NCBI RefSeq assembly: GCF_008329435.1 | Contig: NZ_NPKN01000001.1 | Span: 186,001-250,000 of the forward strand | Direction of reading: 5' to 3' | Source: Rhodanobacter sp. T12-5 | GTDB lineage: Bacteria > Pseudomonadota > Gammaproteobacteria > Xanthomonadales > Rhodanobacteraceae | Length of the DNA: 64,000 nt | In this document: positions 1 through 64,000 of the stretch, piece by piece | How positions within the stretch are numbered: the first letter of the stretch is position 1 | Layout: every line of letters starts with the position of its first letter | Program-made: the position numbers and the translations under genes | Notes under the pieces: model-generated | What the model was told of the DNA's origin: nothing | Seen by the model: the letters and a program-made list of their open reading frames with translations, nothing else | Database searches by the model: none

Positions 1-2
1 TC

Positions 3-878
3 GGCATCCCGCCGTTCAAGCTGGACAAGACGGTGATCCACACCCGCCGCGAAGTACTCGAAGGCATGGGCGTGCGCTTCCATCTCGACGTGGAGATCGG
101 CCGCGACATCGCGTTCGAGCAACTGCTGGCCGACTACGACGCCGTGTTCCTCGGCACCGGCGCCTACACCTTCGTCGACGGCGAGTTGCCCGGGCGCGAA
201 CTCGACGGCGTGCACGACGCGCTGCCGTTCCTGGTCGCCAACGCGAACCGCCTGCTCGACGACCAGCCGGTGCCGCCCGCGCTCGACCTCAACGGCAAGC
301 ACGTCGTCGTACTCGGCGGCGGCGATACCGGCATGGATTGCAACCGCACTTCGATCCGGCTGGGTGCCGCCTCGGTGACCTGCGTGTACCGCCGCGACGA
401 GGCCAGCATGCCGGGCTCGCGCCGCGAGGTGGGCTACAGCCGCGAGGAAGGCGTGGACTTCCTGTTCCATCGCCAGCCGCTTGCCTTGCTCGGCGAGCAG
501 GGCAAGGTGCGCGGCGTGCGTCTGGTGCAAACCGAAGTGGGCATCGACACGCACGGCCGCGCACGGCTGCAGCACGTCGAAGGCAGCGAAACCGAACTGC
601 GCGCCGACGTGGTGATCCAGGCGTTCGGTTTCCGCCCCAGCTCGCCGGCATGGTGCGCCGAGTACGGCATCGAACGGGATGCCAGTGGCCGCATCCGCGC
701 CGGCGGCGCGAACCGGTTGCCGTTCCAGACCGGCCACCCGAAGATCTTCGCCGGCGGCGACAACATGCGCGGCGCTGACCTCGTCGTGCGTGCCGTGCAC
801 GACGGACGCGAGGCGGCGGCCTCGATCGCGCGGATGCTGAGCGAGCTTCCCCTAGAAGCAATGGCCTGTGTGGCGTAA
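3..878 (+). CDS. gltD: Glutamate synthase small subunit, 3' part (5' end outside window)
   Basis: This is the C-terminal ~290 residues of the NADPH-dependent glutamate synthase small subunit, which passes electrons from NADPH through FAD and Fe-S clusters to the large subunit in ammonium assimilation. The frame is open from the first bases, and the text begins with GIPPFKLDK, a typical internal GltD segment, so the gene is cut by the window edge. A nucleotide-binding motif VVVLGGGDTGMDC near residue 100 is followed by the SMPGSRREV segment and the C-terminal FAGGDNMRGADLVV flavin-binding motif that closes this family. It stops 9 bp before the next gene, so the two may be co-transcribed. The large subunit gltB is presumably upstream, outside the window. 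Confidence 0.95.
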   Translation, partial: GIPPFKLDKTVIHTRREVLEGMGVRFHLDVEIGRDIAFEQLLADYDAVFLGTGAYTFVDGELPGRELDGVHDALPFLVANANRLLDDQPVPPALDLNGKHVVVLGGGDTGMDCNRTSIRLGAASVTCVYRRDEASMPGSRREVGYSREEGVDFLFHRQPLALLGEQGKVRGVRLVQTEVGIDTHGRARLQHVEGSETELRADVVIQAFGFRPSSPAWCAEYGIERDASGRIRAGGANRLPFQTGHPKIFAGGDNMRGADLVVRAVHDGREAAASIARMLSELPLEAMACVA

Positions 879-887
879 GTTCTGCGC

Positions 888-1646
888 ATGTGCCTGATCG
901 CGTTCGCCTGGGATGTGCATCCACGCTGGCGCCTGCTGCTGGCGGGCAACCGCGACGAGTTCCATGCGCGGCCCAGTGCGGCGCTGGCGCGCTGGGACGA
1001 TGCGCCGATCGTCGGCGGGCGCGACCTCGAGGCCGGTGGCACCTGGCTCGGCGTCACCAACGGCGGGCGCTGCTGCGTGGTGACGAATGTGCGCGACCCG
1101 CGCGATCCGCACCTCGGCGCCTCGCGCGGCCTGCTGGCCACCGATTATCTCCGTGGCGACGCCGATGCCGCCACGCATGCGCAGCAACTGCTGCGCACGG
1201 CCGCCGACTATCGCCCGTTCAACCTGCTCACCTTCGATGCGCGCGAGGCGTTCTATCTCGGCAACCGCCCGGAGCCGCGCGCGCAGGCGGTGACCCCCGG
1301 CGTGCACGGCCTGTCGAACGCCGACTTCAACACGCCGTGGCCGAAGACGCGCGCATTGATGCAGCGTTTGCAGCAGTGGATCGACGATGGCGGCAACATC
1401 GAATTTTCACCGCTGTTCAACGCCCTCGCCGACGAACGGGTGGCCGACGACGCGCAGTTGCCGGATACCGGTATCGGGCTGGAGCGCGAGCGCTGGCTGT
1501 CGTCGGCCTTCATCCGTGGCGGCGACTACGGCACCCGCGCCAGTACGGTGGTGGCGATCGATCGCCACGGCGGCGGCGTGGTTGCGGAGCGCCGGTTCGG
1601 CCCGCACGGCCGATACCTGGGCGAAGTCATGTTGCGGGTCATGTAG
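888..1646 (+). CDS. NRDE-family (TANGO2/HRG-9-like) protein
   Basis: The 252-residue protein begins with Met-Cys-Leu-Ile and carries the GNRDEFHARP motif at about residue 22-31 that names the NRDE family. Eukaryotic relatives (TANGO2, HRG-9) have been linked to heme trafficking; the bacterial role is not settled. A second conserved segment, GGTWLGVTNGGR, follows at about residue 50, and GLSNADFNTPWPK near residue 140 is also typical. No signal peptide or membrane segment is visible, so it is probably cytoplasmic. It sits 9 bp behind gltD on the same strand. The Cys at position 2 resembles an N-terminal nucleophile, but I cannot show processing from sequence. Confidence 0.9.
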   Translation: MCLIAFAWDVHPRWRLLLAGNRDEFHARPSAALARWDDAPIVGGRDLEAGGTWLGVTNGGRCCVVTNVRDPRDPHLGASRGLLATDYLRGDADAATHAQQLLRTAADYRPFNLLTFDAREAFYLGNRPEPRAQAVTPGVHGLSNADFNTPWPKTRALMQRLQQWIDDGGNIEFSPLFNALADERVADDAQLPDTGIGLERERWLSSAFIRGGDYGTRASTVVAIDRHGGGVVAERRFGPHGRYLGEVMLRVM

Positions 1647-1712
1647 CTCGCGCCCGTCGCCTACGCACGGCCGCGGCCATCTCGCCTGCCCGCAACGGGT
1701 TTCACCGGCTAG

Positions 1713-3437
<1,725 letters not shown>

Positions 3438-3584
3438 ACTGCAAATCAATTGGCTTTCTTGGTGCGGGCACTGCCTGCCGGCTCTTCGCCGATGCATCTG
3501 GTCGGGGGCGGCCATGGGCCATGCGGCAAGACAGTATCCAACAAAGCCTGTGCGTCCCGTTCAAGGCGGGTGTTGCAACCGCTT

Positions 3585-3986
3585 TCAGCTCTTCAGTTCA
3601 CCGTCGCGGTAGTACCAGCGGCCGCCTTCGCGCACGAAGCGGCTGGTCTCGTGCTGGCGTTGCGCGCGACCGCCGCCGAGGCGATAGCGCGCGACGAACT
3701 CCACGATGGCGTGGTCGTCGTCGACCAGTTGCTGGCGCCGTACCTCAAGCCCCAACCAGGTCGGCGGCGGCTGCTGCGCGGCCAGCCGCAACGAGGCCGG
3801 GCGGGTCTCGGCGTGCCAGCTGGACAGCAGGTAGTCCTCGCGCATGAGCACGTAGGCACTGTAGCGCGAGCGCATCAGTTGCTCGGCCGTGGCGGCGACG
3901 GCGCCGTCGTGCAGGGGGCCGCAGCATTCGGTGTAACCGGCAGGATTGCCGCATGGGCAAGGGGTCAGGGTGTCGATCGACTTCAT
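3585..3986 (-). CDS. ychJ: YchJ-like SEC-C motif protein (UPF0225)
   Basis: A 133-residue protein of the YchJ family. The N-terminal CPCGNPAGYTECCGPLH is a cysteine-rich SEC-C-type metal-binding motif (residues ~9-25). It is followed by an NTF2-like fold segment (EQLMRSRYSAYV to the C-terminus). I chose the ATG at 3986 because it sits immediately before the conserved Cys motif; the frame stays open upstream without family resemblance. The biochemical function of the family is unknown. It lies 55 bp behind the DUF938 gene on the same strand and could share its transcript; its 3' end faces ligB across 147 bp. Confidence 0.88.
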   Translation of the reverse strand: MKSIDTLTPCPCGNPAGYTECCGPLHDGAVAATAEQLMRSRYSAYVLMREDYLLSSWHAETRPASLRLAAQQPPPTWLGLEVRRQQLVDDDHAIVEFVARYRLGGGRAQRQHETSRFVREGGRWYYRDGELKS

Positions 3987-4041
3987 GCCGCCTTTGTACC
4001 CGGTTCGGCGCGATCGTGCAGGTTCGCCGTGCGGGTGGTAC

Positions 4042-4641
4042 TCAGCCGCGGAAGCGTCGCCACACGCGGCAGCGATTGTTGGCGGGCATCGCGATGTCGT
4101 CGAGCAGGCGGAACCCGGCAGCAAGTGCCAGTGTATCGATCGCTTCGGCGTCGCGGATCGCCATGTGCGCGCCGCGCGCCTTGAGCCATTCGTCGAACGC
4201 GGCATTGCTTTCGCTGCTGTAGCGACCCCGGTAGTTGAACGGGCCGTAGATGGTCAGGCGGGCGTCGTCGGTGGTGATCGCAGGCAGCCGCGCGAACAGC
4301 CGCTGCACCTCGGGCCAGGCCATGATGTGCAGGGTATTGGCGCTGAACACCGCGTCGTACGGACCGCTCGGCCAGCTGCCGCCGACGTCGAGTTCCAGCG
4401 GCGCCGGGGTATTCGGCAATGCCGCCTCGTCCAGCCATGCACGGATGCCGGGCAGGTTCTCTGCACGATCGGAGCTTTGCCAGATGAGCTGGGGCAGCGC
4501 CGCGGCGAAATGCACCGCGTGCTGCCCGGTGCCACTGCCGATCTCCAGCACATTCCGGCGATCGGAAAAATACTCGCGCAGCACGCCGAGGATCGGTTCG
4601 CGATTGCGCTCGCAAGAAGACGAGTGAGGTTTGACGGCCAT
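4042..4641 (-). CDS. DUF938 class I SAM-dependent methyltransferase-like protein
   Basis: The 199-residue protein has the methyltransferase motif I VLEIGSGTGQHAVHFA (residues ~30-45), an acidic segment ending strand 2 (WQSSDRAENLPGI), and FSANTLHIMAWPEV near residue 100. This combination is characteristic of DUF938 proteins. The fold implies S-adenosylmethionine binding; no substrate is known. It starts 2 bp after the stop codon of the regulator gene immediately upstream on the same strand, which strongly suggests a shared transcript. YchJ follows 55 bp downstream. Confidence 0.9.
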   Translation of the reverse strand: MAVKPHSSSCERNREPILGVLREYFSDRRNVLEIGSGTGQHAVHFAAALPQLIWQSSDRAENLPGIRAWLDEAALPNTPAPLELDVGGSWPSGPYDAVFSANTLHIMAWPEVQRLFARLPAITTDDARLTIYGPFNYRGRYSSESNAAFDEWLKARGAHMAIRDAEAIDTLALAAGFRLLDDIAMPANNRCRVWRRFRG

Positions 4642-4643
4642 GG

Positions 4644-5705
4644 TCAGGGCAACGGGAGTTGATCGCTTTCCGCATCGCGAGCGACTTCCGCTCGGCGAAT
4701 CATCTGTTGAACTGCGGGAACCGTGTGCATCGGAACGAGGGTGACATCGGGGTGGTCGTGCGCAAAGACACGGAACACTTCATCCGCAAAGGCCTGGCCG
4801 ATGCTGGTTACCGCTTCGAAGTCGAGTACCACGGTGCGGAATCGCTCTACCCGTTGCATCAGGCGCTTGGCTTGCGAGCGCGAGATCAGGTTCTCGTCGC
4901 CAACCTTGGCCAGCCTGACCGGGACGACCGTCTTGGCAAAGGTGTAATCGTCCGGTCCGCTGGAGTATTGATCAAAAACTTCCTTGGCTGTCCTGGTCGT
5001 GTCGGTCCTGATTTCCATCAGCACCGTCGTGCCATGGTGGACATGGCGCATGTCAATGTCGAAAAGCAGGTCGTCGCCCGCTCCATCGTCATGGTCGAAG
5101 ACCAGATCGCCGGATGCGATCTGGAAACGGTCGAACATGCGCGAAGTGAAAAACACGCCTTCGCCGGAATGGCGCCTTGGATCGGTGGTCAACTTTCCCT
5201 TTGAAAGCTCAAGCAGTGCCAGCCGCTCGTCGGGAAGATCCAGCGCGCGAGTGATCTTGCGGAAAATTCCGACTCCATCGTCTGCCACCATCATGGCAAT
5301 CTGGCGGTCGTTGCGATCCAGCAGGACCCTGAGGTGTTTCCCTTCGGAGTGATCGATGGCGTTGTTGACCATTTCGGTCAAGCCGTGGTGGCTGATGTCG
5401 ACGATGTTCGCCGGCAGACCTTTCAGCAGTGGCGCGATATCACGTGCCCATACGCGGTCCTCGGCGAGACCGTGCAGCAGATGGCGAAAAGTGGCGCGGC
5501 GGGAGGTGCCGGGACGGTAGGTTGGTCGCGTTGTTCCGACCTTGGCCAGATAGCCCTCGCCGATCAGCGCGCGTGCGCGCGTGGCTACGGCGGCGCGGCT
5601 GAGCCCCAACGCGTCGGCGACGACGCGCACCAGGTCGTTGGGATGGCTCTGGACCTGGGCCAACAGCGAGGCATCAATTTCCGCGGAACGGCTGGGTCGG
5701 GCCAT
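4644..5705 (-). CDS. One-chain regulator: winged-HTH, HATPase and STAS-like (DUF4325) domains
   Basis: Three domains are visible in 353 residues. Residues 1-65 resemble a winged helix-turn-helix (LVRVVADALGLSRAAVATRARALIGEGYL within that span). Residues ~95-235 form a GHKL/histidine-kinase-like ATPase with N-box ExxxNxxxH (E111, N115, H119), G1 box DDGVG at 142-146 and G2 box GEG at 181-183. Residues ~255-340 match the STAS-like DUF4325 domain (TVVLDFEAVTSIGQAFADEVFR). Anti-sigma kinase plus anti-sigma antagonist modules are thus fused to a DNA-binding domain; a signal-controlled transcription factor is the reasonable inference. The base composition looks less GC-rich than flanking genes, hinting at acquisition. 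An inverted repeat sits directly before the ATG. Confidence 0.85.
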   Translation of the reverse strand: MARPSRSAEIDASLLAQVQSHPNDLVRVVADALGLSRAAVATRARALIGEGYLAKVGTTRPTYRPGTSRRATFRHLLHGLAEDRVWARDIAPLLKGLPANIVDISHHGLTEMVNNAIDHSEGKHLRVLLDRNDRQIAMMVADDGVGIFRKITRALDLPDERLALLELSKGKLTTDPRRHSGEGVFFTSRMFDRFQIASGDLVFDHDDGAGDDLLFDIDMRHVHHGTTVLMEIRTDTTRTAKEVFDQYSSGPDDYTFAKTVVPVRLAKVGDENLISRSQAKRLMQRVERFRTVVLDFEAVTSIGQAFADEVFRVFAHDHPDVTLVPMHTVPAVQQMIRRAEVARDAESDQLPLP

Positions 5706-5708
5706 GAG

Positions 5709-5731
5709 AGCACCATAAAGTATGCGGTGCT
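5709..5731. promoter_or_regulatory. Candidate operator: inverted repeat AGCACC-N11-GGTGCT
   Basis: AGCACC (5709-5714) and GGTGCT (5726-5731) form a perfect 6-bp inverted repeat with an 11-bp AT-rich spacer, ending 3 bp upstream of the start codon of the winged-HTH/ATPase/STAS gene. Spacing of half-sites over about two helical turns fits a dimeric DNA-binding protein. Autoregulation by the neighbouring regulator is an inference; a small hairpin in the leader is the alternative. Confidence 0.4.
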
Positions 5732-5822
5732 TATTGGATAGTTATCTGACCCCATTGTAAAGTTATGAACGACTTCGCTCCTTCAGAACCAGCGGGGTGC
5801 GGCGTAGAGGGCGGAGCTGGCG

Positions 5823-6020
5823 TCAGACCGGATGGCCGCGCAATACGCGTGCGGGCAGCATCAGCAGGGCGCCGAGGAAGGCGAACACGGCAGTCACGGT
5901 GATGCCGACCAGGCGCAGCGGCAGCAACAGCAGCCATACGATCGGGTACAGCACCAGCGCCAGCAGCGCGAGCGGCCAGCAGAACACCAGCAGCAACAGC
6001 CAGAGCAGGAAACCGGTCAT
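5823..6020 (-). CDS. Small two-segment membrane protein
   Basis: A 65-residue, strongly hydrophobic protein. The start at 6020 gives MTGFLLWLLLLVFCWP; the frame upstream is polar and unlike a membrane protein. Two transmembrane helices are likely, residues ~3-32 and ~38-57, followed by a short basic tail (ARVLRGHPV). I do not recognise a family. It lies alone between the divergent regulator gene's promoter region and the NnrU-like gene, which is on the same strand 91 bp upstream, so it may be the last gene of that transcript. Confidence 0.65.
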   Translation of the reverse strand: MTGFLLWLLLLVFCWPLALLALVLYPIVWLLLLPLRLVGITVTAVFAFLGALLMLPARVLRGHPV

Positions 6021-6111
6021 GCGTCGGGTCCTCGCGGGTGGGGGTACGGAAAACTCTAGCGCAGAACGGCACGCGTGCGCAGATGACTCACGACACCCCC
6101 GCAGCATCGGT

Positions 6112-6690
6112 TCATGCCATCGGATTGACGCCGATCAGCCACAGGTGCAGCCACAGCGCGAACACCGCCCAGGCCGCCACGCCGATCGCCACGGTCAGCA
6201 CGTTGCCACGCAGCGTGCCGGCTGGATAGACCGTGCCGGCCGCGCGGTCGCGCCGGCGCGACGCAATGAACAGCACCACCGCCCACAGCAGGAACGCACC
6301 GAACAGCAGCACGTCGTGCAGCATGCCGGTGGCCAGCAGGTGACCGAACGCCCACACCTTCACCGCCAGCACCTGGGGATGGTGCAGCCGCGCCTTGAAG
6401 GCGTTGCGCGGCACCCGTGCCGCGACGAACAGCACGAAGGCGACCAGGGTGAACAGTGCGTTGAGGTGGCGCAGCCACAGCGGCGGCACGTACAGCAGCA
6501 CCGGGTGCTGCCGCGCCAGGCCGAAGCCCCAGCAGATGAGCACGAAGCCGACGATCGCCACTACCGCATACAGCGCCTTCCAGCGCTTCAGGCCCAGTCG
6601 CGCGATCTGCCGCGTGCGCCAGCCGTCGGCGAAGATGCGCAGCGAGTGCATGCCAAGAAACAGGACGAGGCCAAGGATCAGCACGGGCAT
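6112..6690 (-). CDS. NnrU-family integral membrane protein
   Basis: A 192-residue polytopic membrane protein beginning MPVLILGLVLFLGMHSLR, with the paired Arg/Trp segments (FADGWRTRQIARLG, RWKALYAVVAIVGF) typical of NnrU proteins. About six hydrophobic segments are visible. NnrU was named for a link to nitrite and nitric-oxide metabolism, and distant relatives include isoprenylcysteine-methyltransferase-like membrane proteins and MAPEG/cytochrome-associated proteins; no denitrification gene is seen nearby, so a nitrogen role here is unsupported. A histidine-rich loop (HLLATGMLHD) could bind metal or heme, but this is only a suggestion. It lies 71 bp downstream of the HutD gene. Confidence 0.85.
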   Translation of the reverse strand: MPVLILGLVLFLGMHSLRIFADGWRTRQIARLGLKRWKALYAVVAIVGFVLICWGFGLARQHPVLLYVPPLWLRHLNALFTLVAFVLFVAARVPRNAFKARLHHPQVLAVKVWAFGHLLATGMLHDVLLFGAFLLWAVVLFIASRRRDRAAGTVYPAGTLRGNVLTVAIGVAAWAVFALWLHLWLIGVNPMA

Positions 6691-6761
6691 GGTCGAAGCT
6701 CCAGTGGAGACAGTGAGTGACAAGAATAGAGACGCGCAGCCCGACGCCATAGTGACAGTCG

Positions 6762-7316
6762 TCAGGCCACGGCTTCGACCCGCACGACCAGTGCCAGTGC
6801 GCCCGGATGCAAGGTCAGTGCCGCGGCACCGGAAGACGGTCGCCAGGCGTCGCCCGGACGCAGCGTGCCGTCGGCACAGTCGATCGTGCCGCGGGCGCCA
6901 TACACCAGCACGGTGGCGGCGTCGGTCGTGTGCGGCCCCGCGTCCCGCCACGCCTCGATGCCGCCGCGCACGTGTCCGCGGCGCAGCATCAGGTTGAAAT
7001 CGCGGGTGGGGCCGCCGGCCAGCGCCACGTCCACTTTCGCCTCGCCGGCAAACGCGAACGGCACGAACGGCGTGGTCAGCGCGTGCACGCGACCGTCGTC
7101 CAGCGTCATCGTGAAGCCGGCGCCGTCGAGCAGCACGATCTGGCGGTCGATGCCGGGGAACGAGGAGAACGGCGCGGCGCTGTCGACCTCGGCCACGCTC
7201 ACCCGCCAGAGGAAACCGCCGCCGCCGGCCGCGGACGGCTGGACGGCTATTTCGCGGGTACGGCCCAGGCCGTTCTTCCATGACTGCGAAGGGCAGTCGG
7301 CCAGGCGGATGATCAT
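6762..7316 (-). CDS. HutD/Ves-family cupin-like protein
   Basis: The 184-residue protein matches HutD/Ves: it opens with CPSQSWKNGLGRTREIA, continues with FLWRVSVAEVDSAAPFSSFPGIDRQIVLLDG and has the RDFNLMLRRG motif of the second cupin-like lobe. HutD is associated with histidine utilisation in some bacteria, and Ves with cold adaptation; the molecular activity is unclear. No hut gene is present in this window. The ATG overlaps the dinG stop by 4 bp (7313-7316), so it is translationally coupled to dinG. Confidence 0.9.
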   Translation of the reverse strand: MIIRLADCPSQSWKNGLGRTREIAVQPSAAGGGGFLWRVSVAEVDSAAPFSSFPGIDRQIVLLDGAGFTMTLDDGRVHALTTPFVPFAFAGEAKVDVALAGGPTRDFNLMLRRGHVRGGIEAWRDAGPHTTDAATVLVYGARGTIDCADGTLRPGDAWRPSSGAAALTLHPGALALVVRVEAVA

Positions 7317-9433
7317 GCGGTCCTCTCGATGACGCGCTGGAACGGCGGCAGCGCCTTCAGCATGCCGCTGCCGTAACGCTTGGTGACCACGCGGCGGTCC
7401 AGCAGCACGATGCGGCCGTGGTCGGTCTCGTTGCGGATCAGGCGGCCGCAGTACTGGGTGAGCAGGCGCGTGGCCTCGGGGATGCTGACCTCGATGAACG
7501 GGTTCCGACCACGCGATTCCAGCCATTCGGCGTAGGTCGCGCCGACCGGATCGGTCGGCACCGCGAACGGCAGCTGGGTGATCACCACGGTCTCGCAGAA
7601 CTTGCCCGGCAGGTCGAGGCCTTCGCCGAACGAGGCGAGCCCGAACAGCGTGCTGCCCTTGCCGGCCTCGATGTCGGCGCAGTGTTCGGCGACCAGCTGC
7701 GACTTGCCCAGCGAACCCTGCGCGCGCACCTTGCGCACTTGTGCGATCGGCAGCTTCTGCAGCACGCGGTCGAGCTTCACGCGCGAGGTGAACAGCACCA
7801 GGTTGCCGGCGTCCCAGTCGAGGTTTGCCGCCAGCCATTCGCTGATCTCCTCGGCGTGCGCCTCGCGCGCATCCGGCAGAGTGCGCATCGCGGGGACTTC
7901 CAGCCGGGCCTGCGCGGCGAGGTCGAACGGCGAGGGCAGGCTCAAGGTCACCGCGTCATTGGGCAGGCCGACGGCGTCGGCGAAGCCGCGGAAGTTGCCG
8001 CCGGCGCTGAGCGTGGCCGAGGTCATCACCACGCCGCTGGCGTTGTTCCACAGCACGTTGCGCAGCAAACCCGCGGCGGACACCGCCGACGCATGGCAGA
8101 CCAGTTGCTGGTCGGCGCCGAGGGTGACCCAGCGCGCCAGCGGCGGTGTGTTTTCCGGATCGTCGCTGGACCATGCGCGCCAGCAGCTGGCCTGCTTGCC
8201 GATGCGTTCCAGCGCGATGCCGAGTTCGCGCGACAGCGCTTCCTGGGTTGGCCCGCCGTCGGTCATTTCGACGACGGCCCGACGCACCGCACTGAGCCAG
8301 CGCTGCACGTCACCGGTGAGTACGTCCAGCACCCGTGCATGCTCCACCCACGCCTCGGGCAACTGGCCGAGCGAGCCGCGGTACATCGGCTCGGTCTCGG
8401 CCGGGTCGGGCAGCCAGCCGAGGCGGATCTCCTTTTCCAATTCCTCCAGCGTGTTGCTCAGTTCCTGCAGCTTTTCGTCGCCCTGGTCGAGGCCGAGCTT
8501 GCCCAGGCGCTCCTTGTCGGTCAGCGAATACGCCGCGTGCACCTGCCGGCCGAGCCGGCTCAGCTGGCGCACTGTGGCGGTCATGTAGACCTCCGCTGCA
8601 CCGCGGTCGATCGCCTTGCCCGGCACGTGGTGGCCTTCGTCGAAGATGTACAGCGTCTCGTCAGGCCGCGGCAGGATCACCCCGCCCCATGCCTGAACGC
8701 CGCTGCCTTCATCCTCGCCCGGCATGGTGAGGTCGGCCAGCACCAGGTCCTGGTTCGCCACGATGATTTCGGCGTCATCCACTGCACGGCGCGCGGCGAA
8801 GAACGGGCAGATCATGAACTGTCCGCACTTGCGTCCGGTGCAGCCGCCAGCGCTGGTGGTGATCATCGGCCGCAGCAGGTCGCTGACCGGCTCCGGTGCG
8901 CTGTCCATGTCGCCGTTCCACTCGTTGTGGTCGAACGCCACGCGCAATTTCGACAGGGCATGCTTGTCGCGCGCCTGAGGTGGCTTGGTCCACAGCACCA
9001 GATCGGCGTCGAAGCCGGCCAGGCCCATCTGCGCGGTGTCGTTGATGCTGTTGGCCGCCATCAGCAGGTTGCGCGGGCACAGGTACCGACCGCGGCCCTT
9101 GGCCAGCGCCACCTTCGCCTCGATCCCGTTGAGTTGCAGGTAGAGCGGGATATCGCGCTGTACCAGCTGTTCCTGCAGCGCCACGGTGGCGGTGGCGATC
9201 AGCAGCTTCTTCTTCTGGAAACGCGCCACCTCGACGCCGGCGATCAGGTAGGCCATCGACTTGCCGGTGCCGGTCGGTGCCTCGATCACCGCCACGCCGC
9301 CGGTCTGGCCGAACGCCTTGGCCACCTCGGCGATCATCTTTCCCTGCGAGGCGCGCGCGCGAAAGCCCGGCAAGCCGTCCTTCAGGCGTGCATAGGCGGC
9401 GCGGATGGCGTCTTTGGTGGTATCGGCGAGCAT
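7313..9433 (-). CDS. dinG: ATP-dependent DNA helicase DinG
   Basis: A 706-residue XPD-like superfamily 2 helicase that unwinds 5'-overhang, D-loop, R-loop and related structures. Walker A is APTGTGKS at residues 52-59 and the DEAH-type box is DEGH at 265-268. Four cysteines, C119, C198, C203 and C209, are spaced almost exactly like the [4Fe-4S] ligands of E. coli DinG, supporting an iron-sulfur cluster. Motif VI appears as TQYCGRLIRNETDHGRI near the C-terminus. The length fits DinG (~715). It is the first gene of a unit continuing into hutD. I see no clear LexA box in the 192 bp before the next divergent gene, but cannot score one reliably by eye. Confidence 0.96.
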   Translation of the reverse strand: MLADTTKDAIRAAYARLKDGLPGFRARASQGKMIAEVAKAFGQTGGVAVIEAPTGTGKSMAYLIAGVEVARFQKKKLLIATATVALQEQLVQRDIPLYLQLNGIEAKVALAKGRGRYLCPRNLLMAANSINDTAQMGLAGFDADLVLWTKPPQARDKHALSKLRVAFDHNEWNGDMDSAPEPVSDLLRPMITTSAGGCTGRKCGQFMICPFFAARRAVDDAEIIVANQDLVLADLTMPGEDEGSGVQAWGGVILPRPDETLYIFDEGHHVPGKAIDRGAAEVYMTATVRQLSRLGRQVHAAYSLTDKERLGKLGLDQGDEKLQELSNTLEELEKEIRLGWLPDPAETEPMYRGSLGQLPEAWVEHARVLDVLTGDVQRWLSAVRRAVVEMTDGGPTQEALSRELGIALERIGKQASCWRAWSSDDPENTPPLARWVTLGADQQLVCHASAVSAAGLLRNVLWNNASGVVMTSATLSAGGNFRGFADAVGLPNDAVTLSLPSPFDLAAQARLEVPAMRTLPDAREAHAEEISEWLAANLDWDAGNLVLFTSRVKLDRVLQKLPIAQVRKVRAQGSLGKSQLVAEHCADIEAGKGSTLFGLASFGEGLDLPGKFCETVVITQLPFAVPTDPVGATYAEWLESRGRNPFIEVSIPEATRLLTQYCGRLIRNETDHGRIVLLDRRVVTKRYGSGMLKALPPFQRVIERTA

Positions 9434-9625
9434 GCTGCGGAGTCACAAGGCGACCGTTGATTCTAGCGGGACGGGATGATGAGCGCCCCGCGCTCAAGAT
9501 TGCCGGTGTTGCGCCGATCTCCCTTGCTATGGAGCCTTGCATGGAGCCCGCCCGGTCCAATCGCCAGCGCACCATATGGCAATCTGTGGTAGATGTTTCA
9601 CGCTTTCACGCTGGACGGCCTTGTG

Positions 9626-12613
9626 ATGAGCCAATGCCTCGCTTTCGACGCGATGCCGCACAGTGAGGCGGCCCGACTGGCGTGGCTGACGCGGATGATC
9701 GAGACAACCACGCCGGACGAAGTGGGCGGGATGATCCGCGAGTTCGCGCTGACCCTTCCCGGATGCTGTGGTGCCACGTTGCTGTGCGCCGACGACGATG
9801 GGCGACTGCAGACGATGGCAGGGGCGCCGCCGTTGGCCGAAGAGGCAGCGCTCGCCGTCGTCGCCTTGCAAGCCGCGGACGGTCTGGGTTATTCGGTCGA
9901 CCGTCGTCAGGCTGCCTTGCGGTTGCTGCAGCCCGAGCGTGTAGTGCTGCTGTTGAGCATGACCGCCGATGCGCCGCCAGGCCGCCTCGACCCGCTCGAA
10001 CCATGCCTGCAACTGGCTGCGCATCATTTGCGACATGCTCTGCGGCTGTCCGATCTGCGCGACTCGCACGAGCAGTTGGAGCGCTCGGAAAACCTGCAGA
10101 GTGCACTGTTCGCCATTTCCGATCTGGCCGGGTCCGAACTGGACATGCCCGAGCTTCTGCGTGGCATCCATGCGATCGTCAGCACGCTGATGTACGCCGA
10201 AAATTTCTTCATCGTGCGCTATGACGCCGAGCGCGCCGCCATTCGTTTCCTGTACTACGCCGACGTGGTCGATCCTGAAGCGCCGGATACCGCGCTGGAG
10301 ATCCCGCTGGAGACGCTGCGGAACACGCTGACCTGGTATTTGATCGCCCAGGGCAAGGCATTGATGGGCACCATCAATCAACTGCGACAGCGAGTCGACG
10401 GGCCGTTGATGCTGGTCGGCCCGGAAAGTTTCGATTGGCTGGGCGTACCGATGTTGCGCAATGGCCAGGTGCACGGCGCACTGGTGGTGCAGACCTACGA
10501 CCAGGACATCGTCTTCACGCTGGAAGATCGTGCCCTGCTGGAGTTTGTCGGCAGCCACATCCTCACTGCGCTGGAACGCAAGCAGACCAAGGACGAGCTG
10601 GAGCAGCGCGTGCGCCTGCGCACGCAGGAGCTGGCCGAGGCCAATCAGGGGCTGCAGCAGGAAGTACTGGAACGCCAGCGTGCCGAGCAACTGCAGGCCG
10701 CCCTGTTCCACCTGGCCCAATTGGCCACCGCCGACATCGACGAGGACGAGTTCTACGTACGCGTACACGCCGTGGTGGGCGAGCTGCTTACGGCGGAAAA
10801 CTTCTTCATTGCGCTGCTCTCCAGCGATGGCGAGTTGCTGGAGTTTCCCTACTACGTGGACGCCGGGGTCCGGCGCACCGCTCGCCGCGCGCTCGGCGCC
10901 GGCCTCAGCGAATACGTGCTGCGCCGCGGCCAATCGCTGATGTGCACCGAAGACGAGGTGAGGGCATTGGCCGACCGCGGCGAGGTTGCGATCGACCGCA
11001 TTGGCCGACCGGCGAACTGCTGGCTCGGTGTGCCGTTGTTCGTCGGTGACGAGGTCATCGGCCTGGTGGTGGTGCAGAGCTATACCGAGGCGGTGGCATA
11101 CAACGCGGCTGATCAGGAGCTGCTGAGCTTCGCCGCCCTGCAGATCGCCAACAGCATCTACCGGCGTCGTTCCGCGGCGTCGCTGCACAAGGCCAACGCG
11201 CTACTGGAACAGCGCGTGGAGGAGCGCACCCGGGAACTGCGCCAGCAGATCGCCCGTCGCGAGGAGATTCAGCAGCAGCTCAAGCACCAGGTCATGCACG
11301 ACCCCCTCACCGGCCTGCCCAATCGCGGTTATCTGCGCGACCGACTGGATCGTGTGCTGGCGCTGATCGAACGCCAGCCGAGCCGCCGTTGCGCGTTGCT
11401 GTACCTGGATGTGGATCGCTTCAAGGTGATCAACGACAGCCTCGGCCACCTTGCCGGCGACGAATTCCTGAAAGCGATCGCCACGCGCCTGCAGCAATGC
11501 GTGCGCGAACCGGACGTGGTCGCGCGGCTGTCCGGCGACGAGTTCGCGATCCTGCTGGAAGACGTGGAAGTCCCCGCTGCCGCTACCAATGTGGCCCGCC
11601 GCGTGCTCGGGACGCTGGGCATGCCGTTGCAGATCGCCGGCAAGGAACTGGAGCCTTCCGTCAGCGTGGGTATCGCCTGCGGCGATGCCAGCTATCACAG
11701 CGCCGACGAACTGCTGCGCGATGCCGACATCGCGCTGTATCGCGCGAAGGAACTGGGGCGCAAGCGCTTTGCCGTATTCGACGAGACACTGGCCAAGAAC
11801 ATGATCGACGTGCTGACGCTCGAAAGCGAGTTGCGCCAGGCGCTGCAGCAAGGCCAGTTCGAGCCCTACTTTCAACCGGTCATACGGCTTGGCGATGGCC
11901 GGGTGGTGGGCTACGAGGCGCTGATACGCTGGAACCATCCGCAGCGCGGCGCGCTTCGGCCCGGCGAGTTCCTCCGGATCGCGCAGGACGGCGGCCACAT
12001 CGAGACGATCGACTGGCGCCTGTTCGAACTGGCCTGCGAGAGGATCGCGCAACTGCCCGACGGGAATCTCTTCCTCACCCTCAACGTTTCGGCCCTGCAT
12101 CTGCGCCATGCCAGCTTCGATCGCAACCTGCTGGCACTGCTCCAACGCACCGGGCTGTCGCCGACGCGGCTGGTGGTGGAAGTCACCGAAGGCTCATTGC
12201 TGGATGACCCCGAGCGTGTGCGCGCCACGCTCGAGCGCCTGCGCACGGTGGGCGTCGGCGCCGCGCTTGACGACTTCGGTACCGGCTATTCGTCGCTCAG
12301 CTACCTGCACTCGCTGCCGCTGCGGATCCTCAAGATCGATCGCGCTTTCGTCGATGAGCTGGACAAGTCCGGCAACACCAGCAGCACCACCGTGGTCGCG
12401 GCGATCCTGGCGCTGGCGCGCGCGCTCGACATCCAGGTGATCGCCGAAGGCATCGAAACCGAAGCCCAGCGCGAGGCGCTGATGGCGATGGGTTGCGAGC
12501 TGGGGCAAGGCTACCTGCTCGGCCGCCCCGCCCCGATCGAACATTGGGTCGCCGCTCAGGTCGACGAATCCTCCGACGCGCGCGCGAATCTCTCGGCTAG
12601 GCTGACGCGCTGA
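9626..12613 (+). CDS. Dual GAF, GGDEF and EAL domain cyclic-di-GMP protein
   Basis: A ~995-residue cytoplasmic protein with two similar GAF domains (about residues 150-340 and 355-530; both contain AENFF), each followed by a coiled coil. The diguanylate cyclase domain has SGDEF near residue 635, with the inhibitory I-site RxxD (REPD) five residues before it. The phosphodiesterase domain keeps EAL (near 761), the NVSALHLRH segment, DDFGTGYSSLSYL and the Glu-rich EGIETEAQ motif, so EAL activity is plausible; the cyclase motif has Ser for the first Gly and may be active or regulatory. The start is uncertain: ATG at 9593 is an in-frame alternative. Its 3' end overlaps the convergent FrnE-like gene by 17 bp. 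Confidence 0.93.
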   Translation: MSQCLAFDAMPHSEAARLAWLTRMIETTTPDEVGGMIREFALTLPGCCGATLLCADDDGRLQTMAGAPPLAEEAALAVVALQAADGLGYSVDRRQAALRLLQPERVVLLLSMTADAPPGRLDPLEPCLQLAAHHLRHALRLSDLRDSHEQLERSENLQSALFAISDLAGSELDMPELLRGIHAIVSTLMYAENFFIVRYDAERAAIRFLYYADVVDPEAPDTALEIPLETLRNTLTWYLIAQGKALMGTINQLRQRVDGPLMLVGPESFDWLGVPMLRNGQVHGALVVQTYDQDIVFTLEDRALLEFVGSHILTALERKQTKDELEQRVRLRTQELAEANQGLQQEVLERQRAEQLQAALFHLAQLATADIDEDEFYVRVHAVVGELLTAENFFIALLSSDGELLEFPYYVDAGVRRTARRALGAGLSEYVLRRGQSLMCTEDEVRALADRGEVAIDRIGRPANCWLGVPLFVGDEVIGLVVVQSYTEAVAYNAADQELLSFAALQIANSIYRRRSAASLHKANALLEQRVEERTRELRQQIARREEIQQQLKHQVMHDPLTGLPNRGYLRDRLDRVLALIERQPSRRCALLYLDVDRFKVINDSLGHLAGDEFLKAIATRLQQCVREPDVVARLSGDEFAILLEDVEVPAAATNVARRVLGTLGMPLQIAGKELEPSVSVGIACGDASYHSADELLRDADIALYRAKELGRKRFAVFDETLAKNMIDVLTLESELRQALQQGQFEPYFQPVIRLGDGRVVGYEALIRWNHPQRGALRPGEFLRIAQDGGHIETIDWRLFELACERIAQLPDGNLFLTLNVSALHLRHASFDRNLLALLQRTGLSPTRLVVEVTEGSLLDDPERVRATLERLRTVGVGAALDDFGTGYSSLSYLHSLPLRILKIDRAFVDELDKSGNTSSTTVVAAILALARALDIQVIAEGIETEAQREALMAMGCELGQGYLLGRPAPIEHWVAAQVDESSDARANLSARLTR

Positions 12614-13259
12614 GCTGCCGCAGGGCCTGCTCGAACGCCTCCGGCGGTTGCCCACCGGAAATCAGGTGCTTGCCGTTGATGATGGTGGCCGGCACTGACT
12701 GGATGCCGTGCTCCTGATAGAACCGCTCCTGCGTGCGCACTTCGTCGGCATAGGCGTCGCTCGCCAGCACCTGCCGCGCCTGTTCGACGTCCAGACCGGA
12801 CTCGGCGGCCAGCCGCAGCAGCGTGTCGTGCGCACTCACGTCTTCGCCGTCAGTGAAATACGCTCGCAGCAGTGCCTGCTTCAGCGCCAGGTGGCGGCCC
12901 TCCAGTTCCGCCCAGTGCAGCAGCCGATGCGCGTCGAACGTGTTGTAGATGCGGCTGCGCCGATCCATGTTGAAGGTGAAACCCAGTGCGGCGCCGCGTT
13001 CACGGATCACCTCGCGATTTGCCTCGATCTGCGCTGCCCCGCTGCCGTACTTGCGCATCAGGTGCTCGGTGGAATCCTCGCCCTCCGGCGGCATCTGCGG
13101 GTTCAGCTCGAACGGCTGGAAATGGATTTCCGCAGCGACCTCGCCCTGCAGATTGTGAAGCGCCTGCTGCAGCGCGGTCAGTCCGATTGCGCACCAGGGG
13201 CAGGAAACGTCGGAGACAAAGTCGATGCGCAGGGGAATGGGCGGGTTCTGGGTCGTCAT
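12597..13259 (-). CDS. DsbA-family (FrnE-like) oxidoreductase
   Basis: A 220-residue thioredoxin-fold protein with the active-site motif CPWC at residues 20-23 and no signal peptide, so it is expected in the cytoplasm. The FrnE-like features are the FDFVSDVSCPWC-type start, the NTFDAHRLLHWA segment and VPATIINGKHLISGGQPPEAF with a cis-proline near the end. FrnE proteins catalyse disulfide exchange and are tied to oxidative stress tolerance in some bacteria. It appears monocistronic; 142 bp separate it from the FAD-dehydrogenase gene on the same strand, which lies upstream. Confidence 0.9.
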   Translation of the reverse strand: MTTQNPPIPLRIDFVSDVSCPWCAIGLTALQQALHNLQGEVAAEIHFQPFELNPQMPPEGEDSTEHLMRKYGSGAAQIEANREVIRERGAALGFTFNMDRRSRIYNTFDAHRLLHWAELEGRHLALKQALLRAYFTDGEDVSAHDTLLRLAAESGLDVEQARQVLASDAYADEVRTQERFYQEHGIQSVPATIINGKHLISGGQPPEAFEQALRQLSASA

Positions 13260-13401
13260 GGAGATACCTTCTGGGAGGGGCAGGTCGAGCGAGCAGTGGC
13301 GAGCCTGACCTACATACGGCCATCAAGGCGCGCAATCAATGGCGGCCTGGCCGACCCGCAGATGCAGGTGAGCCTTGCATTTGCCGGTTGAGTGAGGCAT
13401 T

Positions 13402-15063
13402 TCATCCTTGCGCTTGAATTGGCCCTTGCCGATCTTGCCTCGCGATATCCCGTGCCACCGCTTCGGCGATCTTGATGCCGTCCACCGCCGCGGAAAGAAT
13501 GCCGCCCGCGTAGCCGGCACCCTCGCCGGCGGGGTACAGGCCGCGGGTGTTGAGGCTTTGCAGGCTGTCGTCGCGCTTGATCCGCACTGGCGAAGAGGTG
13601 CGTGTCTCGACACCGGTGAGGATCGCGTCATGCATGGCGTAACCGCGGATCTGGCGTTCGAACGCGGGCAATGCCTCGCGGATCGCGGCGATCGCGTAGT
13701 CGGGCAGGGCGCTGTCGAGGCTGCCCAGCGTCACGCCGGGTTTGTACGAGGGTTGCACGTCGCCGAATTCGCGTGACGCACGGCCGGCGAGAAAATCGCC
13801 GACCAGCTGCGCCGGGGCGCTGTAGTTTTCTCCGCCCAGCGCGTAGGCGTGGCTTTCCAGTGCACGTTGCAGCGCGATGCCGGCGAGCGGGCTGCCGCTG
13901 TTGTCGTAAGACACGAAATCGGATGGATCGATGCCGACCACCACCGCCGCGTTCGCGTTGCGTTCGTTGCGTGAGTACTGGCTCATGCCGTTGGTGACCA
14001 CGCGGCCGGGCTCGCTGGTGGCGGCGACCACGGTGCCGCCGGGACACATGCAGAAGCTGTAGACCGTGCGGCCACCTTTGCCGTGATGCACCAGCTTGTA
14101 GTCGGCTGCGCCGAGGATCGGATGACCGGCCTGCGGCCCGAAGCGGGCGCGGTCGATCACCGACTGCGGGTGCTCGATGCGGAAGCCGATCGAGAACGGC
14201 TTGGCTTCGATGTAGACGCCGCGCGCGTGCAGCATCTCGAAGGTGTCGCGTGCGCTGTGGCCGAGCGCCAGTACCACGTGATCGGAACGCAGCTGTTCGC
14301 CGCTGGCCAGGGTGACGCCGCGCACGTGGCGTCCGCCGTCGCCATCGATGTCGATCAGCAGGTCGTCGACGCGCTGGCTGAAACGGATCTCGCCGCCCAG
14401 CGATTCGATCGTGGCACGCATGTTCTCCACCATCGAGACCAGCCGGAACGTGCCGATGTGCGGCTTGCTGACATAGAGGATCTCTTGCGGCGCGCCGGCC
14501 TTGACGAATTCGGTCAGCACCTTGCGGCCGTGATGCAGCGGATCGCGGATCTGGCTGTACAGCTTGCCGTCGGAAAACGTGCCGGCGCCACCCTCGCCGA
14601 ACTGCACGTTGGATTCCGGATGCAGCTGGCGCTTGCGCCACAGATCCCAGGTGTCCTTCGTGCGCTCACGCACTTCCTTGCCGCGGTCGAGGATGATCGG
14701 GCGAAAGCCCATCTGCGCCAGGATCAGCCCGGCGAACAAGCCGCACGGGCCGAAGCCGATCACCAGCGGGCGGTGCCCCATGCGCGCCGGCGCCCGCGCG
14801 ACGAAGTGGTAGTCGGTGTCGGGCGTGGGCTGGATGTGCGGGTCGTCGGCGAAGCGCTGCAGCAGCTCGGCTTCACGAGGGGTGTCGACATCCAGCGCGT
14901 AGATCAACGCGATCGCACCGCGCTTGCGCGCGTCGTGACTGCGCTTGGCGATCGTATATCCGGTCAGCGCGGCAGCCTCGATGCCCAGGCGCTGGAGGAT
15001 CGCGTCGGTGAGTGCGGCCTCGGTATGGTCAAGCGGCAGCTTGAGGTCGGTCAGGCGCAACAT
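13402..15063 (-). CDS. FAD-dependent dehydrogenase of the COG2509 type
   Basis: A 553-residue flavoprotein. An N-terminal helical/RNA-binding-like domain (residues 1-85) precedes the dinucleotide-binding motif PLVIGFGPCGLFAGLIL at about residue 100. Further family marks are SNVQFGEGGAGTFSDGKLYSQI and the C-terminal GLYPAGEGAGYAGGILSAAVDG that binds FAD. The ATG at 15063 gives MLRLTDLKLPLDH, the family N-terminus; the open frame upstream lacks similarity. The substrate is not known. Nothing in the flanking genes identifies a pathway. Confidence 0.9.
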   Translation of the reverse strand: MLRLTDLKLPLDHTEAALTDAILQRLGIEAAALTGYTIAKRSHDARKRGAIALIYALDVDTPREAELLQRFADDPHIQPTPDTDYHFVARAPARMGHRPLVIGFGPCGLFAGLILAQMGFRPIILDRGKEVRERTKDTWDLWRKRQLHPESNVQFGEGGAGTFSDGKLYSQIRDPLHHGRKVLTEFVKAGAPQEILYVSKPHIGTFRLVSMVENMRATIESLGGEIRFSQRVDDLLIDIDGDGGRHVRGVTLASGEQLRSDHVVLALGHSARDTFEMLHARGVYIEAKPFSIGFRIEHPQSVIDRARFGPQAGHPILGAADYKLVHHGKGGRTVYSFCMCPGGTVVAATSEPGRVVTNGMSQYSRNERNANAAVVVGIDPSDFVSYDNSGSPLAGIALQRALESHAYALGGENYSAPAQLVGDFLAGRASREFGDVQPSYKPGVTLGSLDSALPDYAIAAIREALPAFERQIRGYAMHDAILTGVETRTSSPVRIKRDDSLQSLNTRGLYPAGEGAGYAGGILSAAVDGIKIAEAVARDIARQDRQGPIQAQG

Positions 15064-15242
15064 GCGGGATCCGGGATTCCATCGACGTCGGGGAGGTTGT
15101 CCAGGCACGTTGCCGCAGTGCCAAGCCATTCATTGTCGATGCGATCGTGCGGCGGAACAAGGCGATCAGCGCGGCTTGCCACCAGCAGTGGCGGTGTTCC
15201 AGCAGGTGTCGGAGTTCCGACAGCTGACGCGGCGGGTCAGCT

Positions 15243-15467
15243 TCAGGCGGCAAGCAGGGTCAGAAACTGCTCACCCGTCGCCTGCGGGTGCAGCAGGATG
15301 AAGCGGGTGCGGGCGGCGCCGGAATGCTTGCGCGCGGCGGCAATGCACAGCTGGCCGTCCTCGCTGATCACCGCCAGTGGCGTGCTGCGGTGGCCGTCCC
15401 AGCGGCGGCGGCAGACCAGCCCGTGCTGAGGCCCGCCGGCGATGATGCATTCGATGATGGGTGTCAT
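15243..15467 (-). CDS. Hypothetical 74-residue protein
   Basis: A short ORF beginning MTPIIECIIAGGPQHG, with a mildly conserved-looking core (LAVISEDGQLCIAA) and two cysteines besides Cys7. I do not recognise it. Codon choice (strong G/C third positions) resembles real genes here, and the gene lies on the same strand as, and 179 bp upstream of, the FAD-dehydrogenase. The AT-richer stretch at 15500-15570 is a plausible promoter region. It is too short for a firm call. Confidence 0.5.
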   Translation of the reverse strand: MTPIIECIIAGGPQHGLVCRRRWDGHRSTPLAVISEDGQLCIAAARKHSGAARTRFILLHPQATGEQFLTLLAA

Positions 15468-15621
15468 GGGATTCACTCGAAAGGTTGGGGAACCGTGGGG
15501 TCGAGTGTGATCTAGCAGGGTGCGGGCCAATAAAATCAGGCAAAAGTGTTGTGCGTCACAGTTTTTGGAATGCATGGGCGCGGGCTTTGCGCCGCAGTGC
15601 CCATCTTGGGGATCGGAACCC

Positions 15622-15648
15622 TGGCGGCGGCCGACATCGCCGCCGCCA
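15622..15648. terminator. GC hairpin downstream of the DUF1993 gene
   Basis: A perfect 9-bp stem (TGGCGGCGG / CCGCCGCCA) with a 9-nt loop lies 13 bp beyond the stop codon of the minus-strand DUF1993 gene. There is no T-run after it on that strand, so it is either a weak/Rho-assisted terminator or an mRNA-end stabilising structure. Confidence 0.35.
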
Positions 15649-15660
15649 GTGCGGCACGAC

Positions 15661-16167
15661 TCAGGCGGCGCCGATGAAATCGGTCTTGCCGATCGTGGTG
15701 CCCGCCTCGCGCAGGATGTTGTATGCGGTGGTGCAGTGGAAGAACAGGTTCGGGATGAGGAAGTGCAGCAGGTAGCTCTGGCCGTCGAACGTCATTTCGC
15801 CGCTGCGCATCTTGAGCACGATCGTGCGGGTCTCGCTGCCGTCGATCTGTTCGGGCGTGAAGCCCTTGATGTACTCGACCGAGCGTTCGATGCGGCTGTA
15901 GGCCTGCTCCAGCGTGATCTCGTTGTCCTCGAACGTCGCCGGCTCCACGCCCGCGAGGCGGGCGGTGCCGCGGGTGGCCATGTCGCAGGCGATCTGGATC
16001 TGCTTGACCAGCGGCAGCATGTCGGTGATCAACCGCGTCTGCAGCAGGACTTCGTCGGTGACGTTCTTCGACTTGGCGTGTTCCTCGCCCTTCTTCAGCA
16101 CGTGCGCGAGATTGCCGAGCGCGCGAACGAAGACGGGTACGGCGGCCTGATACATGGACAGTGTCAT
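15661..16167 (-). CDS. DUF1993 family protein
   Basis: A 168-residue helical protein starting [20 protein letters not shown], which together with PNLFFHCTTAYNILREAG near the C-terminus is typical of DUF1993 (a DinB-like four-helix fold). No activity has been established for the family that I know of. Histidines at HFLIPNLFFH could be metal ligands as in DinB-fold proteins, an inference only. Its ATG overlaps the end of the MFS gene by 4 bp, so the two are translationally coupled. Confidence 0.88.
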   Translation of the reverse strand: MTLSMYQAAVPVFVRALGNLAHVLKKGEEHAKSKNVTDEVLLQTRLITDMLPLVKQIQIACDMATRGTARLAGVEPATFEDNEITLEQAYSRIERSVEYIKGFTPEQIDGSETRTIVLKMRSGEMTFDGQSYLLHFLIPNLFFHCTTAYNILREAGTTIGKTDFIGAA

Positions 16168-17474
16168 GGAGATTGCTCCGGTGGGGCGTGAGGAATCGGT
16201 TCGGGGGAAAACTCGCTGGATGCCAATGGCGCCTCGACGGCCGTATGGCGCATGACGCGCACGGCAATCAGCGCGGCGGCGAACAGCAGCAGCGCGGCCA
16301 GCACGAACGCGGCGCCGGGCAGATGCCGCACCGGTGCGTGATCGCTGATGAACAAGGCGAAAATGTTGGCGAACAACGCCGGCCCGAAGATGCCGGCGAG
16401 ACTGGCCAGGCTGGTCAGCGCGCCCTGCAGGCGACCCTGCTCATGCGGATCGACCTGGTGCGTCATCATCGCCTGCGCCGGCGGTCCGGCCAGGCCGCCG
16501 AGACTGAGGAACGGGATGCCCAGCAGGAACAGCCAGCCGATCGAGGCGAAGCCGAAGAACACGTAACCGACGATGCACAGCGCGAGCCCGGCCAGGATCA
16601 TCCGTCGCTCGCCCAGCTTCGGCATCAGCCGGCGCACCAGCACCGCCTGCACCAGCCCGCTGCACAGGCCGACCAGACCCAGCGTCAGGCCGACGGCCTG
16701 CGGCCCCCAGCCGTAGCGGTAGTCGGTGTACAGCACGTAGGTGGAATTGAGCGAGAACTGGGCCAGGTTGATCAGGAAAAACACGGCGGCCAGCCCGAAC
16801 ACCTGGGGATAGCGGCGCAGCAAGACCACCGCGCCGAACGGATTGGCGTGGCGCCAGTCGAAGCGCGCGCTGCGTCGTTCTTTCGGCAGCGATTCGGGCA
16901 ACACGAACCAGCCATAGCAGAAATTGACCAGCGACAGCCCGGCCGCGATCCAGAACGGCAGGCGGATATGCAGGTCGCCCAGAAAGCCGCCCAGCGCCGG
17001 GCCGACGATGAAGCCGATGCCGAAGGCGGCGCCCAGCGTGCCGAACGCCGCGGCACGCTTCTCCTTCGGCACGATGTCGGCGATATACGCGTTGGCTGTG
17101 GAGAAACTCGCCGCGCAGATGCCCGACACGGCACGGCCGATGAACAGCAGCCACAGCACCGGCGCCAGCGCCATCACGATGAAGTCGATGCCCAGGCCGA
17201 GACTCGATATCAGGATCACCGTGCGCCGCCCGAAGCGGTCCGACAGCGCGCCCTGCACCGGCGAGAACACGAACTGCATCAGCATGAACAAGGCGCCGAA
17301 CGTGCCCGACCAGACGGCTGCCTTGGAAATGCTGCCGCCGATCAATTCCACGATCAGATGGGGCAGCACCGGAATGATGATGCCGAACGCGAGCATGTCG
17401 AGCATCACGGTGACGAAGATGAAGACGAGCGCGGCGCGGCGTGCCGGCGGAACGGATGGCGGTGGCTGATTCAT
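16164..17474 (-). CDS. MFS transporter, TetA/TCR-like drug:proton antiporter
   Basis: A 436-residue, twelve-helix major facilitator. The first helix has the [17 protein letters not shown] segment with Asp, typical of TCR/Tet transporters, and the loop between helices 2 and 3 is [14 protein letters not shown], the family signature. A second signature-like loop [28 protein letters not shown] contains the antiporter motif C of drug exporters. A role in efflux is likely, but the substrate cannot be read from sequence, and there is no TetR regulator beside it. It starts 157 bp from the divergent M49-like gene and is followed by the overlapping DUF1993 gene. Confidence 0.9.
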
Positions 17475-17631
17475 GGATGTGACGCGGCGTAGGGAGTTGC
17501 ACGATAGCGGAACGGCGCCGGCGAGGCATCCGTCCCGTGCGGCGGATATGGATGGCCAAGGCCCGCGTCAGGGCGGCTCGGCTCGCACCGAGGCGCGATA
17601 CCATGGGGCATCCCCTCGTCAAGGAATTGCC

Positions 17632-19344
17632 ATGGTTCGACATCTGCTTCCCGTGTGCCTGCTGCTGGCCCTGGCCGGCTGCTCTTCGAGCCATGATCCG
17701 GCGTCGATCGCGCCCGAATCGAAAGAGGAGTTGGCGCCGGCGCCGGGCAATGTCGCCCCCGTCGCGGCCAGCAGTGCCACCAACGCCGTCGTGCAGCAGC
17801 ACCTGGCCGACTACGCCACGGTGAAACTCACTGCCGACCTGTCGAAATTCAATGCGAAGCAGAAGCAGATGGTCGCGCTGCTGGTCGAGGCGGCCGACAG
17901 CATGAATGCGCTTTACTGGCAGCAGGCGTGGGGCGACAAGGATGCCTTGCTGCAGAAAATCAGCGACCCGGCCACGCGGCAGTTCGCCGAAATCAATTAC
18001 GGCCCGTGGGATCGTCTCGACAACGACCAGCCATTCGTCGACGGCATCGGCGCGCGCCCACCGGGCGCGCAGTTCTACCCGGCCGACATGAGCAAGGCCG
18101 AGTTCGAGCAGTCCACGCTGAAGGACAAGACCTCGCTGTACACGCTGTTGCGTCGGGACGCCCAGGGCAAATTGGTCACCGTGCCGTATCACGAGGCGTA
18201 CAAGGCGCAACTGGAGAAAGCCGCCGGCCTGCTGCGTGACGCAGCGAAGCTGGCGCAGGACGCCGGTTTCAGGAAATACCTCACGATGCGCGCCGATGCC
18301 TTGCTCAGCGACGACTACCAGGCCAGCGACTTCGCCTGGATGGCGATGAAGAAGAACCCGGTCGACATCGTGATCGGCCCGATCGAAACCTACGAGGACC
18401 AGTTGTACGGCTACAAGGCCAGCTACGAATCCTATGTCCTGATCAAGGACCAGGCTTGGAGTGCCAAGCTGGCCCGCTTCGCGAAATACCTGCCCGAACT
18501 GCAGCGCGGCCTGCCGGTGGCCGACAAGTACAAGGCGGAGAAGCCCGGTTCCGACGCTGATCTCAACGCCTACTTCGCGATCTACTACGGCGGCGATGCC
18601 AACGTCGGCGCCAAGACCATTGCGATCAATCTGCCCAACGACGAGCAGGTGCAGCTGAAGAAAGGCACGCGCCGGCTTCAGCTGGAAAACGTGATGCAGG
18701 CGAAGTTCGACAAGATCATGCTGCCGATCGCGAAGGAGCTGATCGCCGAGGACCAACAGCGCAACCTCACCTTCGACGCGTTCTTCCAGAACACCATGTT
18801 CCACGAAGTGGCGCATGGCCTCGGCATCAAGGAAACCCTCGACGGCAAAGGTACGGTGCGCAAGGCGCTGAAGGACCAGGCCTCCAGCTTCGAGGAAGGC
18901 AAGGCCGACATCCTCGGCCTGTACATGGTCAGCAAGCTGGCGGAGAAGGGCGAGCTGGACAAGTCGAAGCTGATGGACAACTACGTCACCTTCCTCGCCG
19001 GCATCCTGCGCTCGGTGCGCTTCGGCGCCAGCGACGCGCATGCCAAGGCGAACATGGTGCGCTTCAACTTCTTCAAGCAGCAGGGGGCGTTCAGCCGCGA
19101 CGGGAAAACTGGCCGCTACCGCGTCGACTTCGACAAGATGACCGCGGCGATGAATGCGCTGTCGGCCAAGCTGCTGACCATCCAGGGCGACGGCGACTAC
19201 GCTGCGGCGAAACAGCTCACCGACCAGATGGGTGCCGTCGACGCCCAGCTCGCCGGCGACCTGAAGCGGCTCGACCAGGCGCATATCCCGGTCGACATCC
19301 GTTTCGAGCAGGGTCTCGATGTGCTGGGGCTGAAGAAGCCCTGA
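17632..19344 (+). CDS. Lipoprotein with M49 (dipeptidyl-peptidase III)-like metallopeptidase domain
   Basis: A 570-residue protein with a lipoprotein signal peptide (lipobox LAGC near residues 13-16), so it is predicted to be membrane-anchored outside the cytoplasm. Residues 391-395 are HEVAH and a Glu pair with the pattern EExxAD (EEGKAD) begins at residue 421. EExxAD matches the third-ligand motif of M49 peptidases, but the first motif is the five-residue HExxH rather than the usual six-residue HExxGH. Zinc peptidase activity is therefore likely, with specificity unknown. AAGGA seven bases before the ATG at 17632 fixes the start; the open frame upstream is unrelated. Confidence 0.85.
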   Translation: MVRHLLPVCLLLALAGCSSSHDPASIAPESKEELAPAPGNVAPVAASSATNAVVQQHLADYATVKLTADLSKFNAKQKQMVALLVEAADSMNALYWQQAWGDKDALLQKISDPATRQFAEINYGPWDRLDNDQPFVDGIGARPPGAQFYPADMSKAEFEQSTLKDKTSLYTLLRRDAQGKLVTVPYHEAYKAQLEKAAGLLRDAAKLAQDAGFRKYLTMRADALLSDDYQASDFAWMAMKKNPVDIVIGPIETYEDQLYGYKASYESYVLIKDQAWSAKLARFAKYLPELQRGLPVADKYKAEKPGSDADLNAYFAIYYGGDANVGAKTIAINLPNDEQVQLKKGTRRLQLENVMQAKFDKIMLPIAKELIAEDQQRNLTFDAFFQNTMFHEVAHGLGIKETLDGKGTVRKALKDQASSFEEGKADILGLYMVSKLAEKGELDKSKLMDNYVTFLAGILRSVRFGASDAHAKANMVRFNFFKQQGAFSRDGKTGRYRVDFDKMTAAMNALSAKLLTIQGDGDYAAAKQLTDQMGAVDAQLAGDLKRLDQAHIPVDIRFEQGLDVLGLKKP

Positions 19345-19367
19345 CGAGTACCTGCAGGAGCGAGCTC

Positions 19368-20216
19368 CTACGACGTCGAGGCGATGATCCAGTCTGCGAC
19401 GGCTTGCGGGTGTTCAAGGTGCAGGTGGTGGTGGCCGGCCATGTGGCTGACCGTGATGTTCGCCACGCAATCGGCGCGCGCCTGCATCGGCGCGCTCGGC
19501 AAGTACGGCGTGGCGGGTTGCGCCAGCAGCAGCGCGGTGGGCGCGCTGATGCCGCCCAGCAGTGCATGCACCTGCGACTCGGCCAGGCGCACGGCGCTGG
19601 GGCGGGTCAGCCGAGGGTCGCTGCGCCAGCGCCAGCCACCTTTGGTTTCGATCAAGCCGCGTTCGACGATCGGTCGCGCCTGTGCGGCAGGCAGTCCGCT
19701 GGCGAGGCTGCGCGCACTGATCGCCTGTTCGACGTCGCGGAACAGCCGCAGCGGCTTGCCGTTGTCGCTGCGTGGGGCCAGCGCGTCCCGGAAGCGCTGC
19801 AATGTGTGCGTGCCATCGTCGCCGAGCGGGCCGAGGCCTTCGATCAGCAGCAGGTGTTCGATGCGTCCGGGCGCGGCGGCAGCGACCAGCGCGGCGATGC
19901 CGGCACCCAGGGAATGGCCGAGCAGGCTGCAACGACTCAATTGCAGCGAGTCGACGGCGGCGAGCGCGGCCTGTACGTAGTCGAGGTAGTGGTAGCTGGC
20001 GCCCGCGGGCAGGTGATTGGAATGGCCATGGCCGGGCAAGTCCAGCGCGATGACGTGGAATCGCGTGGCCAGCAGCGGCGCCAGTCGCGCAAAGCTGCCG
20101 GCGTTGTCGAGCCAGCCGTGCAAGGCCAGCAGCGGCGGCAGTGCTTCGTCGCCCCATGCCTGTGCGGCCAGGCCCGAGTGCGGCAGCGCCATGCGGCGCT
20201 CGGTCGGTGCGGTCAC
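19368..20216 (-). CDS. Alpha/beta hydrolase
   Basis: A 282-residue serine hydrolase. It has the HGWLDN oxyanion-hole segment, LDLPGHGHS, the nucleophile elbow GHSLGAG, and a C-terminal HHHLHLEHP where the catalytic His lies. The family is broad, so substrate is unknown; esterase or lipase activity is expected. The GTG at 20216 overlaps the hemH stop (GTGA) and is preferred; an in-frame ATG at 20192 is the alternative. Coupling to hemH suggests common expression, though there is no functional link I can name. Confidence 0.88.
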   Translation of the reverse strand: MTAPTERRMALPHSGLAAQAWGDEALPPLLALHGWLDNAGSFARLAPLLATRFHVIALDLPGHGHSNHLPAGASYHYLDYVQAALAAVDSLQLSRCSLLGHSLGAGIAALVAAAAPGRIEHLLLIEGLGPLGDDGTHTLQRFRDALAPRSDNGKPLRLFRDVEQAISARSLASGLPAAQARPIVERGLIETKGGWRWRSDPRLTRPSAVRLAESQVHALLGGISAPTALLLAQPATPYLPSAPMQARADCVANITVSHMAGHHHLHLEHPQAVADWIIASTS

Positions 20217-21286
20217 GCGGCGGATTCCGGCCAGCCCCGGACATGCTTCAACACCAGCGCGGCCAAGCTGTCGACCTGTTCGGCGCTGTCGTTGAGCGCG
20301 GGAATGTAGCGCAGCATGTCGCCACCGGCGGCGATGAAGAAGTCGCGGTTCTGCATCGCGATTTCCTCCAGCGTCTCCAGGCAATCGACCGCGAAACCGG
20401 GGCAGGCGACATCCAGTTTCTTCACGCCGTCGGCGGCGAGCTGGCGCACCGTCGCGTCGGTGTAGGGATGCAGCCAGCGTTCGCGACCCACGCGTGACTG
20501 GAAGCTGACGATGAGTTCGTCTTCGCCGAGCTGCAGCCGTTCGCGCAATCGCCGGGCGGTGTCCATGCAATGGTCGAGATACGGATCGCCCAGTTGCACG
20601 TAGCGCTCGGGAATGCCGTGGAACGACAGCAGCAGCTTGTCGCCGCGGCCGTTCGATGCCCACCACTTCTCGATGCTTGTCGCCAGTGCGTCGATGTGGC
20701 CGGGGTCGTCGTGGTAGTCGTTGATGATGCGCAGTTCAGGCGGCCAGCGCAGCGTCTTCAGCGTGTCCGCCACGGCGTCGATCACCGAGCCGCTGGAGGT
20801 CGCCGAATATTGCGGATACAACGGCAGCACCAGCAACCGCCGCACGCCCTCGCGCTGCAGCCGGTCGATCGCATGCGCGACCGATGGCTCGCCGTAACGC
20901 ATCGCCAGCGCCACGCGCAGCTTGCCTGGTTGCTGCCGGTCCAGCTCGGCCTGCAAACCGGCGGCCAGCGCCTCGCTGCCGAAACGCAGCGGAGAGCCCT
21001 GATCGGTCCAGATTTTCGCGTAGGCATGTGCCGAACGTTTCGGCCGGACACGCAGGATCACGCCGTGCAGGATCAGCCACCACAACCAGCGCGGGTAGTC
21101 GATCACCCGGGAATCAGCGAGAAATTCGCCAAGATAGCGGCGCAGCGCCTTGGCCGTCGGCGCCGTCGGCGTGCCCAGGTTCACGAGCAGCACGGCTGCC
21201 TGAACGGGCTGAACGGACGGTGCGTCTGAATAGTCGGCAACGCCGGTATAGTGGTTGCTGCGTGGCATCGTGACAGCCGTGGTCAT
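20213..21286 (-). CDS. hemH: Ferrochelatase
   Basis: Ferrochelatase inserts Fe2+ into protoporphyrin IX, the last step of protoheme synthesis. The protein (357 residues from this start) has VLLVNLGTP at the N-terminus, LPLYPQYSATSSGS, the catalytic-histidine segment SFHGIPERYV and FQSRVGRERWLHPYTD, all diagnostic. The family closing segment CPGFAVDCLETLEEI is present. Two in-frame starts, ATG 21286 and ATG 21268, have no good Shine-Dalgarno sequence, so the start is uncertain by six codons. It is divergent from the SYLF gene with a ~90-bp shared promoter region. Confidence 0.95.
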   Translation of the reverse strand: MTTAVTMPRSNHYTGVADYSDAPSVQPVQAAVLLVNLGTPTAPTAKALRRYLGEFLADSRVIDYPRWLWWLILHGVILRVRPKRSAHAYAKIWTDQGSPLRFGSEALAAGLQAELDRQQPGKLRVALAMRYGEPSVAHAIDRLQREGVRRLLVLPLYPQYSATSSGSVIDAVADTLKTLRWPPELRIINDYHDDPGHIDALATSIEKWWASNGRGDKLLLSFHGIPERYVQLGDPYLDHCMDTARRLRERLQLGEDELIVSFQSRVGRERWLHPYTDATVRQLAADGVKKLDVACPGFAVDCLETLEEIAMQNRDFFIAAGGDMLRYIPALNDSAEQVDSLAALVLKHVRGWPESAA

Positions 21287-21376
21287 ACAAGCCGTGGAGT
21301 CTGCCACAAGCGCGAGGCGCCGCGCTTTGCTTCGATCTTCCCGAACCCGACATCCCCCACCCAAGTGGAGCTGCCC

Positions 21377-22066
21377 ATGTTGAAGACCCCACTGCATCGA
21401 CTGCTGCTGATCGGCATGGCCCTGCTGCTGCCGGCGATGGCCGCGCAGGCCGAGGATCCGCCGCTGGTGCGCGCGACCAATGCGGTGCGTGTGCTCAGCG
21501 ACATCATGCAGGCACCGGACAAGGCGATTCCGCAGGATCTGCTGCGCGATGCCAAGGCGATCGCGGTGATTCCCGACATGATCAAGGCCGGCTTCATCTT
21601 CGGTGGCCGCCGCGGCGAAGGCCTGATCTCGATCAAGAGTCCGGACGGCACCTGGTCCAACCCGAGCTTCATCACCATGACCGGCGGCAGCGTGGGTTTC
21701 CAGGCCGGGGTGTCGTCCACCGACGTGATTCTGGTATTTCGTACCCAGCGCGGCGTGGACTCGATCGTGAGCGGCAAGTTCACGCTCGGCGCCGATGCGT
21801 CTGCCGCGGCCGGTCCGGTCGGACGCACTGCCACGGCCGCCACCGATGGCCAGTTGAAGGCCGAGATCTATTCCTACTCGCGCACCCGCGGCCTGTTTGC
21901 CGGGGTCGCGCTGGATGGCTCGGCGCTGCGCATCGACTACGATGCGAATGCGGCGGTGTATGGCGCGGGCATCACGCCACGGCGGATTTTCGAGGGCGGC
22001 GTCAGCCATGTGCCGGCGCCGGTGGTTGATTTCCGCGATCGGCTTGAGGAGTACACTGCACGTTGA
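21377..22066 (+). CDS. SYLF-domain (YSC84-like) exported lipid-binding protein
   Basis: A 229-residue protein with a signal peptide ([17 protein letters not shown], cleavage near residue 24). The rest is a SYLF/Ysc84 domain: [34 protein letters not shown], then [24 protein letters not shown] and the closing [16 protein letters not shown]. In eukaryotes the domain binds phosphoinositides; in bacteria it is a periplasmic lipid-binding domain of uncertain role. It precedes tatA by 61 bp on the same strand. It carries a Sec-type rather than a twin-arginine signal, so it is not evidently a Tat substrate. Confidence 0.9.
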
Positions 22067-22127
22067 TCGTGCGAGTACTTTCGGACCGCGCGCAAAGTCG
22101 TTCAGCCAGGTGGATTCAGAGGTCGAT

Positions 22128-22388
22128 ATGGGTTTTGACAGTGTGTGGCATTGGCTCATCCTGCTGGCGATCGTGCTGCTGGTTTTCGGCACCAAGAAGA
22201 TCCGCAACCTCGGGCCGGACCTGGGCGCTGCCATTCGCGACTTCAAGAAGGGCCTCAGCGGCGACGACGAGGCCAAGCAGAAGGACGAGGAGGCCCGACG
22301 CAAGGAGGCCGAGCAGCTGCGTGCCGATCCGCCGCCGGCCGACAGCACTACCAAGCAGGGTCAGCGCGACTCCAGCGAAACCAAGTAG
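22128..22388 (+). CDS. tatA: Sec-independent translocase subunit TatA
   Basis: An 86-residue protein with one N-terminal transmembrane helix ([15 protein letters not shown]), the [23 protein letters not shown] hinge and amphipathic helix that mark TatA, and a charged, disordered tail. TatA oligomers form the pore or thinning patch through which folded twin-arginine proteins cross the inner membrane. AGAGG five bases before the ATG serves as ribosome-binding site. It heads a tatA-tatB-tatC set with gaps of 24 bp and -14 bp. Confidence 0.95.
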
Positions 22389-22412
22389 GCACGCGGCGGG
22401 CGGAGCGGGGCG

Positions 22413-22841
22413 ATGATCGAGATCAGTCTCGGCAAAATGGTGCTGCTCGCCCTGATCGCGTTGATCGTGCTCGGCCCCGAGAAGCTGCCCGCCGCCGCGC
22501 GCACCGCCGGCGCCCTGATGCGGCGCGTGCGCAGTGGCTGGGACAATGTGCGTGCCGAGGTCGAGCGCGAACTGGAGATCGAGGAGATCAGGCGCACCGC
22601 GCGCGACGCCGCGGCCCGTGCGGAAGCCGTGCAGAACGAGTTGAAGGATGGCCTGACGAAGGTACATGAGCCCTTGGGCCAGGTGGTTGCCGAGGTCAAG
22701 GCGCCGGTGGCCGCGGAGTCCGCCCAAGCCCTCGAATCGACTGAAGTCCCTGAAGAACCGGGCGCCAGCATGCAGGCGGAATTGCCCTTGGGCGAGCCGC
22801 CCGAAAAACCTGCAGGAGGCTCCCCGCATGAGCATAACTGA
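22413..22841 (+). CDS. tatB: Sec-independent translocase subunit TatB
   Basis: A 142-residue protein with an N-terminal helix (KMVLLALIALIVLGPEKLP) containing the Glu and the GPEKLP hinge characteristic of TatB, then a long amphipathic helix (TAGALMRRVRSGWDNVRAEVERELEIEE within it) and a Pro/Glu-rich tail. TatB and TatC together recognise twin-arginine signal peptides. The last 14 bp overlap the start of tatC, which indicates translational coupling. Confidence 0.95.
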   Translation: MIEISLGKMVLLALIALIVLGPEKLPAAARTAGALMRRVRSGWDNVRAEVERELEIEEIRRTARDAAARAEAVQNELKDGLTKVHEPLGQVVAEVKAPVAAESAQALESTEVPEEPGASMQAELPLGEPPEKPAGGSPHEHN

Positions 22842-23610
22842 GCCCGGTGGGCCGGAACCCGAAGTGGACGCGGACAATCTGCAGCAAGGTCTGTTTTCGC
22901 ATCTGCTGGAGTTGCGCGCACGCCTGCTCAAGTCGGTGGCGGCCGTGGTGCTGGTGCTGGTGGCGCTGGTGCCGTTTGCAAACCGTCTCTATGCCGAACT
23001 GGCCGCGCCGCTGGTGGCGCGGTTGCCGCAGGGTGCGCACCTGATCGCGACCGAGGTCACGAGCCCGTTCATCACGCCGCTGAAACTGGCCTTTTATACG
23101 GCTCTTTTCATCTGCATGCCGGTGATCCTGTATCAGCTGTGGGCATTCGTCAGCCCGGGCCTGTACAAGCACGAGAAGCGACTGGCACGGCCGCTGCTGA
23201 TCGCGGCGATGGCGCTGTTCTACGTCGGCTGTGCGTTCGCGTATTTCCTGGTGCTGCCGGCGGCATTCCGCTTCCTCACCGCGGTGACGCCCGAGGGCGT
23301 GGAGATGATGACCGACATCACCCACTATCTCGATTTCGTGATGCTGATGTTCTTTGCGTTCGGCCTGTGCTTCGAGGTGCCGGTGGCGGTGGTGGTGCTG
23401 GCCGCAGTCGGTGTGGTCGATCTGGACAAGCTGCGCAGCGCGCGTCGCTACGCCATCGTCGGCGCATTTGCGATCGCCGCGCTGATCACGCCGCCGGACA
23501 TCACCTCGATGATGATGCTGGGCATTCCTATGTGCCTGCTGTACGAGCTGGGGATAATGGCGGTGCGCTGGCTGGTGAAGCCGGGTTCGTTGCGGACCGA
23601 CGTGCGCTGA
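22828..23610 (+). CDS. tatC: Sec-independent translocase subunit TatC
   Basis: A 260-residue inner-membrane protein with six predicted helices. The N-terminal HLLELRARLLKS segment and the F-x-x-P-L-K-L-A (TSPFITPLKLAFY) stretch are the conserved cytoplasmic and periplasmic signatures of TatC that form the signal-peptide receptor. A perfect AGGAGG lies 8 bp before the ATG, inside the tatB coding region. The 3' end faces priA at only 7 bp, so no separate terminator fits between them. Confidence 0.96.
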   Translation: MSITEPGGPEPEVDADNLQQGLFSHLLELRARLLKSVAAVVLVLVALVPFANRLYAELAAPLVARLPQGAHLIATEVTSPFITPLKLAFYTALFICMPVILYQLWAFVSPGLYKHEKRLARPLLIAAMALFYVGCAFAYFLVLPAAFRFLTAVTPEGVEMMTDITHYLDFVMLMFFAFGLCFEVPVAVVVLAAVGVVDLDKLRSARRYAIVGAFAIAALITPPDITSMMMLGIPMCLLYELGIMAVRWLVKPGSLRTDVR

Positions 23611-23617
23611 ACGTGGC

Positions 23618-25792
23618 TCAGTAAAGGTCGATCGGATCGACATCCAGCGACCAGCGCACCCTTCGTGCGGACGGCAGTGCGGCCAGGGCCGACTGCCAGG
23701 TGCGCAGCATTCCGTGCAGCGAGCGGCGGTTGGCCGCCTCCAGCAGAAGTTGGCCGCGATGGCGGCCTGCCCGCAGCGGCATGGGCGCGGGCATCGGTCC
23801 GGCGATCTGCAGTTGATCGCCAGGCGGCAACGCCGCATGCGCGGCGGCGAGAAAGGCATCGACGTGTTCGCGCTGCGGCGCATCGGCGCGCAACAGGACC
23901 TGATGACTGTACGGAGGCAACTGGATCAGCTGACGCTCGGCCAGCAACTCGCGCGCCGCGGCGGCATAGCCATGCGCCAGCAGGCTGCGCAGCAGCGGGT
24001 GTTCCGGCTGGTGGGTCTGCAGCACCACGCGACCGGGTTTGCTTGAGCGCCCGGCGCGACCGGCCACCTGCACCACCAGTTGCGCCAGCCGTTCACCGGC
24101 GCGGAAATCCACGCTGTGCAAACCTTCGTCCACGCCGACGATCGCCACCAGGGTGAGGTTGGGCAGGTCGTGGCCCTTGGCCAGCATCTGGGTGCCGACC
24201 AGGATCGCCGGCTGGTCGTCCTTGAGCGTGTCGAGCAACTGTTCGAACGCGTCGCGGCGGCGGGTGGTTTCGCGGTCCACGCGCAGCACCGGGACCTGGG
24301 GGAATTGTGCAAGCAGTGCTTCTTCCAGCCGCTCTGTGCCCTGGCCCTGCGGCTTGAGATCGGTTCCGCCGCAACCGGGGCACGCCGCAGGGAGGCGCTG
24401 GCGATAGTCGCAGTGGTGGCAGATCAACTGGCGCCGGCCCGCGTGCAGGGTCAGCGGACGTTCGCAGCGCGGGCAGTCGGCATGCCAGCCGCAGCCGTGG
24501 CACAGCAGCACCGGCGCGTAGCCGCGGCGGTTGCGAAATACCAGCGCCTGCTCGCCGCGCGCCACCGTGTCCGCCACGGCGCCGAGCAACGCCGGCGACA
24601 TGCCGTGCTCCAGCCGTTGCGCACGCATGTCGATGATCTGCACCTGCGGCGGGCGGATCGCGCCCGGGCGTGCGCGCAGATGCAGCGTGCGATAGCGGCC
24701 GGCTTCGGCATTCGCCAACGATTCCAGCGATGGCGTGCCGGAGCCCAGCAGCACCGGCACGCCCAACGCGCGGGCACGCACCAGGGCAAGGTCGCGGGCG
24801 TGGTAGCGGAAGCCTTCCTGCTGCTTGTAGGCCCCGTCATGTTCCTCGTCGACGATGATCAGGCCGGCCTGGGGCAGCGGTGTGAACACCGCCGAACGGG
24901 TACCCAGGATCACCCGCGCGCTACCGGCACGCGCGCGCAGCCACGCACGTGCGCGGTCGCCCTCGGACAGGCTGGAGTGCAGTACCTCGACGATCACCCC
25001 GAGCCGCTCGCGCAGGCGCTTCACGGTTTGCGGCGCGAGACCGATTTCCGGCACCAGCAGCAAGGCCTGTTTACCCTGAGCCAGCACCTGTTCGATCAGC
25101 GCCAGATAGACCTCGGTCTTGCCGCTCCCGGTGACGCCATCGAGCAGGAACGGCTGGTATCGGCCGAGACTGGCACCCACCGTGGCGACCGCCTGTTGCT
25201 GCTCGTCACTCAGCTGCGGCGCCAGCGATGAGGGAAGTGGACGATCCGGCGGTGGCCGTTCGCTGCGTTCGAGCAGGCCGGCCGTGGCAAGTCGACGCGC
25301 TGCGCCGCGCCAGCCCGGCTGACGCTCGGTCAGCTCCTGCGCGCTCAACGCACCGTCCGCTAGCAGGGCCAGCAAGGCCCCACTGCCGCCGCGGCGGCTG
25401 CCGGCATCGCGCGCGCTGTGACCGGCGCGAGTAAGCGACCAATATTCATCGCCAATGGCCGGCAGCGCCCTGGCCTCGCGCAGCGCCAACGGCAAGGCGT
25501 TGGCATAGGCCTCGCCGGGTGCGCCAAGCCAGTAGTCGGCTGCCCAGGCAAGCGACTGCATCAGTTCCCCGTCCAGCAGCGCCGTATCGTCGAGCAATTG
25601 AAGGGCCTGTTTCAGCCGGGCGCCACCGACCGCGGTTTCGGCCTCGACCGTCACCACCACACCGACCTGCTTGCTGCGGCCAAACGGCACGAGCACCCTG
25701 CAGCCCGGGCGCGCCTCGCCCACCGCGGGCGGCAGGTAGTCGAACAGGGTCAGCAAGGGGACCGGAAGGGCGACGCGTAGAACGACAGGCAT
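23618..25792 (-). CDS. priA: Primosomal replication restart helicase PriA
   Basis: A 724-residue DEXH helicase that recognises stalled forks and reloads DnaB. The N-terminal 3'-DNA-binding domain (VALPVPLLTLFDYLPP) is followed by Walker A GVTGSGKTEVY, the DEEH box (IIVDEEHDGAYKQ) and eight cysteines in four pairs (CHGCGWHADCPRC and CHHCDY...CPGCGG) that bind two zinc ions. The C-terminal helicase core includes GTQMLAKGHDLPNLTL. Length agrees with the family. The upstream region carries paired consensus DnaA boxes (25926-25950), so DnaA could influence its expression. Confidence 0.96.
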   Translation of the reverse strand: MPVVLRVALPVPLLTLFDYLPPAVGEARPGCRVLVPFGRSKQVGVVVTVEAETAVGGARLKQALQLLDDTALLDGELMQSLAWAADYWLGAPGEAYANALPLALREARALPAIGDEYWSLTRAGHSARDAGSRRGGSGALLALLADGALSAQELTERQPGWRGAARRLATAGLLERSERPPPDRPLPSSLAPQLSDEQQQAVATVGASLGRYQPFLLDGVTGSGKTEVYLALIEQVLAQGKQALLLVPEIGLAPQTVKRLRERLGVIVEVLHSSLSEGDRARAWLRARAGSARVILGTRSAVFTPLPQAGLIIVDEEHDGAYKQQEGFRYHARDLALVRARALGVPVLLGSGTPSLESLANAEAGRYRTLHLRARPGAIRPPQVQIIDMRAQRLEHGMSPALLGAVADTVARGEQALVFRNRRGYAPVLLCHGCGWHADCPRCERPLTLHAGRRQLICHHCDYRQRLPAACPGCGGTDLKPQGQGTERLEEALLAQFPQVPVLRVDRETTRRRDAFEQLLDTLKDDQPAILVGTQMLAKGHDLPNLTLVAIVGVDEGLHSVDFRAGERLAQLVVQVAGRAGRSSKPGRVVLQTHQPEHPLLRSLLAHGYAAAARELLAERQLIQLPPYSHQVLLRADAPQREHVDAFLAAAHAALPPGDQLQIAGPMPAPMPLRAGRHRGQLLLEAANRRSLHGMLRTWQSALAALPSARRVRWSLDVDPIDLY

Positions 25793-26167
25793 GGTTACCT
25801 CGCGGCGGGCCAGTGTAACTGCGTCCGACGACGGCGAAGTCCGGGCAGGGACAGGGTTGCGCCTGTCTGCTGCCTGACTATCTGAGGAGTTGAGGGTAAG
25901 TGGCTATCTCCGCGGGCTTTTTGCGCTTATCCACAAGAGCTGTGGATAAGTCTGTGGATGCAGCGGGGAAAGGGCGCCCCAAGGCGCGCCGTGGCGCCTT
26001 TCACTACGGTCTGACGAGGTTTTGGTCACGCAAGAAAAGTCTTTTGATTCAATAGTCTGTAAATGTCGTTCGGCCGCGGGTCATGTAATTGACAAGTGCG
26101 CACCGATTGCCTTGACAGGTTCATGACGCTGTGCAAAACCCGCCACGGCGTGGGTTGTGAAGTGGCA
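25793..26167. other. Intergenic region between priA and the DUF3667 gene
   Basis: This 375-bp gap holds the priA promoter region and the 3' flank of the DUF3667 gene, both on the minus strand. Besides the DnaA-box palindrome it contains an imperfect inverted repeat at about 25967-26002 (AAAGGGCGCC and GGCGCCTTT), and an AT-richer stretch at 26025-26065. I find no gene in it. Confidence 0.6.
25926..25950. promoter_or_regulatory. Perfect inverted pair of consensus DnaA boxes upstream of priA
   Basis: TTATCCACA (25927-25935) and TGTGGATAA (25941-25949), both exact matches to the DnaA box consensus TTATNCACA, face each other across five bases; with the flanking C and G they make a 10-bp perfect stem. 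A third, imperfect site (CTGTGGATG, 25952-25960) follows. The pair lies 134 bp upstream of the priA start codon. No dnaA, dnaN, rpmH or gidA gene is nearby, so it is not an ordinary chromosomal origin. The same symmetry could also fold as a hairpin. Confidence 0.55.
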
Positions 26168-27373
26168 TCAGTGAGCCATGCCAAGCCCTGCTGCAATGGT
26201 CAGCGCAATGGCCAACAGCCAGAAATAGCACCATCCGATGCACCAGAATTTCAGCAGGGTCATCGGCCAGCCCTGCCGGTAGATCCGCTTTTGCATGATC
26301 AGCAGACACGTCGGAACCCACAGGATCAACAGCGCCTCTACCCAGCCCAGCGTGTAGCCGGCCCAGGCGGCGTACGGACGCAGCCAGGTCGACAGCATGC
26401 TGGTGAGGAGGATCAGCAGCAGACCGAGGAACATGAATGCGTGGCTGTGCAGCGCCACGATCAGGTGCTCCATGTACAGCCGCCGCCGGAACACGTAGAA
26501 CAGCTTGAGCAGGCCAGCGAACACCGGGATCAGCACGAACATGGTGGCCGGCAGCGTGCCGAACACGCCGTTGATCATCCGCTGCTTCGCTTCGGCGCGG
26601 GCGGACGGGTCTTCGCTGTGTTTTACGGTGTCCCAGTTTTCCTGCATCCGGTGGCCCATCTCGGTCAGGCGAGCATTGACCACATCCGGCAACCAGCTGA
26701 TATGAACCGGGGTCGATTGCCGCCGGACGGCCTTCCTCACGACATCGTTTTTGGTCGCGTGCCTGGATTTTGCCGCTGGGGCATCGGGCAGCGGCGCGGC
26801 GATTGACGCGGCCGGCATCGGGGCCGCACCGAGTTCGACCAACCGCCTGCTGGCTTTCTTGCGCAGATCCCGCGCGGAGACGTCGATCTGCTCCAACAGA
26901 TTGGCTGGCAGTACCCCGGATTCGCGCGCGTCTTGCAGGTTGTCCAACTGGTCTTGCAAGGCCTCGCGTACTTCCGCGGGGTTGTCGGCCTTCTCGATCG
27001 CCTTGCTGTCGACGTTCACCAGCGGGAAGCCGTGCGCGCCGACCTTGTTGCTGACCTGATCGATTGCCAGATGGGCGACGAAAAACGAAAGCAGGCACAG
27101 CACGAACATCAGCCGGAACGGCGCGATGTAGCGCACCCGCCGGCCGGCGAAATACTCCAGGGTCAGGAAGCCCGGCTTCAGCAACAGCGGCGGCAGCGTA
27201 TGCACGATTCGGCCGTCGATGTGCAGCACCGTCTCGACGGTTTCCTCGACCATGTGGTGCATCGGCTTCAGCACGCTGTGGATCGATTGTCCGCATTCGT
27301 GGCAGAACTCGCCCTGCATCGGCGCGCCGCAATTGGCGCAGTGCAATCCTTCGTGGCTGGTCAAGTGCTTCAT
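26168..27373 (-). CDS. DUF3667 family zinc-ribbon membrane protein
   Basis: A 401-residue protein with an N-terminal zinc ribbon (CANCGAPMQGEFCHECGQ, residues ~12-29) and the segment ILHIDGR-like LHIDGRIVHTLPPLLLKPGFLTLEYFAGRRVRYIAP, which defines DUF3667. One membrane helix follows (FRLMFVLCLLSFFVAHLAI), then a long polar, alanine-rich periplasmic or cytoplasmic region (residues ~110-250) and four more hydrophobic segments at the C-terminus. Function is unknown. It is divergent from the MATE gene, sharing a ~100-bp promoter region, and stands as a single-gene unit. Confidence 0.88.
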   Translation of the reverse strand: MKHLTSHEGLHCANCGAPMQGEFCHECGQSIHSVLKPMHHMVEETVETVLHIDGRIVHTLPPLLLKPGFLTLEYFAGRRVRYIAPFRLMFVLCLLSFFVAHLAIDQVSNKVGAHGFPLVNVDSKAIEKADNPAEVREALQDQLDNLQDARESGVLPANLLEQIDVSARDLRKKASRRLVELGAAPMPAASIAAPLPDAPAAKSRHATKNDVVRKAVRRQSTPVHISWLPDVVNARLTEMGHRMQENWDTVKHSEDPSARAEAKQRMINGVFGTLPATMFVLIPVFAGLLKLFYVFRRRLYMEHLIVALHSHAFMFLGLLLILLTSMLSTWLRPYAAWAGYTLGWVEALLILWVPTCLLIMQKRIYRQGWPMTLLKFWCIGWCYFWLLAIALTIAAGLGMAH

Positions 27374-27479
27374 CGCGGTTCCCGTCCGTTGCAGCGGGCG
27401 ATCTTCGCACAGGGTGACGATCGGGCGGGCGTGACCTATGGCTCAGGTAGAATGTCCGGCCCTGGAGTCTGCTGTGCCC

Positions 27480-28874
27480 ATGAAACCTTTCCGCCCAGAA
27501 CGTGCGCACCTGTTGCACGAGGTGCGCGCCACCGTGCGTCTCGCGTTGCCGCTGATCGCGGCACAACTGGCGGCGGTCGGCAGCAACGTGATCGATGCGG
27601 TGCTGGCCGGGCACGTCGGCGCGCACGTGCTGGGCGCGGTGGCCGTGGGCGCCAGCATCTGGTCGCTGGCGATCGTCAGCGGCATCGGCATGATGATGGC
27701 GGTGCCGCCTTCGGTGGCACAGCTCGACGGCGCCGGTCGCAGGCACGAGGTCGGTGCGGTCTTTCGCCAGGCGTTGTGGCTGGCACTCGGCATGGGCGTC
27801 GTGTTGTGGTTCGCGGTACGCCACGCCGAGCCGTTGATCGAGTTGATCGGCGTGACGGCCAGCCTGCGTCACGACGTGCAACGTTTCCTGCTGGCGATCA
27901 GTTGGGGAGCACCGGCGCTGACTTGCTACTTCGCATTGCGCGGTTTGTCCGAAGGCCTGTCGCTGACTCGGCCGTCGATGTATTTCAGCCTGGGCGGGCT
28001 GGTGCTGCTGGTGCCGCTGGGCTACGTGCTGATGTTCGGCAAGCTGGGCATTCCGCCGCAGGGTGCGCATGGTTGCGGTGTGGCCACCGCGATCGTGCTG
28101 TGGATCGAAATGCTGGCGTTCGGCACGTATGTGATCTTTCGACGCAACTATCGCGGGTTTGGCCTGTTCGATCATTTCGAATGGCCCGACCCGCGGCGGA
28201 TCGGCGAACTGGTGCACATCGGCCTGCCGATGGCGGTGACCCTGCTGGCCGAGGCCGGGCTGTTCGTGGCCACCGCGCTGATCATCGCCACCCTGGGCGA
28301 GGACGTGATCGCCAGCCATCAGGTGGCGATCAACATCGCCTCGCTGTTCTTCATGATCCCGCTCGGCCTGGCGATGGCGATCACCGTGCGGGTGGGCAAT
28401 GCGGTGGGCCGTGGCGACGAGCGCGGCGTGCGCTACGCCGGCTTCTGCGGCATCGGCCTGACCCTGGCGACCCAGTTGCTGTCGGCCGGGCTGATGCTGG
28501 GCCTGCCGCATTTCATCGCGTCGCTGTACACGCACGATCCTAAGGTGATCGCGCTGGCCGCGCAGCTGATCGTACTGGCCGGGCTGTTCCAGTTTTCCGA
28601 CGGCATCCAGGTCGCCGCCAACGGCGCGTTGCGGGGCCTCAAGGACACCCGCGTGCCGATGGCGATCACCCTGTTCGCCTACTGGATCATCGGCATGCCG
28701 GTGGGCTGGTGGCTGGCGTTCCACCACGGCATGGGCGCGCGTGGCATGTGGATGGGGTTGATCGCCGGCCTTTCGGTGGCGGCGGTGATGTTGTTCACCC
28801 GTTTCTGGCGCAGCGTGTTCAGGCAGCGCTGGCGTCATCCCGATGACCGCACCGGCCTGACCGGCTACGCTTGA
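27480..28874 (+). CDS. MATE family efflux transporter (NorM-like)
   Basis: A 464-residue, twelve-helix multidrug and toxin extrusion protein. The N-terminal VRLALPLIAAQLAAVGSNVIDAVLAG and the mid-protein repeat HIGLPMAVTLLAEAGLFVATALIIATLGE are the two homologous halves of the NorM type, each with the acidic or polar residues used for cation coupling. I prefer ATG 27480 (GGAG 13 bp before) over ATG 27438, whose 14 extra residues look non-conserved and overlap a TAGAAT -10-like element. It probably exports cationic compounds with Na+ or H+. Its stop lies 24 bp before sppA. Confidence 0.92.
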   Translation: MKPFRPERAHLLHEVRATVRLALPLIAAQLAAVGSNVIDAVLAGHVGAHVLGAVAVGASIWSLAIVSGIGMMMAVPPSVAQLDGAGRRHEVGAVFRQALWLALGMGVVLWFAVRHAEPLIELIGVTASLRHDVQRFLLAISWGAPALTCYFALRGLSEGLSLTRPSMYFSLGGLVLLVPLGYVLMFGKLGIPPQGAHGCGVATAIVLWIEMLAFGTYVIFRRNYRGFGLFDHFEWPDPRRIGELVHIGLPMAVTLLAEAGLFVATALIIATLGEDVIASHQVAINIASLFFMIPLGLAMAITVRVGNAVGRGDERGVRYAGFCGIGLTLATQLLSAGLMLGLPHFIASLYTHDPKVIALAAQLIVLAGLFQFSDGIQVAANGALRGLKDTRVPMAITLFAYWIIGMPVGWWLAFHHGMGARGMWMGLIAGLSVAAVMLFTRFWRSVFRQRWRHPDDRTGLTGYA

Positions 28875-28897
28875 CCCATGACCATGGATACGCACGC

Positions 28898-30772
28898 ATG
28901 ACGCCACCGCTTCCGCCGCGCCGCAACGGTTTCCCGGCTTTCCTGCGCACGCTCGGGCGCGGCATCAACCTGGTCAGGCTGGTGATCATCAACCTGGTGT
29001 TCTTCAGCGTATTGTTCGTGCTGTTGCTGCTGGTGACGGCCGGCGTCGCCGGCAGCCGGATGGAACGTGCAGTGCAGAACGACAGCGTGCTGGTGCTCAA
29101 GCCGCAGGGCCAACTGGTCGAGCAGTACAGCATCGATCCGCTGCAGCGTGCGCTGGCCGGGCTGTCCGGCGACGAGCCGAAGCAGGTGCAGTTGCGGGAT
29201 CTGGTCGGAGCGATCGATGCGGCGGCGAAGGACAAGCGGATCAGCCGCATCCTGCTGCTGCCGGACGAACTGCAGGGCGGCGGCTTTGCCGCGTTGCGCG
29301 AGGTCGGTGCGGCGCTGGACCGGTTTCGCGCCGCCGGCAAGCCGGTGATCGCGTGGGCGGTGAACCTGGATCAGGGCCAGTACTACCTTGCCGCGCACGC
29401 CGATCGAGTGCTGATCGATCCGCAGGGCGGCGTGATGATCACCGGTCTGGCCAACTATCGCCTGTTCTACAAGGACTTGCTGGACAAGCTTGGCGTCGAC
29501 GTGCACCTGTTCCGTGTCGGCGAGTTCAAGAGTGCGGCCGAACCCTACATCCTCGACCACGCCTCGACCGAGGCGAAAGAGGCCGACAGCTACTGGATGA
29601 GCGGCATCTGGGACCGCTACCTGGACGAGACGGCCAAACTGCGCAAGCTCGAGCCGGCCACCTTGCGCGACGACATCGACAACCTGCCGCAACATATCGC
29701 CAGTACGCAGGGTGACCTGGCGCAGCTCGCGCTGAACGAGCACCTGGTCGACGGGCTGGCGACTCGCGCAGATTTGATCAGGATGATGCGCAGCGAGGGA
29801 ATCCCGGCGGACCGCAAGGGCAACAGCTTTCGCCAGGTCGATCAGGAGCAGTATCTGGCCAGCGTGCCGCACGATATCCGGGCGTTCGAGCCGGGGGTGG
29901 CGATCGTGGTCGCCGAGGGCGAGATCGGCGGCGGCAAGCGGTCGCCCGGTTCGATCGGCGGCGAGTCCACCGCGGCACTGATCCGTGCCGCGCGCGAGGA
30001 CAGCAAGACCAAGGCGCTGGTACTGCGGGTGAATTCTCCCGGTGGCGAAGTTTATGCGGCCGAACAGATCCGCCGCGAGATCGAGCTGACGCGCCGTGCC
30101 GGCATTCCGGTGGTGGCATCGATGGGCGACGTGGCGGCCAGCGGCGGCTACTGGATCTCGATGAACGCCAACCGCATCTTCGCCGAGCCGAACACCATCA
30201 CCGGTTCGATCGGCATCTTCGGCATGTACTACACGATGCCTGCCACGCTGGCCAAGTTCGGCGTGCAGAGCGACGGCGTCGGCACCGGCCCGATGGCTGG
30301 TGCGTTCGACATCACCCGTCCGCTCGACCCGAAGGTCGGGGCGGTGATCCAGGCGATCATCAACAAGGGTTACCGCGACTTCGTCGGCAACGTGGCCAAG
30401 GCGCGGGGCAAGAGCTACGAGGCGATCGATGCGATTGCGCAGGGACGCGTGTGGACCGGCCAGCAGGCACTCGATCGTGGCCTGGTTGACCAGCTCGGCG
30501 GTCTGGATGCTGCGGTTGCCTATGCGGCCAGCCTGGCCAAACTGGGCAAGGGGTATCCGGTGCGTTATGTGGAGGCGCCCATCGGCGGCTTCGAGCGGTT
30601 CCTGATCGGTCTCAACAAGAGTGCCAGCGTGCGCGTGATGCAGTCCTGGGGTATCCGCCTGCCTGGCTGGTTCGCCCAACTGCCCGCGCTGGTGCCGGAG
30701 CTGCAGTTGCTGCGCAGTGCGAAGGCCGGCACTCCCAATGTTTACGCCGATTGCCTGTGCGCTCCGCGCTGA
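28898..30772 (+). CDS. sppA: Signal peptide peptidase SppA, 67K type
   Basis: A 624-residue serine protease of family S49 that degrades cleaved signal peptides in the inner membrane. One N-terminal transmembrane helix (LVFFSVLFVLLLLVTAGVAG) anchors it. Two tandem ClpP-like domains are present, and the Ser/Lys dyad is predicted as Lys211 (VGEFKSAAEPY) and Ser415 (VAASGGYWIS), close to the E. coli positions 209 and 409. ATG 28898 is preferred; a TTG at 28871 that overlaps the MATE gene would add nine residues. It probably forms one transcript with the MATE gene. Confidence 0.95.
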   Translation: MTPPLPPRRNGFPAFLRTLGRGINLVRLVIINLVFFSVLFVLLLLVTAGVAGSRMERAVQNDSVLVLKPQGQLVEQYSIDPLQRALAGLSGDEPKQVQLRDLVGAIDAAAKDKRISRILLLPDELQGGGFAALREVGAALDRFRAAGKPVIAWAVNLDQGQYYLAAHADRVLIDPQGGVMITGLANYRLFYKDLLDKLGVDVHLFRVGEFKSAAEPYILDHASTEAKEADSYWMSGIWDRYLDETAKLRKLEPATLRDDIDNLPQHIASTQGDLAQLALNEHLVDGLATRADLIRMMRSEGIPADRKGNSFRQVDQEQYLASVPHDIRAFEPGVAIVVAEGEIGGGKRSPGSIGGESTAALIRAAREDSKTKALVLRVNSPGGEVYAAEQIRREIELTRRAGIPVVASMGDVAASGGYWISMNANRIFAEPNTITGSIGIFGMYYTMPATLAKFGVQSDGVGTGPMAGAFDITRPLDPKVGAVIQAIINKGYRDFVGNVAKARGKSYEAIDAIAQGRVWTGQQALDRGLVDQLGGLDAAVAYAASLAKLGKGYPVRYVEAPIGGFERFLIGLNKSASVRVMQSWGIRLPGWFAQLPALVPELQLLRSAKAGTPNVYADCLCAPR

Positions 30773-30823
30773 GCGCCGCAACTTCGCAGGGCTCCGCCGG
30801 CCGGTTTTCGCGGTATTGAATGA

Positions 30824-31027
30824 CTACTGCGTTTGCGCGTCGATCTGCTTGCGTTGATCCTCGGCTTGCTTGTCGACGATTTTCTGCACGTCCTTGGCTC
30901 GTTGCTCGTCAGCCCTCAAGCCGTCGAACGGGGTGGCGACATCAGCCGCCTTTGCCTTCGGTTCCGGCGGCTTGCTGGAGCAGGCGCCCAAGGCGAGCAC
31001 GCAGAGCAGGAGCGGCAACTTCTTCAT
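30824..31027 (-). CDS. Small lipoprotein, unknown function
   Basis: A 67-residue protein: signal peptide MKKLPLLLCVLALGAC with an LGAC lipobox (Cys16), then a Lys/Ala/Asp/Gln-rich, probably helical tail (DVQKIVDKQAEDQRKQIDA) with no hydrophobic segment. It is expected to be an outer- or inner-membrane-anchored lipoprotein; Ser-Ser after the Cys favours outer-membrane sorting. It is divergent from the SDR gene and convergent with sppA. No family assignment. Confidence 0.75.
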   Translation of the reverse strand: MKKLPLLLCVLALGACSSKPPEPKAKAADVATPFDGLRADEQRAKDVQKIVDKQAEDQRKQIDAQTQ

Positions 31028-31130
31028 GATGTTCTCGCGTGTGATTGAAGTGGCAGTGTCCCGCCGCGCCGGGACGCGGGCAAGCGGTGTGCCGCTATGC
31101 CTGCTGCAACGGACGTTTTAAGCTGCGCCC

Positions 31131-31913
31131 ATGAACAGCCGCCCCGACGCCTGGCACCTGCATGGCCATACCGCCCTGATCACCGGTGCCAGCAAGGGCA
31201 TCGGTCATGCCGTCGCACGGGAGTTGGCCGGCCTCGGCGCCAACCTGCTGCTGGTCGCACGCGACGAGGACTACCTTGAACAGGTGCGGGTGGAACTGGG
31301 TGACGACTTCCCCGATATCGACGTCCTGGCGTTTGGCGCGGACCTGACCGAGGCGGAGGAGCGCCTGGCGGTGTTCGACTGGATTGCCGATCTGGGTGTC
31401 CCGCTGTCGCTGCTGGTCAACAACGCTGGTGGCAACCAACCGGCGGCCACGCTGGACTACAGCCTCGACGAGGCACGCGCGATCTTCGAGCAGAATCTGT
31501 TCTCCGCGTTCGAAGTGAGCCGGCTGGCGCACCCGCAGCTGGCGCAGCATGCCAACGCGGCGATCGTCAACGTGGGTTCGGTGTCGGGGATCACGCACGT
31601 GCGCACTGGCTCGCCCTATGGCATGAGCAAGGCGGCGCTGCACCAGCTCACCCGCAATCTAGCGGCCGAATGGGCGGTGGATGGCATTCGGGTCAACGCG
31701 GTGGCGCCCTGGTACATCCGCACCCAGCGCTCGGAACCGGCCCTGGCCGACACCGACTATCTGGATGAAGTGCTCGAGCGCACGCCGCTGAAGCGGATCG
31801 GCGAGCCCGAGGAGGTCGCCGCCGCGATCGCCTTCCTGTGCTTGCCTGCGGCCAGCTACATCACCGGCCAGGTGCTGGCGGTGGATGGCGGATTCCTCAA
31901 CTACGGTTTCTGA
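31131..31913 (+). CDS. Short-chain dehydrogenase/reductase (tropinone-reductase-like)
   Basis: A 260-residue classical SDR. The cofactor motif TGASKGIG lies at residues 19-26, NNAG near 101-104, the catalytic Ser in VGSVSGI, YGMSK (Tyr-x-x-x-Lys) near 163-167 and a closing ITGQVLAVDGGF. These features make it an NAD(P)H-dependent oxidoreductase; tropinone-reductase-like proteins are closest in pattern, but the substrate is unknown. It stands alone, 18 bp before the convergent DegV-family gene. Confidence 0.92.
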   Translation: MNSRPDAWHLHGHTALITGASKGIGHAVARELAGLGANLLLVARDEDYLEQVRVELGDDFPDIDVLAFGADLTEAEERLAVFDWIADLGVPLSLLVNNAGGNQPAATLDYSLDEARAIFEQNLFSAFEVSRLAHPQLAQHANAAIVNVGSVSGITHVRTGSPYGMSKAALHQLTRNLAAEWAVDGIRVNAVAPWYIRTQRSEPALADTDYLDEVLERTPLKRIGEPEEVAAAIAFLCLPAASYITGQVLAVDGGFLNYGF

Positions 31914-31931
31914 GGGCCTCAACCGGGTTGC

Positions 31932-32876
31932 TCAAAACTCGGCGACGTGGTCCTCGGCGGCGAAGCCCAGCGTCACCGCGCCTTCGCCCACGTTGACCAT
32001 GCCGGTGATGCTCATCGGTGCTTCCATCAGCTCGACCCCGCATTCCTCGCACGCCTGACGCAGCTCGATATAGCCGGGCAGGTGCGAGAGTACGGCCAGA
32101 TCGCCGCCGTAGCTCGCGCACACCATCGGAACCAGCAGGCCGGCACGAACCCGTTGCGCGGCATAACCGAAAAGCGCCTGCGCGCCTTGTTCGAACCCGC
32201 GCACCTTGCCTACGGGTCCGGTTTCGCCGCGAAAACAGCGCAGCAGCGGCTTGATGTCCAGTGCCGAGCCCAGCATCGCACTGAACAGGCTGACGCTGCG
32301 GTCGTTTTTCTTCTTCGCCCGCGCGCGCAGGTAGTACAAGTCGCGCGGCAACATGTAGCCGTAGGAGTGATTGGCTATGTGGGTCAGGCGCTCGCGGATC
32401 ACGGCCGGCGTTTCGTCCGCCGCGATCAATCGGGCAGCTTCGTACACAGCCGGCGCGGCACCGGCAAAGATGTTCCGGGTGTCGATGACCCTCATCATGA
32501 ACGGACCGGGTACGCCGGCCTGTTCGCGCACCTGACGGTAGTTTTTCAGGATCGCGAAGCTGGCGCGGTTGACGTTTTCGTTGATCGGGCTGCGCGTGGC
32601 GGTGATGGTCAGGCAGAACACGCAGTCCTGCTCCAGCACCAGCTTGTCGAGGAACAACTGCTGCACGCCTTCGACCGGACAGGGTTCGGTTTCCGCCGAA
32701 TGACTGCGACTGCCCAGCCGCCGGTCGATGAAACGCTGGATTTCAGCCGGTTCGCGATCGTCCATGAAGACCTCATCGTCCACACGGACAGTGATGGGCA
32801 TCACCGCGACGTCGTGCTGTTGCAGGAAGGTCTGCGAAAGATCGCAGGCCGCATCGATTGCCAGACCCATCCGCAT
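31932..32876 (-). CDS. DegV family protein (fatty-acid binding)
   Basis: A 314-residue protein starting MRMGLAIDAACDLS, the DegV N-terminal pattern in which the Asp-Ala/Ser-x-x-Asp-Leu segment contacts the bound fatty acid. Further DegV features are VFCLTITATRSPINENVNRA (the TSGT-like loop is altered to TATRSP) and the helical C-terminal lobe. FakB-type proteins of this family present fatty acids to the FakA kinase, but no fakA is seen here. A GGGGG stretch 7 bases before ATG 32876 supports the start. An unusual Cys-rich segment near residue 285 (ACEECGVEL) is present. Confidence 0.85.
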   Translation of the reverse strand: MRMGLAIDAACDLSQTFLQQHDVAVMPITVRVDDEVFMDDREPAEIQRFIDRRLGSRSHSAETEPCPVEGVQQLFLDKLVLEQDCVFCLTITATRSPINENVNRASFAILKNYRQVREQAGVPGPFMMRVIDTRNIFAGAAPAVYEAARLIAADETPAVIRERLTHIANHSYGYMLPRDLYYLRARAKKKNDRSVSLFSAMLGSALDIKPLLRCFRGETGPVGKVRGFEQGAQALFGYAAQRVRAGLLVPMVCASYGGDLAVLSHLPGYIELRQACEECGVELMEAPMSITGMVNVGEGAVTLGFAAEDHVAEF

Positions 32877-33316
32877 TGCGTGACCCCCGTCATGAATGGC
32901 AAGCGAAACATAGCATGCGCGCCGCGGTGCGGTTGGGCGATCGGGACTGCGTCTGCCCATCCCGTCCAGCCGGGCATCCGCTTCGTCCGCGGCCGCTGAA
33001 CCCACGCTGTTGGGTGGATTCCGAATGTACAAAATTTGTTGACAACACGTAAAGCAAGCATGATAAAGGCGACCGGAGACGGAAGCGCCAATTGTGCGGA
33101 CGGGTCCAGGAAAGAAGCGCCGGGAGAAGCGTGCCGGCTGCAACCTGCCTGTCGAGACAGGTATGCGGCATGTTCACGTAGCGTTATTTGCCTGTTAGTA
33201 TCAGGTCGGATCAAGCTCGTGGGTCTGGAGTTCACCGGTCTGGCAAATGCAGGCCAAGTCGCAGTTTTTGGGCAGAACCTTTTCTGACCCATGGCAATAA
33301 TTAATCGGAGGGTGTT
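32877..33316. other. Long divergent regulatory region before the TonB receptor gene
   Basis: This 440-bp stretch separates the DegV gene (leftward) from the TonB-dependent receptor gene (rightward). It holds a good sigma70-like promoter (33039-33067) and then ~245 bp of leader without an open frame that I can support. The leader contains short inverted repeats such as CCTGTCGAGACAGG (33149-33162). A coding peptide could hide here, but the only start codons open frames that lack a matching ribosome-binding site. Confidence 0.5.
33039..33067 (+). promoter_or_regulatory. Sigma70-like promoter of the TonB receptor gene
   Basis: TTGACA (33039-33044), a perfect -35 element, is followed after 17 bp by GATAAA (33062-33067), four of six matches to the -10 consensus. 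The surrounding sequence is AT-rich for this genome. Transcription from it would give a leader of about 245 nt before the receptor ATG at 33317, which has a strong GGAGGG ribosome-binding site at 33307-33312. A second possible extended -10 (TGTTAGTAT) lies near 33193-33201. Confidence 0.55.
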
Positions 33317-36217
33317 ATGAAACTTGGGGTCACAAAACTTTCTTCGGCAGTTCGTCTGGCGCTTTCGCTGGGCGCTGTCATCGCGGTCGGCGCCTCGGGC
33401 ACCGTATTCGCACAGGACACCGGCGCGCAGGACGCCGCCAACCAGCCGAGCCAGAAAAAGGCTTCGACCCTGGAGACGGTGGTTGTAACCGGTTCCCGCG
33501 TTCGTCGTGTCGACCTGGAAACGTCCAGCCCGGTGCTGACCATTGACCGCGCGCAGATCCAGGCCAGCGGCAAGCAGACCCTCGGCGACCTGGTCCAGCA
33601 GATCCCGGCGATCGCCGGTGCCGCGACCAACCCGAGCGTCAACAACGGCGGCGGCGACGGCGCCTCCACCGTGTCGCTGCGCGGTCTGGGTTCCAACCGT
33701 ACCCTGATCCTGGTGAACGGTCACCGCGTGCTCAACAACGACATCAACACGATCCCGGCCAGCATGGTCGAGCGCATCGAAGTGCTGAAGGACGGTGCGT
33801 CCGCGACGTACGGCTCCGACGCGATCGGCGGCGTGGTCAACTTCATCCTGCGCAACGATTTCCAGGGTGCGCAGATCAGCGCCAACTATGGCGAGTCGGA
33901 TCATTCCGACGGTGCCCAGCGCGGTTTCGCAGCCACCTTCGGTACCTCGTCGGACAAGGGCAACATCGTTGCCGGCATCGACTACAACAAGTTCGATGCG
34001 ATCTCGTCGGCGAACCGCGACTACTCGAAGTACGCCACCTATCTGTACTCCGGCTCGGTCTTCAACGCCGGTTCCAGCCGCAACCCGAACGGCCGCGCGT
34101 TCCTTTCCGACGCGAACGGCGGCGGCACCGTGACGCTGGCGAATCCCGTTGCCGGCAAGACCACACGGGCTGACTATCGTCCGTACAACAAATTGACCGA
34201 TGCCTACAACTACGCAGCGCACAACCTGATCCAGACCCCGCAGGAACGTACCAACGTCTTCGCGCTGGCCAACTACAACTTGACCGACAACGTGTCGGCC
34301 TATTTCGACGCGTTTTACAACAAGACCACGTCCAATGCTGCATTGGCCGCACTGCCGTTCGACGCGAACAGCGATGGTGTGACGATCTCGAAGGACAACT
34401 ACTACAACCCGTTCGGCCAGGACTTCGGCCCGGGTACGGATGCCGCCGGCGCCCCCACCGCTTACAACTACGTGAGTCGCTTCACCAATCTGGGTCAGCG
34501 CGTTCTGCACTACTCGACCACCACCGGCCAGGTCGTGGCCGGTCTGAAGGGTAACTTCGGTGCCGACAGCAGCTGGCAGTGGTTCGGTGACCTCAACTAC
34601 GGTCATCAGGGCACCCAGCAGCAGAGCCCGGGTTACGTGTATTACAACGGCCTGAAGCAGGCACTTGGTCCGTCCTTCCTGGATTCCGACGGCGTCGTGA
34701 AGTGCGGTTCGGCTGGCAATGTCATCGCCGGATGCACACCGGTCAACATCTTCAACCTGAACGATCCGGCGACCACCGCTGCGCTCAAGAACTTCGCCGC
34801 TGCGCCGTTCTATCACACCTTGCAGACCTCGCGTCGCGTTGAAGTTGGCGCCAACGGCAGCCTGTTCGACCTGCCGGCCGGTACCGCCCAGTTGGCCGTG
34901 GGCTTGTCGTACGACAAGGAATACCAGAATTACCAGGTCGACCTGATCGCGAAGACGCAGGGCCTCGACGGTACCTGCTTCATTTCGCAGGAGGCCTGTT
35001 CGACGCCGCTGAACGGCAGCTTCACCGACAAGGAAGCCTATTTCGAGTTGTTCGTGCCGGTACTCGCTGACCTGCCGATGGTCAAGTCGTTGAACGTGAC
35101 GATCGGTTCGCGCTTCTCCAAGTACAACACCGCCGGCAGCAGCTGGAACCAGAAGTTCGGTGTGGAATGGCGCCCGATTGACGACCTGCTGTTGCGTGGT
35201 ACGGTCGCTGGTGTGTTCCGCGCACCGAACATCAATGAGCTATACAACGGTGCCACCGGCAGCGCGCCACAGGTGACCGATCCCTGTCTCCACCTCTCCG
35301 CCGCTGAGCTTGCGCAGCATGCAGCCGCCTGCCAGTTCGTGCCGCCGGGCTTCGCTGGCAGTGGCAATTCGCAGACCACCGGCGTGATCTCCGGTTCCGT
35401 GGCTGCGGGATACAACTTGAAGCCGGAACACGGCAAGTCGTATGACTACGGTTTCGTCTACGACCCGAGTTTTGCTCCCGGCCTGTCGATCAGTGCCGAT
35501 CTGTGGCGTGTAACCTTGGATGACACGATTACCCCGGTCGCCGCGCAGACCGTCCTCACCAGTTGCTTCCAAAATGAGTCCAGCCCGTTCTGCTCGCTGA
35601 TCCATCGCAACGTCAGCGGCGATTTCTCCTTCATCAGTCAGCCGACCGTCAATCTGGGCAAGGTGAACACGAAGGGTATCGATGGCAGCATCAAGTACAA
35701 GATTCCGCACTTCGATATCGCTGGCCAGAACTGGGGCGACCTTACGGCCTCGCTGGATGCGACCTATCTGACCCGGTACGACAACGACACCGCGCCGGGC
35801 CAGCCGGGCGACGTTATCGTCCATATGGCGGGTCATTACAACAACCAGTATGGCAACTACACCCGCTGGCGCGGTCTGGGCCAGTTGAACTGGACCAACG
35901 GTCCGTGGAACGTCAACTACACCGTGCGTTATGTCGGTGCGGTGACCACAGGTTGGGCGGATCTGCGCGAGAACTCCTCTGCTGATATTGGCTTCAAGGG
36001 CGTGGAGTTGAAGTCTGATGCACAGATCTACAACAACCTCGCGTTCGGCTATAACCTCGCGGCTTACCACACCCGCCTGGATGTGGGCGTCAACAACCTG
36101 CTCGACAAGCAGCCGCCGTTGATGTACCAGAACAACGTGCTGAACGCGAACACCGACATCAACACGTACGAGCCGATCGGCCGCTACTTCTGGGGTCGCG
36201 TGACCGTGACGTTCTGA
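33317..36217 (+). CDS. TonB-dependent outer-membrane receptor
   Basis: A 966-residue receptor with a signal peptide (cut near GTVFA-QD, residue ~32), a TonB box-like LETVVVTGSRV, a plug domain (residues ~60-185, including SLRGLGSNRTLILVNGHRV and ATYGSDAIGGVVNFIL) and a 22-strand barrel ending GRYFWGRVTVTF with a terminal Phe. It lacks an STN signalling domain. The family imports siderophores, cobalamin, sugars or peptides using the proton-motive force; no substrate is visible here, and no fecI/fecR pair is adjacent. Its own promoter and terminator surround it. The two sulfotransferases and the 2OG oxygenase start 85 bp beyond the terminator. Confidence 0.95.
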   Translation: MKLGVTKLSSAVRLALSLGAVIAVGASGTVFAQDTGAQDAANQPSQKKASTLETVVVTGSRVRRVDLETSSPVLTIDRAQIQASGKQTLGDLVQQIPAIAGAATNPSVNNGGGDGASTVSLRGLGSNRTLILVNGHRVLNNDINTIPASMVERIEVLKDGASATYGSDAIGGVVNFILRNDFQGAQISANYGESDHSDGAQRGFAATFGTSSDKGNIVAGIDYNKFDAISSANRDYSKYATYLYSGSVFNAGSSRNPNGRAFLSDANGGGTVTLANPVAGKTTRADYRPYNKLTDAYNYAAHNLIQTPQERTNVFALANYNLTDNVSAYFDAFYNKTTSNAALAALPFDANSDGVTISKDNYYNPFGQDFGPGTDAAGAPTAYNYVSRFTNLGQRVLHYSTTTGQVVAGLKGNFGADSSWQWFGDLNYGHQGTQQQSPGYVYYNGLKQALGPSFLDSDGVVKCGSAGNVIAGCTPVNIFNLNDPATTAALKNFAAAPFYHTLQTSRRVEVGANGSLFDLPAGTAQLAVGLSYDKEYQNYQVDLIAKTQGLDGTCFISQEACSTPLNGSFTDKEAYFELFVPVLADLPMVKSLNVTIGSRFSKYNTAGSSWNQKFGVEWRPIDDLLLRGTVAGVFRAPNINELYNGATGSAPQVTDPCLHLSAAELAQHAAACQFVPPGFAGSGNSQTTGVISGSVAAGYNLKPEHGKSYDYGFVYDPSFAPGLSISADLWRVTLDDTITPVAAQTVLTSCFQNESSPFCSLIHRNVSGDFSFISQPTVNLGKVNTKGIDGSIKYKIPHFDIAGQNWGDLTASLDATYLTRYDNDTAPGQPGDVIVHMAGHYNNQYGNYTRWRGLGQLNWTNGPWNVNYTVRYVGAVTTGWADLRENSSADIGFKGVELKSDAQIYNNLAFGYNLAAYHTRLDVGVNNLLDKQPPLMYQNNVLNANTDINTYEPIGRYFWGRVTVTF

Positions 36218-36243
36218 TCCAGAACGCCCAGGTCGCTATAATC

Positions 36244-36275
36244 AACCGCGCGGTGCAAGCCGCGCGGTTTTTTTT
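36244..36275 (+). terminator. Rho-independent terminator after the TonB receptor gene
   Basis: A perfect 10-bp stem, AACCGCGCGG (36244-36253) and CCGCGCGGTT (36260-36269), with a six-base loop runs into eight consecutive T residues (36268-36275). This is the strongest intrinsic terminator in the window. It sits 27 bp after the receptor stop and 28 bp before the first TPR-sulfotransferase start, so the downstream set may need read-through or its own promoter. Confidence 0.9.
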
Positions 36276-36302
36276 GTCTTCATATTCAAGGGCATTGACA
36301 GC

Positions 36303-38138
36303 TTGGCCACGCAGCAGAGCGACATCGAACACATCATGCAGCTGTTGCACAGTGGACGTGCCGGCCAGGCCGAACAGTCGTGTCGTCATCTGCTCGATGG
36401 CCAGCCGGATGATGAAACCGCGCTCACCCTGTTGGGAATTGCCTTGCAGCAACAGGGGCTGCCACTCCGCGCCGCGGCGGTTCACGAGCGGCTCACCGTG
36501 TTTTACCCGGAGCAGGCCAACCACTGGATCAATCTGGGAAATGCGCTGCGTGAAGGCGGGCTCACGGCGCAGGCCGAGGAAGCATACGTGCTGGCCTTGC
36601 GGCTGGCACCCGAACATGCCGGTATCCACGCCAATCTTGGCCTGCTGTACAAGGAAATCGCCGACTATGCCAAGGCACGCCAACACCTGGCGCAGGCGGC
36701 GCGACAGCTGCCCGACGATCATGAGATCTGTATCTACGCGGCGATGGCCTGCTGCGAGTGCGCCGACAATGCGGAAGCAGCCCGGTTGGTGAGCGGGTGG
36801 CGCAACTGGCTGCCGCTCAGTGACGATCTGACCATCGATCTGGCGTGGATGTTCACCCAGATGGGCCGCATATCCGACGCCGAGCAGCTGCTTGGCGGCT
36901 CGATGCAGCTCGACGGTGCGCGCCCGCGAACGCTCGCGCGCATGGTGGGGCTGCTGGAAAGGGTCAATCGACTGGACGAAGCGGACGTGATCCTGGCCAG
37001 CCTGCCGGATCCAGCAACGTTGCGCGACCCGGTCGACCAGCTCGAGGTGATCAGCGCGATGGGTGTCATGGCGATGCGCGGTCGCGACCCGGCAGCGGCG
37101 CGGTCATTGCTTCAGCGCCTGATCGCGATGACCAAGGAAACCAACCAGCTCGGCAATCTGTACTTCTCGATGGCCAAGGCCTGCGATAAACAGGGCGACA
37201 CTGCTGCCGCCATGGACGCCCTGGCCAAAGCGCACGCGGCGCAGATGGTCAAGGCTGCGCAACTGGTACCCGAACTGCTGTTGCCTGATGTGCAGCCGCT
37301 TTCGCCGGCGCTGATCCGCATGACACCAGCACAGGCTGCCGACTGGCCACCACCGTTGCGGTCGGCGGACGAGCCGCCCTCGCCGATTTTCGTGGTTGGC
37401 TTTCCGCGCTCCGGCACGACCATGCTCGAACAGATGCTGGACGCGCATCCCACGCTCGCCTCGATGGACGAACAGCCATTCCTGCAGGGCGTCACCGAGC
37501 GGGTGCTCGCGTTGGGGCTGCAATATCCGGAAGCGCTGGGCGAACTCGACCCTGCCACGTGCGCTGCGCTGCGGCGCCATTACTGGGAGCAGGTGAGTAC
37601 GGTCGTCACGCTGCAGCCTGGTCAACGGCTGGTCGACAAGAACCCGCTGAACCTGCTGCATCTGCCATTGATCTGCCGGCTGTTCCCCGATGCGCCGATC
37701 ATCCTGGCGCTGCGGCATCCCTGCGACGTGATCCTCAGCTGCTACATGCAGAACTTTCGTGCGGCGGGATTCCAGGTGTTGTGCTCGTCGCTGGAGCGGT
37801 TGGCGCGAGGCTACGTCAACGGCATGCAGTATTGGATCCACCACGAGCAACTGTTCAAGCCGCACGTGCTGCACTTGCGCTACGAAGATCTGCTGGACAA
37901 TTTCGACGCCGAGGTGGAGCGCATCGGCGCCTTCATCGGCATCGATGATGCGCTGTCGCTGCGCAATTTCCACCAGCATGCGCAACAGAAGGGTTTCATC
38001 AGCACACCGAGCTACGCACAGGTCGTGCAACCGCCAAACAAATCAGCGGTAGGCCGCTGGCGCCGCTACGAGCAGGAGTTCGCACCCCTGCTTCCCATCC
38101 TGAAAGACGTCATGGAGCACTGGGGCTATGACCGTTGA
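36303..38138 (+). CDS. TPR-repeat sulfotransferase (first of two)
   Basis: A 611-residue cytoplasmic-looking protein. About eight TPR-like helical repeats occupy residues 1-330 (for example GLTAQAEEAYVLALRLAPEH). The C-terminal half is a PAPS-dependent sulfotransferase: the 5'-phosphosulfate loop FPRSGTTM is near residue 367 and the 3'-phosphate motif RHPCDVILS near residue 470. Related TPR-sulfotransferases are annotated for proteins, peptides or glycans, and animal tyrosylprotein sulfotransferase shares the catalytic fold. No signal peptide is present. The start is TTG at 36303; ATG at 36336 is the alternative. Its end overlaps the 2OG oxygenase start by 11 bp, so the two are translationally coupled. 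Confidence 0.9.
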   Translation: MATQQSDIEHIMQLLHSGRAGQAEQSCRHLLDGQPDDETALTLLGIALQQQGLPLRAAAVHERLTVFYPEQANHWINLGNALREGGLTAQAEEAYVLALRLAPEHAGIHANLGLLYKEIADYAKARQHLAQAARQLPDDHEICIYAAMACCECADNAEAARLVSGWRNWLPLSDDLTIDLAWMFTQMGRISDAEQLLGGSMQLDGARPRTLARMVGLLERVNRLDEADVILASLPDPATLRDPVDQLEVISAMGVMAMRGRDPAAARSLLQRLIAMTKETNQLGNLYFSMAKACDKQGDTAAAMDALAKAHAAQMVKAAQLVPELLLPDVQPLSPALIRMTPAQAADWPPPLRSADEPPSPIFVVGFPRSGTTMLEQMLDAHPTLASMDEQPFLQGVTERVLALGLQYPEALGELDPATCAALRRHYWEQVSTVVTLQPGQRLVDKNPLNLLHLPLICRLFPDAPIILALRHPCDVILSCYMQNFRAAGFQVLCSSLERLARGYVNGMQYWIHHEQLFKPHVLHLRYEDLLDNFDAEVERIGAFIGIDDALSLRNFHQHAQQKGFISTPSYAQVVQPPNKSAVGRWRRYEQEFAPLLPILKDVMEHWGYDR

Positions 38139-38736
38139 ACCATCGCCGGTGATCGCGTTGCCGGTAGCGGACGTACGCAGCTACGTGCAGACCTTCGATG
38201 GTGCGCTGCCGGCGGCTTTTTGCGAGCAGCTGATTGCCTCGTTCAAGCAGACCGCCGACCGGCACATCGTGCGCAGTCCCGGCTGGCGCGCCGGCCTCGA
38301 CGCCAGTTCCTGGACCGAGCTCGATGTCTCGGCCCTGGCCGACGAAGCGTTCCTCGGCTACTTCTACAAGCAGATCGACGATTACCTTGCCGCTTACAAC
38401 CAGCGCCTTGGCCTGAGCATCCCGGTGCCGCCTTCGCCGCAGATATCCCCGATGCGCATCAAACGCTACGTGGCCGGCAGTGGCGAGGCGTTTCAGCCGC
38501 ATTTCGACGCGATCTACGAGGTGGCAAACCGCTATCTGGTGTTCCTGTGGTATCTCAACGACGTGGCGGAAGGTGGCGAAACGGAGTTCTGCGATCTGGG
38601 CATTACCGTACCGGCGCGCGCCGGCAAGCTGCTGATGTTTCCGCCGTATTGGATGTACCAGCACGCCGGCCGGCCACCGCTTTCGAACGACAAGTACATC
38701 CTTTCGCTGTACCTGCTGTTTCCACAAACGCGCTGA
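38128..38736 (+). CDS. 2-oxoglutarate/Fe(II)-dependent oxygenase (prolyl-hydroxylase-like)
   Basis: A 202-residue double-stranded beta-helix oxygenase. The iron ligands are predicted as His125 and Asp127 (PHFD) and His179 (YQHAG), with Lys189 (NDKY) in the place of the usual 2-oxoglutarate-binding Arg/Lys. MRIKRYVAGSGEAFQPHFD and LWYLNDVAEGGETEF are typical of bacterial prolyl-4-hydroxylase-like enzymes, so hydroxylation of a protein or peptide substrate is likely but unproven. It overlaps the first TPR-sulfotransferase by 11 bp and is followed 27 bp later by the second, suggesting the three act together. Confidence 0.9.
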   Translation: MTVEPSPVIALPVADVRSYVQTFDGALPAAFCEQLIASFKQTADRHIVRSPGWRAGLDASSWTELDVSALADEAFLGYFYKQIDDYLAAYNQRLGLSIPVPPSPQISPMRIKRYVAGSGEAFQPHFDAIYEVANRYLVFLWYLNDVAEGGETEFCDLGITVPARAGKLLMFPPYWMYQHAGRPPLSNDKYILSLYLLFPQTR

Positions 38737-38763
38737 CACGGACGCTGGCCCGGACGAGCGTGC

Positions 38764-40491
38764 ATGGCGCGCTCGCCGACAACGATGACGGGAATCCCCT
38801 TGAACGACAACCTCGTCCCGCTATCCGCGGTTGCAATGGTCGGCGCGTCACAAGCCGACTGGGAGCCGTCCCGCGCCGAGCTGGCACGGGTGGACCAGTG
38901 GCTCGCCACGGCAATGGCGAGCGGGTCGCAGACAGCCTTGCGCATCCTGAACGACCATTTGCACTCGACCTCGGCGGACGCCTGGCTGGGCTACGGCCGC
39001 ATCGTGCTGCAGCGTGGTTATCCATCGTTGGCTGCGGCCGTGCTCGAACGGGCGCTGGCCCATCAGCCGACATCAGTGGCGCTGCGCTACTGGTTCTCCC
39101 TTGCGTCGTGGCAGGCCGGCGATGCCGCAAACGCTGAAGCCGGCTTGCGACGGCTGCTGGCCGACAACACCACAGACGCCCGCGCTGCCATGCTCCTTGG
39201 CCAGGTGCTGCGTGGCCAAGGCAAGCTCAACGCAGCGGCAGGTGGGCTGGCCGAACGGGTGGAGGCAGTCCTCGGCAACACGCAGGGCGTGCTCGACTGG
39301 GCCCAGTTCATGCGCGAGTGCCAGCGCCAGGACCTGGCAGCCGAATTGTGCGAACGCGAGCAGGCGCGCGGCAACGCCGACCCGCGCCTGTCCGCGTTGA
39401 TGGGCACTCTTGCGCAGGAGCTGGGTCGTTTCGAATCGGCGCGCAAGCACTATCTGGACGCGATCGCGCACGGCATCGACCAGAATCTGTGGTTCGTGCT
39501 TGCCAGCCTGGCCTCGATCGAACGTTACCGCGACCGCCAGCACCCGGACTTTGCGCTGTTCGAGAGCGGTATCCGCAATCCTGCACTGTCGCCGCGCGCG
39601 CGGGCGGGGGTCCTGTTCGCGCTGGGCAAGGCGTTTGACGACATCGGCGATTTCGCGTCGGCCGCGGGCGCCTGGCGTGAGGCCAACGAGCTGATGCGCC
39701 CGCTAGGGTCGTGGTCGCGAGGAACGTGGCAGGCATTCGTGGCGGCACGGATCGCCAGTGCGCCGATGCCGGTCAGTCGCGCCGTGGCGCGCGACAGCGT
39801 GCCGATCTTTGTGGTGGGTTTGCCGCGCACCGGTACCACCCTGGTGGCGGAGTTGCTGGGTCGTCACCCCGACATACGCAATCGCGGCGAGCTGCCCACG
39901 CTGGCTTACCTGGCCGAACGGCTGGCCGGGCTCGATGCAACGCAGCGGGCGGCGGCAGTGGACGATGCGGCTGCGATCTATCTGGCACACCTGCGGCGGG
40001 ACGACGCCCCGACGCCCTGCTACATCGACAAGAATCCGCTCAATTTCCGCTACCTGGACACCATCGCGGCGCTGTTTCCCGACGCCCGCGTGATCTACTG
40101 CCGCCGCCAGGCGCGCGACACCGCGCTGTCGATCTGGAGCCAGTCGTTCGCCCATGACGACTATGGCTTCGCCGGAGACTTCCATGACATCGCCGCCATG
40201 GCGACCGGGTGTGGTGAATTGATGGCGCACTGGCAACGAAGTCTGTCGATTCCGATCATCACGATCGACTACGAGCAGGTCGCGGCAGATCCGGCAACGA
40301 CGATCGCGCAACTGATTGCGCAGCTTGGGCTGACGCCGTTCGATCCGGCACAGGCGGACCATGGAAGCACGTCGGTGATAACGTCAGCCAGCCAATGGCA
40401 GGCCCGTCAACCGATCCACCAGCGTTCGGTCGAACGCTGGCGCAACTATGTCGATTACCTGCCCGAGTTGATCGAGCTGTTCCCGGAGTAG
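38764..40491 (+). CDS. TPR-repeat sulfotransferase (second of two)
   Basis: A 575-residue protein with N-terminal TPR-like repeats (residues ~60-330) and a C-terminal sulfotransferase domain. The PAPS-binding loop is LPRTGTTL near residue 352, with a 3'-phosphate-binding segment RQARDTALS near 447. It differs from the first sulfotransferase in sequence and is slightly shorter, so it is a diverged paralogue rather than a duplicate. ATG 38785 is a possible later start. It ends 26 bp before the convergent beta-hydroxylase gene. A second sulfation step or a second acceptor site is a reasonable guess. Confidence 0.9.
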   Translation: MARSPTTMTGIPLNDNLVPLSAVAMVGASQADWEPSRAELARVDQWLATAMASGSQTALRILNDHLHSTSADAWLGYGRIVLQRGYPSLAAAVLERALAHQPTSVALRYWFSLASWQAGDAANAEAGLRRLLADNTTDARAAMLLGQVLRGQGKLNAAAGGLAERVEAVLGNTQGVLDWAQFMRECQRQDLAAELCEREQARGNADPRLSALMGTLAQELGRFESARKHYLDAIAHGIDQNLWFVLASLASIERYRDRQHPDFALFESGIRNPALSPRARAGVLFALGKAFDDIGDFASAAGAWREANELMRPLGSWSRGTWQAFVAARIASAPMPVSRAVARDSVPIFVVGLPRTGTTLVAELLGRHPDIRNRGELPTLAYLAERLAGLDATQRAAAVDDAAAIYLAHLRRDDAPTPCYIDKNPLNFRYLDTIAALFPDARVIYCRRQARDTALSIWSQSFAHDDYGFAGDFHDIAAMATGCGELMAHWQRSLSIPIITIDYEQVAADPATTIAQLIAQLGLTPFDPAQADHGSTSVITSASQWQARQPIHQRSVERWRNYVDYLPELIELFPE

Positions 40492-40516
40492 ATCGCCTGC
40501 CGCAGTGCGCGGTTGA

Positions 40517-41857
40517 TCAGATCGCGGCGTGGGCGTTGAAGTCGCCGATCGCCGCGACCAGGTCGGTCACTGCGGCCCGCTCGACTTCGCTCAGATCAGG
40601 GTTCCAGCTGTCCAGGATCAGCACCACTCGGGTCTCGTCGCTGCGATTCCACGCCTCATGCTCGAAGGTGTCGTCGAACGTGACGCACTGGTCGGGTTGC
40701 CACACATGGGTTTCCCCGCCCACGCGCAAGGCGCAGTCCGGCGGCACGATCAGCGGCAGGTGGGTGACCAGGCGGGTATTGGTGACCCCGCGGTGCGGCA
40801 GGATATGCGTACCCGGACGCAGCACCGAAAACAGCGTTTCCGGCGCGTGATCGCGGATGTGCACCAACGCTGCCTCTTCAAGCAGTGCCGCCGTTTGTGG
40901 GCAACTTGCGCAATGCGCGTCGAAGCGTTCGCCGTGGCGATAAAAGAAATAAGCGTCCCAGGCCGCGGCGCGATCGCCGGACGCTCGCAGATAGGCTTCG
41001 GCTTCTTCGGGCCGGCCCGATTGCAGAAAGGACTCGAGGTTCTGCTCGTCGGCGATGACGGCGCGCAGCTCTTCGCGGATCGAAGCAGCGCCGGCCTCCA
41101 GCGCCGCTTGCCATGGAAACCGTTCGCGCGGATAGAACGGCTGCGACGGGATGCCGGGAAAGTACAGGAACTTCGGTTGCTGACGGGGATCGGGCAGGTT
41201 CGCCGGTTGCTCATTGAGATAAATCGCGAGGCACTGATCCACGCGCGCCAGCTCGGAGCGGCCATAGCGCTCGCGCAATGGCTCGATGACCCGATCGAAC
41301 ACCTGGCGTCGGCCCGCGTCCACATAGTTCATGGCGCGCTTGACGGTCTGGCGCAATTCCGGCGCGGTCGAGGCATCGCTGAGCCAGCGTCCCTGAGCCT
41401 GCGCGGTGTTTATGGCGTTGAAGTACGCCAGCAGGGCCTCATGCGCCTCACCCAGCCGCTCCAGCGCGATGGCCAGGCGCAGGCGCGCCATGAACATGTT
41501 GGGTGCCAACTGCAGGCAGCGCCGCAGCGTCGCGACCGCGGCGGTGAGGTCGGCGCCGCTCAGCTGCACGGTGCCGAGCTGGTTCAATGTGGCTGGATCG
41601 TCCGGATTTGCCCGGTCGGCGGTCGCCAGCAACTCGACGGCTTTGGCGGTGTCGCCGCGAGACAGATACTCGCCAGCCAGAAAGCGCAGCGCTTCGATGT
41701 CGTCCGGCTTTGCCGCGAGCAGGCGCAGATAGGATTGTTCCGCCAGCAACAAGTCCCGATTGCGAAGATGCATGCGCGCCCTGTCGCGCAAGGTGGCCGG
41801 GCTGGTGCTTGACGCCTCATTCATCGCTGGATCCACACTCGAACGGACAGCCTTCAA
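40517..41857 (-). CDS. TPR plus aspartyl/asparaginyl beta-hydroxylase
   Basis: A 446-residue protein with TPR-like repeats in residues ~25-160 and a C-terminal aspartyl/asparaginyl beta-hydroxylase domain. Predicted iron ligands are His355 (LPHRG) and His400 (FEHEAWN), and Arg in VVLILD-flanking RVVLIL could bind 2-oxoglutarate; this family lacks an acidic iron ligand. It is convergent with, not part of, the sulfotransferase operon, and separated from it by 25 bp. Family members hydroxylate Asp/Asn in peptides or modify lipid A acyl chains (LpxO type); the TPR portion points to a protein substrate, an inference. Confidence 0.88.
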   Translation of the reverse strand: MKAVRSSVDPAMNEASSTSPATLRDRARMHLRNRDLLLAEQSYLRLLAAKPDDIEALRFLAGEYLSRGDTAKAVELLATADRANPDDPATLNQLGTVQLSGADLTAAVATLRRCLQLAPNMFMARLRLAIALERLGEAHEALLAYFNAINTAQAQGRWLSDASTAPELRQTVKRAMNYVDAGRRQVFDRVIEPLRERYGRSELARVDQCLAIYLNEQPANLPDPRQQPKFLYFPGIPSQPFYPRERFPWQAALEAGAASIREELRAVIADEQNLESFLQSGRPEEAEAYLRASGDRAAAWDAYFFYRHGERFDAHCASCPQTAALLEEAALVHIRDHAPETLFSVLRPGTHILPHRGVTNTRLVTHLPLIVPPDCALRVGGETHVWQPDQCVTFDDTFEHEAWNRSDETRVVLILDSWNPDLSEVERAAVTDLVAAIGDFNAHAAI

Positions 41858-41951
41858 TTATAGGCCGATCGCCAAAGTGGCTCATGCCTGCGCCGGCCGA
41901 AAGAAACGCCCGCTGCGGGGCGCTTCGTGTGGGTGTCGCCGTGACTGCGGA

Positions 41952-42875
41952 TCAATAGCGCGGGATGCTGGTGTCCACTTCGCGCGCCCAAGCATCCATG
42001 CCGCCCTCGACGTTGTGCACGTTGGTGAATCCGTGTGCGGCAAAGCGCTCTGCCATGGCGCGACTCGATACGCCGTGGTGGCAGATGAAGGCCAGCGGGG
42101 TATCTTTCGGCAGCGCGGCCAGGCTCTCGTAACCTTCGTCTTCCAGCACGCGCGCTTGTGCCAATGGCGCGGCCTGCGCGCGGCCGTGGGCCGGGCGCAC
42201 GTCGATCAGGGTGATGTCGCCGGCGGCCAGTCGCTGCTGCAACTGCTGCACGCTGAGCGAGCCGATTTCCTGCGCGCCGGGAAACTTCAGGCTCAGGCCT
42301 TCGCCCTGCACGGTGGACACCCAGTCGATCACGATGCCTCTGGCGCGCTGCGCGCTGGCGGGGTCGAAATGCACTTCCAGACCATTTGCATGCGCAACGA
42401 TGTCGCCCTCGCCAGCCGGCGCCAACTGGAACCCGGCGCTGTGGTCGGGGCCGATCTCCAGATGCAGCGCCACGCCTTGCGCATTCGCAGTGCCCTGGCG
42501 GATCGCCTCGGCGGCGGCGTCGGTGATGGTGATTTCCGGCGGCGTGCGATCCGGCGCGGCCACGCCGAACAAGGCATGCAGCTCACCGCTGCCGTACATC
42601 TGGCGGATGATGTCGGCACCGCCGACCAGCTCGCCTCCGACGTACAGCTGCGGAATCGTCGGCCAGTCGCCGTAGGCCTTGATGCCTTCGCGGATTTCGG
42701 GATCGTCCAGCACGTTGACCGTGTGATAGTCGGGCAACAGTTCGTTCAGTGTATTGGTGGCGGCGGCGGAGAAACCGCACATCGGCTGCCGGCGATCGCC
42801 CTTCATGAAAAGCACCACGCGGTGATCCTTGAGCAGGCTTTCGATACGTTCGCGGGTAGGGGCGTCGAGGGACAT
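41952..42875 (-). CDS. Monothiol glutaredoxin fused to a degenerate A-type domain and a rhodanese domain
   Basis: A 307-residue fusion. Residues 1-105 are a Grx4-type monothiol glutaredoxin with CGFS at residues 33-36 and WPTIPQLYVGGELVGG, suited to binding a [2Fe-2S] cluster with glutathione. Residues ~113-200 resemble an A-type iron-sulfur carrier (HesB/IscA) by pattern (EITITDAAAEAIRQ, FDPASAQRARGIVIDW) but contain no cysteine at all. Residues ~205-305 form a rhodanese with the catalytic Cys265 in CHHGVSS. The protein has only two cysteines, one in each active end domain. It is a single-gene unit with 94 bp between it and the beta-hydroxylase. Confidence 0.9.
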   Translation of the reverse strand: MSLDAPTRERIESLLKDHRVVLFMKGDRRQPMCGFSAAATNTLNELLPDYHTVNVLDDPEIREGIKAYGDWPTIPQLYVGGELVGGADIIRQMYGSGELHALFGVAAPDRTPPEITITDAAAEAIRQGTANAQGVALHLEIGPDHSAGFQLAPAGEGDIVAHANGLEVHFDPASAQRARGIVIDWVSTVQGEGLSLKFPGAQEIGSLSVQQLQQRLAAGDITLIDVRPAHGRAQAAPLAQARVLEDEGYESLAALPKDTPLAFICHHGVSSRAMAERFAAHGFTNVHNVEGGMDAWAREVDTSIPRY

Positions 42876-43113
42876 GAGGGAGCTCCAGCAGGTGGCAAGT
42901 CGAAAAGCACAATGATACGCCGTCCGATATGTCGTCGAAGCCGGCTGCGTTCAAGGCGGGCGCGCGTCAATGGCATCGAGGCATTCGCCGAACAGGCGCA
43001 TGGCATCGTCCAGTTCGTCGACAGGCCGGGTGTCGACAGGCCGAGTACCGGACAACAGGCCGGCCACAACCGGCGATTGTGGTGCGGCGCGCAGCGAACC
43101 CGTTAAGTCGGGG

Positions 43114-43728
43114 CTAGCGCAACGCGGCGTCCGCCACCGGTGCAATCAGCTCGACCCACAACGCATATTGCGCAGCGGACGGGTGCAGGCCATCGTCCGC
43201 GAGCAGGTCCGGATGCCGGCGCGAGATGGCGGTGATGTCGACCCAATGCGCGCCGGCACGCGCGGTTTCGGCACGCGCGATGGCGTCGTAGACATCCAGT
43301 TCGTTGGCAACCTGCGTTGCGTCACGCCCTTGTTCGCGGGCGAAGCGGGTGACGCCCCAGTCGGGGATCGAGACCACCACCACGTGGGAGGCGCGACTGC
43401 CGGCCAGGCCGATCGCGCGGGCCAGCAAGCCGGCGAACTGCTCGCGGTAGTCATCGGCCGAGCGGCCCCGGTACTGGTTGTTCACGCCGATCTGCAGCGT
43501 GACCAGGTCGTACGGCGGCGTCAGCGTCGCCGCATCCATGCCCTGCGCCAGCTCGTCGGTGGTCCAGCCGGTGACGGCCACGATCTGCGGGTCACCGATC
43601 ACCACGCCGGCCGCGCGCAGGCGCTGTACCAGCACCGCCGGCCAGCGTCGATCGGCGGCCACCGCTTCACCGATCGTGTAGGAATCGCCGAGGGCGAGAT
43701 AGTGGAGCGACGGCGGAATGGCGTTCAT
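43114..43728 (-). CDS. SGNH/GDSL-family esterase
   Basis: A 204-residue SGNH hydrolase. The catalytic Ser is in ALGDSYTIGEA (residues ~11-21), block III is QIGVNNQYRGR with Asn, and the Asp/His pair is DDGLHPSA near the C-terminus. There is no signal peptide from the ATG at 43728, which was chosen because the upstream frame is unlike the family. It probably hydrolyses acyl esters; specificity is unknown. It follows the aminotransferase gene on the same strand by 43 bp, so they may be co-transcribed. Confidence 0.88.
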   Translation of the reverse strand: MNAIPPSLHYLALGDSYTIGEAVAADRRWPAVLVQRLRAAGVVIGDPQIVAVTGWTTDELAQGMDAATLTPPYDLVTLQIGVNNQYRGRSADDYREQFAGLLARAIGLAGSRASHVVVVSIPDWGVTRFAREQGRDATQVANELDVYDAIARAETARAGAHWVDITAISRRHPDLLADDGLHPSAAQYALWVELIAPVADAALR

Positions 43729-43771
43729 GGACTGGCTCGTCTGGGTGGAACGGAGGCTGCGGCAACGGACC

Positions 43772-45019
43772 TCACGCGGCGACGCCGGCAGATTGCAGCG
43801 GCTGCTCGCTAGCCATCCGCGCCAACACCCGCTCGACCCGCACGAAGACCTCACGCAACTGCGCCGAAGACGGCAGCAGGGTCAAGCGGAAATGGCGACT
43901 GCGCGGCAAATTGAAGCTGCTGCCGGGGCCCACCAGCACCGACTCCTCTTCCAGCAGTCGCAGCGCGAATACCTCGTCGTCGAAGCTCGCAAACCGGTCG
44001 ACACGCACCTGCGGGAAGGCGTACAGCGCGCCGTGCGGCGCCACCAGATCCAGGTAATCGCTGCCTGCCACGCCCCGCAGCACGGCATCGCGCGCATCGT
44101 GCAGGCGACCGCCGGGCGCGGTCAGCGCACCGATCGTGGGAGCATCCTGCAACGCCGGGGCCACCGCCCACTGCGCGGTCACGTTCGCGCACAGGCGCAG
44201 CGCGGCGAGCAGTTGCAGCGCGTCGCGATAGGCGCGGGTGTGCACGGGGTCGCCGGACAGGCTCATCCAGCCCACGCGGTAGCCACAGGCACGATGCACC
44301 TTGGACAGCCCGCCGAAGCTGAGGCACGGCAGGTCCGCGGCGATTTCGGCCAGCGGCTGGAAGGTGGCGCCGTCATACAGGATCTCGTCGTAGATCTCGT
44401 CGGCAAGCAACAGCAGTCGATGCCGTGCCGCGATCGCCACCAACTGCTGCAGCAGCGCCCGCGGGTACACCGCGCCGGTCGGATTGTTCGGATTGATCAG
44501 CACCAGGGCACGCGTGCGCGGGGTGATCAGCGACTCGATTTCCTGCGGGTCCGGGAAATGCGCGTTGGCGGCCAGGCAGCGGTAATAACGCGGCTGGCCG
44601 CCGTTGAGGATCGTGGCCGCGCTCCACAGCGGGTAATCCGGACTCGGCAGCAACACCTCGTCGCCCGGTTGCAACAGGGCGCGCAGGGACAGGTCGATCA
44701 GCTCGCTGACGCCGTTGCCGATGAAGATGCGCTCCGGTTCCACACCTTGTGCGCCGCGGCGGTGCTGCTGCGCGGCGATCGCCTCGCGGGCGATCTCCAG
44801 GCCTTGCTCGTGACCGTAGGCTTCGCTGTCGTGCAGATGGCTGGCGATCGCCTCGCGCAGATGCGCCGGCGCCTCGAAGCCGTAGCGACCGGGGTTGCCG
44901 ATGTTGAGCTTGATGATGTCGAGGCCGGCGGCCTCCAGTTCGCGCGCGCGCCGGGTCAGCGCGCCGCGGATTTCATAGCGCACGTCCGCCAGGTGCGCAC
45001 TGGGTATGATCGAAGCCAA
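43772..45019 (-). CDS. alaA: PLP-dependent aminotransferase, AlaA-like
   Basis: A 415-residue fold-type I aminotransferase. KLNIGNPGRYGFEAP, the substrate-binding NPNNPTGAVYP and the PLP lysine in SFGGLSKVHRACGYRVGW (about residue 237) are all present, and the EIRG-to-KLNIGNP spacing equals E. coli AlaA, which makes alanine from glutamate and pyruvate. The start is TTG 45019: an AAGGA sits 8 bases upstream (45028-45032), and the resulting N-terminus (LASIIPSAHLADVRYEIRG) has the same length as E. coli AlaA. No in-frame ATG lies close. It is divergent from rsgA across 225 bp. Confidence 0.9.
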   Translation of the reverse strand: MASIIPSAHLADVRYEIRGALTRRARELEAAGLDIIKLNIGNPGRYGFEAPAHLREAIASHLHDSEAYGHEQGLEIAREAIAAQQHRRGAQGVEPERIFIGNGVSELIDLSLRALLQPGDEVLLPSPDYPLWSAATILNGGQPRYYRCLAANAHFPDPQEIESLITPRTRALVLINPNNPTGAVYPRALLQQLVAIAARHRLLLLADEIYDEILYDGATFQPLAEIAADLPCLSFGGLSKVHRACGYRVGWMSLSGDPVHTRAYRDALQLLAALRLCANVTAQWAVAPALQDAPTIGALTAPGGRLHDARDAVLRGVAGSDYLDLVAPHGALYAFPQVRVDRFASFDDEVFALRLLEEESVLVGPGSSFNLPRSRHFRLTLLPSSAQLREVFVRVERVLARMASEQPLQSAGVAA

Positions 45020-45244
45020 CGCCGGTATCCTTCTCAATGCCCGGATGTTCTCCTCCCTCGCGTGGGCAGGGAGGGCAACGGAGGGGGTGAATCGACAGGT
45101 CAACAGCCGGCGCCACCGCCGGCCGGCCGATGCTAGCAGCGTGATGCACTGCAGCGCGAGCGCAGGCCGGGGCGCATCGTGGTTCATCGGCGGACAACCC
45201 CCGGTCAGGGCATAATCGCCGAACCGTGCAGACAGACCTCCCCC

Positions 45245-46300
45245 ATGAGTGATGCCGAAACGATCGAACGCCTGCGGCACATCGGCTGGCGCGGCGATGT
45301 ATTGCCGGCAGCCGGCTTGCGCCTCGCGCGAGTGGTGGCCCAGCATCGCGCCGGCTACGAGCTGCACGATGGCGAGGCCCTGTTCGGCGCGCAGCCGGAC
45401 GGGCGCTTCCTCAAGCGCGGCATCGACCCGGCGGAGCGGCCGGTAGTGGGCGATTTCGTTGAAGTGGCAAGCGGCACGCCGCCGCACATCGTCACGGTGG
45501 CGCCGCGACGCACGGTGATGTCGCGGGCGGCGGCCGGCGAACGCTACGAGCGCCAGCTGATCGCCAGCAATATCGATTACGTGCTGGTGCTGACCGGACT
45601 GGACGGCGATTTCAATCCGGCCCGCATCGAACGCTACCTGTCGCTGACCGAGGATTCCGGCGCGCAGCCGGTGGTGTTGCTGAGCAAGCTCGATACACGC
45701 GAAGACGCGGCCGATCAGATCGCCGCATTGCGCGAGCGGTTGCCGGATGCCACCCCGATCCACGCGCTCAACTGCAAGGACCCGGCCAGCGCGGCGCTGC
45801 TGGCGCAGTACCTGAAACCGGGCGACAGCGCCGTGCTGGTAGGTTCGTCCGGCGCGGGCAAATCCACGCTGACCAACACCTTGCTCGGCACGGCGACGAT
45901 GGCCACCGCCGAAGTGCGCAGCCACGACAGCCGCGGCCGCCACACCACCACCCATCGCGCCCTGCTGCAACTGCCCAGCGGAGGCTGTCTGATCGACACC
46001 CCCGGCATGCGCGAGCTGAAACTCACCGGCGAGGAAAACCTCGACCTGTTCGCCGACATCGAGGCGCTCGCCGAGCAGTGCCGCTTCGCCGATTGCGGCC
46101 ACGGCAGCGAGCCGGGTTGTGCGGTGCAGGTGGCACTGGACAGCGGCGAGCTGGCGCCTGGCCGCTGGCGCAATTACCTCAAGCTGCACGACGAGCGCGA
46201 GGAACAGGCCGCGACCCTGGAGGCGCGCCTGCGCCGGCAACGCGGCGGTCGCCCGATCGAACGGCCGCACGGGCATCGCGGGCAACGCGAGCGGGACTAG
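45245..46300 (+). CDS. rsgA: Ribosome small subunit-dependent GTPase A
   Basis: A 351-residue circularly permuted GTPase that helps 30S maturation. The order is N-terminal OB fold, then G4-like LSKLD (residues ~146-150), G1 GSSGAGKST (200-208) and G3 DTPG (251-254), followed by a C-terminal zinc motif C279-C284-H286-C292. This permutation is diagnostic of RsgA/YjeQ. The start ATG 45245 has no obvious Shine-Dalgarno sequence but places the OB fold correctly. The stop overlaps the AGGAG of the next gene, suggesting one transcript with the DUF1704 gene. Confidence 0.95.
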   Translation: MSDAETIERLRHIGWRGDVLPAAGLRLARVVAQHRAGYELHDGEALFGAQPDGRFLKRGIDPAERPVVGDFVEVASGTPPHIVTVAPRRTVMSRAAAGERYERQLIASNIDYVLVLTGLDGDFNPARIERYLSLTEDSGAQPVVLLSKLDTREDAADQIAALRERLPDATPIHALNCKDPASAALLAQYLKPGDSAVLVGSSGAGKSTLTNTLLGTATMATAEVRSHDSRGRHTTTHRALLQLPSGGCLIDTPGMRELKLTGEENLDLFADIEALAEQCRFADCGHGSEPGCAVQVALDSGELAPGRWRNYLKLHDEREEQAATLEARLRRQRGGRPIERPHGHRGQRERD

Positions 46301-46310
46301 GAGCCGTGCG

Positions 46311-47600
46311 ATGAACATCGCCGCCACGACCGGCAGCATTGCCCCCGAACTCCAGCGCTACGCCGCGCTCGACCAGCGCCTGCTCGCTGCGGTGCGCGGC
46401 ATCCATGTCCTGCCCACGGTGGCATGGCCGGCCTCGCTGGAAAGCCGCATGATCGAGGCGTACAGCCGTGGCCAGTTCGCCCTGCCGCAAGTGAGCTATG
46501 TGCGGCCGGACCTGGGTGCGGCGCGGGCCGAGCTGGCGGCGATCGAGCACGCCGCCACCAGCGACGCGCAGGTCGACCCGCTGGGCGATTACCTGCAGCG
46601 CACCGCCGATTCCTGGCTGATGGCCGCCGAGATGCTGGAGGCGGTCGGCACCGTCGGCGTCACGGTGCCGTCGGTGGCGCTGTATGGACGTCCGGATGAC
46701 CTGATCCCCGGCAGCACGCAGAGCAACCTCGATGCCGCGCGCTACTTCATCGCCCTGTCCGACGAACTGGGCGCGGACCTGCTCGCCGACGACAGCAGCA
46801 CCGGCATCCCGGCGGACGTGCTGCGCATGGACCTGGCGGCCACGCTGGACGACTTCTTCGGCGCCGGCACGATCAGCGTGGAGGTGGATGCGGAGCTCAC
46901 CGCCAAGGCCGCCGCCGGCGCCACCCGCATCCGACTGCGCGGCGGGGCCTGTTTCAGCGAATACGACCGTCATCAGTTGCTGGCGCACGAGGCGTTCGTG
47001 CACTCGCTGACCGCGCTCAATGGTCGCCGCCAGCCACTGCTGGCATCGCTGGCGCGCACGTCGCCGCGCGTCACCGCCACCCAGGAAGGCCTGGCGGTCT
47101 TCGCCGAACTGATGTCCGGGGCGATCGACATCACCCGGCTCAAGCGGATCAGCCTGCGCATCGTGGCGATCGACATGGCACTCAAGGGCGCGGATTTCGT
47201 CGAGGTCTACCGCTATTTCAGCGCCTGCGGGCAAAGCGTGCCGGACAGTTTCCACTCGGCGCAGCGGGTATTTCGCGGCGTGCCGCTGACCGGCGGCGCG
47301 GCATTCGCCAAAGACAATGTCTACCTGTCGGGCCTGCTCACCGTGCACACGTTTTTCCGCTGGGCGCTGAAGCAGCGGCGGATGGACCTGCTGCGCCACC
47401 TGTTTGCCGGCAAGCTGACCCTGCACGACGTGATCACCCTGCAGCCGCACTTCGCGTCGGGCGCGATCCTGCCGCCGCGCTGGTTGCCCCCATGGATGCA
47501 GCATGTCCATGGGCTGGCCGGCAAGCTGGCATTCTCGGTGTTCATCAACGGCATCCACATGAACCGGGTACAGGGCGACGAGCTGCTGTCGAGCGTCTAG
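46311..47600 (+). CDS. DUF1704 QEGLA-motif protein, MATCAP-like metallocarboxypeptidase candidate
   Basis: A 429-residue protein of the DUF1704/QEGLA family. HEAFVH at residues 226-231 fits the HExxxH zinc motif, and TQEGLA near 257-262 supplies the third acidic ligand. The eukaryotic MATCAP/TMCP enzymes of the same family remove C-terminal tyrosine from tubulin; for bacterial members no substrate is established (some entries mention flavohemoglobin expression modulation). No signal peptide is visible. A strong AGGAG lies 7 bp before ATG 46311. It follows rsgA by 10 bp and is 119 bp before maeB. Confidence 0.88.
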   Translation: MNIAATTGSIAPELQRYAALDQRLLAAVRGIHVLPTVAWPASLESRMIEAYSRGQFALPQVSYVRPDLGAARAELAAIEHAATSDAQVDPLGDYLQRTADSWLMAAEMLEAVGTVGVTVPSVALYGRPDDLIPGSTQSNLDAARYFIALSDELGADLLADDSSTGIPADVLRMDLAATLDDFFGAGTISVEVDAELTAKAAAGATRIRLRGGACFSEYDRHQLLAHEAFVHSLTALNGRRQPLLASLARTSPRVTATQEGLAVFAELMSGAIDITRLKRISLRIVAIDMALKGADFVEVYRYFSACGQSVPDSFHSAQRVFRGVPLTGGAAFAKDNVYLSGLLTVHTFFRWALKQRRMDLLRHLFAGKLTLHDVITLQPHFASGAILPPRWLPPWMQHVHGLAGKLAFSVFINGIHMNRVQGDELLSSV

Positions 47601-47719
47601 CGGCTTCGACCTGCGTCGTTGCGTCGCAAGAACGGGCCGGTTCGACAGGCCCCGGTGCTAACATCGTGGACAGTCGGTCGCCGTCGCGGCCGGCGCCCCT
47701 TTCCGACAAAAAGCCTCCG

Positions 47720-50011
<2,292 letters not shown>

Positions 50012-50013
50012 CC

Positions 50014-50036
50014 AAAGGCCGGGAGCCTCGGCTTTT
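50014..50036 (+). terminator. Probable terminator after maeB
   Basis: AAAGGCCG (50014-50021) pairs with CGGCTTTT (50029-50036) with one mismatch, forming a short stem ending in four T residues, immediately past the maeB stop. A second GC hairpin follows at 50041-50058. Either or both could end maeB transcription. Confidence 0.5.
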
Positions 50037-50195
50037 GCCTTCCCCGCGACAGCGGGGAGGCAGCCCCGCCGCGCACTGCTGTCCGGAACAGCCGCGCCTT
50101 GGCGCAGGGTGGGGAAACCCGTAGCCCGCCGCCCGGCTCGACCTTCCCGTTCGCCGTCCTTTTTCGTCCTGCCCACCCCGCCATTCTCTCCAGTT

Positions 50196-50224
50196 CCGTC
50201 ATTCCTGCGAAGGCAGGAATCGCG
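50196..50224 (+). repeat. BIME/REP-like element, left copy
   Basis: The core TTCCTGCGAAGGCAGGAA is a hairpin (TTCCTGC, GAAG loop, GCAGGAA), flanked by CCGTCA and TCG. Sequences of the type ATTCCYGCGAAGGCRGGAAT occur dispersed in many Xanthomonadales and Neisseria-like genomes as intergenic repeats. Its partner lies 80 bp away in the opposite orientation. Confidence 0.7.
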
Positions 50225-50304
50225 TTGGCAAATGACGAAAGGCCATTCTGCATCCACCGCTCGATCGAAGTGGCAACGGGATGGCTTGCGGTGCGACTGA
50301 ATTG

Positions 50305-50331
50305 CGATTCCTGCCTTCGCAGGAAGGACGA
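50305..50331 (-). repeat. BIME/REP-like element, right copy (inverted)
   Basis: CGATTCCTGCCTTCGCAGGAA followed by GGACGA is the reverse complement of the left copy with one change (TCC for TCA in the flank). Together the two copies form an inverted pair 50196-50331 with a ~80-bp spacer, a bacterial interspersed mosaic element architecture. The pair lies 195 bp upstream of aceE, so it could affect transcription, supercoiling or mRNA stability. Confidence 0.7.
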
Positions 50332-50525
50332 CAGGAGGTTTCAGTATTTCGAAGTTGCACATGGCGGCCATTGAAAACGACCACACCATGCGCCTCCGCA
50401 CGGCCGGCTGAATTGGCAGGCATCCGGCCCAACGGCTAGACTTGGACGTTGATTCCCGCCGCACTCCCCGGCGGCGGGCATTCCCCCTCAAGCTTGGCGC
50501 TGCAACGGTGCCGCGGAGAATCTTC

Positions 50526-53219
50526 ATGGATCAGCTCGACGATATCCTCAACCAGGACATCGACCCCACCGAAACCAGGGAGTGGATGGACTCGCTCGAC
50601 GCGGTGATCCATCACGACGGCACCGAACGCGCGCATTTCCTGCTGGAACGGATGGTCGACAGCACGCGCCGTTCTGGCGGTTATCTGCCGTTCGATCCGA
50701 CGACCGAATACGTCAACACCATCGCACCGGCGAACGAGGCGAAGATGCCCGGCGACGCCGCGATGGAATGGCGCATCCGCTCGCTGATCCGCTGGAACGC
50801 GATGGCGATGGTGGTGCGCGCGAACCGCAAGCCGGGCGAGCTGGGCGGACACATCGCCAGCTTCGCCTCCAGCGCCACGTTGTACGACGTGGGTTTCAAT
50901 CATTTCTGGCGCGCGCCAAGTGCCGACCACCCGGGCGACCTGATCCTGCACCAGGGCCACTCCAGCCCCGGCATCTACGCGCGCTCGTTCCTCGAAGGCC
51001 GCCTGGCCGAGGACCAGCTCGACCTGTTCCGCATGGAAGTGGTTGGCAAGGGTCGCGCGCTGTCCTCATACCCGCATCCGTGGCTGATGCCGGATTACTG
51101 GCAGGTGCCGACGGTGTCGATGGGGCTGGGCCCGATCCAGGCGATCTATCAGGCGCAGTTCTTCAAGTATCTGGAACACCGCGGGCTGATCCCCAAGAGC
51201 GACCGCAAGATCTGGTGCTTCATGGGCGACGGCGAGTGCGACGAGCCGGAGTCGCTCGGCGCGATCTCGCTGGCCGGCCGCGAAGGCCTGGACAACCTGA
51301 TCTTCGTGATCAACTGCAACCTGCAGCGTCTGGACGGCCCGGTGCGCGGCAACGGCAAGATCATCCAGGAGCTGGAAGGCAGCTTCCGCGGCTCGGGCTG
51401 GAACGCGATCAAGCTGGTCTGGGGCAGCTACTGGGATCCGCTGCTGGCGCGCGACAGCAAGGGCGTGCTGCGCAAGCTGATGATGGAAACCGTCGACGGC
51501 GAATACCAGGCCTGCAAGGCGTTCGGCGGCGCGTACACGCGCGAGCATTTCTTCGGCAAATATCCGGAGACGCGCGAGATGGTCGCCAACCTGAGCGACG
51601 ACGACATCTGGCGCTTGAACCGCGGTGGCCACGATCCGCACAAGGTCTATGCGGCGTATCACGCAGCGTCCAACACCAAGGGCATGCCCACGGTGATCCT
51701 GGCCAAGACGGTCAAGGGCTACGGCATGGGCGCGGCCGGCGAGTCGCAGAACCCGACCCACCAGCAGAAGAAGCTGGACGAGGAGTCGGTGCGGCATTTC
51801 CGCGACCGCTTCCAGATCCCGATCGCCGACGACAAGCTCAAGGACGTGCCGTACTACCATCCCGGCGTGGACTCGCCGGAAGTGCAGTACATGCTGGAGC
51901 GGCGCAAGGCGCTCGGCGGCTTTCTGCCGCAGCGCCGGCGCAAGGCCGAGGCGAAGCTGAAGACACCGGAGCTGGCCGCGTTCGAGCAGATCACCAAGGG
52001 CACCGGCGAGCGAGAGATCTCCACCACGATGGCGCTGGTGCGCGGCATCAACCTGCTGCTGCGCGACAAGCAGCTGGGCGAGCGCGTGGTACCGATCGTG
52101 GCTGACGAAGCGCGCACGTTCGGCATGGAAGGCATGTTCCGCCAGATCGGCATCTACGCGCCGTTCGGCCAGAAATACCGGCCGCAGGACTCCGACCAGC
52201 TGCTGTACTACCGCGAAGACCAGAAGGGCCAGGTGCTGCAGCAGGGCATCAGCGAGGCCGGCGGCATGGCTTCGTGGATGGCCGCGGCGACGAGTTACAG
52301 CATCAGCAACCAGGCGATGCTGCCGTTCTTCATCTACTACTCGATGTTCGGCTTCCAGCGCATCGGCGACCTGTGCTGGGCCGCAGGCGACATGCGCTCG
52401 CGCGGCTTCCTGGTCGGCGGCACCTCGGGCCGCACCACGCTCAACGGCGAAGGCCTGCAGCACGAGGATGGCCACTCGCACCTGATGGCCGGCGCGATCC
52501 CGAACGTGAAGTCGTACGACCCGACGTTCTCCTATGAGGTGGCGGTGATCCTGCAGGACGGCACGCGCCGGATGATGGCCGAGCAGGAGGACATCTACTA
52601 CTACGTCACCGTGATGAACGAGAACTACGCGCACCCGGACATGCCGAAGGGTTGCGAGGAAGGAATCATCAAGGGCATGTACCTGTTCAAGGATGGCGGC
52701 AAGCCGAAGAAGGGCGAGCCGCGCGTGCAACTGCTCGGTTCCGGCACCATCCTGCGCGAGGTGATCGCGGCGGCCGAATTGCTGGAGAAGGACTTCGGCG
52801 TGAAGTCCGATATCTGGTCCTGCCCCAGCTTCATCGAGCTGCGCCGCGACGGTTTCGATGCCGAACGCTGGAACCGTCTGCATCCGGAAGCGGAGCAGCG
52901 CGTGCCCTACGTCACCGGCCTGCTCGACGGGTGCTCCGGCCCGGCGGTCGCCGCCACCGACTACGTGCGCGAGTACGCCGACCAGATCCGCGCGTTCCTG
53001 CCCGACGGCATGCGCTACACCGTGCTAGGCACCGACGGCTTCGGCCGCTCGGATACCCGCGCTCACCTGCGCGAGTTCTTCGAGGTGGATCGCTACTGGA
53101 TCGCGCATGCCGCGCTGGCCGCACTGGCCAAGGACGGCAAGATGAATGCGAAGGACGTCAGCCGGGCGATCAAGGAATACAAGCTCGACCAGGACAAACC
53201 CAATCCGCTCACCGTCTGA
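50526..53219 (+). CDS. aceE: Pyruvate dehydrogenase E1 component, homodimeric
   Basis: An 897-residue thiamine-diphosphate enzyme that decarboxylates pyruvate and acetylates E2 lipoyl groups. The TPP motif is MGDGECDEPESLGAISLAGREGLDNLIFVINCN (starting near residue 233). Other signatures are GGHIASFASSATLYDVGFNHFW and GLQHEDGHSHL. Length matches E. coli AceE (887). GGAGA lies 6 bp before ATG 50526. A strong terminator follows directly, so it is a single-gene transcript: aceF and lpd are absent from its flanks in this window. Confidence 0.96.
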   Translation: MDQLDDILNQDIDPTETREWMDSLDAVIHHDGTERAHFLLERMVDSTRRSGGYLPFDPTTEYVNTIAPANEAKMPGDAAMEWRIRSLIRWNAMAMVVRANRKPGELGGHIASFASSATLYDVGFNHFWRAPSADHPGDLILHQGHSSPGIYARSFLEGRLAEDQLDLFRMEVVGKGRALSSYPHPWLMPDYWQVPTVSMGLGPIQAIYQAQFFKYLEHRGLIPKSDRKIWCFMGDGECDEPESLGAISLAGREGLDNLIFVINCNLQRLDGPVRGNGKIIQELEGSFRGSGWNAIKLVWGSYWDPLLARDSKGVLRKLMMETVDGEYQACKAFGGAYTREHFFGKYPETREMVANLSDDDIWRLNRGGHDPHKVYAAYHAASNTKGMPTVILAKTVKGYGMGAAGESQNPTHQQKKLDEESVRHFRDRFQIPIADDKLKDVPYYHPGVDSPEVQYMLERRKALGGFLPQRRRKAEAKLKTPELAAFEQITKGTGEREISTTMALVRGINLLLRDKQLGERVVPIVADEARTFGMEGMFRQIGIYAPFGQKYRPQDSDQLLYYREDQKGQVLQQGISEAGGMASWMAAATSYSISNQAMLPFFIYYSMFGFQRIGDLCWAAGDMRSRGFLVGGTSGRTTLNGEGLQHEDGHSHLMAGAIPNVKSYDPTFSYEVAVILQDGTRRMMAEQEDIYYYVTVMNENYAHPDMPKGCEEGIIKGMYLFKDGGKPKKGEPRVQLLGSGTILREVIAAAELLEKDFGVKSDIWSCPSFIELRRDGFDAERWNRLHPEAEQRVPYVTGLLDGCSGPAVAATDYVREYADQIRAFLPDGMRYTVLGTDGFGRSDTRAHLREFFEVDRYWIAHAALAALAKDGKMNAKDVSRAIKEYKLDQDKPNPLTV

Positions 53220-53239
53220 ACGATCTGGCCATCCAAATG

Positions 53240-53265
53240 AAGAGCCCGCCGATCGGCGGGCTCTT
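53240..53265. terminator. Bidirectional terminator between aceE and the YqjD-like gene
   Basis: AAGAGCCCGCC and GGCGGGCTCTT form an 11-bp perfect stem around GATC. The plus strand ends in CTCTTTC; on the minus strand the outgoing end is TCATTT. The hairpin lies 20 bp past the aceE stop and 20 bp past the stop of the convergent minus-strand gene, so it can serve both. Confidence 0.8.
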
Positions 53266-53285
53266 TCATGACAGAAGGACGCGCT

Positions 53286-53621
53286 TCAATCCTCGTCGTC
53301 GCTGCGAAACGCGCGGCGCAACAGCAGGAATGCCCCGATGGTGCCGGCGACGATCGCCACTGTGGCAGCCGGATGCCGGTTCACCTGACGGCGCAGCCGG
53401 CGGTAGTGATAGTTCGCCTCGTCGGCGAGATCTTCTGCGACATGGGAAAGCTGCCGGCCGTAGCTTTGGCTGCGCTTGCCAAGGCGTTCGTTGATGCGGC
53501 GGCGGCCGCGTTCCAACAGGCCCTGGGCACTGCTGGCTGCATCGTCGGCGTAGTGCCGCGCACGCTCGCCGGCGCGCTCGGCGGTGTCGCGAATATGACT
53601 TTCGATATCACGGTTACGCAT
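53286..53621 (-). CDS. YqjD/ElaB-like (DUF883-type) membrane-anchored protein
   Basis: A 111-residue protein. Residues 1-75 are highly charged and helical (RDIESHIRDTAERAGERARHY), and a single C-terminal helix (AATVAIVAGTIGAFLLLRR) precedes a short acidic/basic tail. This layout resembles ElaB/YqjD, which tether inactive ribosomes to the membrane in stationary phase, but the similarity is architectural. The ATG at 53621 has AGGAG 6-7 bp upstream. It ends at the shared terminator. Confidence 0.7.
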   Translation of the reverse strand: MRNRDIESHIRDTAERAGERARHYADDAASSAQGLLERGRRRINERLGKRSQSYGRQLSHVAEDLADEANYHYRRLRRQVNRHPAATVAIVAGTIGAFLLLRRAFRSDDED

Positions 53622-53697
53622 GGCTTTCTCCTGAGCGTCTGGCCTTGCACGTTGCCAGTGCGCTCGTGATTGATGCGTAAACAGCGATCCGTTCCGT

Positions 53698-54366
53698 TCA
53701 GCCGAGCCGGTATTCGCCACCCTGTTGCAAGGCCTGCCGGTACGCCGGCCGCGCGTGGATACGCTGCAGGAAGGCGCACAGCCGCGGGTAATGTTCGTCC
53801 AGCCCGCCGCGCGCGGCGAATGCCTCCAGCGGGAAGCTCATCTGGATGTCGGCGACACTGAAGCCCTCGCCACCGAACCACTCGCTCTTGCCCAGCTCGC
53901 CTTCCAGATAATCCAGATGAAGCTTCAGCTGCGGATCGACGAAGCTGCGTTGCACCTTGCGCGCGATGGCTTTGGCCATCGGTTTCATGAAGAACGGTGC
54001 CGGTGCGTTTTCGACCCTGCGAAACACCAGCTTCAGCAGCAGCGGCGGCATCGCCGAGCCTTCGGCGTAGTGCAGCCAGTAATTGCAGCGCAGCCGTTCC
54101 GGCGTGCCATGCGCGGGAATCAGCGTGCCTGCGCCGTAGCGGTCGGCAAGGTATTCAACGATCGCGCCGGACTCTGCCAGGGTGAGTTCACCGTCGGTCA
54201 CCACCGGCGACTTGCCCAGCGGATGGATCGCGCGCAGCGCGGGCGGTGCCAGCATGGTTTTCGGATCGCGCCGATAGTGCTTGAGCTCATATGGCAGGCC
54301 GAGTTCTTCCAGCAGCCACAGAATGCGCTGCGAGCGCGAGTTGTTGAGATGATGGACGATGATCAT
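53698..54366 (-). CDS. Glutathione S-transferase family protein
   Basis: A 222-residue GST. The N-terminal thioredoxin fold contains HHLNNSRSQRILWLLEELGLPYELKHY (the Ser in NNSRSQ is the likely glutathione-activating residue) and HPLGKSPVVTDGELTLAESGAIVEYL. The C-terminal helical domain has the GEGFSVADIQMSFP capping motif. It detoxifies electrophiles or has a related role; the substrate is unknown. It is divergent from the MidA-like gene. The start at 54366 (MIIVHHLNNS) matches the family N-terminus. Confidence 0.9.
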   Translation of the reverse strand: MIIVHHLNNSRSQRILWLLEELGLPYELKHYRRDPKTMLAPPALRAIHPLGKSPVVTDGELTLAESGAIVEYLADRYGAGTLIPAHGTPERLRCNYWLHYAEGSAMPPLLLKLVFRRVENAPAPFFMKPMAKAIARKVQRSFVDPQLKLHLDYLEGELGKSEWFGGEGFSVADIQMSFPLEAFAARGGLDEHYPRLCAFLQRIHARPAYRQALQQGGEYRLG

Positions 54367-54526
54367 CCGGCCATCAGAGCGGATCGCCCGCCCGCCCGCA
54401 AGCACCTGTATGACGTGGCCGGGTATTTCAGGACCACCGGACAGGAGCAGAGTCTCCTGCGGCGACTTTCGGGCGGCGCTCATCCTTCCGCTATGCTTGC
54501 CGCGATTTTCACCACTGGCAAGACCG

Positions 54527-55720
54527 ATGCCCTCCCGCCTCCCCGAACCCGGTGCCGACGAACGCGCACACTCCGATCACCTGCTGCAGTTGTTGCGCGA
54601 GCTGATCGCTTCCCATGGACCGATGCCGTTCTCGCAATACATGGAGCGCTGCCTGTACGCACCGGGGCTCGGCTACTACAGCGCCGGTCGCACCAAATTC
54701 GGTGCCGCCGGTGATTTCGTCACCGCACCGGAGCTGGGCGACTTGTTCGCCGGCTGCGTGATCAACGCGGTGCAGCCGGTGCTGGCGATGCTTGGCGACG
54801 AGGCGGACTTCCTCGAACTGGGTGGTGGCAGCGGCGCGTTTGCCGAAGCCGCGCTGAAGGCATTGGCCGAGAGCGGCACGTTGCCGCGGCATTACCTGAT
54901 CCTGGAGCCCAGCGCCGACCTCCGCGAGCGTCAACGCGAACGTCTGTCGGCCAACCTTCCGGCGGAACTCCGCGCGCGCGTGCAGTGGCTGGACCGTCCA
55001 CCCGAGCAGGACTGGCGCGGCGTGCTGTTCGCCAATGAGGTGGTCGACGCGTTGCCTGCCACGCGCTTCGCGATGCGCCAGGGCGAGGTGTACGAGGAGT
55101 ACGTGGTACTGGACGGCGAAGGACGGCTGATGCGCGTCGATCGCCCAGCCGACGCGCTGGTGTCCGGTGCCGTGCGCCACGTCGAGCGCGACCTCGGCAC
55201 GGAGTTCGTCGATGGCTACCGCTCGGAAATTCTGCCGCAGCTGCCGTACTGGATCCAGGCGGTGGCCGGGGCGCTGACGGCGGGCCTGATGCTGTTCATC
55301 GACTACGGTTACGTGCGCCGCGAGTACTACCTGCCCGAGCGCGACGACGGCACCTTGATGGCGCACTACCGTCACCACGCGCACAACGACCCGCTGTACC
55401 TGCCCGGCTTGAACGACCTCACCGCCTCGGTCGATTTCACCGCATTGGCCGAGGCCGCCAACAGCGCCGGTTTCGGCGTGGCGGCGTATCTGCCGCAGGC
55501 GCAGTTCCTGATCGGCGCCGGCCTGCAGGATGTGTTCGAAAGCCGGCACGCCGACGCCGCCGACGAGCATCAGCGCTATCGCCTTTCGCAACAGGTCAAG
55601 CGGTTGATGCTGCCCGATCAGATGGGCGAACGATTCCAGGCGATGTTGCTGGCCCGCGGCCTCGATGCGCTGCCGCTGCCGGCCGAGCTGATGGCCGCCG
55701 ATCAGGGCGGCCGATTGTAG
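54527..55720 (+). CDS. NDUFAF7/MidA-like SAM-dependent methyltransferase
   Basis: A 397-residue protein of the MidA/NDUFAF7 family (DUF185). The N-terminal segment SHGPMPFSQYMERCLYAPGLGYYSAGRTKFGAAGDFVTAPELGDLFAG is diagnostic. The SAM motif is FLELGGGSGAFAEAAL, and VLFANEVVDALP lies near residue 170. NDUFAF7 dimethylates an arginine of complex I subunit NDUFS2 in mitochondria; a related role here is inference, because no nuo gene is in view. The start ATG 54527 was chosen because it lies directly upstream of the conserved segment. Confidence 0.9.
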   Translation: MPSRLPEPGADERAHSDHLLQLLRELIASHGPMPFSQYMERCLYAPGLGYYSAGRTKFGAAGDFVTAPELGDLFAGCVINAVQPVLAMLGDEADFLELGGGSGAFAEAALKALAESGTLPRHYLILEPSADLRERQRERLSANLPAELRARVQWLDRPPEQDWRGVLFANEVVDALPATRFAMRQGEVYEEYVVLDGEGRLMRVDRPADALVSGAVRHVERDLGTEFVDGYRSEILPQLPYWIQAVAGALTAGLMLFIDYGYVRREYYLPERDDGTLMAHYRHHAHNDPLYLPGLNDLTASVDFTALAEAANSAGFGVAAYLPQAQFLIGAGLQDVFESRHADAADEHQRYRLSQQVKRLMLPDQMGERFQAMLLARGLDALPLPAELMAADQGGRL

Positions 55721-55727
55721 GAGCCCG

Positions 55728-57920
55728 TTACAGCGCGGCGCTGCTGGCGGGTGCCGGTGTCGAGCTGCTCGTTGCAGGTGCGTCCGCGGGCGCCGGCAAC
55801 GGTTCCACCGGTGTCGAGTCGGCCGGTCGATGTGCCAGCCCGCCGCGTCGGAACAGCTCGCTGGCCACCTGGTAATACGCGATCGCCTGATCGATCTGGC
55901 CCTGATCCTGCGGCTTGATCGGGGTGGCATCGCCGGTGGCGTAATCCGGTTTCATCTGCTCCAGCTTGCGCTGCGGCTCCAGCACGGTGAGCGCATCGCC
56001 TTGCAGGTAACCGAGCTTCTCGTAGGTGGCCGGAAACGCGCGTTCGCGACCGGGCTCGAGCTGGAACAGGTCGTAGCCGAAGAAGCGCGAGCGATAGCTG
56101 AAGTTGAGCAGGCCGAGCAGGGTCGGTGCGATGTCTACCTGGCCCATCAGGCGATCCACCCGCTGCGGCTGGATGTGCTTCGGCGCGTAGATCCACAGCG
56201 GGATGTGGTAGCGATTGATCGGCACGCTGGTCTTGCCGGCGCTGGCGGCGCAATGGTCGGCGGTGATCACGAAGACGGTGTCGTCGAAATACGACTTCGC
56301 CCGGGCGCGCCGGATGAAGTCGCCGATCGACCAGTCGGTGTACGCCACCGCGCCGGCACGGGTGTATTGGGGCTGCTTCACGCGACCTTCCGGGAAGGTG
56401 TACGGCCGATGATTCGACGTCGTCATGATGTGCAGGAAGAACGGCTTGCCCTCGGCATGGATCTCGTCCATCTGCTTCAACGCCAGCGTGTAGAGATCCT
56501 CGTCGGCCACGCCCCAGACGTTCTCGCTATGGATCGTGGCGCCCTTGGGAATGTCGCGCCGGTCGACCGTGCGGTAGCCGTTGTGGCTGAAGAAATAGTT
56601 CATGTTGTCGAACTGGCCGTAGCCGCCGTAGACGAAGTCCGACTGGTAGCCGCGATCGTTGAAGATGTCGGCCAGTGAGAACAGGTTTTCGTTGTTGTGC
56701 TCTTTCAGCAGCGAGTCGCCTGGCGTCGGCGGCACCGACAGCGACAGTGCTTCCAGCCCACGCACGGTACGCGTGCCGTTCGCGTAGAGCTTGTCGAAAA
56801 ACAGGCTCTGGTCGACCAGTGAATCCAGGTAAGGCGTGATGTTCTCCTTGTTGCCGAACGTGCCCAGGTAGTCGCCGGACAGGCTCTCCACGCTGATCAG
56901 CACCACGTTGAGGTGCTTCTCCGCGCCGGTGTGGCGGATCGCGCGGGTCAGGTCCTGCGGATCGTTGCTGAGATAGGTGGCGTCCGGTGTCTTCAGGCCC
57001 TCGCGCACGAGGCCGTATGCCTGCGCGTCGGGCAGTGTGCGATAGAACTTCGCGTAGTCGAGGTGGCTGCTGCGGAACGCATTGAAGAACTGGTAGATGC
57101 CGTTGCCGGCAAGCTCGTTGACGTAGTTGTTGCCGGTGCGATCCTTCATGCTGCCGTTTACCGCGGCGACGGAAACCACCGTCAGCAGCAGCCACACCAG
57201 CACCACCTTGCCGCGCTGCCAGAAGCGGCTGCCGTTGTCGCGCGCGCGCAGGCCGCGCCGGCCGATTGCGAATATCACCAAGGCGCCGACCACCAGCAGG
57301 GCCAGCCAGCGGCCGATCGGGTACGACTCGCGGATGTTGCCGATCACCTCGTTGGTGTAGACGAGGTAGTCCACCGCGATGAAATTGAAGCGCACGCTGA
57401 ACTCGTTCCAGAACACCAGCTCGGATGCCGCCACGAACAGCAGCCCGTACAGCAGCAGCAGGGCAAAGCCGTACAGCGCCCACTGGCCGGCACGCGAGGT
57501 ATAGGTGAACGCCGCCAGCGGCAGCACGAACAGAAACGGCAGGATCGCCGGCCAGGTGGTCTTCAGCGTGGCGTGGTACATCAGGTGCAGCACGCCCAGG
57601 CAGATCAGGCAGGCCAGCACCATGGCGATGGCGAACAGCAGCCAGCGGAACAGGCCCGGGACGCGCCCGGATCGCGTCGGCACGATCCACAGGAACAGCA
57701 CCAGCGGCCACGCCACGTAGATGTACGTGATCAGGTCGTAGCCCAGGCCCACGCCGAACGCGTACAACAGGTTCAGCGGCGTATGCGGCACCTCGTGGCC
57801 GGACATGACCAGCAGCACCACCCGCGTGACGAACGAGATCGCCAGGAAGACGATGGCCAGCCAGGCCAGCGGGCGAAAGCGTTGGCGCAACGGGGAGGGC
57901 GGGGTGAATTCGCTCGACAC
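55728..57920 (-). CDS. LTA-synthase-family phosphoglycerol/phosphoethanolamine transferase
   Basis: A ~730-residue inner-membrane enzyme. Five transmembrane helices occupy residues ~20-260, then an extracytoplasmic sulfatase-like domain begins. VVLISVESLSGDY holds the first metal Glu, and the nucleophile Thr is in NGTRTVRGLEAL. The metal ligands DDTVFVITADHC and HIPLWIYAP follow. A Pro/Ala/Ser-rich tail of ~35 residues ends the protein. Relatives transfer phosphoglycerol to periplasmic glucans or phosphoethanolamine to lipid A; the acceptor is unclear. The GTG at 57920 has GGAG 6 bp upstream; TTG 57971 is the alternative. It is convergent with the methyltransferase gene, ending 8 bp from it. 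Confidence 0.88.
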   Translation of the reverse strand: MSSEFTPPSPLRQRFRPLAWLAIVFLAISFVTRVVLLVMSGHEVPHTPLNLLYAFGVGLGYDLITYIYVAWPLVLFLWIVPTRSGRVPGLFRWLLFAIAMVLACLICLGVLHLMYHATLKTTWPAILPFLFVLPLAAFTYTSRAGQWALYGFALLLLYGLLFVAASELVFWNEFSVRFNFIAVDYLVYTNEVIGNIRESYPIGRWLALLVVGALVIFAIGRRGLRARDNGSRFWQRGKVVLVWLLLTVVSVAAVNGSMKDRTGNNYVNELAGNGIYQFFNAFRSSHLDYAKFYRTLPDAQAYGLVREGLKTPDATYLSNDPQDLTRAIRHTGAEKHLNVVLISVESLSGDYLGTFGNKENITPYLDSLVDQSLFFDKLYANGTRTVRGLEALSLSVPPTPGDSLLKEHNNENLFSLADIFNDRGYQSDFVYGGYGQFDNMNYFFSHNGYRTVDRRDIPKGATIHSENVWGVADEDLYTLALKQMDEIHAEGKPFFLHIMTTSNHRPYTFPEGRVKQPQYTRAGAVAYTDWSIGDFIRRARAKSYFDDTVFVITADHCAASAGKTSVPINRYHIPLWIYAPKHIQPQRVDRLMGQVDIAPTLLGLLNFSYRSRFFGYDLFQLEPGRERAFPATYEKLGYLQGDALTVLEPQRKLEQMKPDYATGDATPIKPQDQGQIDQAIAYYQVASELFRRGGLAHRPADSTPVEPLPAPADAPATSSSTPAPASSAAL

Positions 57921-57995
57921 GGGCAACTCCAGCAGGGCGTGATTTCGATTGGCGCCCGATGCGGGCGACAAGGGTTCGATGCTTTATACCGTGGA

Positions 57996-59231
57996 TCAGC
58001 TTCGCCGACGGTTACTTTTCAGTGCGCCGATCGCGTCGATCCGGGCCGCTTCCATCGCCTTGCCGATCGCAGGACCGGTCAGGCCACGGGCGACAAAGTC
58101 GGCGGCATTGACCGCCGCCGCCGTGGCGCGAGCCTCGTGCAGATACGTCGCCTGCGGGTAGTCGTCGCTTTCATGGCCGAGCCGGCCGCGCTTGTCGGCC
58201 TCGCAGGCCAGCAGAAACGCATCCAGTCGCGCCGGCCGGCGCAGCGCGTCCAGCCCGCTCAGCAACTTCAGCACGGTGGCGGGCCTCAGCTCGAGCGCGC
58301 GATGCGCATTCAGGTGCTCGTGGCACACCAGCTCGGCCAGTGCGGCGTGTTCGGCCGGCACCTTCAGGCGTGCGCACAGCGCGCGCAACGGCGCCACGCC
58401 GCGATGCTCGTGATCGACATGGCGCGGCAGCTCATCGGCCGGCGTCAGTGCCTTGCCGAGGTCGTGCATCAGCGCGCAAAAGCCGACCAGGTCGTCGCCC
58501 GGCGCGAGCTTCGCCGCCGCGTCCAGCACCATTTCCATATGCACGCCGGTGTCGATCTCCGGGTGGAACTCCGCTCGCTGCGGCACGCCGTACAGCGCAT
58601 CGATCTCGGGAAACAGCACACGCAACGCGCCGGCCTCGCGCAACACGCGCAGGAACGCGGAGGGCTGTGGCTCGCCAAGTGCCTTGCGCGTTTCCGCCCA
58701 CACGCGCTCGGGCACAAGGTGATCGACCTCGCCATCGCGCACCATCTGCTGCATCAGCGCCATCGTCTCCGGAGCCACGGTGAAGCCGAGCGGCGCGAAC
58801 CGCGCGGCAAACCGCGCCACCCGCAACACCCGCACCGGATCCTCGACAAACGCTGGCGACACATGCCGCAACACGCGCGCCTCGATATCGCGCACGCCGT
58901 GATACGGATCGGTCAGCGCGCCATGCTCGTCCTGCGCGATCGCATTGATGGTCAGGTCGCGTCGCGCCAGGTCCTGCTCCAGCGTCACCGTCGCGTCCGC
59001 CTGAAACACGAAGCCGTGATAGCCGTGCCCGCTCTTGCGCTCGGTCCGCGCCAGCGCATATTCCTCACCGCTCTGCGGATGCAGGAACACCGGGAAATCC
59101 TTGCCCACCGGCTTGTAACCCAGCGCCAGCAATTCCTCCGGAAGCGCCCCGACCACCACGTGATCGTGGTCGACTACCGGCCGATCCAGCAATTTGTCGC
59201 GGACCGCGCCGCCGACGAGATAGGTTTGCAT
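57996..59231 (-). CDS. cca: CCA tRNA nucleotidyltransferase (multifunctional CCA protein)
   Basis: A 411-residue class II enzyme that adds CCA to tRNA 3' ends. [12 protein letters not shown] is the G-x-G-x-x-D substrate motif, and the metal-binding Asp21 and Asp23 sit in [25 protein letters not shown] and [16 protein letters not shown] follow, as in E. coli. A C-terminal HD domain (MHDLGKAL, near residue 255) gives the phosphatase/phosphodiesterase activity of the multifunctional type. The length equals E. coli Cca (412). It is separated by 75 bp from the transferase gene, on the same strand. Confidence 0.96.
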
Positions 59232-59339
59232 ACGGGGATTCTGCCACGCGGGAGCGCCACGCCGGCAGAAGCGGATGGGAAGTCGGGATGGGAGGCATCC
59301 GCCCCGGGTTTGGTTTTCGAGCTATCCGCGACAGCTGCG

Positions 59340-59680
59340 CTACCAGTTCGGCTGGTACCCATCGAAGGCGAGGCCTTCGACGACATGGATGCCGACGGAA
59401 GGAAGGGTGACCAACAAGTCGGGGTTATCCGTGCGGTTGGTCAGCAGATGGGTGCCGTCGCCTGACCATGCAACCGGTTGCCACCCGATAAGATGTTCCA
59501 CGGGGGTGTTGGAGAACGCATGCGTAACCGGGTCCAGGTTCGAACCATCGCGGTTGATGACATGGACATCCGTTTCGGAAAAGGCGCAGCGAAACCCGGT
59601 TGGGTGAGCGCCACCTCGGCACCGTCCGGGGACATCATCAATTCGGTGGAAGGACCATGGGGAAGCAGCATGGTCACCTG
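59340..59680 (-). pseudogene. Frameshifted beta-propeller (PD40/TolB-like) gene remnant
   Basis: The minus strand encodes a PD40-like repeat in one frame (PHGPSTELMMSPDGAEVALTQPGF, about 59675-59600) and continues in another frame with DVHVINRDGSNLDPVTHAFS and WQPVAWSGDGTHLLTNRTD, ending in a stop at 59340-59342. The repeat pattern (SPDG, WSGDG) is that of beta-propeller domains. The first frame is closed by a stop just upstream, and no start or signal peptide is found, so only a C-terminal-like piece of a larger ancestral gene remains. A sequencing error could fake one frameshift, but not the missing N-terminus. Confidence 0.5.
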
Positions 59681-59743
59681 GACGGTGACGATCCCTCACC
59701 CACGTGACGGAGTGCGGATGGCCGCTTCGAGCGTCCCCGCAAG

Positions 59744-59768
59744 GTGCACCCTGCCCGGCAGGGTGCAC
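59744..59768. terminator. 25-bp palindrome downstream of the autotransporter gene
   Basis: GTGCACCCTGCC and GGCAGGGTGCAC are perfect reverse complements around a single C. It lies 44 bp beyond the autotransporter stop (minus strand). It lacks a T-run, so it may be a Rho-dependent 3'-end hairpin, or a protein-binding site such as a restriction/methylation or site-specific recombination target. Confidence 0.4.
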
Positions 59769-59811
59769 AGTTGGGAATCGCAGTACCTCTGAAGACCGGC
59801 TCAGCGCGTTC

Positions 59812-61926
59812 TTACAAGGCGAGGGCGAACTTGACCATGACCTGGCCTGCCTTGTAGCTGTCGTTGAACTGATAGTCGTAGGTGCCCTCGAGCGACCAGC
59901 GGTTGCTGCCGGCGAGCAGGAGACCGGCGCCGAGGTCGGCAAGATTCCGTCCCGTCTTCACGCCGACGGCGGTGAATGACGGGCCGCCAGAGGCAAACGC
60001 CGCGGTCTGGTCCATGCTTCCGCCGTTGAACGAATGCAGCCAGTTGGCATGCACTTCGGGCCGCACGGTCAGGCCGTCCGGGCTGACCAGATCGCGCGCG
60101 AGTTTCACGCCCAGACCGGACTGCACGAAGTCGTGTTTCTGCGCGGCAATGTCGAGATTCATGGCATTGCCGCCGAACTCGCGGTAGCCGGGAATCTTCA
60201 AGCGGGTGTACTGCAGTGTGGCGGTTGGCGTGATTACGCTGCGCCCGTCACCGACATGGAAGTGGTAGCCGGTGGCAGCGAACGCGGTGTACTGATGGCC
60301 GCTGTATTCGGCACGCGCGGTCTCGTTGACGCCCGGAAACGAGACTGAGCGCGAGCTCGAATAATCGTCAAGCCCATAAACCAGAGCGGCGTTGACGAAC
60401 CACCGGCCCGGCGCATAGCCCAGATAGGCGGTCGCCTGGGAGGAGCGGATGTTGCCGCGGCTTGCCGAGTCGAGGCCGTCGAGGGTGGAGCGGGCATGGC
60501 GGATACCGAAACCGGCGGTGACCGCCTGGCCGAGCGGAATGTCCAGACCGAGTGCGACACCGTACGCGTTGTCGGTGTAGCCCTCGTACCCCTCGCTGCC
60601 GCGCTGCGTGCCGGCAAGGCCGAACGTGCCGCCCCACAGCTGGGGCTTGCGCTTGTCGCCGTCGCATGTGGCATCTTCCGGGCGCTGCGTGTTGCGTTCG
60701 TCGGGCTGGTCATTCTGGCCGCAGGGCTGGATGGCCTGCATGTGCGCGGCCCACAGTCCCTGGAACTGCTGAACGACGCGGTAGCTCGCCTGCGGCGAGG
60801 CGAGGCTGGCCGTACCCGGCTGCAGCTGTGCCAGCGCATCGGCGACGGCGGTGGCGTCCGGCAACACCGTGATGGCGGTCAGCAGCGGCGCAGTTGCGGG
60901 CGTCAACGGCAGCGCGTCGATAATCGGCGCGATGATCGGGGCGGTCGGGTTGCCTACCGGGGCCACCACGTCCGCCAGCGGAATCTGCGTCGCGATGATC
61001 TGCACCAGGCCATTGGTGGTGGGTGCGGCGGAGAACAGGTAGCGCGTGGTATTGCTGGTGGCCGTGACGGTGCTGCCGCTGGTGCCGCTGGTCGCGTCGA
61101 CGATATTGAACTGGCTGCCGACCGCGATCGGGCCGGTGACGGTAACGTGGACCTGCAGGGCGTTGCCGATGCTGGCGGCGCCGACCGGTACGATCTTGCC
61201 GTAGACCGACGGGCTGAAGATCGTGGTGTTGATGGTTCCCGCCACCGGGATCGCGAAAGCGCCGGCCACGTTGAGGGTATTGGTATCGAGGGACCAGGCC
61301 GCGGCATTGGCCTGGCCGGTGATCAGCGCATTGCCGCCGACCACGTTGATCTGCCTGAGCCCGCTGGCGGCACCCACGGCGCCATCCAGGATGCTGTTGC
61401 CCTGCAGCGTCAGCGTGCCGGTGCCGGCGCCCGCCGAGTTGGTGATCGCAGCCTTGACGGTCTGTCCCTCGCCGACGTTGATGGTGCCGTCACCGGCGAA
61501 GTCCATCGTCGATCCCGTGTTGCTGGTAAAGCCGCCGTTGAAATTGACGACGCCGGTGCCGGCCACCGAGAACGTCGTCGAGTAGACCGGCCCGTTGAAG
61601 GTGACCGTGTTGGCATTGGTGCCGGCGGCGATGTCGAGGAAGGTGGCGCCCGTGGCGCCCACGAATCCGGTGACGGTCGAACTGCTGTTGAACAGGATGC
61701 TCGCCGTATTGGCAGCGTCGGTGGTGATCGCGCCTCCGGCATCGTTGCCTGTATTGATGTCCTGATGGCCGACGGTGAGCAAGCCCGGACCCTGCGTGTC
61801 GACGCCGCTGGCTACGCCAACCGGGTTGACCACGCCAGGCAGTACGACGACTTCGCGGGCCACGCTCAGTGGCAGCCAGGCGACCATGGCTGAGCCGAGG
61901 AGGGGAATAAGGAGGGTTTTTTTCAA
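59812..61926 (-). CDS. Autotransporter with outer-membrane beta-barrel domain
   Basis: A 704-residue protein starting at a TTG (61926, with AGGA 7 bp before it): LKKTLLIPLLGSAMVAWLPLSVA is a signal peptide. The passenger (about residues 25-400) is Gly/Thr/Asn-rich with parallel beta-helix-like repeats (GFTSNTGSTMDFAGDGTINVGEGQTV). A linker with several charged residues and two cysteines (CGQNDQPDERNTQRPEDATC) leads to the autotransporter barrel (about 430-704, starting KPQLWGGTFGLAG). The passenger is short for this class. Its target or role (adhesion, aggregation) cannot be told from sequence. No accessory gene lies beside it. Confidence 0.88.
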   Translation of the reverse strand: MKKTLLIPLLGSAMVAWLPLSVAREVVVLPGVVNPVGVASGVDTQGPGLLTVGHQDINTGNDAGGAITTDAANTASILFNSSSTVTGFVGATGATFLDIAAGTNANTVTFNGPVYSTTFSVAGTGVVNFNGGFTSNTGSTMDFAGDGTINVGEGQTVKAAITNSAGAGTGTLTLQGNSILDGAVGAASGLRQINVVGGNALITGQANAAAWSLDTNTLNVAGAFAIPVAGTINTTIFSPSVYGKIVPVGAASIGNALQVHVTVTGPIAVGSQFNIVDATSGTSGSTVTATSNTTRYLFSAAPTTNGLVQIIATQIPLADVVAPVGNPTAPIIAPIIDALPLTPATAPLLTAITVLPDATAVADALAQLQPGTASLASPQASYRVVQQFQGLWAAHMQAIQPCGQNDQPDERNTQRPEDATCDGDKRKPQLWGGTFGLAGTQRGSEGYEGYTDNAYGVALGLDIPLGQAVTAGFGIRHARSTLDGLDSASRGNIRSSQATAYLGYAPGRWFVNAALVYGLDDYSSSRSVSFPGVNETARAEYSGHQYTAFAATGYHFHVGDGRSVITPTATLQYTRLKIPGYREFGGNAMNLDIAAQKHDFVQSGLGVKLARDLVSPDGLTVRPEVHANWLHSFNGGSMDQTAAFASGGPSFTAVGVKTGRNLADLGAGLLLAGSNRWSLEGTYDYQFNDSYKAGQVMVKFALAL

Positions 61927-62504
61927 GGGGGTGTCCTGCAGGATTGGCGAACGAAGCTCGCGGCGGTGCTTGGCCCGCTGGGTCAGCAGGTGCTCGGAAA
62001 CGTTCGTCAGTCCCCGTTTGGCGTATCACCCCGGGAGTAAACGTGTGGGACGGGAATAAACGATGTCCACGGCGGGTGAGCCCGCGCAGACGGTGCTGAG
62101 GTGCTCGATGGCCAACCGGTGGCCACGATGCATGCAGCCGGTAGTGCGGCCACGAGCGCCTTGTATGGGGGTGGGAACTTCAGAGGCAGCCGGGTCTGAC
62201 GTGCTGCCATTGCCGCATCATTTCGCGAGAAATACTGAAGCCCTCGCCCGTAGTGGGCACGTGGCGGCGTGACGGGAGTGTGTAGGGCGTCCTCGGCGGG
62301 CCTGCAAAATCCCGTGTCGTTCATGTAAATGGCGATACGGAAGATCGTCCCGGAGGCAGGCGTCGCGGCGCCGCGATTTCGTGGCGTGGCATTCTGGATG
62401 AGCGGCTCCCTTTTGGGCCGCGAGCCCTGCGGCGTCGCCGCGCCGCGCTCCGGAGAGTCGAGAGTATCGGTTCGGGGGTGATCGAGTCCTTCCTGCCCTG
62501 CCGC
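61927..62504. other. Intergenic region upstream of the autotransporter gene
   Basis: This 578-bp stretch is upstream of the autotransporter start (minus strand) and downstream of the amidohydrolase. I see no convincing gene; short open frames on both strands lack a ribosome-binding site and any family pattern. GC-rich inverted repeats occur at about 62430-62460. It probably contains the autotransporter's promoter and regulatory sites. Confidence 0.5.
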
Positions 62505-63911
62505 TCAGTGCAGGCCCACGGTGCCTTTCATCGCGGCAAAGATCTTCGCGGTGTCGTAGCCGATGCCGTTCTTGAAGACCAGCGGCATGTTTTCGATGGC
62601 GGTGGGGTCTTTCAGCGGATCGCCGTCGATCACCACGATGTCGGCGCGCTTGCCCACCGCCAGCGTGCCGATGTTGCGGTCGCGGCCGAGGTAGGTCGCG
62701 CCGTTGAGGGTGGCGATCCGGATCGCCTGTTCGAAGCTGAAGCCGTTTTCGACCAGCAGTTCGATCTCGCGCTTGGCCGAGTAACCGGGGATGACGCCGC
62801 CGTAGCCGGTCGGGTCGGTGCCGGCCAGCAGAACGCCGCCGGCGTCGACGAACTGTTTCTCGAGGCCGGCCAGTTTCGGGTACAGCACGGCCTGGTCGGG
62901 GTTGGGCGTCGCCTGGATCCGTGCCCAGGTTTTCTCGTACTGAGCGCGCACTTCGGGGAGCAGCAGATCGAGTGCGGCCGGCGGTGCCTTCGGGCGGCCG
63001 GCGACGAAGGTCTCGAACACGGTCAGGGTGGAGGTCAGCGCGACGTGCTTGTCGACCAGCAGCCTGATCAGCGATTTCAGTTCGGGCGAGGCCGGATCCA
63101 GCGTGGCGAGCGAGTGGTTGACCGCGGCGCCGGGGCAGACGTCCGGCTGCTTGTCCTTGACGAAATCCGAGGCGGCGAAGAAGCCGTGCTCCAGGTTGTC
63201 GATGCCCAGGTCGGCCGCTTCGCGGTAGGTCACCGAGCACAGGTGCGCGGTCACCTTGCGCGCGCGCTTGTGCGCCACGTCGATGACGCGCCTGAGTTCG
63301 TCGCGGGTGATGTTGATGTAGGCCTTGTACGAGGTCACCCCTTCGTCGGCCCAGTAGTTGACGGTGCGCTCGGCATCGTTGGCGTCGGCCAGCACATGCA
63401 CACCGGCGATCGGCAGGCCGGGTCCGTTGAGGTACGGCCCGGTGACATCGATGTCGGGGCCGACCAGCTTGCCGCTGGCGATGTCCTTGCGCAGGTTGAG
63501 GTCGGCGTACGGCATCATCGTTCCGGCCGTGCGCATTTTGGTGGTGCCGCCGGCCAGGTACAGCGGCGGGAAGCTCACCACCATCTCGGTATAGGCGTTG
63601 CTGCCGGTCGGATAGAACAGGTGCTCGTGCATCATCACGAAGCCGGGCAGCAAGGTCTTGCCGCGGGCATCGATCACGGTGGCGCCAGCAGGAACCTTGG
63701 TCCGCGGTGCATCGCCGAGCGCGATGATGCGGCCCTTGTCGACGACCAGGGTCTGGTCGTGGGCCGGCTTGCCGCCGCTGCCGTCGACCACGGTTGCATG
63801 GGTGAAGGCGATCACCGGTTGCGCGTAGGCAACGTAGTTGTCGGCGGCGCGCGTGCTGGTGGCGAACACGCAGGTGAGGAACGCTGCGATCAACGCGATG
63901 GCGTGCTTCAT
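62505..63911 (-). CDS. Exported amidohydrolase
   Basis: A 468-residue metal-dependent hydrolase with a signal peptide (MKHAIALIAAFLTCVFATSTRA, cut near residue 22). The metal motif HEH is at residues 95-97, a possible carbamylated Lys is in SYKAYINI, HLCSV and DNLEHGFF follow, and the Asp of AGTDPTGYGG (near 370) closes the amidohydrolase metal site. The final NIGTLAVGKRADIVVIDGDPL is the typical dihydroorotase-like end. Relatives include imidazolonepropionase-like and prolidase-like amidohydrolases; the substrate is not identifiable. ATG 63911 gives the signal peptide directly. Nothing but ~90 bp of upstream sequence remains in the window. Confidence 0.9.
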   Translation of the reverse strand: MKHAIALIAAFLTCVFATSTRAADNYVAYAQPVIAFTHATVVDGSGGKPAHDQTLVVDKGRIIALGDAPRTKVPAGATVIDARGKTLLPGFVMMHEHLFYPTGSNAYTEMVVSFPPLYLAGGTTKMRTAGTMMPYADLNLRKDIASGKLVGPDIDVTGPYLNGPGLPIAGVHVLADANDAERTVNYWADEGVTSYKAYINITRDELRRVIDVAHKRARKVTAHLCSVTYREAADLGIDNLEHGFFAASDFVKDKQPDVCPGAAVNHSLATLDPASPELKSLIRLLVDKHVALTSTLTVFETFVAGRPKAPPAALDLLLPEVRAQYEKTWARIQATPNPDQAVLYPKLAGLEKQFVDAGGVLLAGTDPTGYGGVIPGYSAKREIELLVENGFSFEQAIRIATLNGATYLGRDRNIGTLAVGKRADIVVIDGDPLKDPTAIENMPLVFKNGIGYDTAKIFAAMKGTVGLH

Positions 63912-64000
63912 GGCGAATCCCCTGGCTTGGCGATAGGTGCTTTCAATGGCGTGTCTGTGATGAGAACAGGGCATCAGCGTCGCAATGAACGCGCCGCGGC

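Follow-up and report, generated by a model that had tools for sequence, protein, structure and literature searches.

Why does a Rhodanobacter genome keep two sulfotransferases and two hydroxylases beside the gene of a TonB-dependent receptor (TBDR), and on what do these enzymes act? We examined this question in the window, a stretch of 64,000 nucleotides of Rhodanobacter sp. T12-5. The initial annotation had described a TBDR, two TPR-sulfotransferases (ST1 and ST2), a prolyl-hydroxylase-like 2OG-Fe(II) oxygenase (OX) and a convergent TPR-bearing aspartyl/asparaginyl beta-hydroxylase (ASP) as a candidate sulfation-hydroxylation system. It proposed as substrate the receptor itself, a secreted peptide imported by the receptor, or a small precursor encoded elsewhere. 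The gene arrangement described there was confirmed by our analysis, whereas its interpretation was supported only in part. Of the three proposed substrates, the evidence favours the receptor, although modification of the receptor remains an inference.

All five genes are present with open reading frames. The TBDR gene (33317-36217, plus strand, 966 aa) encodes a signal-peptide-like N-terminus and matches PF07715 (7.4e-26) and PF00593 (1.1e-33); the stretch 33039-33316 lies upstream of it. ST1 (36303-38138, plus strand, 611 aa, TTG start) contains TPRs followed by PF13469 (2.5e-37, 129.7 bits against a cut-off of 27). OX (38128-38736, plus strand, 202 aa) matches PF13640 (8.8e-10) and has no TPR match. 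ST2 (start at 38764 or 38800, end at 40491, plus strand, 575 or 563 aa), also supported by its coding score, matches TPRs and PF13469 (5.5e-36, 125.3 bits). ASP (40517 to 41857 or 41824, minus strand, 446 or 435 aa) contains TPRs followed by PF05118 (2.7e-48, 164.2 bits against a cut-off of 22.6). The successive genes are separated by a gap of 85 nt, an 11-nt overlap, and gaps of 27 and 25 nt.

The PAPS loops FPRSGTTM (ST1) and LPRTGTTL (ST2), pointed out in the initial annotation, are present in the translations, and the iron ligands named there are invariant among relatives: H125, D127 and H179, as well as K189, in 7 OX sequences, and H355 and H400, as well as R410, in 14 ASP sequences. In addition, R369, E390, K446 and S479 are invariant in 18 ST1 sequences.

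The initial annotation regarded the sulfotransferase and oxygenase genes as likely one unit. A terminator-like hairpin (36244-36269, plus strand), with an 11-bp GC-rich stem followed by six T, starts 26 nt after the receptor stop codon, between the receptor and ST1. Therefore, a single unit fits ST1-OX-ST2, and includes the receptor only if there is read-through, whereas ASP is on the other strand here. A similar site was found within 130 nt of the receptor end in 67 of 95 distinct same-strand TBDR-to-ST pairs (73 of 103 before removal of repeats), compared to 25 of 1001 random windows, and the stem letters differ among lineages. Six terminator-like sites were found in the whole window against 6.3 expected, so the case for the hairpin rests on its place and its recurrence. 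Terminators after receptor genes are ordinary, but ST1 starts about 30 nt later, with little room for its own promoter. A sigma-70 scan found no promoter, which says little, and Rfam gave no match in 31000-43000.

We next asked whether the association exceeds chance within the genome. The 3.98-Mb assembly contains 13 PF13469 matches and 23 Plug matches, and seven of the 13, at six loci, lie beside a TBDR (binomial P about 1e-8, assuming 3600 genes and counting the two STs of the window apart). The six loci are the window (two STs), contig C6 (TBDR-ST-ASP, the same cassette without OX and ST2), C18 at 122k (where a TPR-2OG oxygenase, PF13759, lies between), C8 at 142k, C12 at 647k and C18 at 152k. 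Three STs of this genome stand beside TBDRs of other subfamilies, and peptidase-like genes, by our reading, lie beside two other TBDR-ST pairs. Some paralogue loci score low on the window's codon model. Of the remaining matches, the one on C13 is an orphan, that on C15 is an AspH-ST fusion, that on C14 at 112k is paired with an AspH, with no TBDR seen in the 18-kb stretch, and three lie in frames of about 310 aa.

The gene order might have been absent from relatives, which had been set beforehand as a refuting condition, but it proved to be conserved far beyond the genus. Sixty genomes were searched, namely the own genome, 35 of the genus and 24 of the order. Among 63 receptors (60 listed from other genomes at more than 600 bits, plus three of the own genome), an ST lies within 3 kb in 50. 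Of the other 13, five end within 2 kb of a contig end, and eight, with flanks over 5 kb, are truly unlinked, although their genomes hold STs elsewhere. The ST follows directly on the same strand, at under 400 nt, in 46 of the 63, and the receptor tree has several linked subclades. Genomes with two or fewer PF13469 matches hold none of these receptors (0 of 10, against 32 of 50; Fisher 1.7e-4), a value that serves as a guide only because the genomes are related.

A scan of named genomes with OX gave 115 confirmed matches, of which 79 loci were retained, the other 36 being merged or left out. Of these 79 loci, 74 hold ST, 65 TBDR and 43 ASP, and in 52 of the 65 loci with a TBDR the ST lies directly downstream on the same strand at under 400 nt. 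The loci come from Rhodanobacter, Dyella, Xanthomonas, Pseudoxanthomonas, Lysobacter, Steroidobacter, Solimonas and metagenome bins. The exact order of the window was found at one locus of the first set (L033), and the same gene order with strand flips or an extra ST was found at two more (L034 and L035) and at three Dyella loci. L033, L034 and L035 recur in the OX scan, so the two sets are not fully independent. Recurrent flanking genes (for example a PEPCK-like gene, DegV and SDR) differ between lineages and were read by eye as lineage-specific housekeeping synteny and not as a further partner; many of the clusters of flanking frames are shadow frames.

For an ST-centred sample, we took 40 of the PF13469 matches listed for these genomes, about every fourth by eye plus five from other families; some overlap the first set. 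A TBDR lies within 3.5 kb in 22 of the 40 and slightly further in two, and Oar-type receptors stand beside two more. Of the rest, one ST in Rhodanobacter is beside a trimeric autotransporter, one beside an M4 protease and one beside a kumamolisin-like protease, whereas two stand beside proteins with signal-peptide-like starts (by eye) and no Pfam family over its cut-off. In seven no such neighbour was seen, one locus gave no ST, and one is on a short contig.

A search of plasmids in PLSDB with ST1 gave 36 records, of which 22 were retrieved and 20 had usable gene tables. Within three listed genes of the ST, 15 of the 20 stretches hold another exported protein: an autotransporter (Enterobacter, Lelliottia, Kluyvera, three Azospirillum, Thalassospira and Pacificitalea), a flagellin (Paroceanicella), a cadherin-domain protein in a run with ST, TolC, ABC, HlyD and cysC, that is, type I secretion genes and APS kinase (Comamonas), or a TBDR (two Pseudoalteromonas, two Novosphingobium, and Asticcacaulis with AspH). 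One stretch holds a TBDR, an AspH and three STs. The five others do not (records H8, H10, H18 (a TBDR further off), H23 and H27). Close relatives are among the 15, the PLSDB tables are incomplete, and the count was judged against gene density only, without a matched control.

In contrast, the neighbour link weakens outside the order. Of 150 sampled genomes of the phylum, 67, the own genome included, hold a match to ST1 at 1e-30. One locus from each of 32 genera outside the order gave, with 30 of 47 flanking proteins tested, a TBDR beside the ST in 7, flagellin on both sides in 1, a SWM/Big_12 protein in 1 and an OMP2-like protein in 1, that is, 10 of 32. The other neighbours tested are varied, and one locus (L242) looks by eye like a polysaccharide cluster.

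What, then, do the enzymes resemble? Among solved structures, the catalytic domains are nearest to protein-modifying enzymes. The ST1 domain alone matches protein-tyrosine sulfotransferases first (2e-11), then SULT4A1 (3.7e-7), whereas heparan 3-O-sulfotransferases score 0.03 or weaker; R369, E390 and K446, at positions with catalytic roles in TPST, align with the TPST residues. The AF2 model of ST1 (pLDDT 89.7) shows a predicted TPR superhelix at about 1-320 and a TPST-like domain at about 355-611. In a structure comparison, TPST1 with its gastrin peptide ranked first (Z 23.6, 246 aligned, rmsd 2.8), two other sulfotransferases scored about 19, and the N-terminal superhelix matched consensus TPRs and O-GlcNAc transferase. 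OX is nearest to prolyl 4-hydroxylases (3itq/5hv0, 1.8e-9) and carries the HxD..H iron ligands and the basic 2OG ligand. The catalytic part of ASP is nearest to human ASPH (5jqy, 1.5e-40). ASP also matches the NCBIfam lipid hydroxylase models OlsC and LpxO, but far below their equivalog cut-offs (102.3 of 450 and 61.6 of 500 bits, respectively). AspH and sulfotransferase domains lie in one chain at two loci (L029 and L136, by Pfam), and 19 of 46 ORFs that matched an AspH fusion part also match an ST (phmmer). For the receptor, the AF2 model (pLDDT 78.5) matched BtuB, Cir, ChuA and siderophore receptor folds (Z 33.5 to 28.4 in the 50 rows listed). The sequence and fold matches are spread over these receptors, so no ligand can be named.

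We then looked for traces of modification in the receptor. Ten alignment columns are at least 90% conserved in 50 linked and at most 50% in 8 unlinked receptors, four of them Asp/Asn (181, 190, 227 and 335), but these are weak candidates, since the unlinked receptors are few and divergent. No Asp/Asn column follows ASP in two lineages, and one (222) does so in one lineage. Acidic-context tyrosines are not enriched (0.14 against 0.125 per receptor), although Y223 and Y575 are conserved in acidic surroundings in linked and unlinked receptors alike. Thus, no receptor residue clearly tracks the enzymes. A small precursor was likewise not supported: none fits in the gaps of the cassette, which are too short, and in 8 upstream regions compared the only shared frames lie on both strands, which looks like conserved DNA and not a gene.

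Taken together, the tentative best explanation, which we hold at somewhat less than even confidence, is that the cassette is a receptor-dedicated protein-modification kit. The receptor is the only non-enzyme of the cassette, three of the four enzymes carry TPR arms, and elsewhere the same ST type stands by other exported proteins. The enzymes show no signal peptide by eye and use PAPS and 2-oxoglutarate, which are cytoplasmic. In this view, the TPR superhelices would bind the newly made, still unfolded receptor in the cytoplasm, OX and ASP would hydroxylate it (Pro- and Asp/Asn-type residues expected), and the TPST-like domains would sulfate it on Tyr or on a hydroxyl just made. The decorated receptor would then be exported by Sec and inserted in the outer membrane, where negative, sulfated loops would help bind its ligand, and a leaky terminator would keep the receptor abundant and the enzymes scarce. 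Against this explanation stand the lack of a receptor residue that clearly tracks the enzymes, the eight unlinked receptors, the STs without an exported-protein neighbour, the weaker link outside the order, the ST-GT8-autotransporter runs and the polysaccharide-like locus L242, and a published list that puts a sulfotransferase and an AspH among lasso-peptide genes (PMC10040529). Our data establish the genes, their conservation, the folds (by prediction) and residues, the fusions and the hairpin. That the receptor is the substrate, which residues are modified, the order of steps, the read-through and the effect on ligand binding are inferred, as are tyrosine sulfation, proline hydroxylation and client binding by the TPR parts. 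The initial annotation took the TPR domains to suggest a shared polypeptide; this is not proven, but the AspH-ST fusions and FlmG, whose TPR part binds the flagellin it modifies (PMC7591256), make it more likely.

Other readings are each less likely. The TPR enzymes may be general modifiers of several secreted or surface proteins that sit beside receptors only because these are common, highly made clients. The STs beside TBDRs of other subfamilies, the trimeric autotransporter and the M4 and kumamolisin-type proteases, the unlinked receptors in genomes that hold STs, and the orphan STs are consistent with this unlikely alternative, whereas directional adjacency with the same receptor subfamily over several families of bacteria points to a dedicated client. 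About as unlikely, the enzymes may make or change the receptor's ligand (a peptide or small molecule) or a RiPP-like pheromone, which the receptor takes up. RaxST sulfates the RaxX peptide in Xanthomonas (PMC6637879), in this genome an AspH with a weak Nif11-like match pairs with an ST, and the peptidase-like genes beside two other TBDR-ST pairs also fit this reading. This reading is raised further by a table in PMC10040529, which lists under nearly consecutive cluster numbers lasso B2, nucleotidyltransferase, sulfotransferase, aspartyl beta-hydroxylase, sulfotransferase, PqqD and asparagine-synthase proteins. Conversely, no precursor ORF fits in the gaps, the cassette has no exporter, maturation protease or inner-membrane importer, and TPR-STs also stand beside exported proteins that import nothing.

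It is also unlikely, and somewhat more so, that the sulfotransferases act on envelope glycans or lipids and the hydroxylases on lipids, with the receptor a bystander. Glycosyltransferases lie beside some plasmid STs, ST-GT8-autotransporter runs could mean sulfation of a sugar, L242 resembles a polysaccharide cluster, and sulfated exopolysaccharide has been inferred for two sulfotransferases in glycosyltransferase clusters (PMC4110880). However, the window cassette has no glycosyltransferase or lipid gene, and ASP, the ST domain and OX are nearest to ASPH, TPST and prolyl 4-hydroxylases, respectively, the sub-cut-off OlsC and LpxO matches of ASP notwithstanding. Least likely is a co-inherited block without joint chemistry, linked through horizontal spread. 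The different flanking genes in different lineages and the low codon scores of some paralogue loci would fit, but the partners are rearranged, flipped and duplicated yet stay together, and AspH-type and ST parts are joined in single ORFs.

The boldest reading, which rests on the fusions and is unlikely on present evidence, is that hydroxylation precedes sulfation: the AspH and P4H-like enzymes would place hydroxyls on Asp/Asn and Pro of an exported receptor, and the TPST-like domains would sulfate these, giving sulfated beta-hydroxy-Asp/Asn or hydroxyproline, a protein modification that, to our knowledge, has not been described. The single-chain AspH-ST fusions would do both steps. If the favoured explanation is true, bacterial outer-membrane receptors and adhesins are sulfated and hydroxylated by dedicated cytoplasmic enzymes, a counterpart of receptor tyrosine sulfation and of extracellular hydroxylation in animals. 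It would give a function to TPR-sulfotransferases like ST1 and to TPR-AspH proteins of bacteria, it names a substrate, and related cassettes are in named Xanthomonas genomes too. We found no description of a TBDR-TPR-sulfotransferase-hydroxylase cassette in the titles and abstract openings of the open-access PMC papers searched. The enzyme families and the logic of neighbour modification are known, whereas the chemistry and the client would be new.

Among known systems, the closest is FlmG of Caulobacter crescentus (PMC7591256), a cytoplasmic enzyme whose N-terminal TPR part binds the client before secretion and whose C-terminal part is a transferase. TPR-STs were found beside flagellin genes too, but FlmG transfers pseudaminic acid and not sulfate, acts on flagellin and not on a receptor, and has no accompanying hydroxylases. 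The HMW1C and BAHT (TibC-type) glycosyltransferases are encoded beside the exported adhesin that they modify in the cytoplasm, but they add a sugar, and their clients are adhesins and not TonB receptors. RaxST of Xanthomonas oryzae (PMC6637879), in the same order of bacteria, is a sulfotransferase modelled on TPST2 that sulfates a polypeptide, but the main text of that paper does not mention tetratricopeptides, and its substrate, RaxX, is a small secreted peptide with its own exporter, RaxAB; neither a precursor gene nor an exporter gene was found beside the present cassette. The Pontixanthobacter genes of PMC10040529 list a sulfotransferase and an aspartyl beta-hydroxylase side by side, but among lasso-peptide genes and with no receptor named in that run. 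Animal TPST1 and TPST2 (5wrj, 3ap1) share the predicted catalytic fold and the aligned R, E and K positions with ST1, whereas they are type II Golgi membrane proteins without TPRs and ST1 begins with a TPR superhelix. Human ASPH and the prolyl 4-hydroxylases share the catalytic His/His/Arg and HxD..H..K patterns, and ASPH also has TPRs, but ASPH works in the ER on EGF-like domains, whereas here no signal peptide is seen and the gene lies beside a receptor.

In the same genome, an AspH protein with a weak Nif11-like match at its C-terminus, just under Pfam's cut-off, was observed beside a short sulfotransferase at the locus L030 (C14:112k; 8570–9325 and 7578–8474), Nif11-like being a RiPP leader type. 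In addition, an ASP-OX pair without ST was observed at L031 of the same genome (C12:803k; 6361–8317) and at the OX loci L125 and L128–L130 of the named genomes, providing a second home for these two hydroxylases; a TBDR lies further off at L130. Two large proteins, which by our reading of the sequence contain sortilin/BNR-like repeats, lie beside the TBDR/TPR-2OG/TPR-ST locus of this genome (L025, contig C18; 15–7193). The window also contains a 656-aa repeat-rich, passenger-like ORF (59812–61782).

In other genomes, SEC-C motif proteins were seen beside TPR-STs in four genomes of one family (f32), as shown by Pfam matches at L239, L246, and L250 and by the sequence only at L264; this motif is also the SecA tail. 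On a Comamonas endophytica plasmid (L181; 1–13355), a cadherin-domain protein, a TPR-ST, type I secretion genes, and an APS kinase lie in one run. In Pontixanthobacter, the published cluster table lists lasso B2, sulfotransferase, aspartyl beta-hydroxylase, sulfotransferase, PqqD, and asparagine-synthase proteins under nearly consecutive numbers, which possibly represents a sulfated, hydroxylated lasso peptide (PMC10040529).
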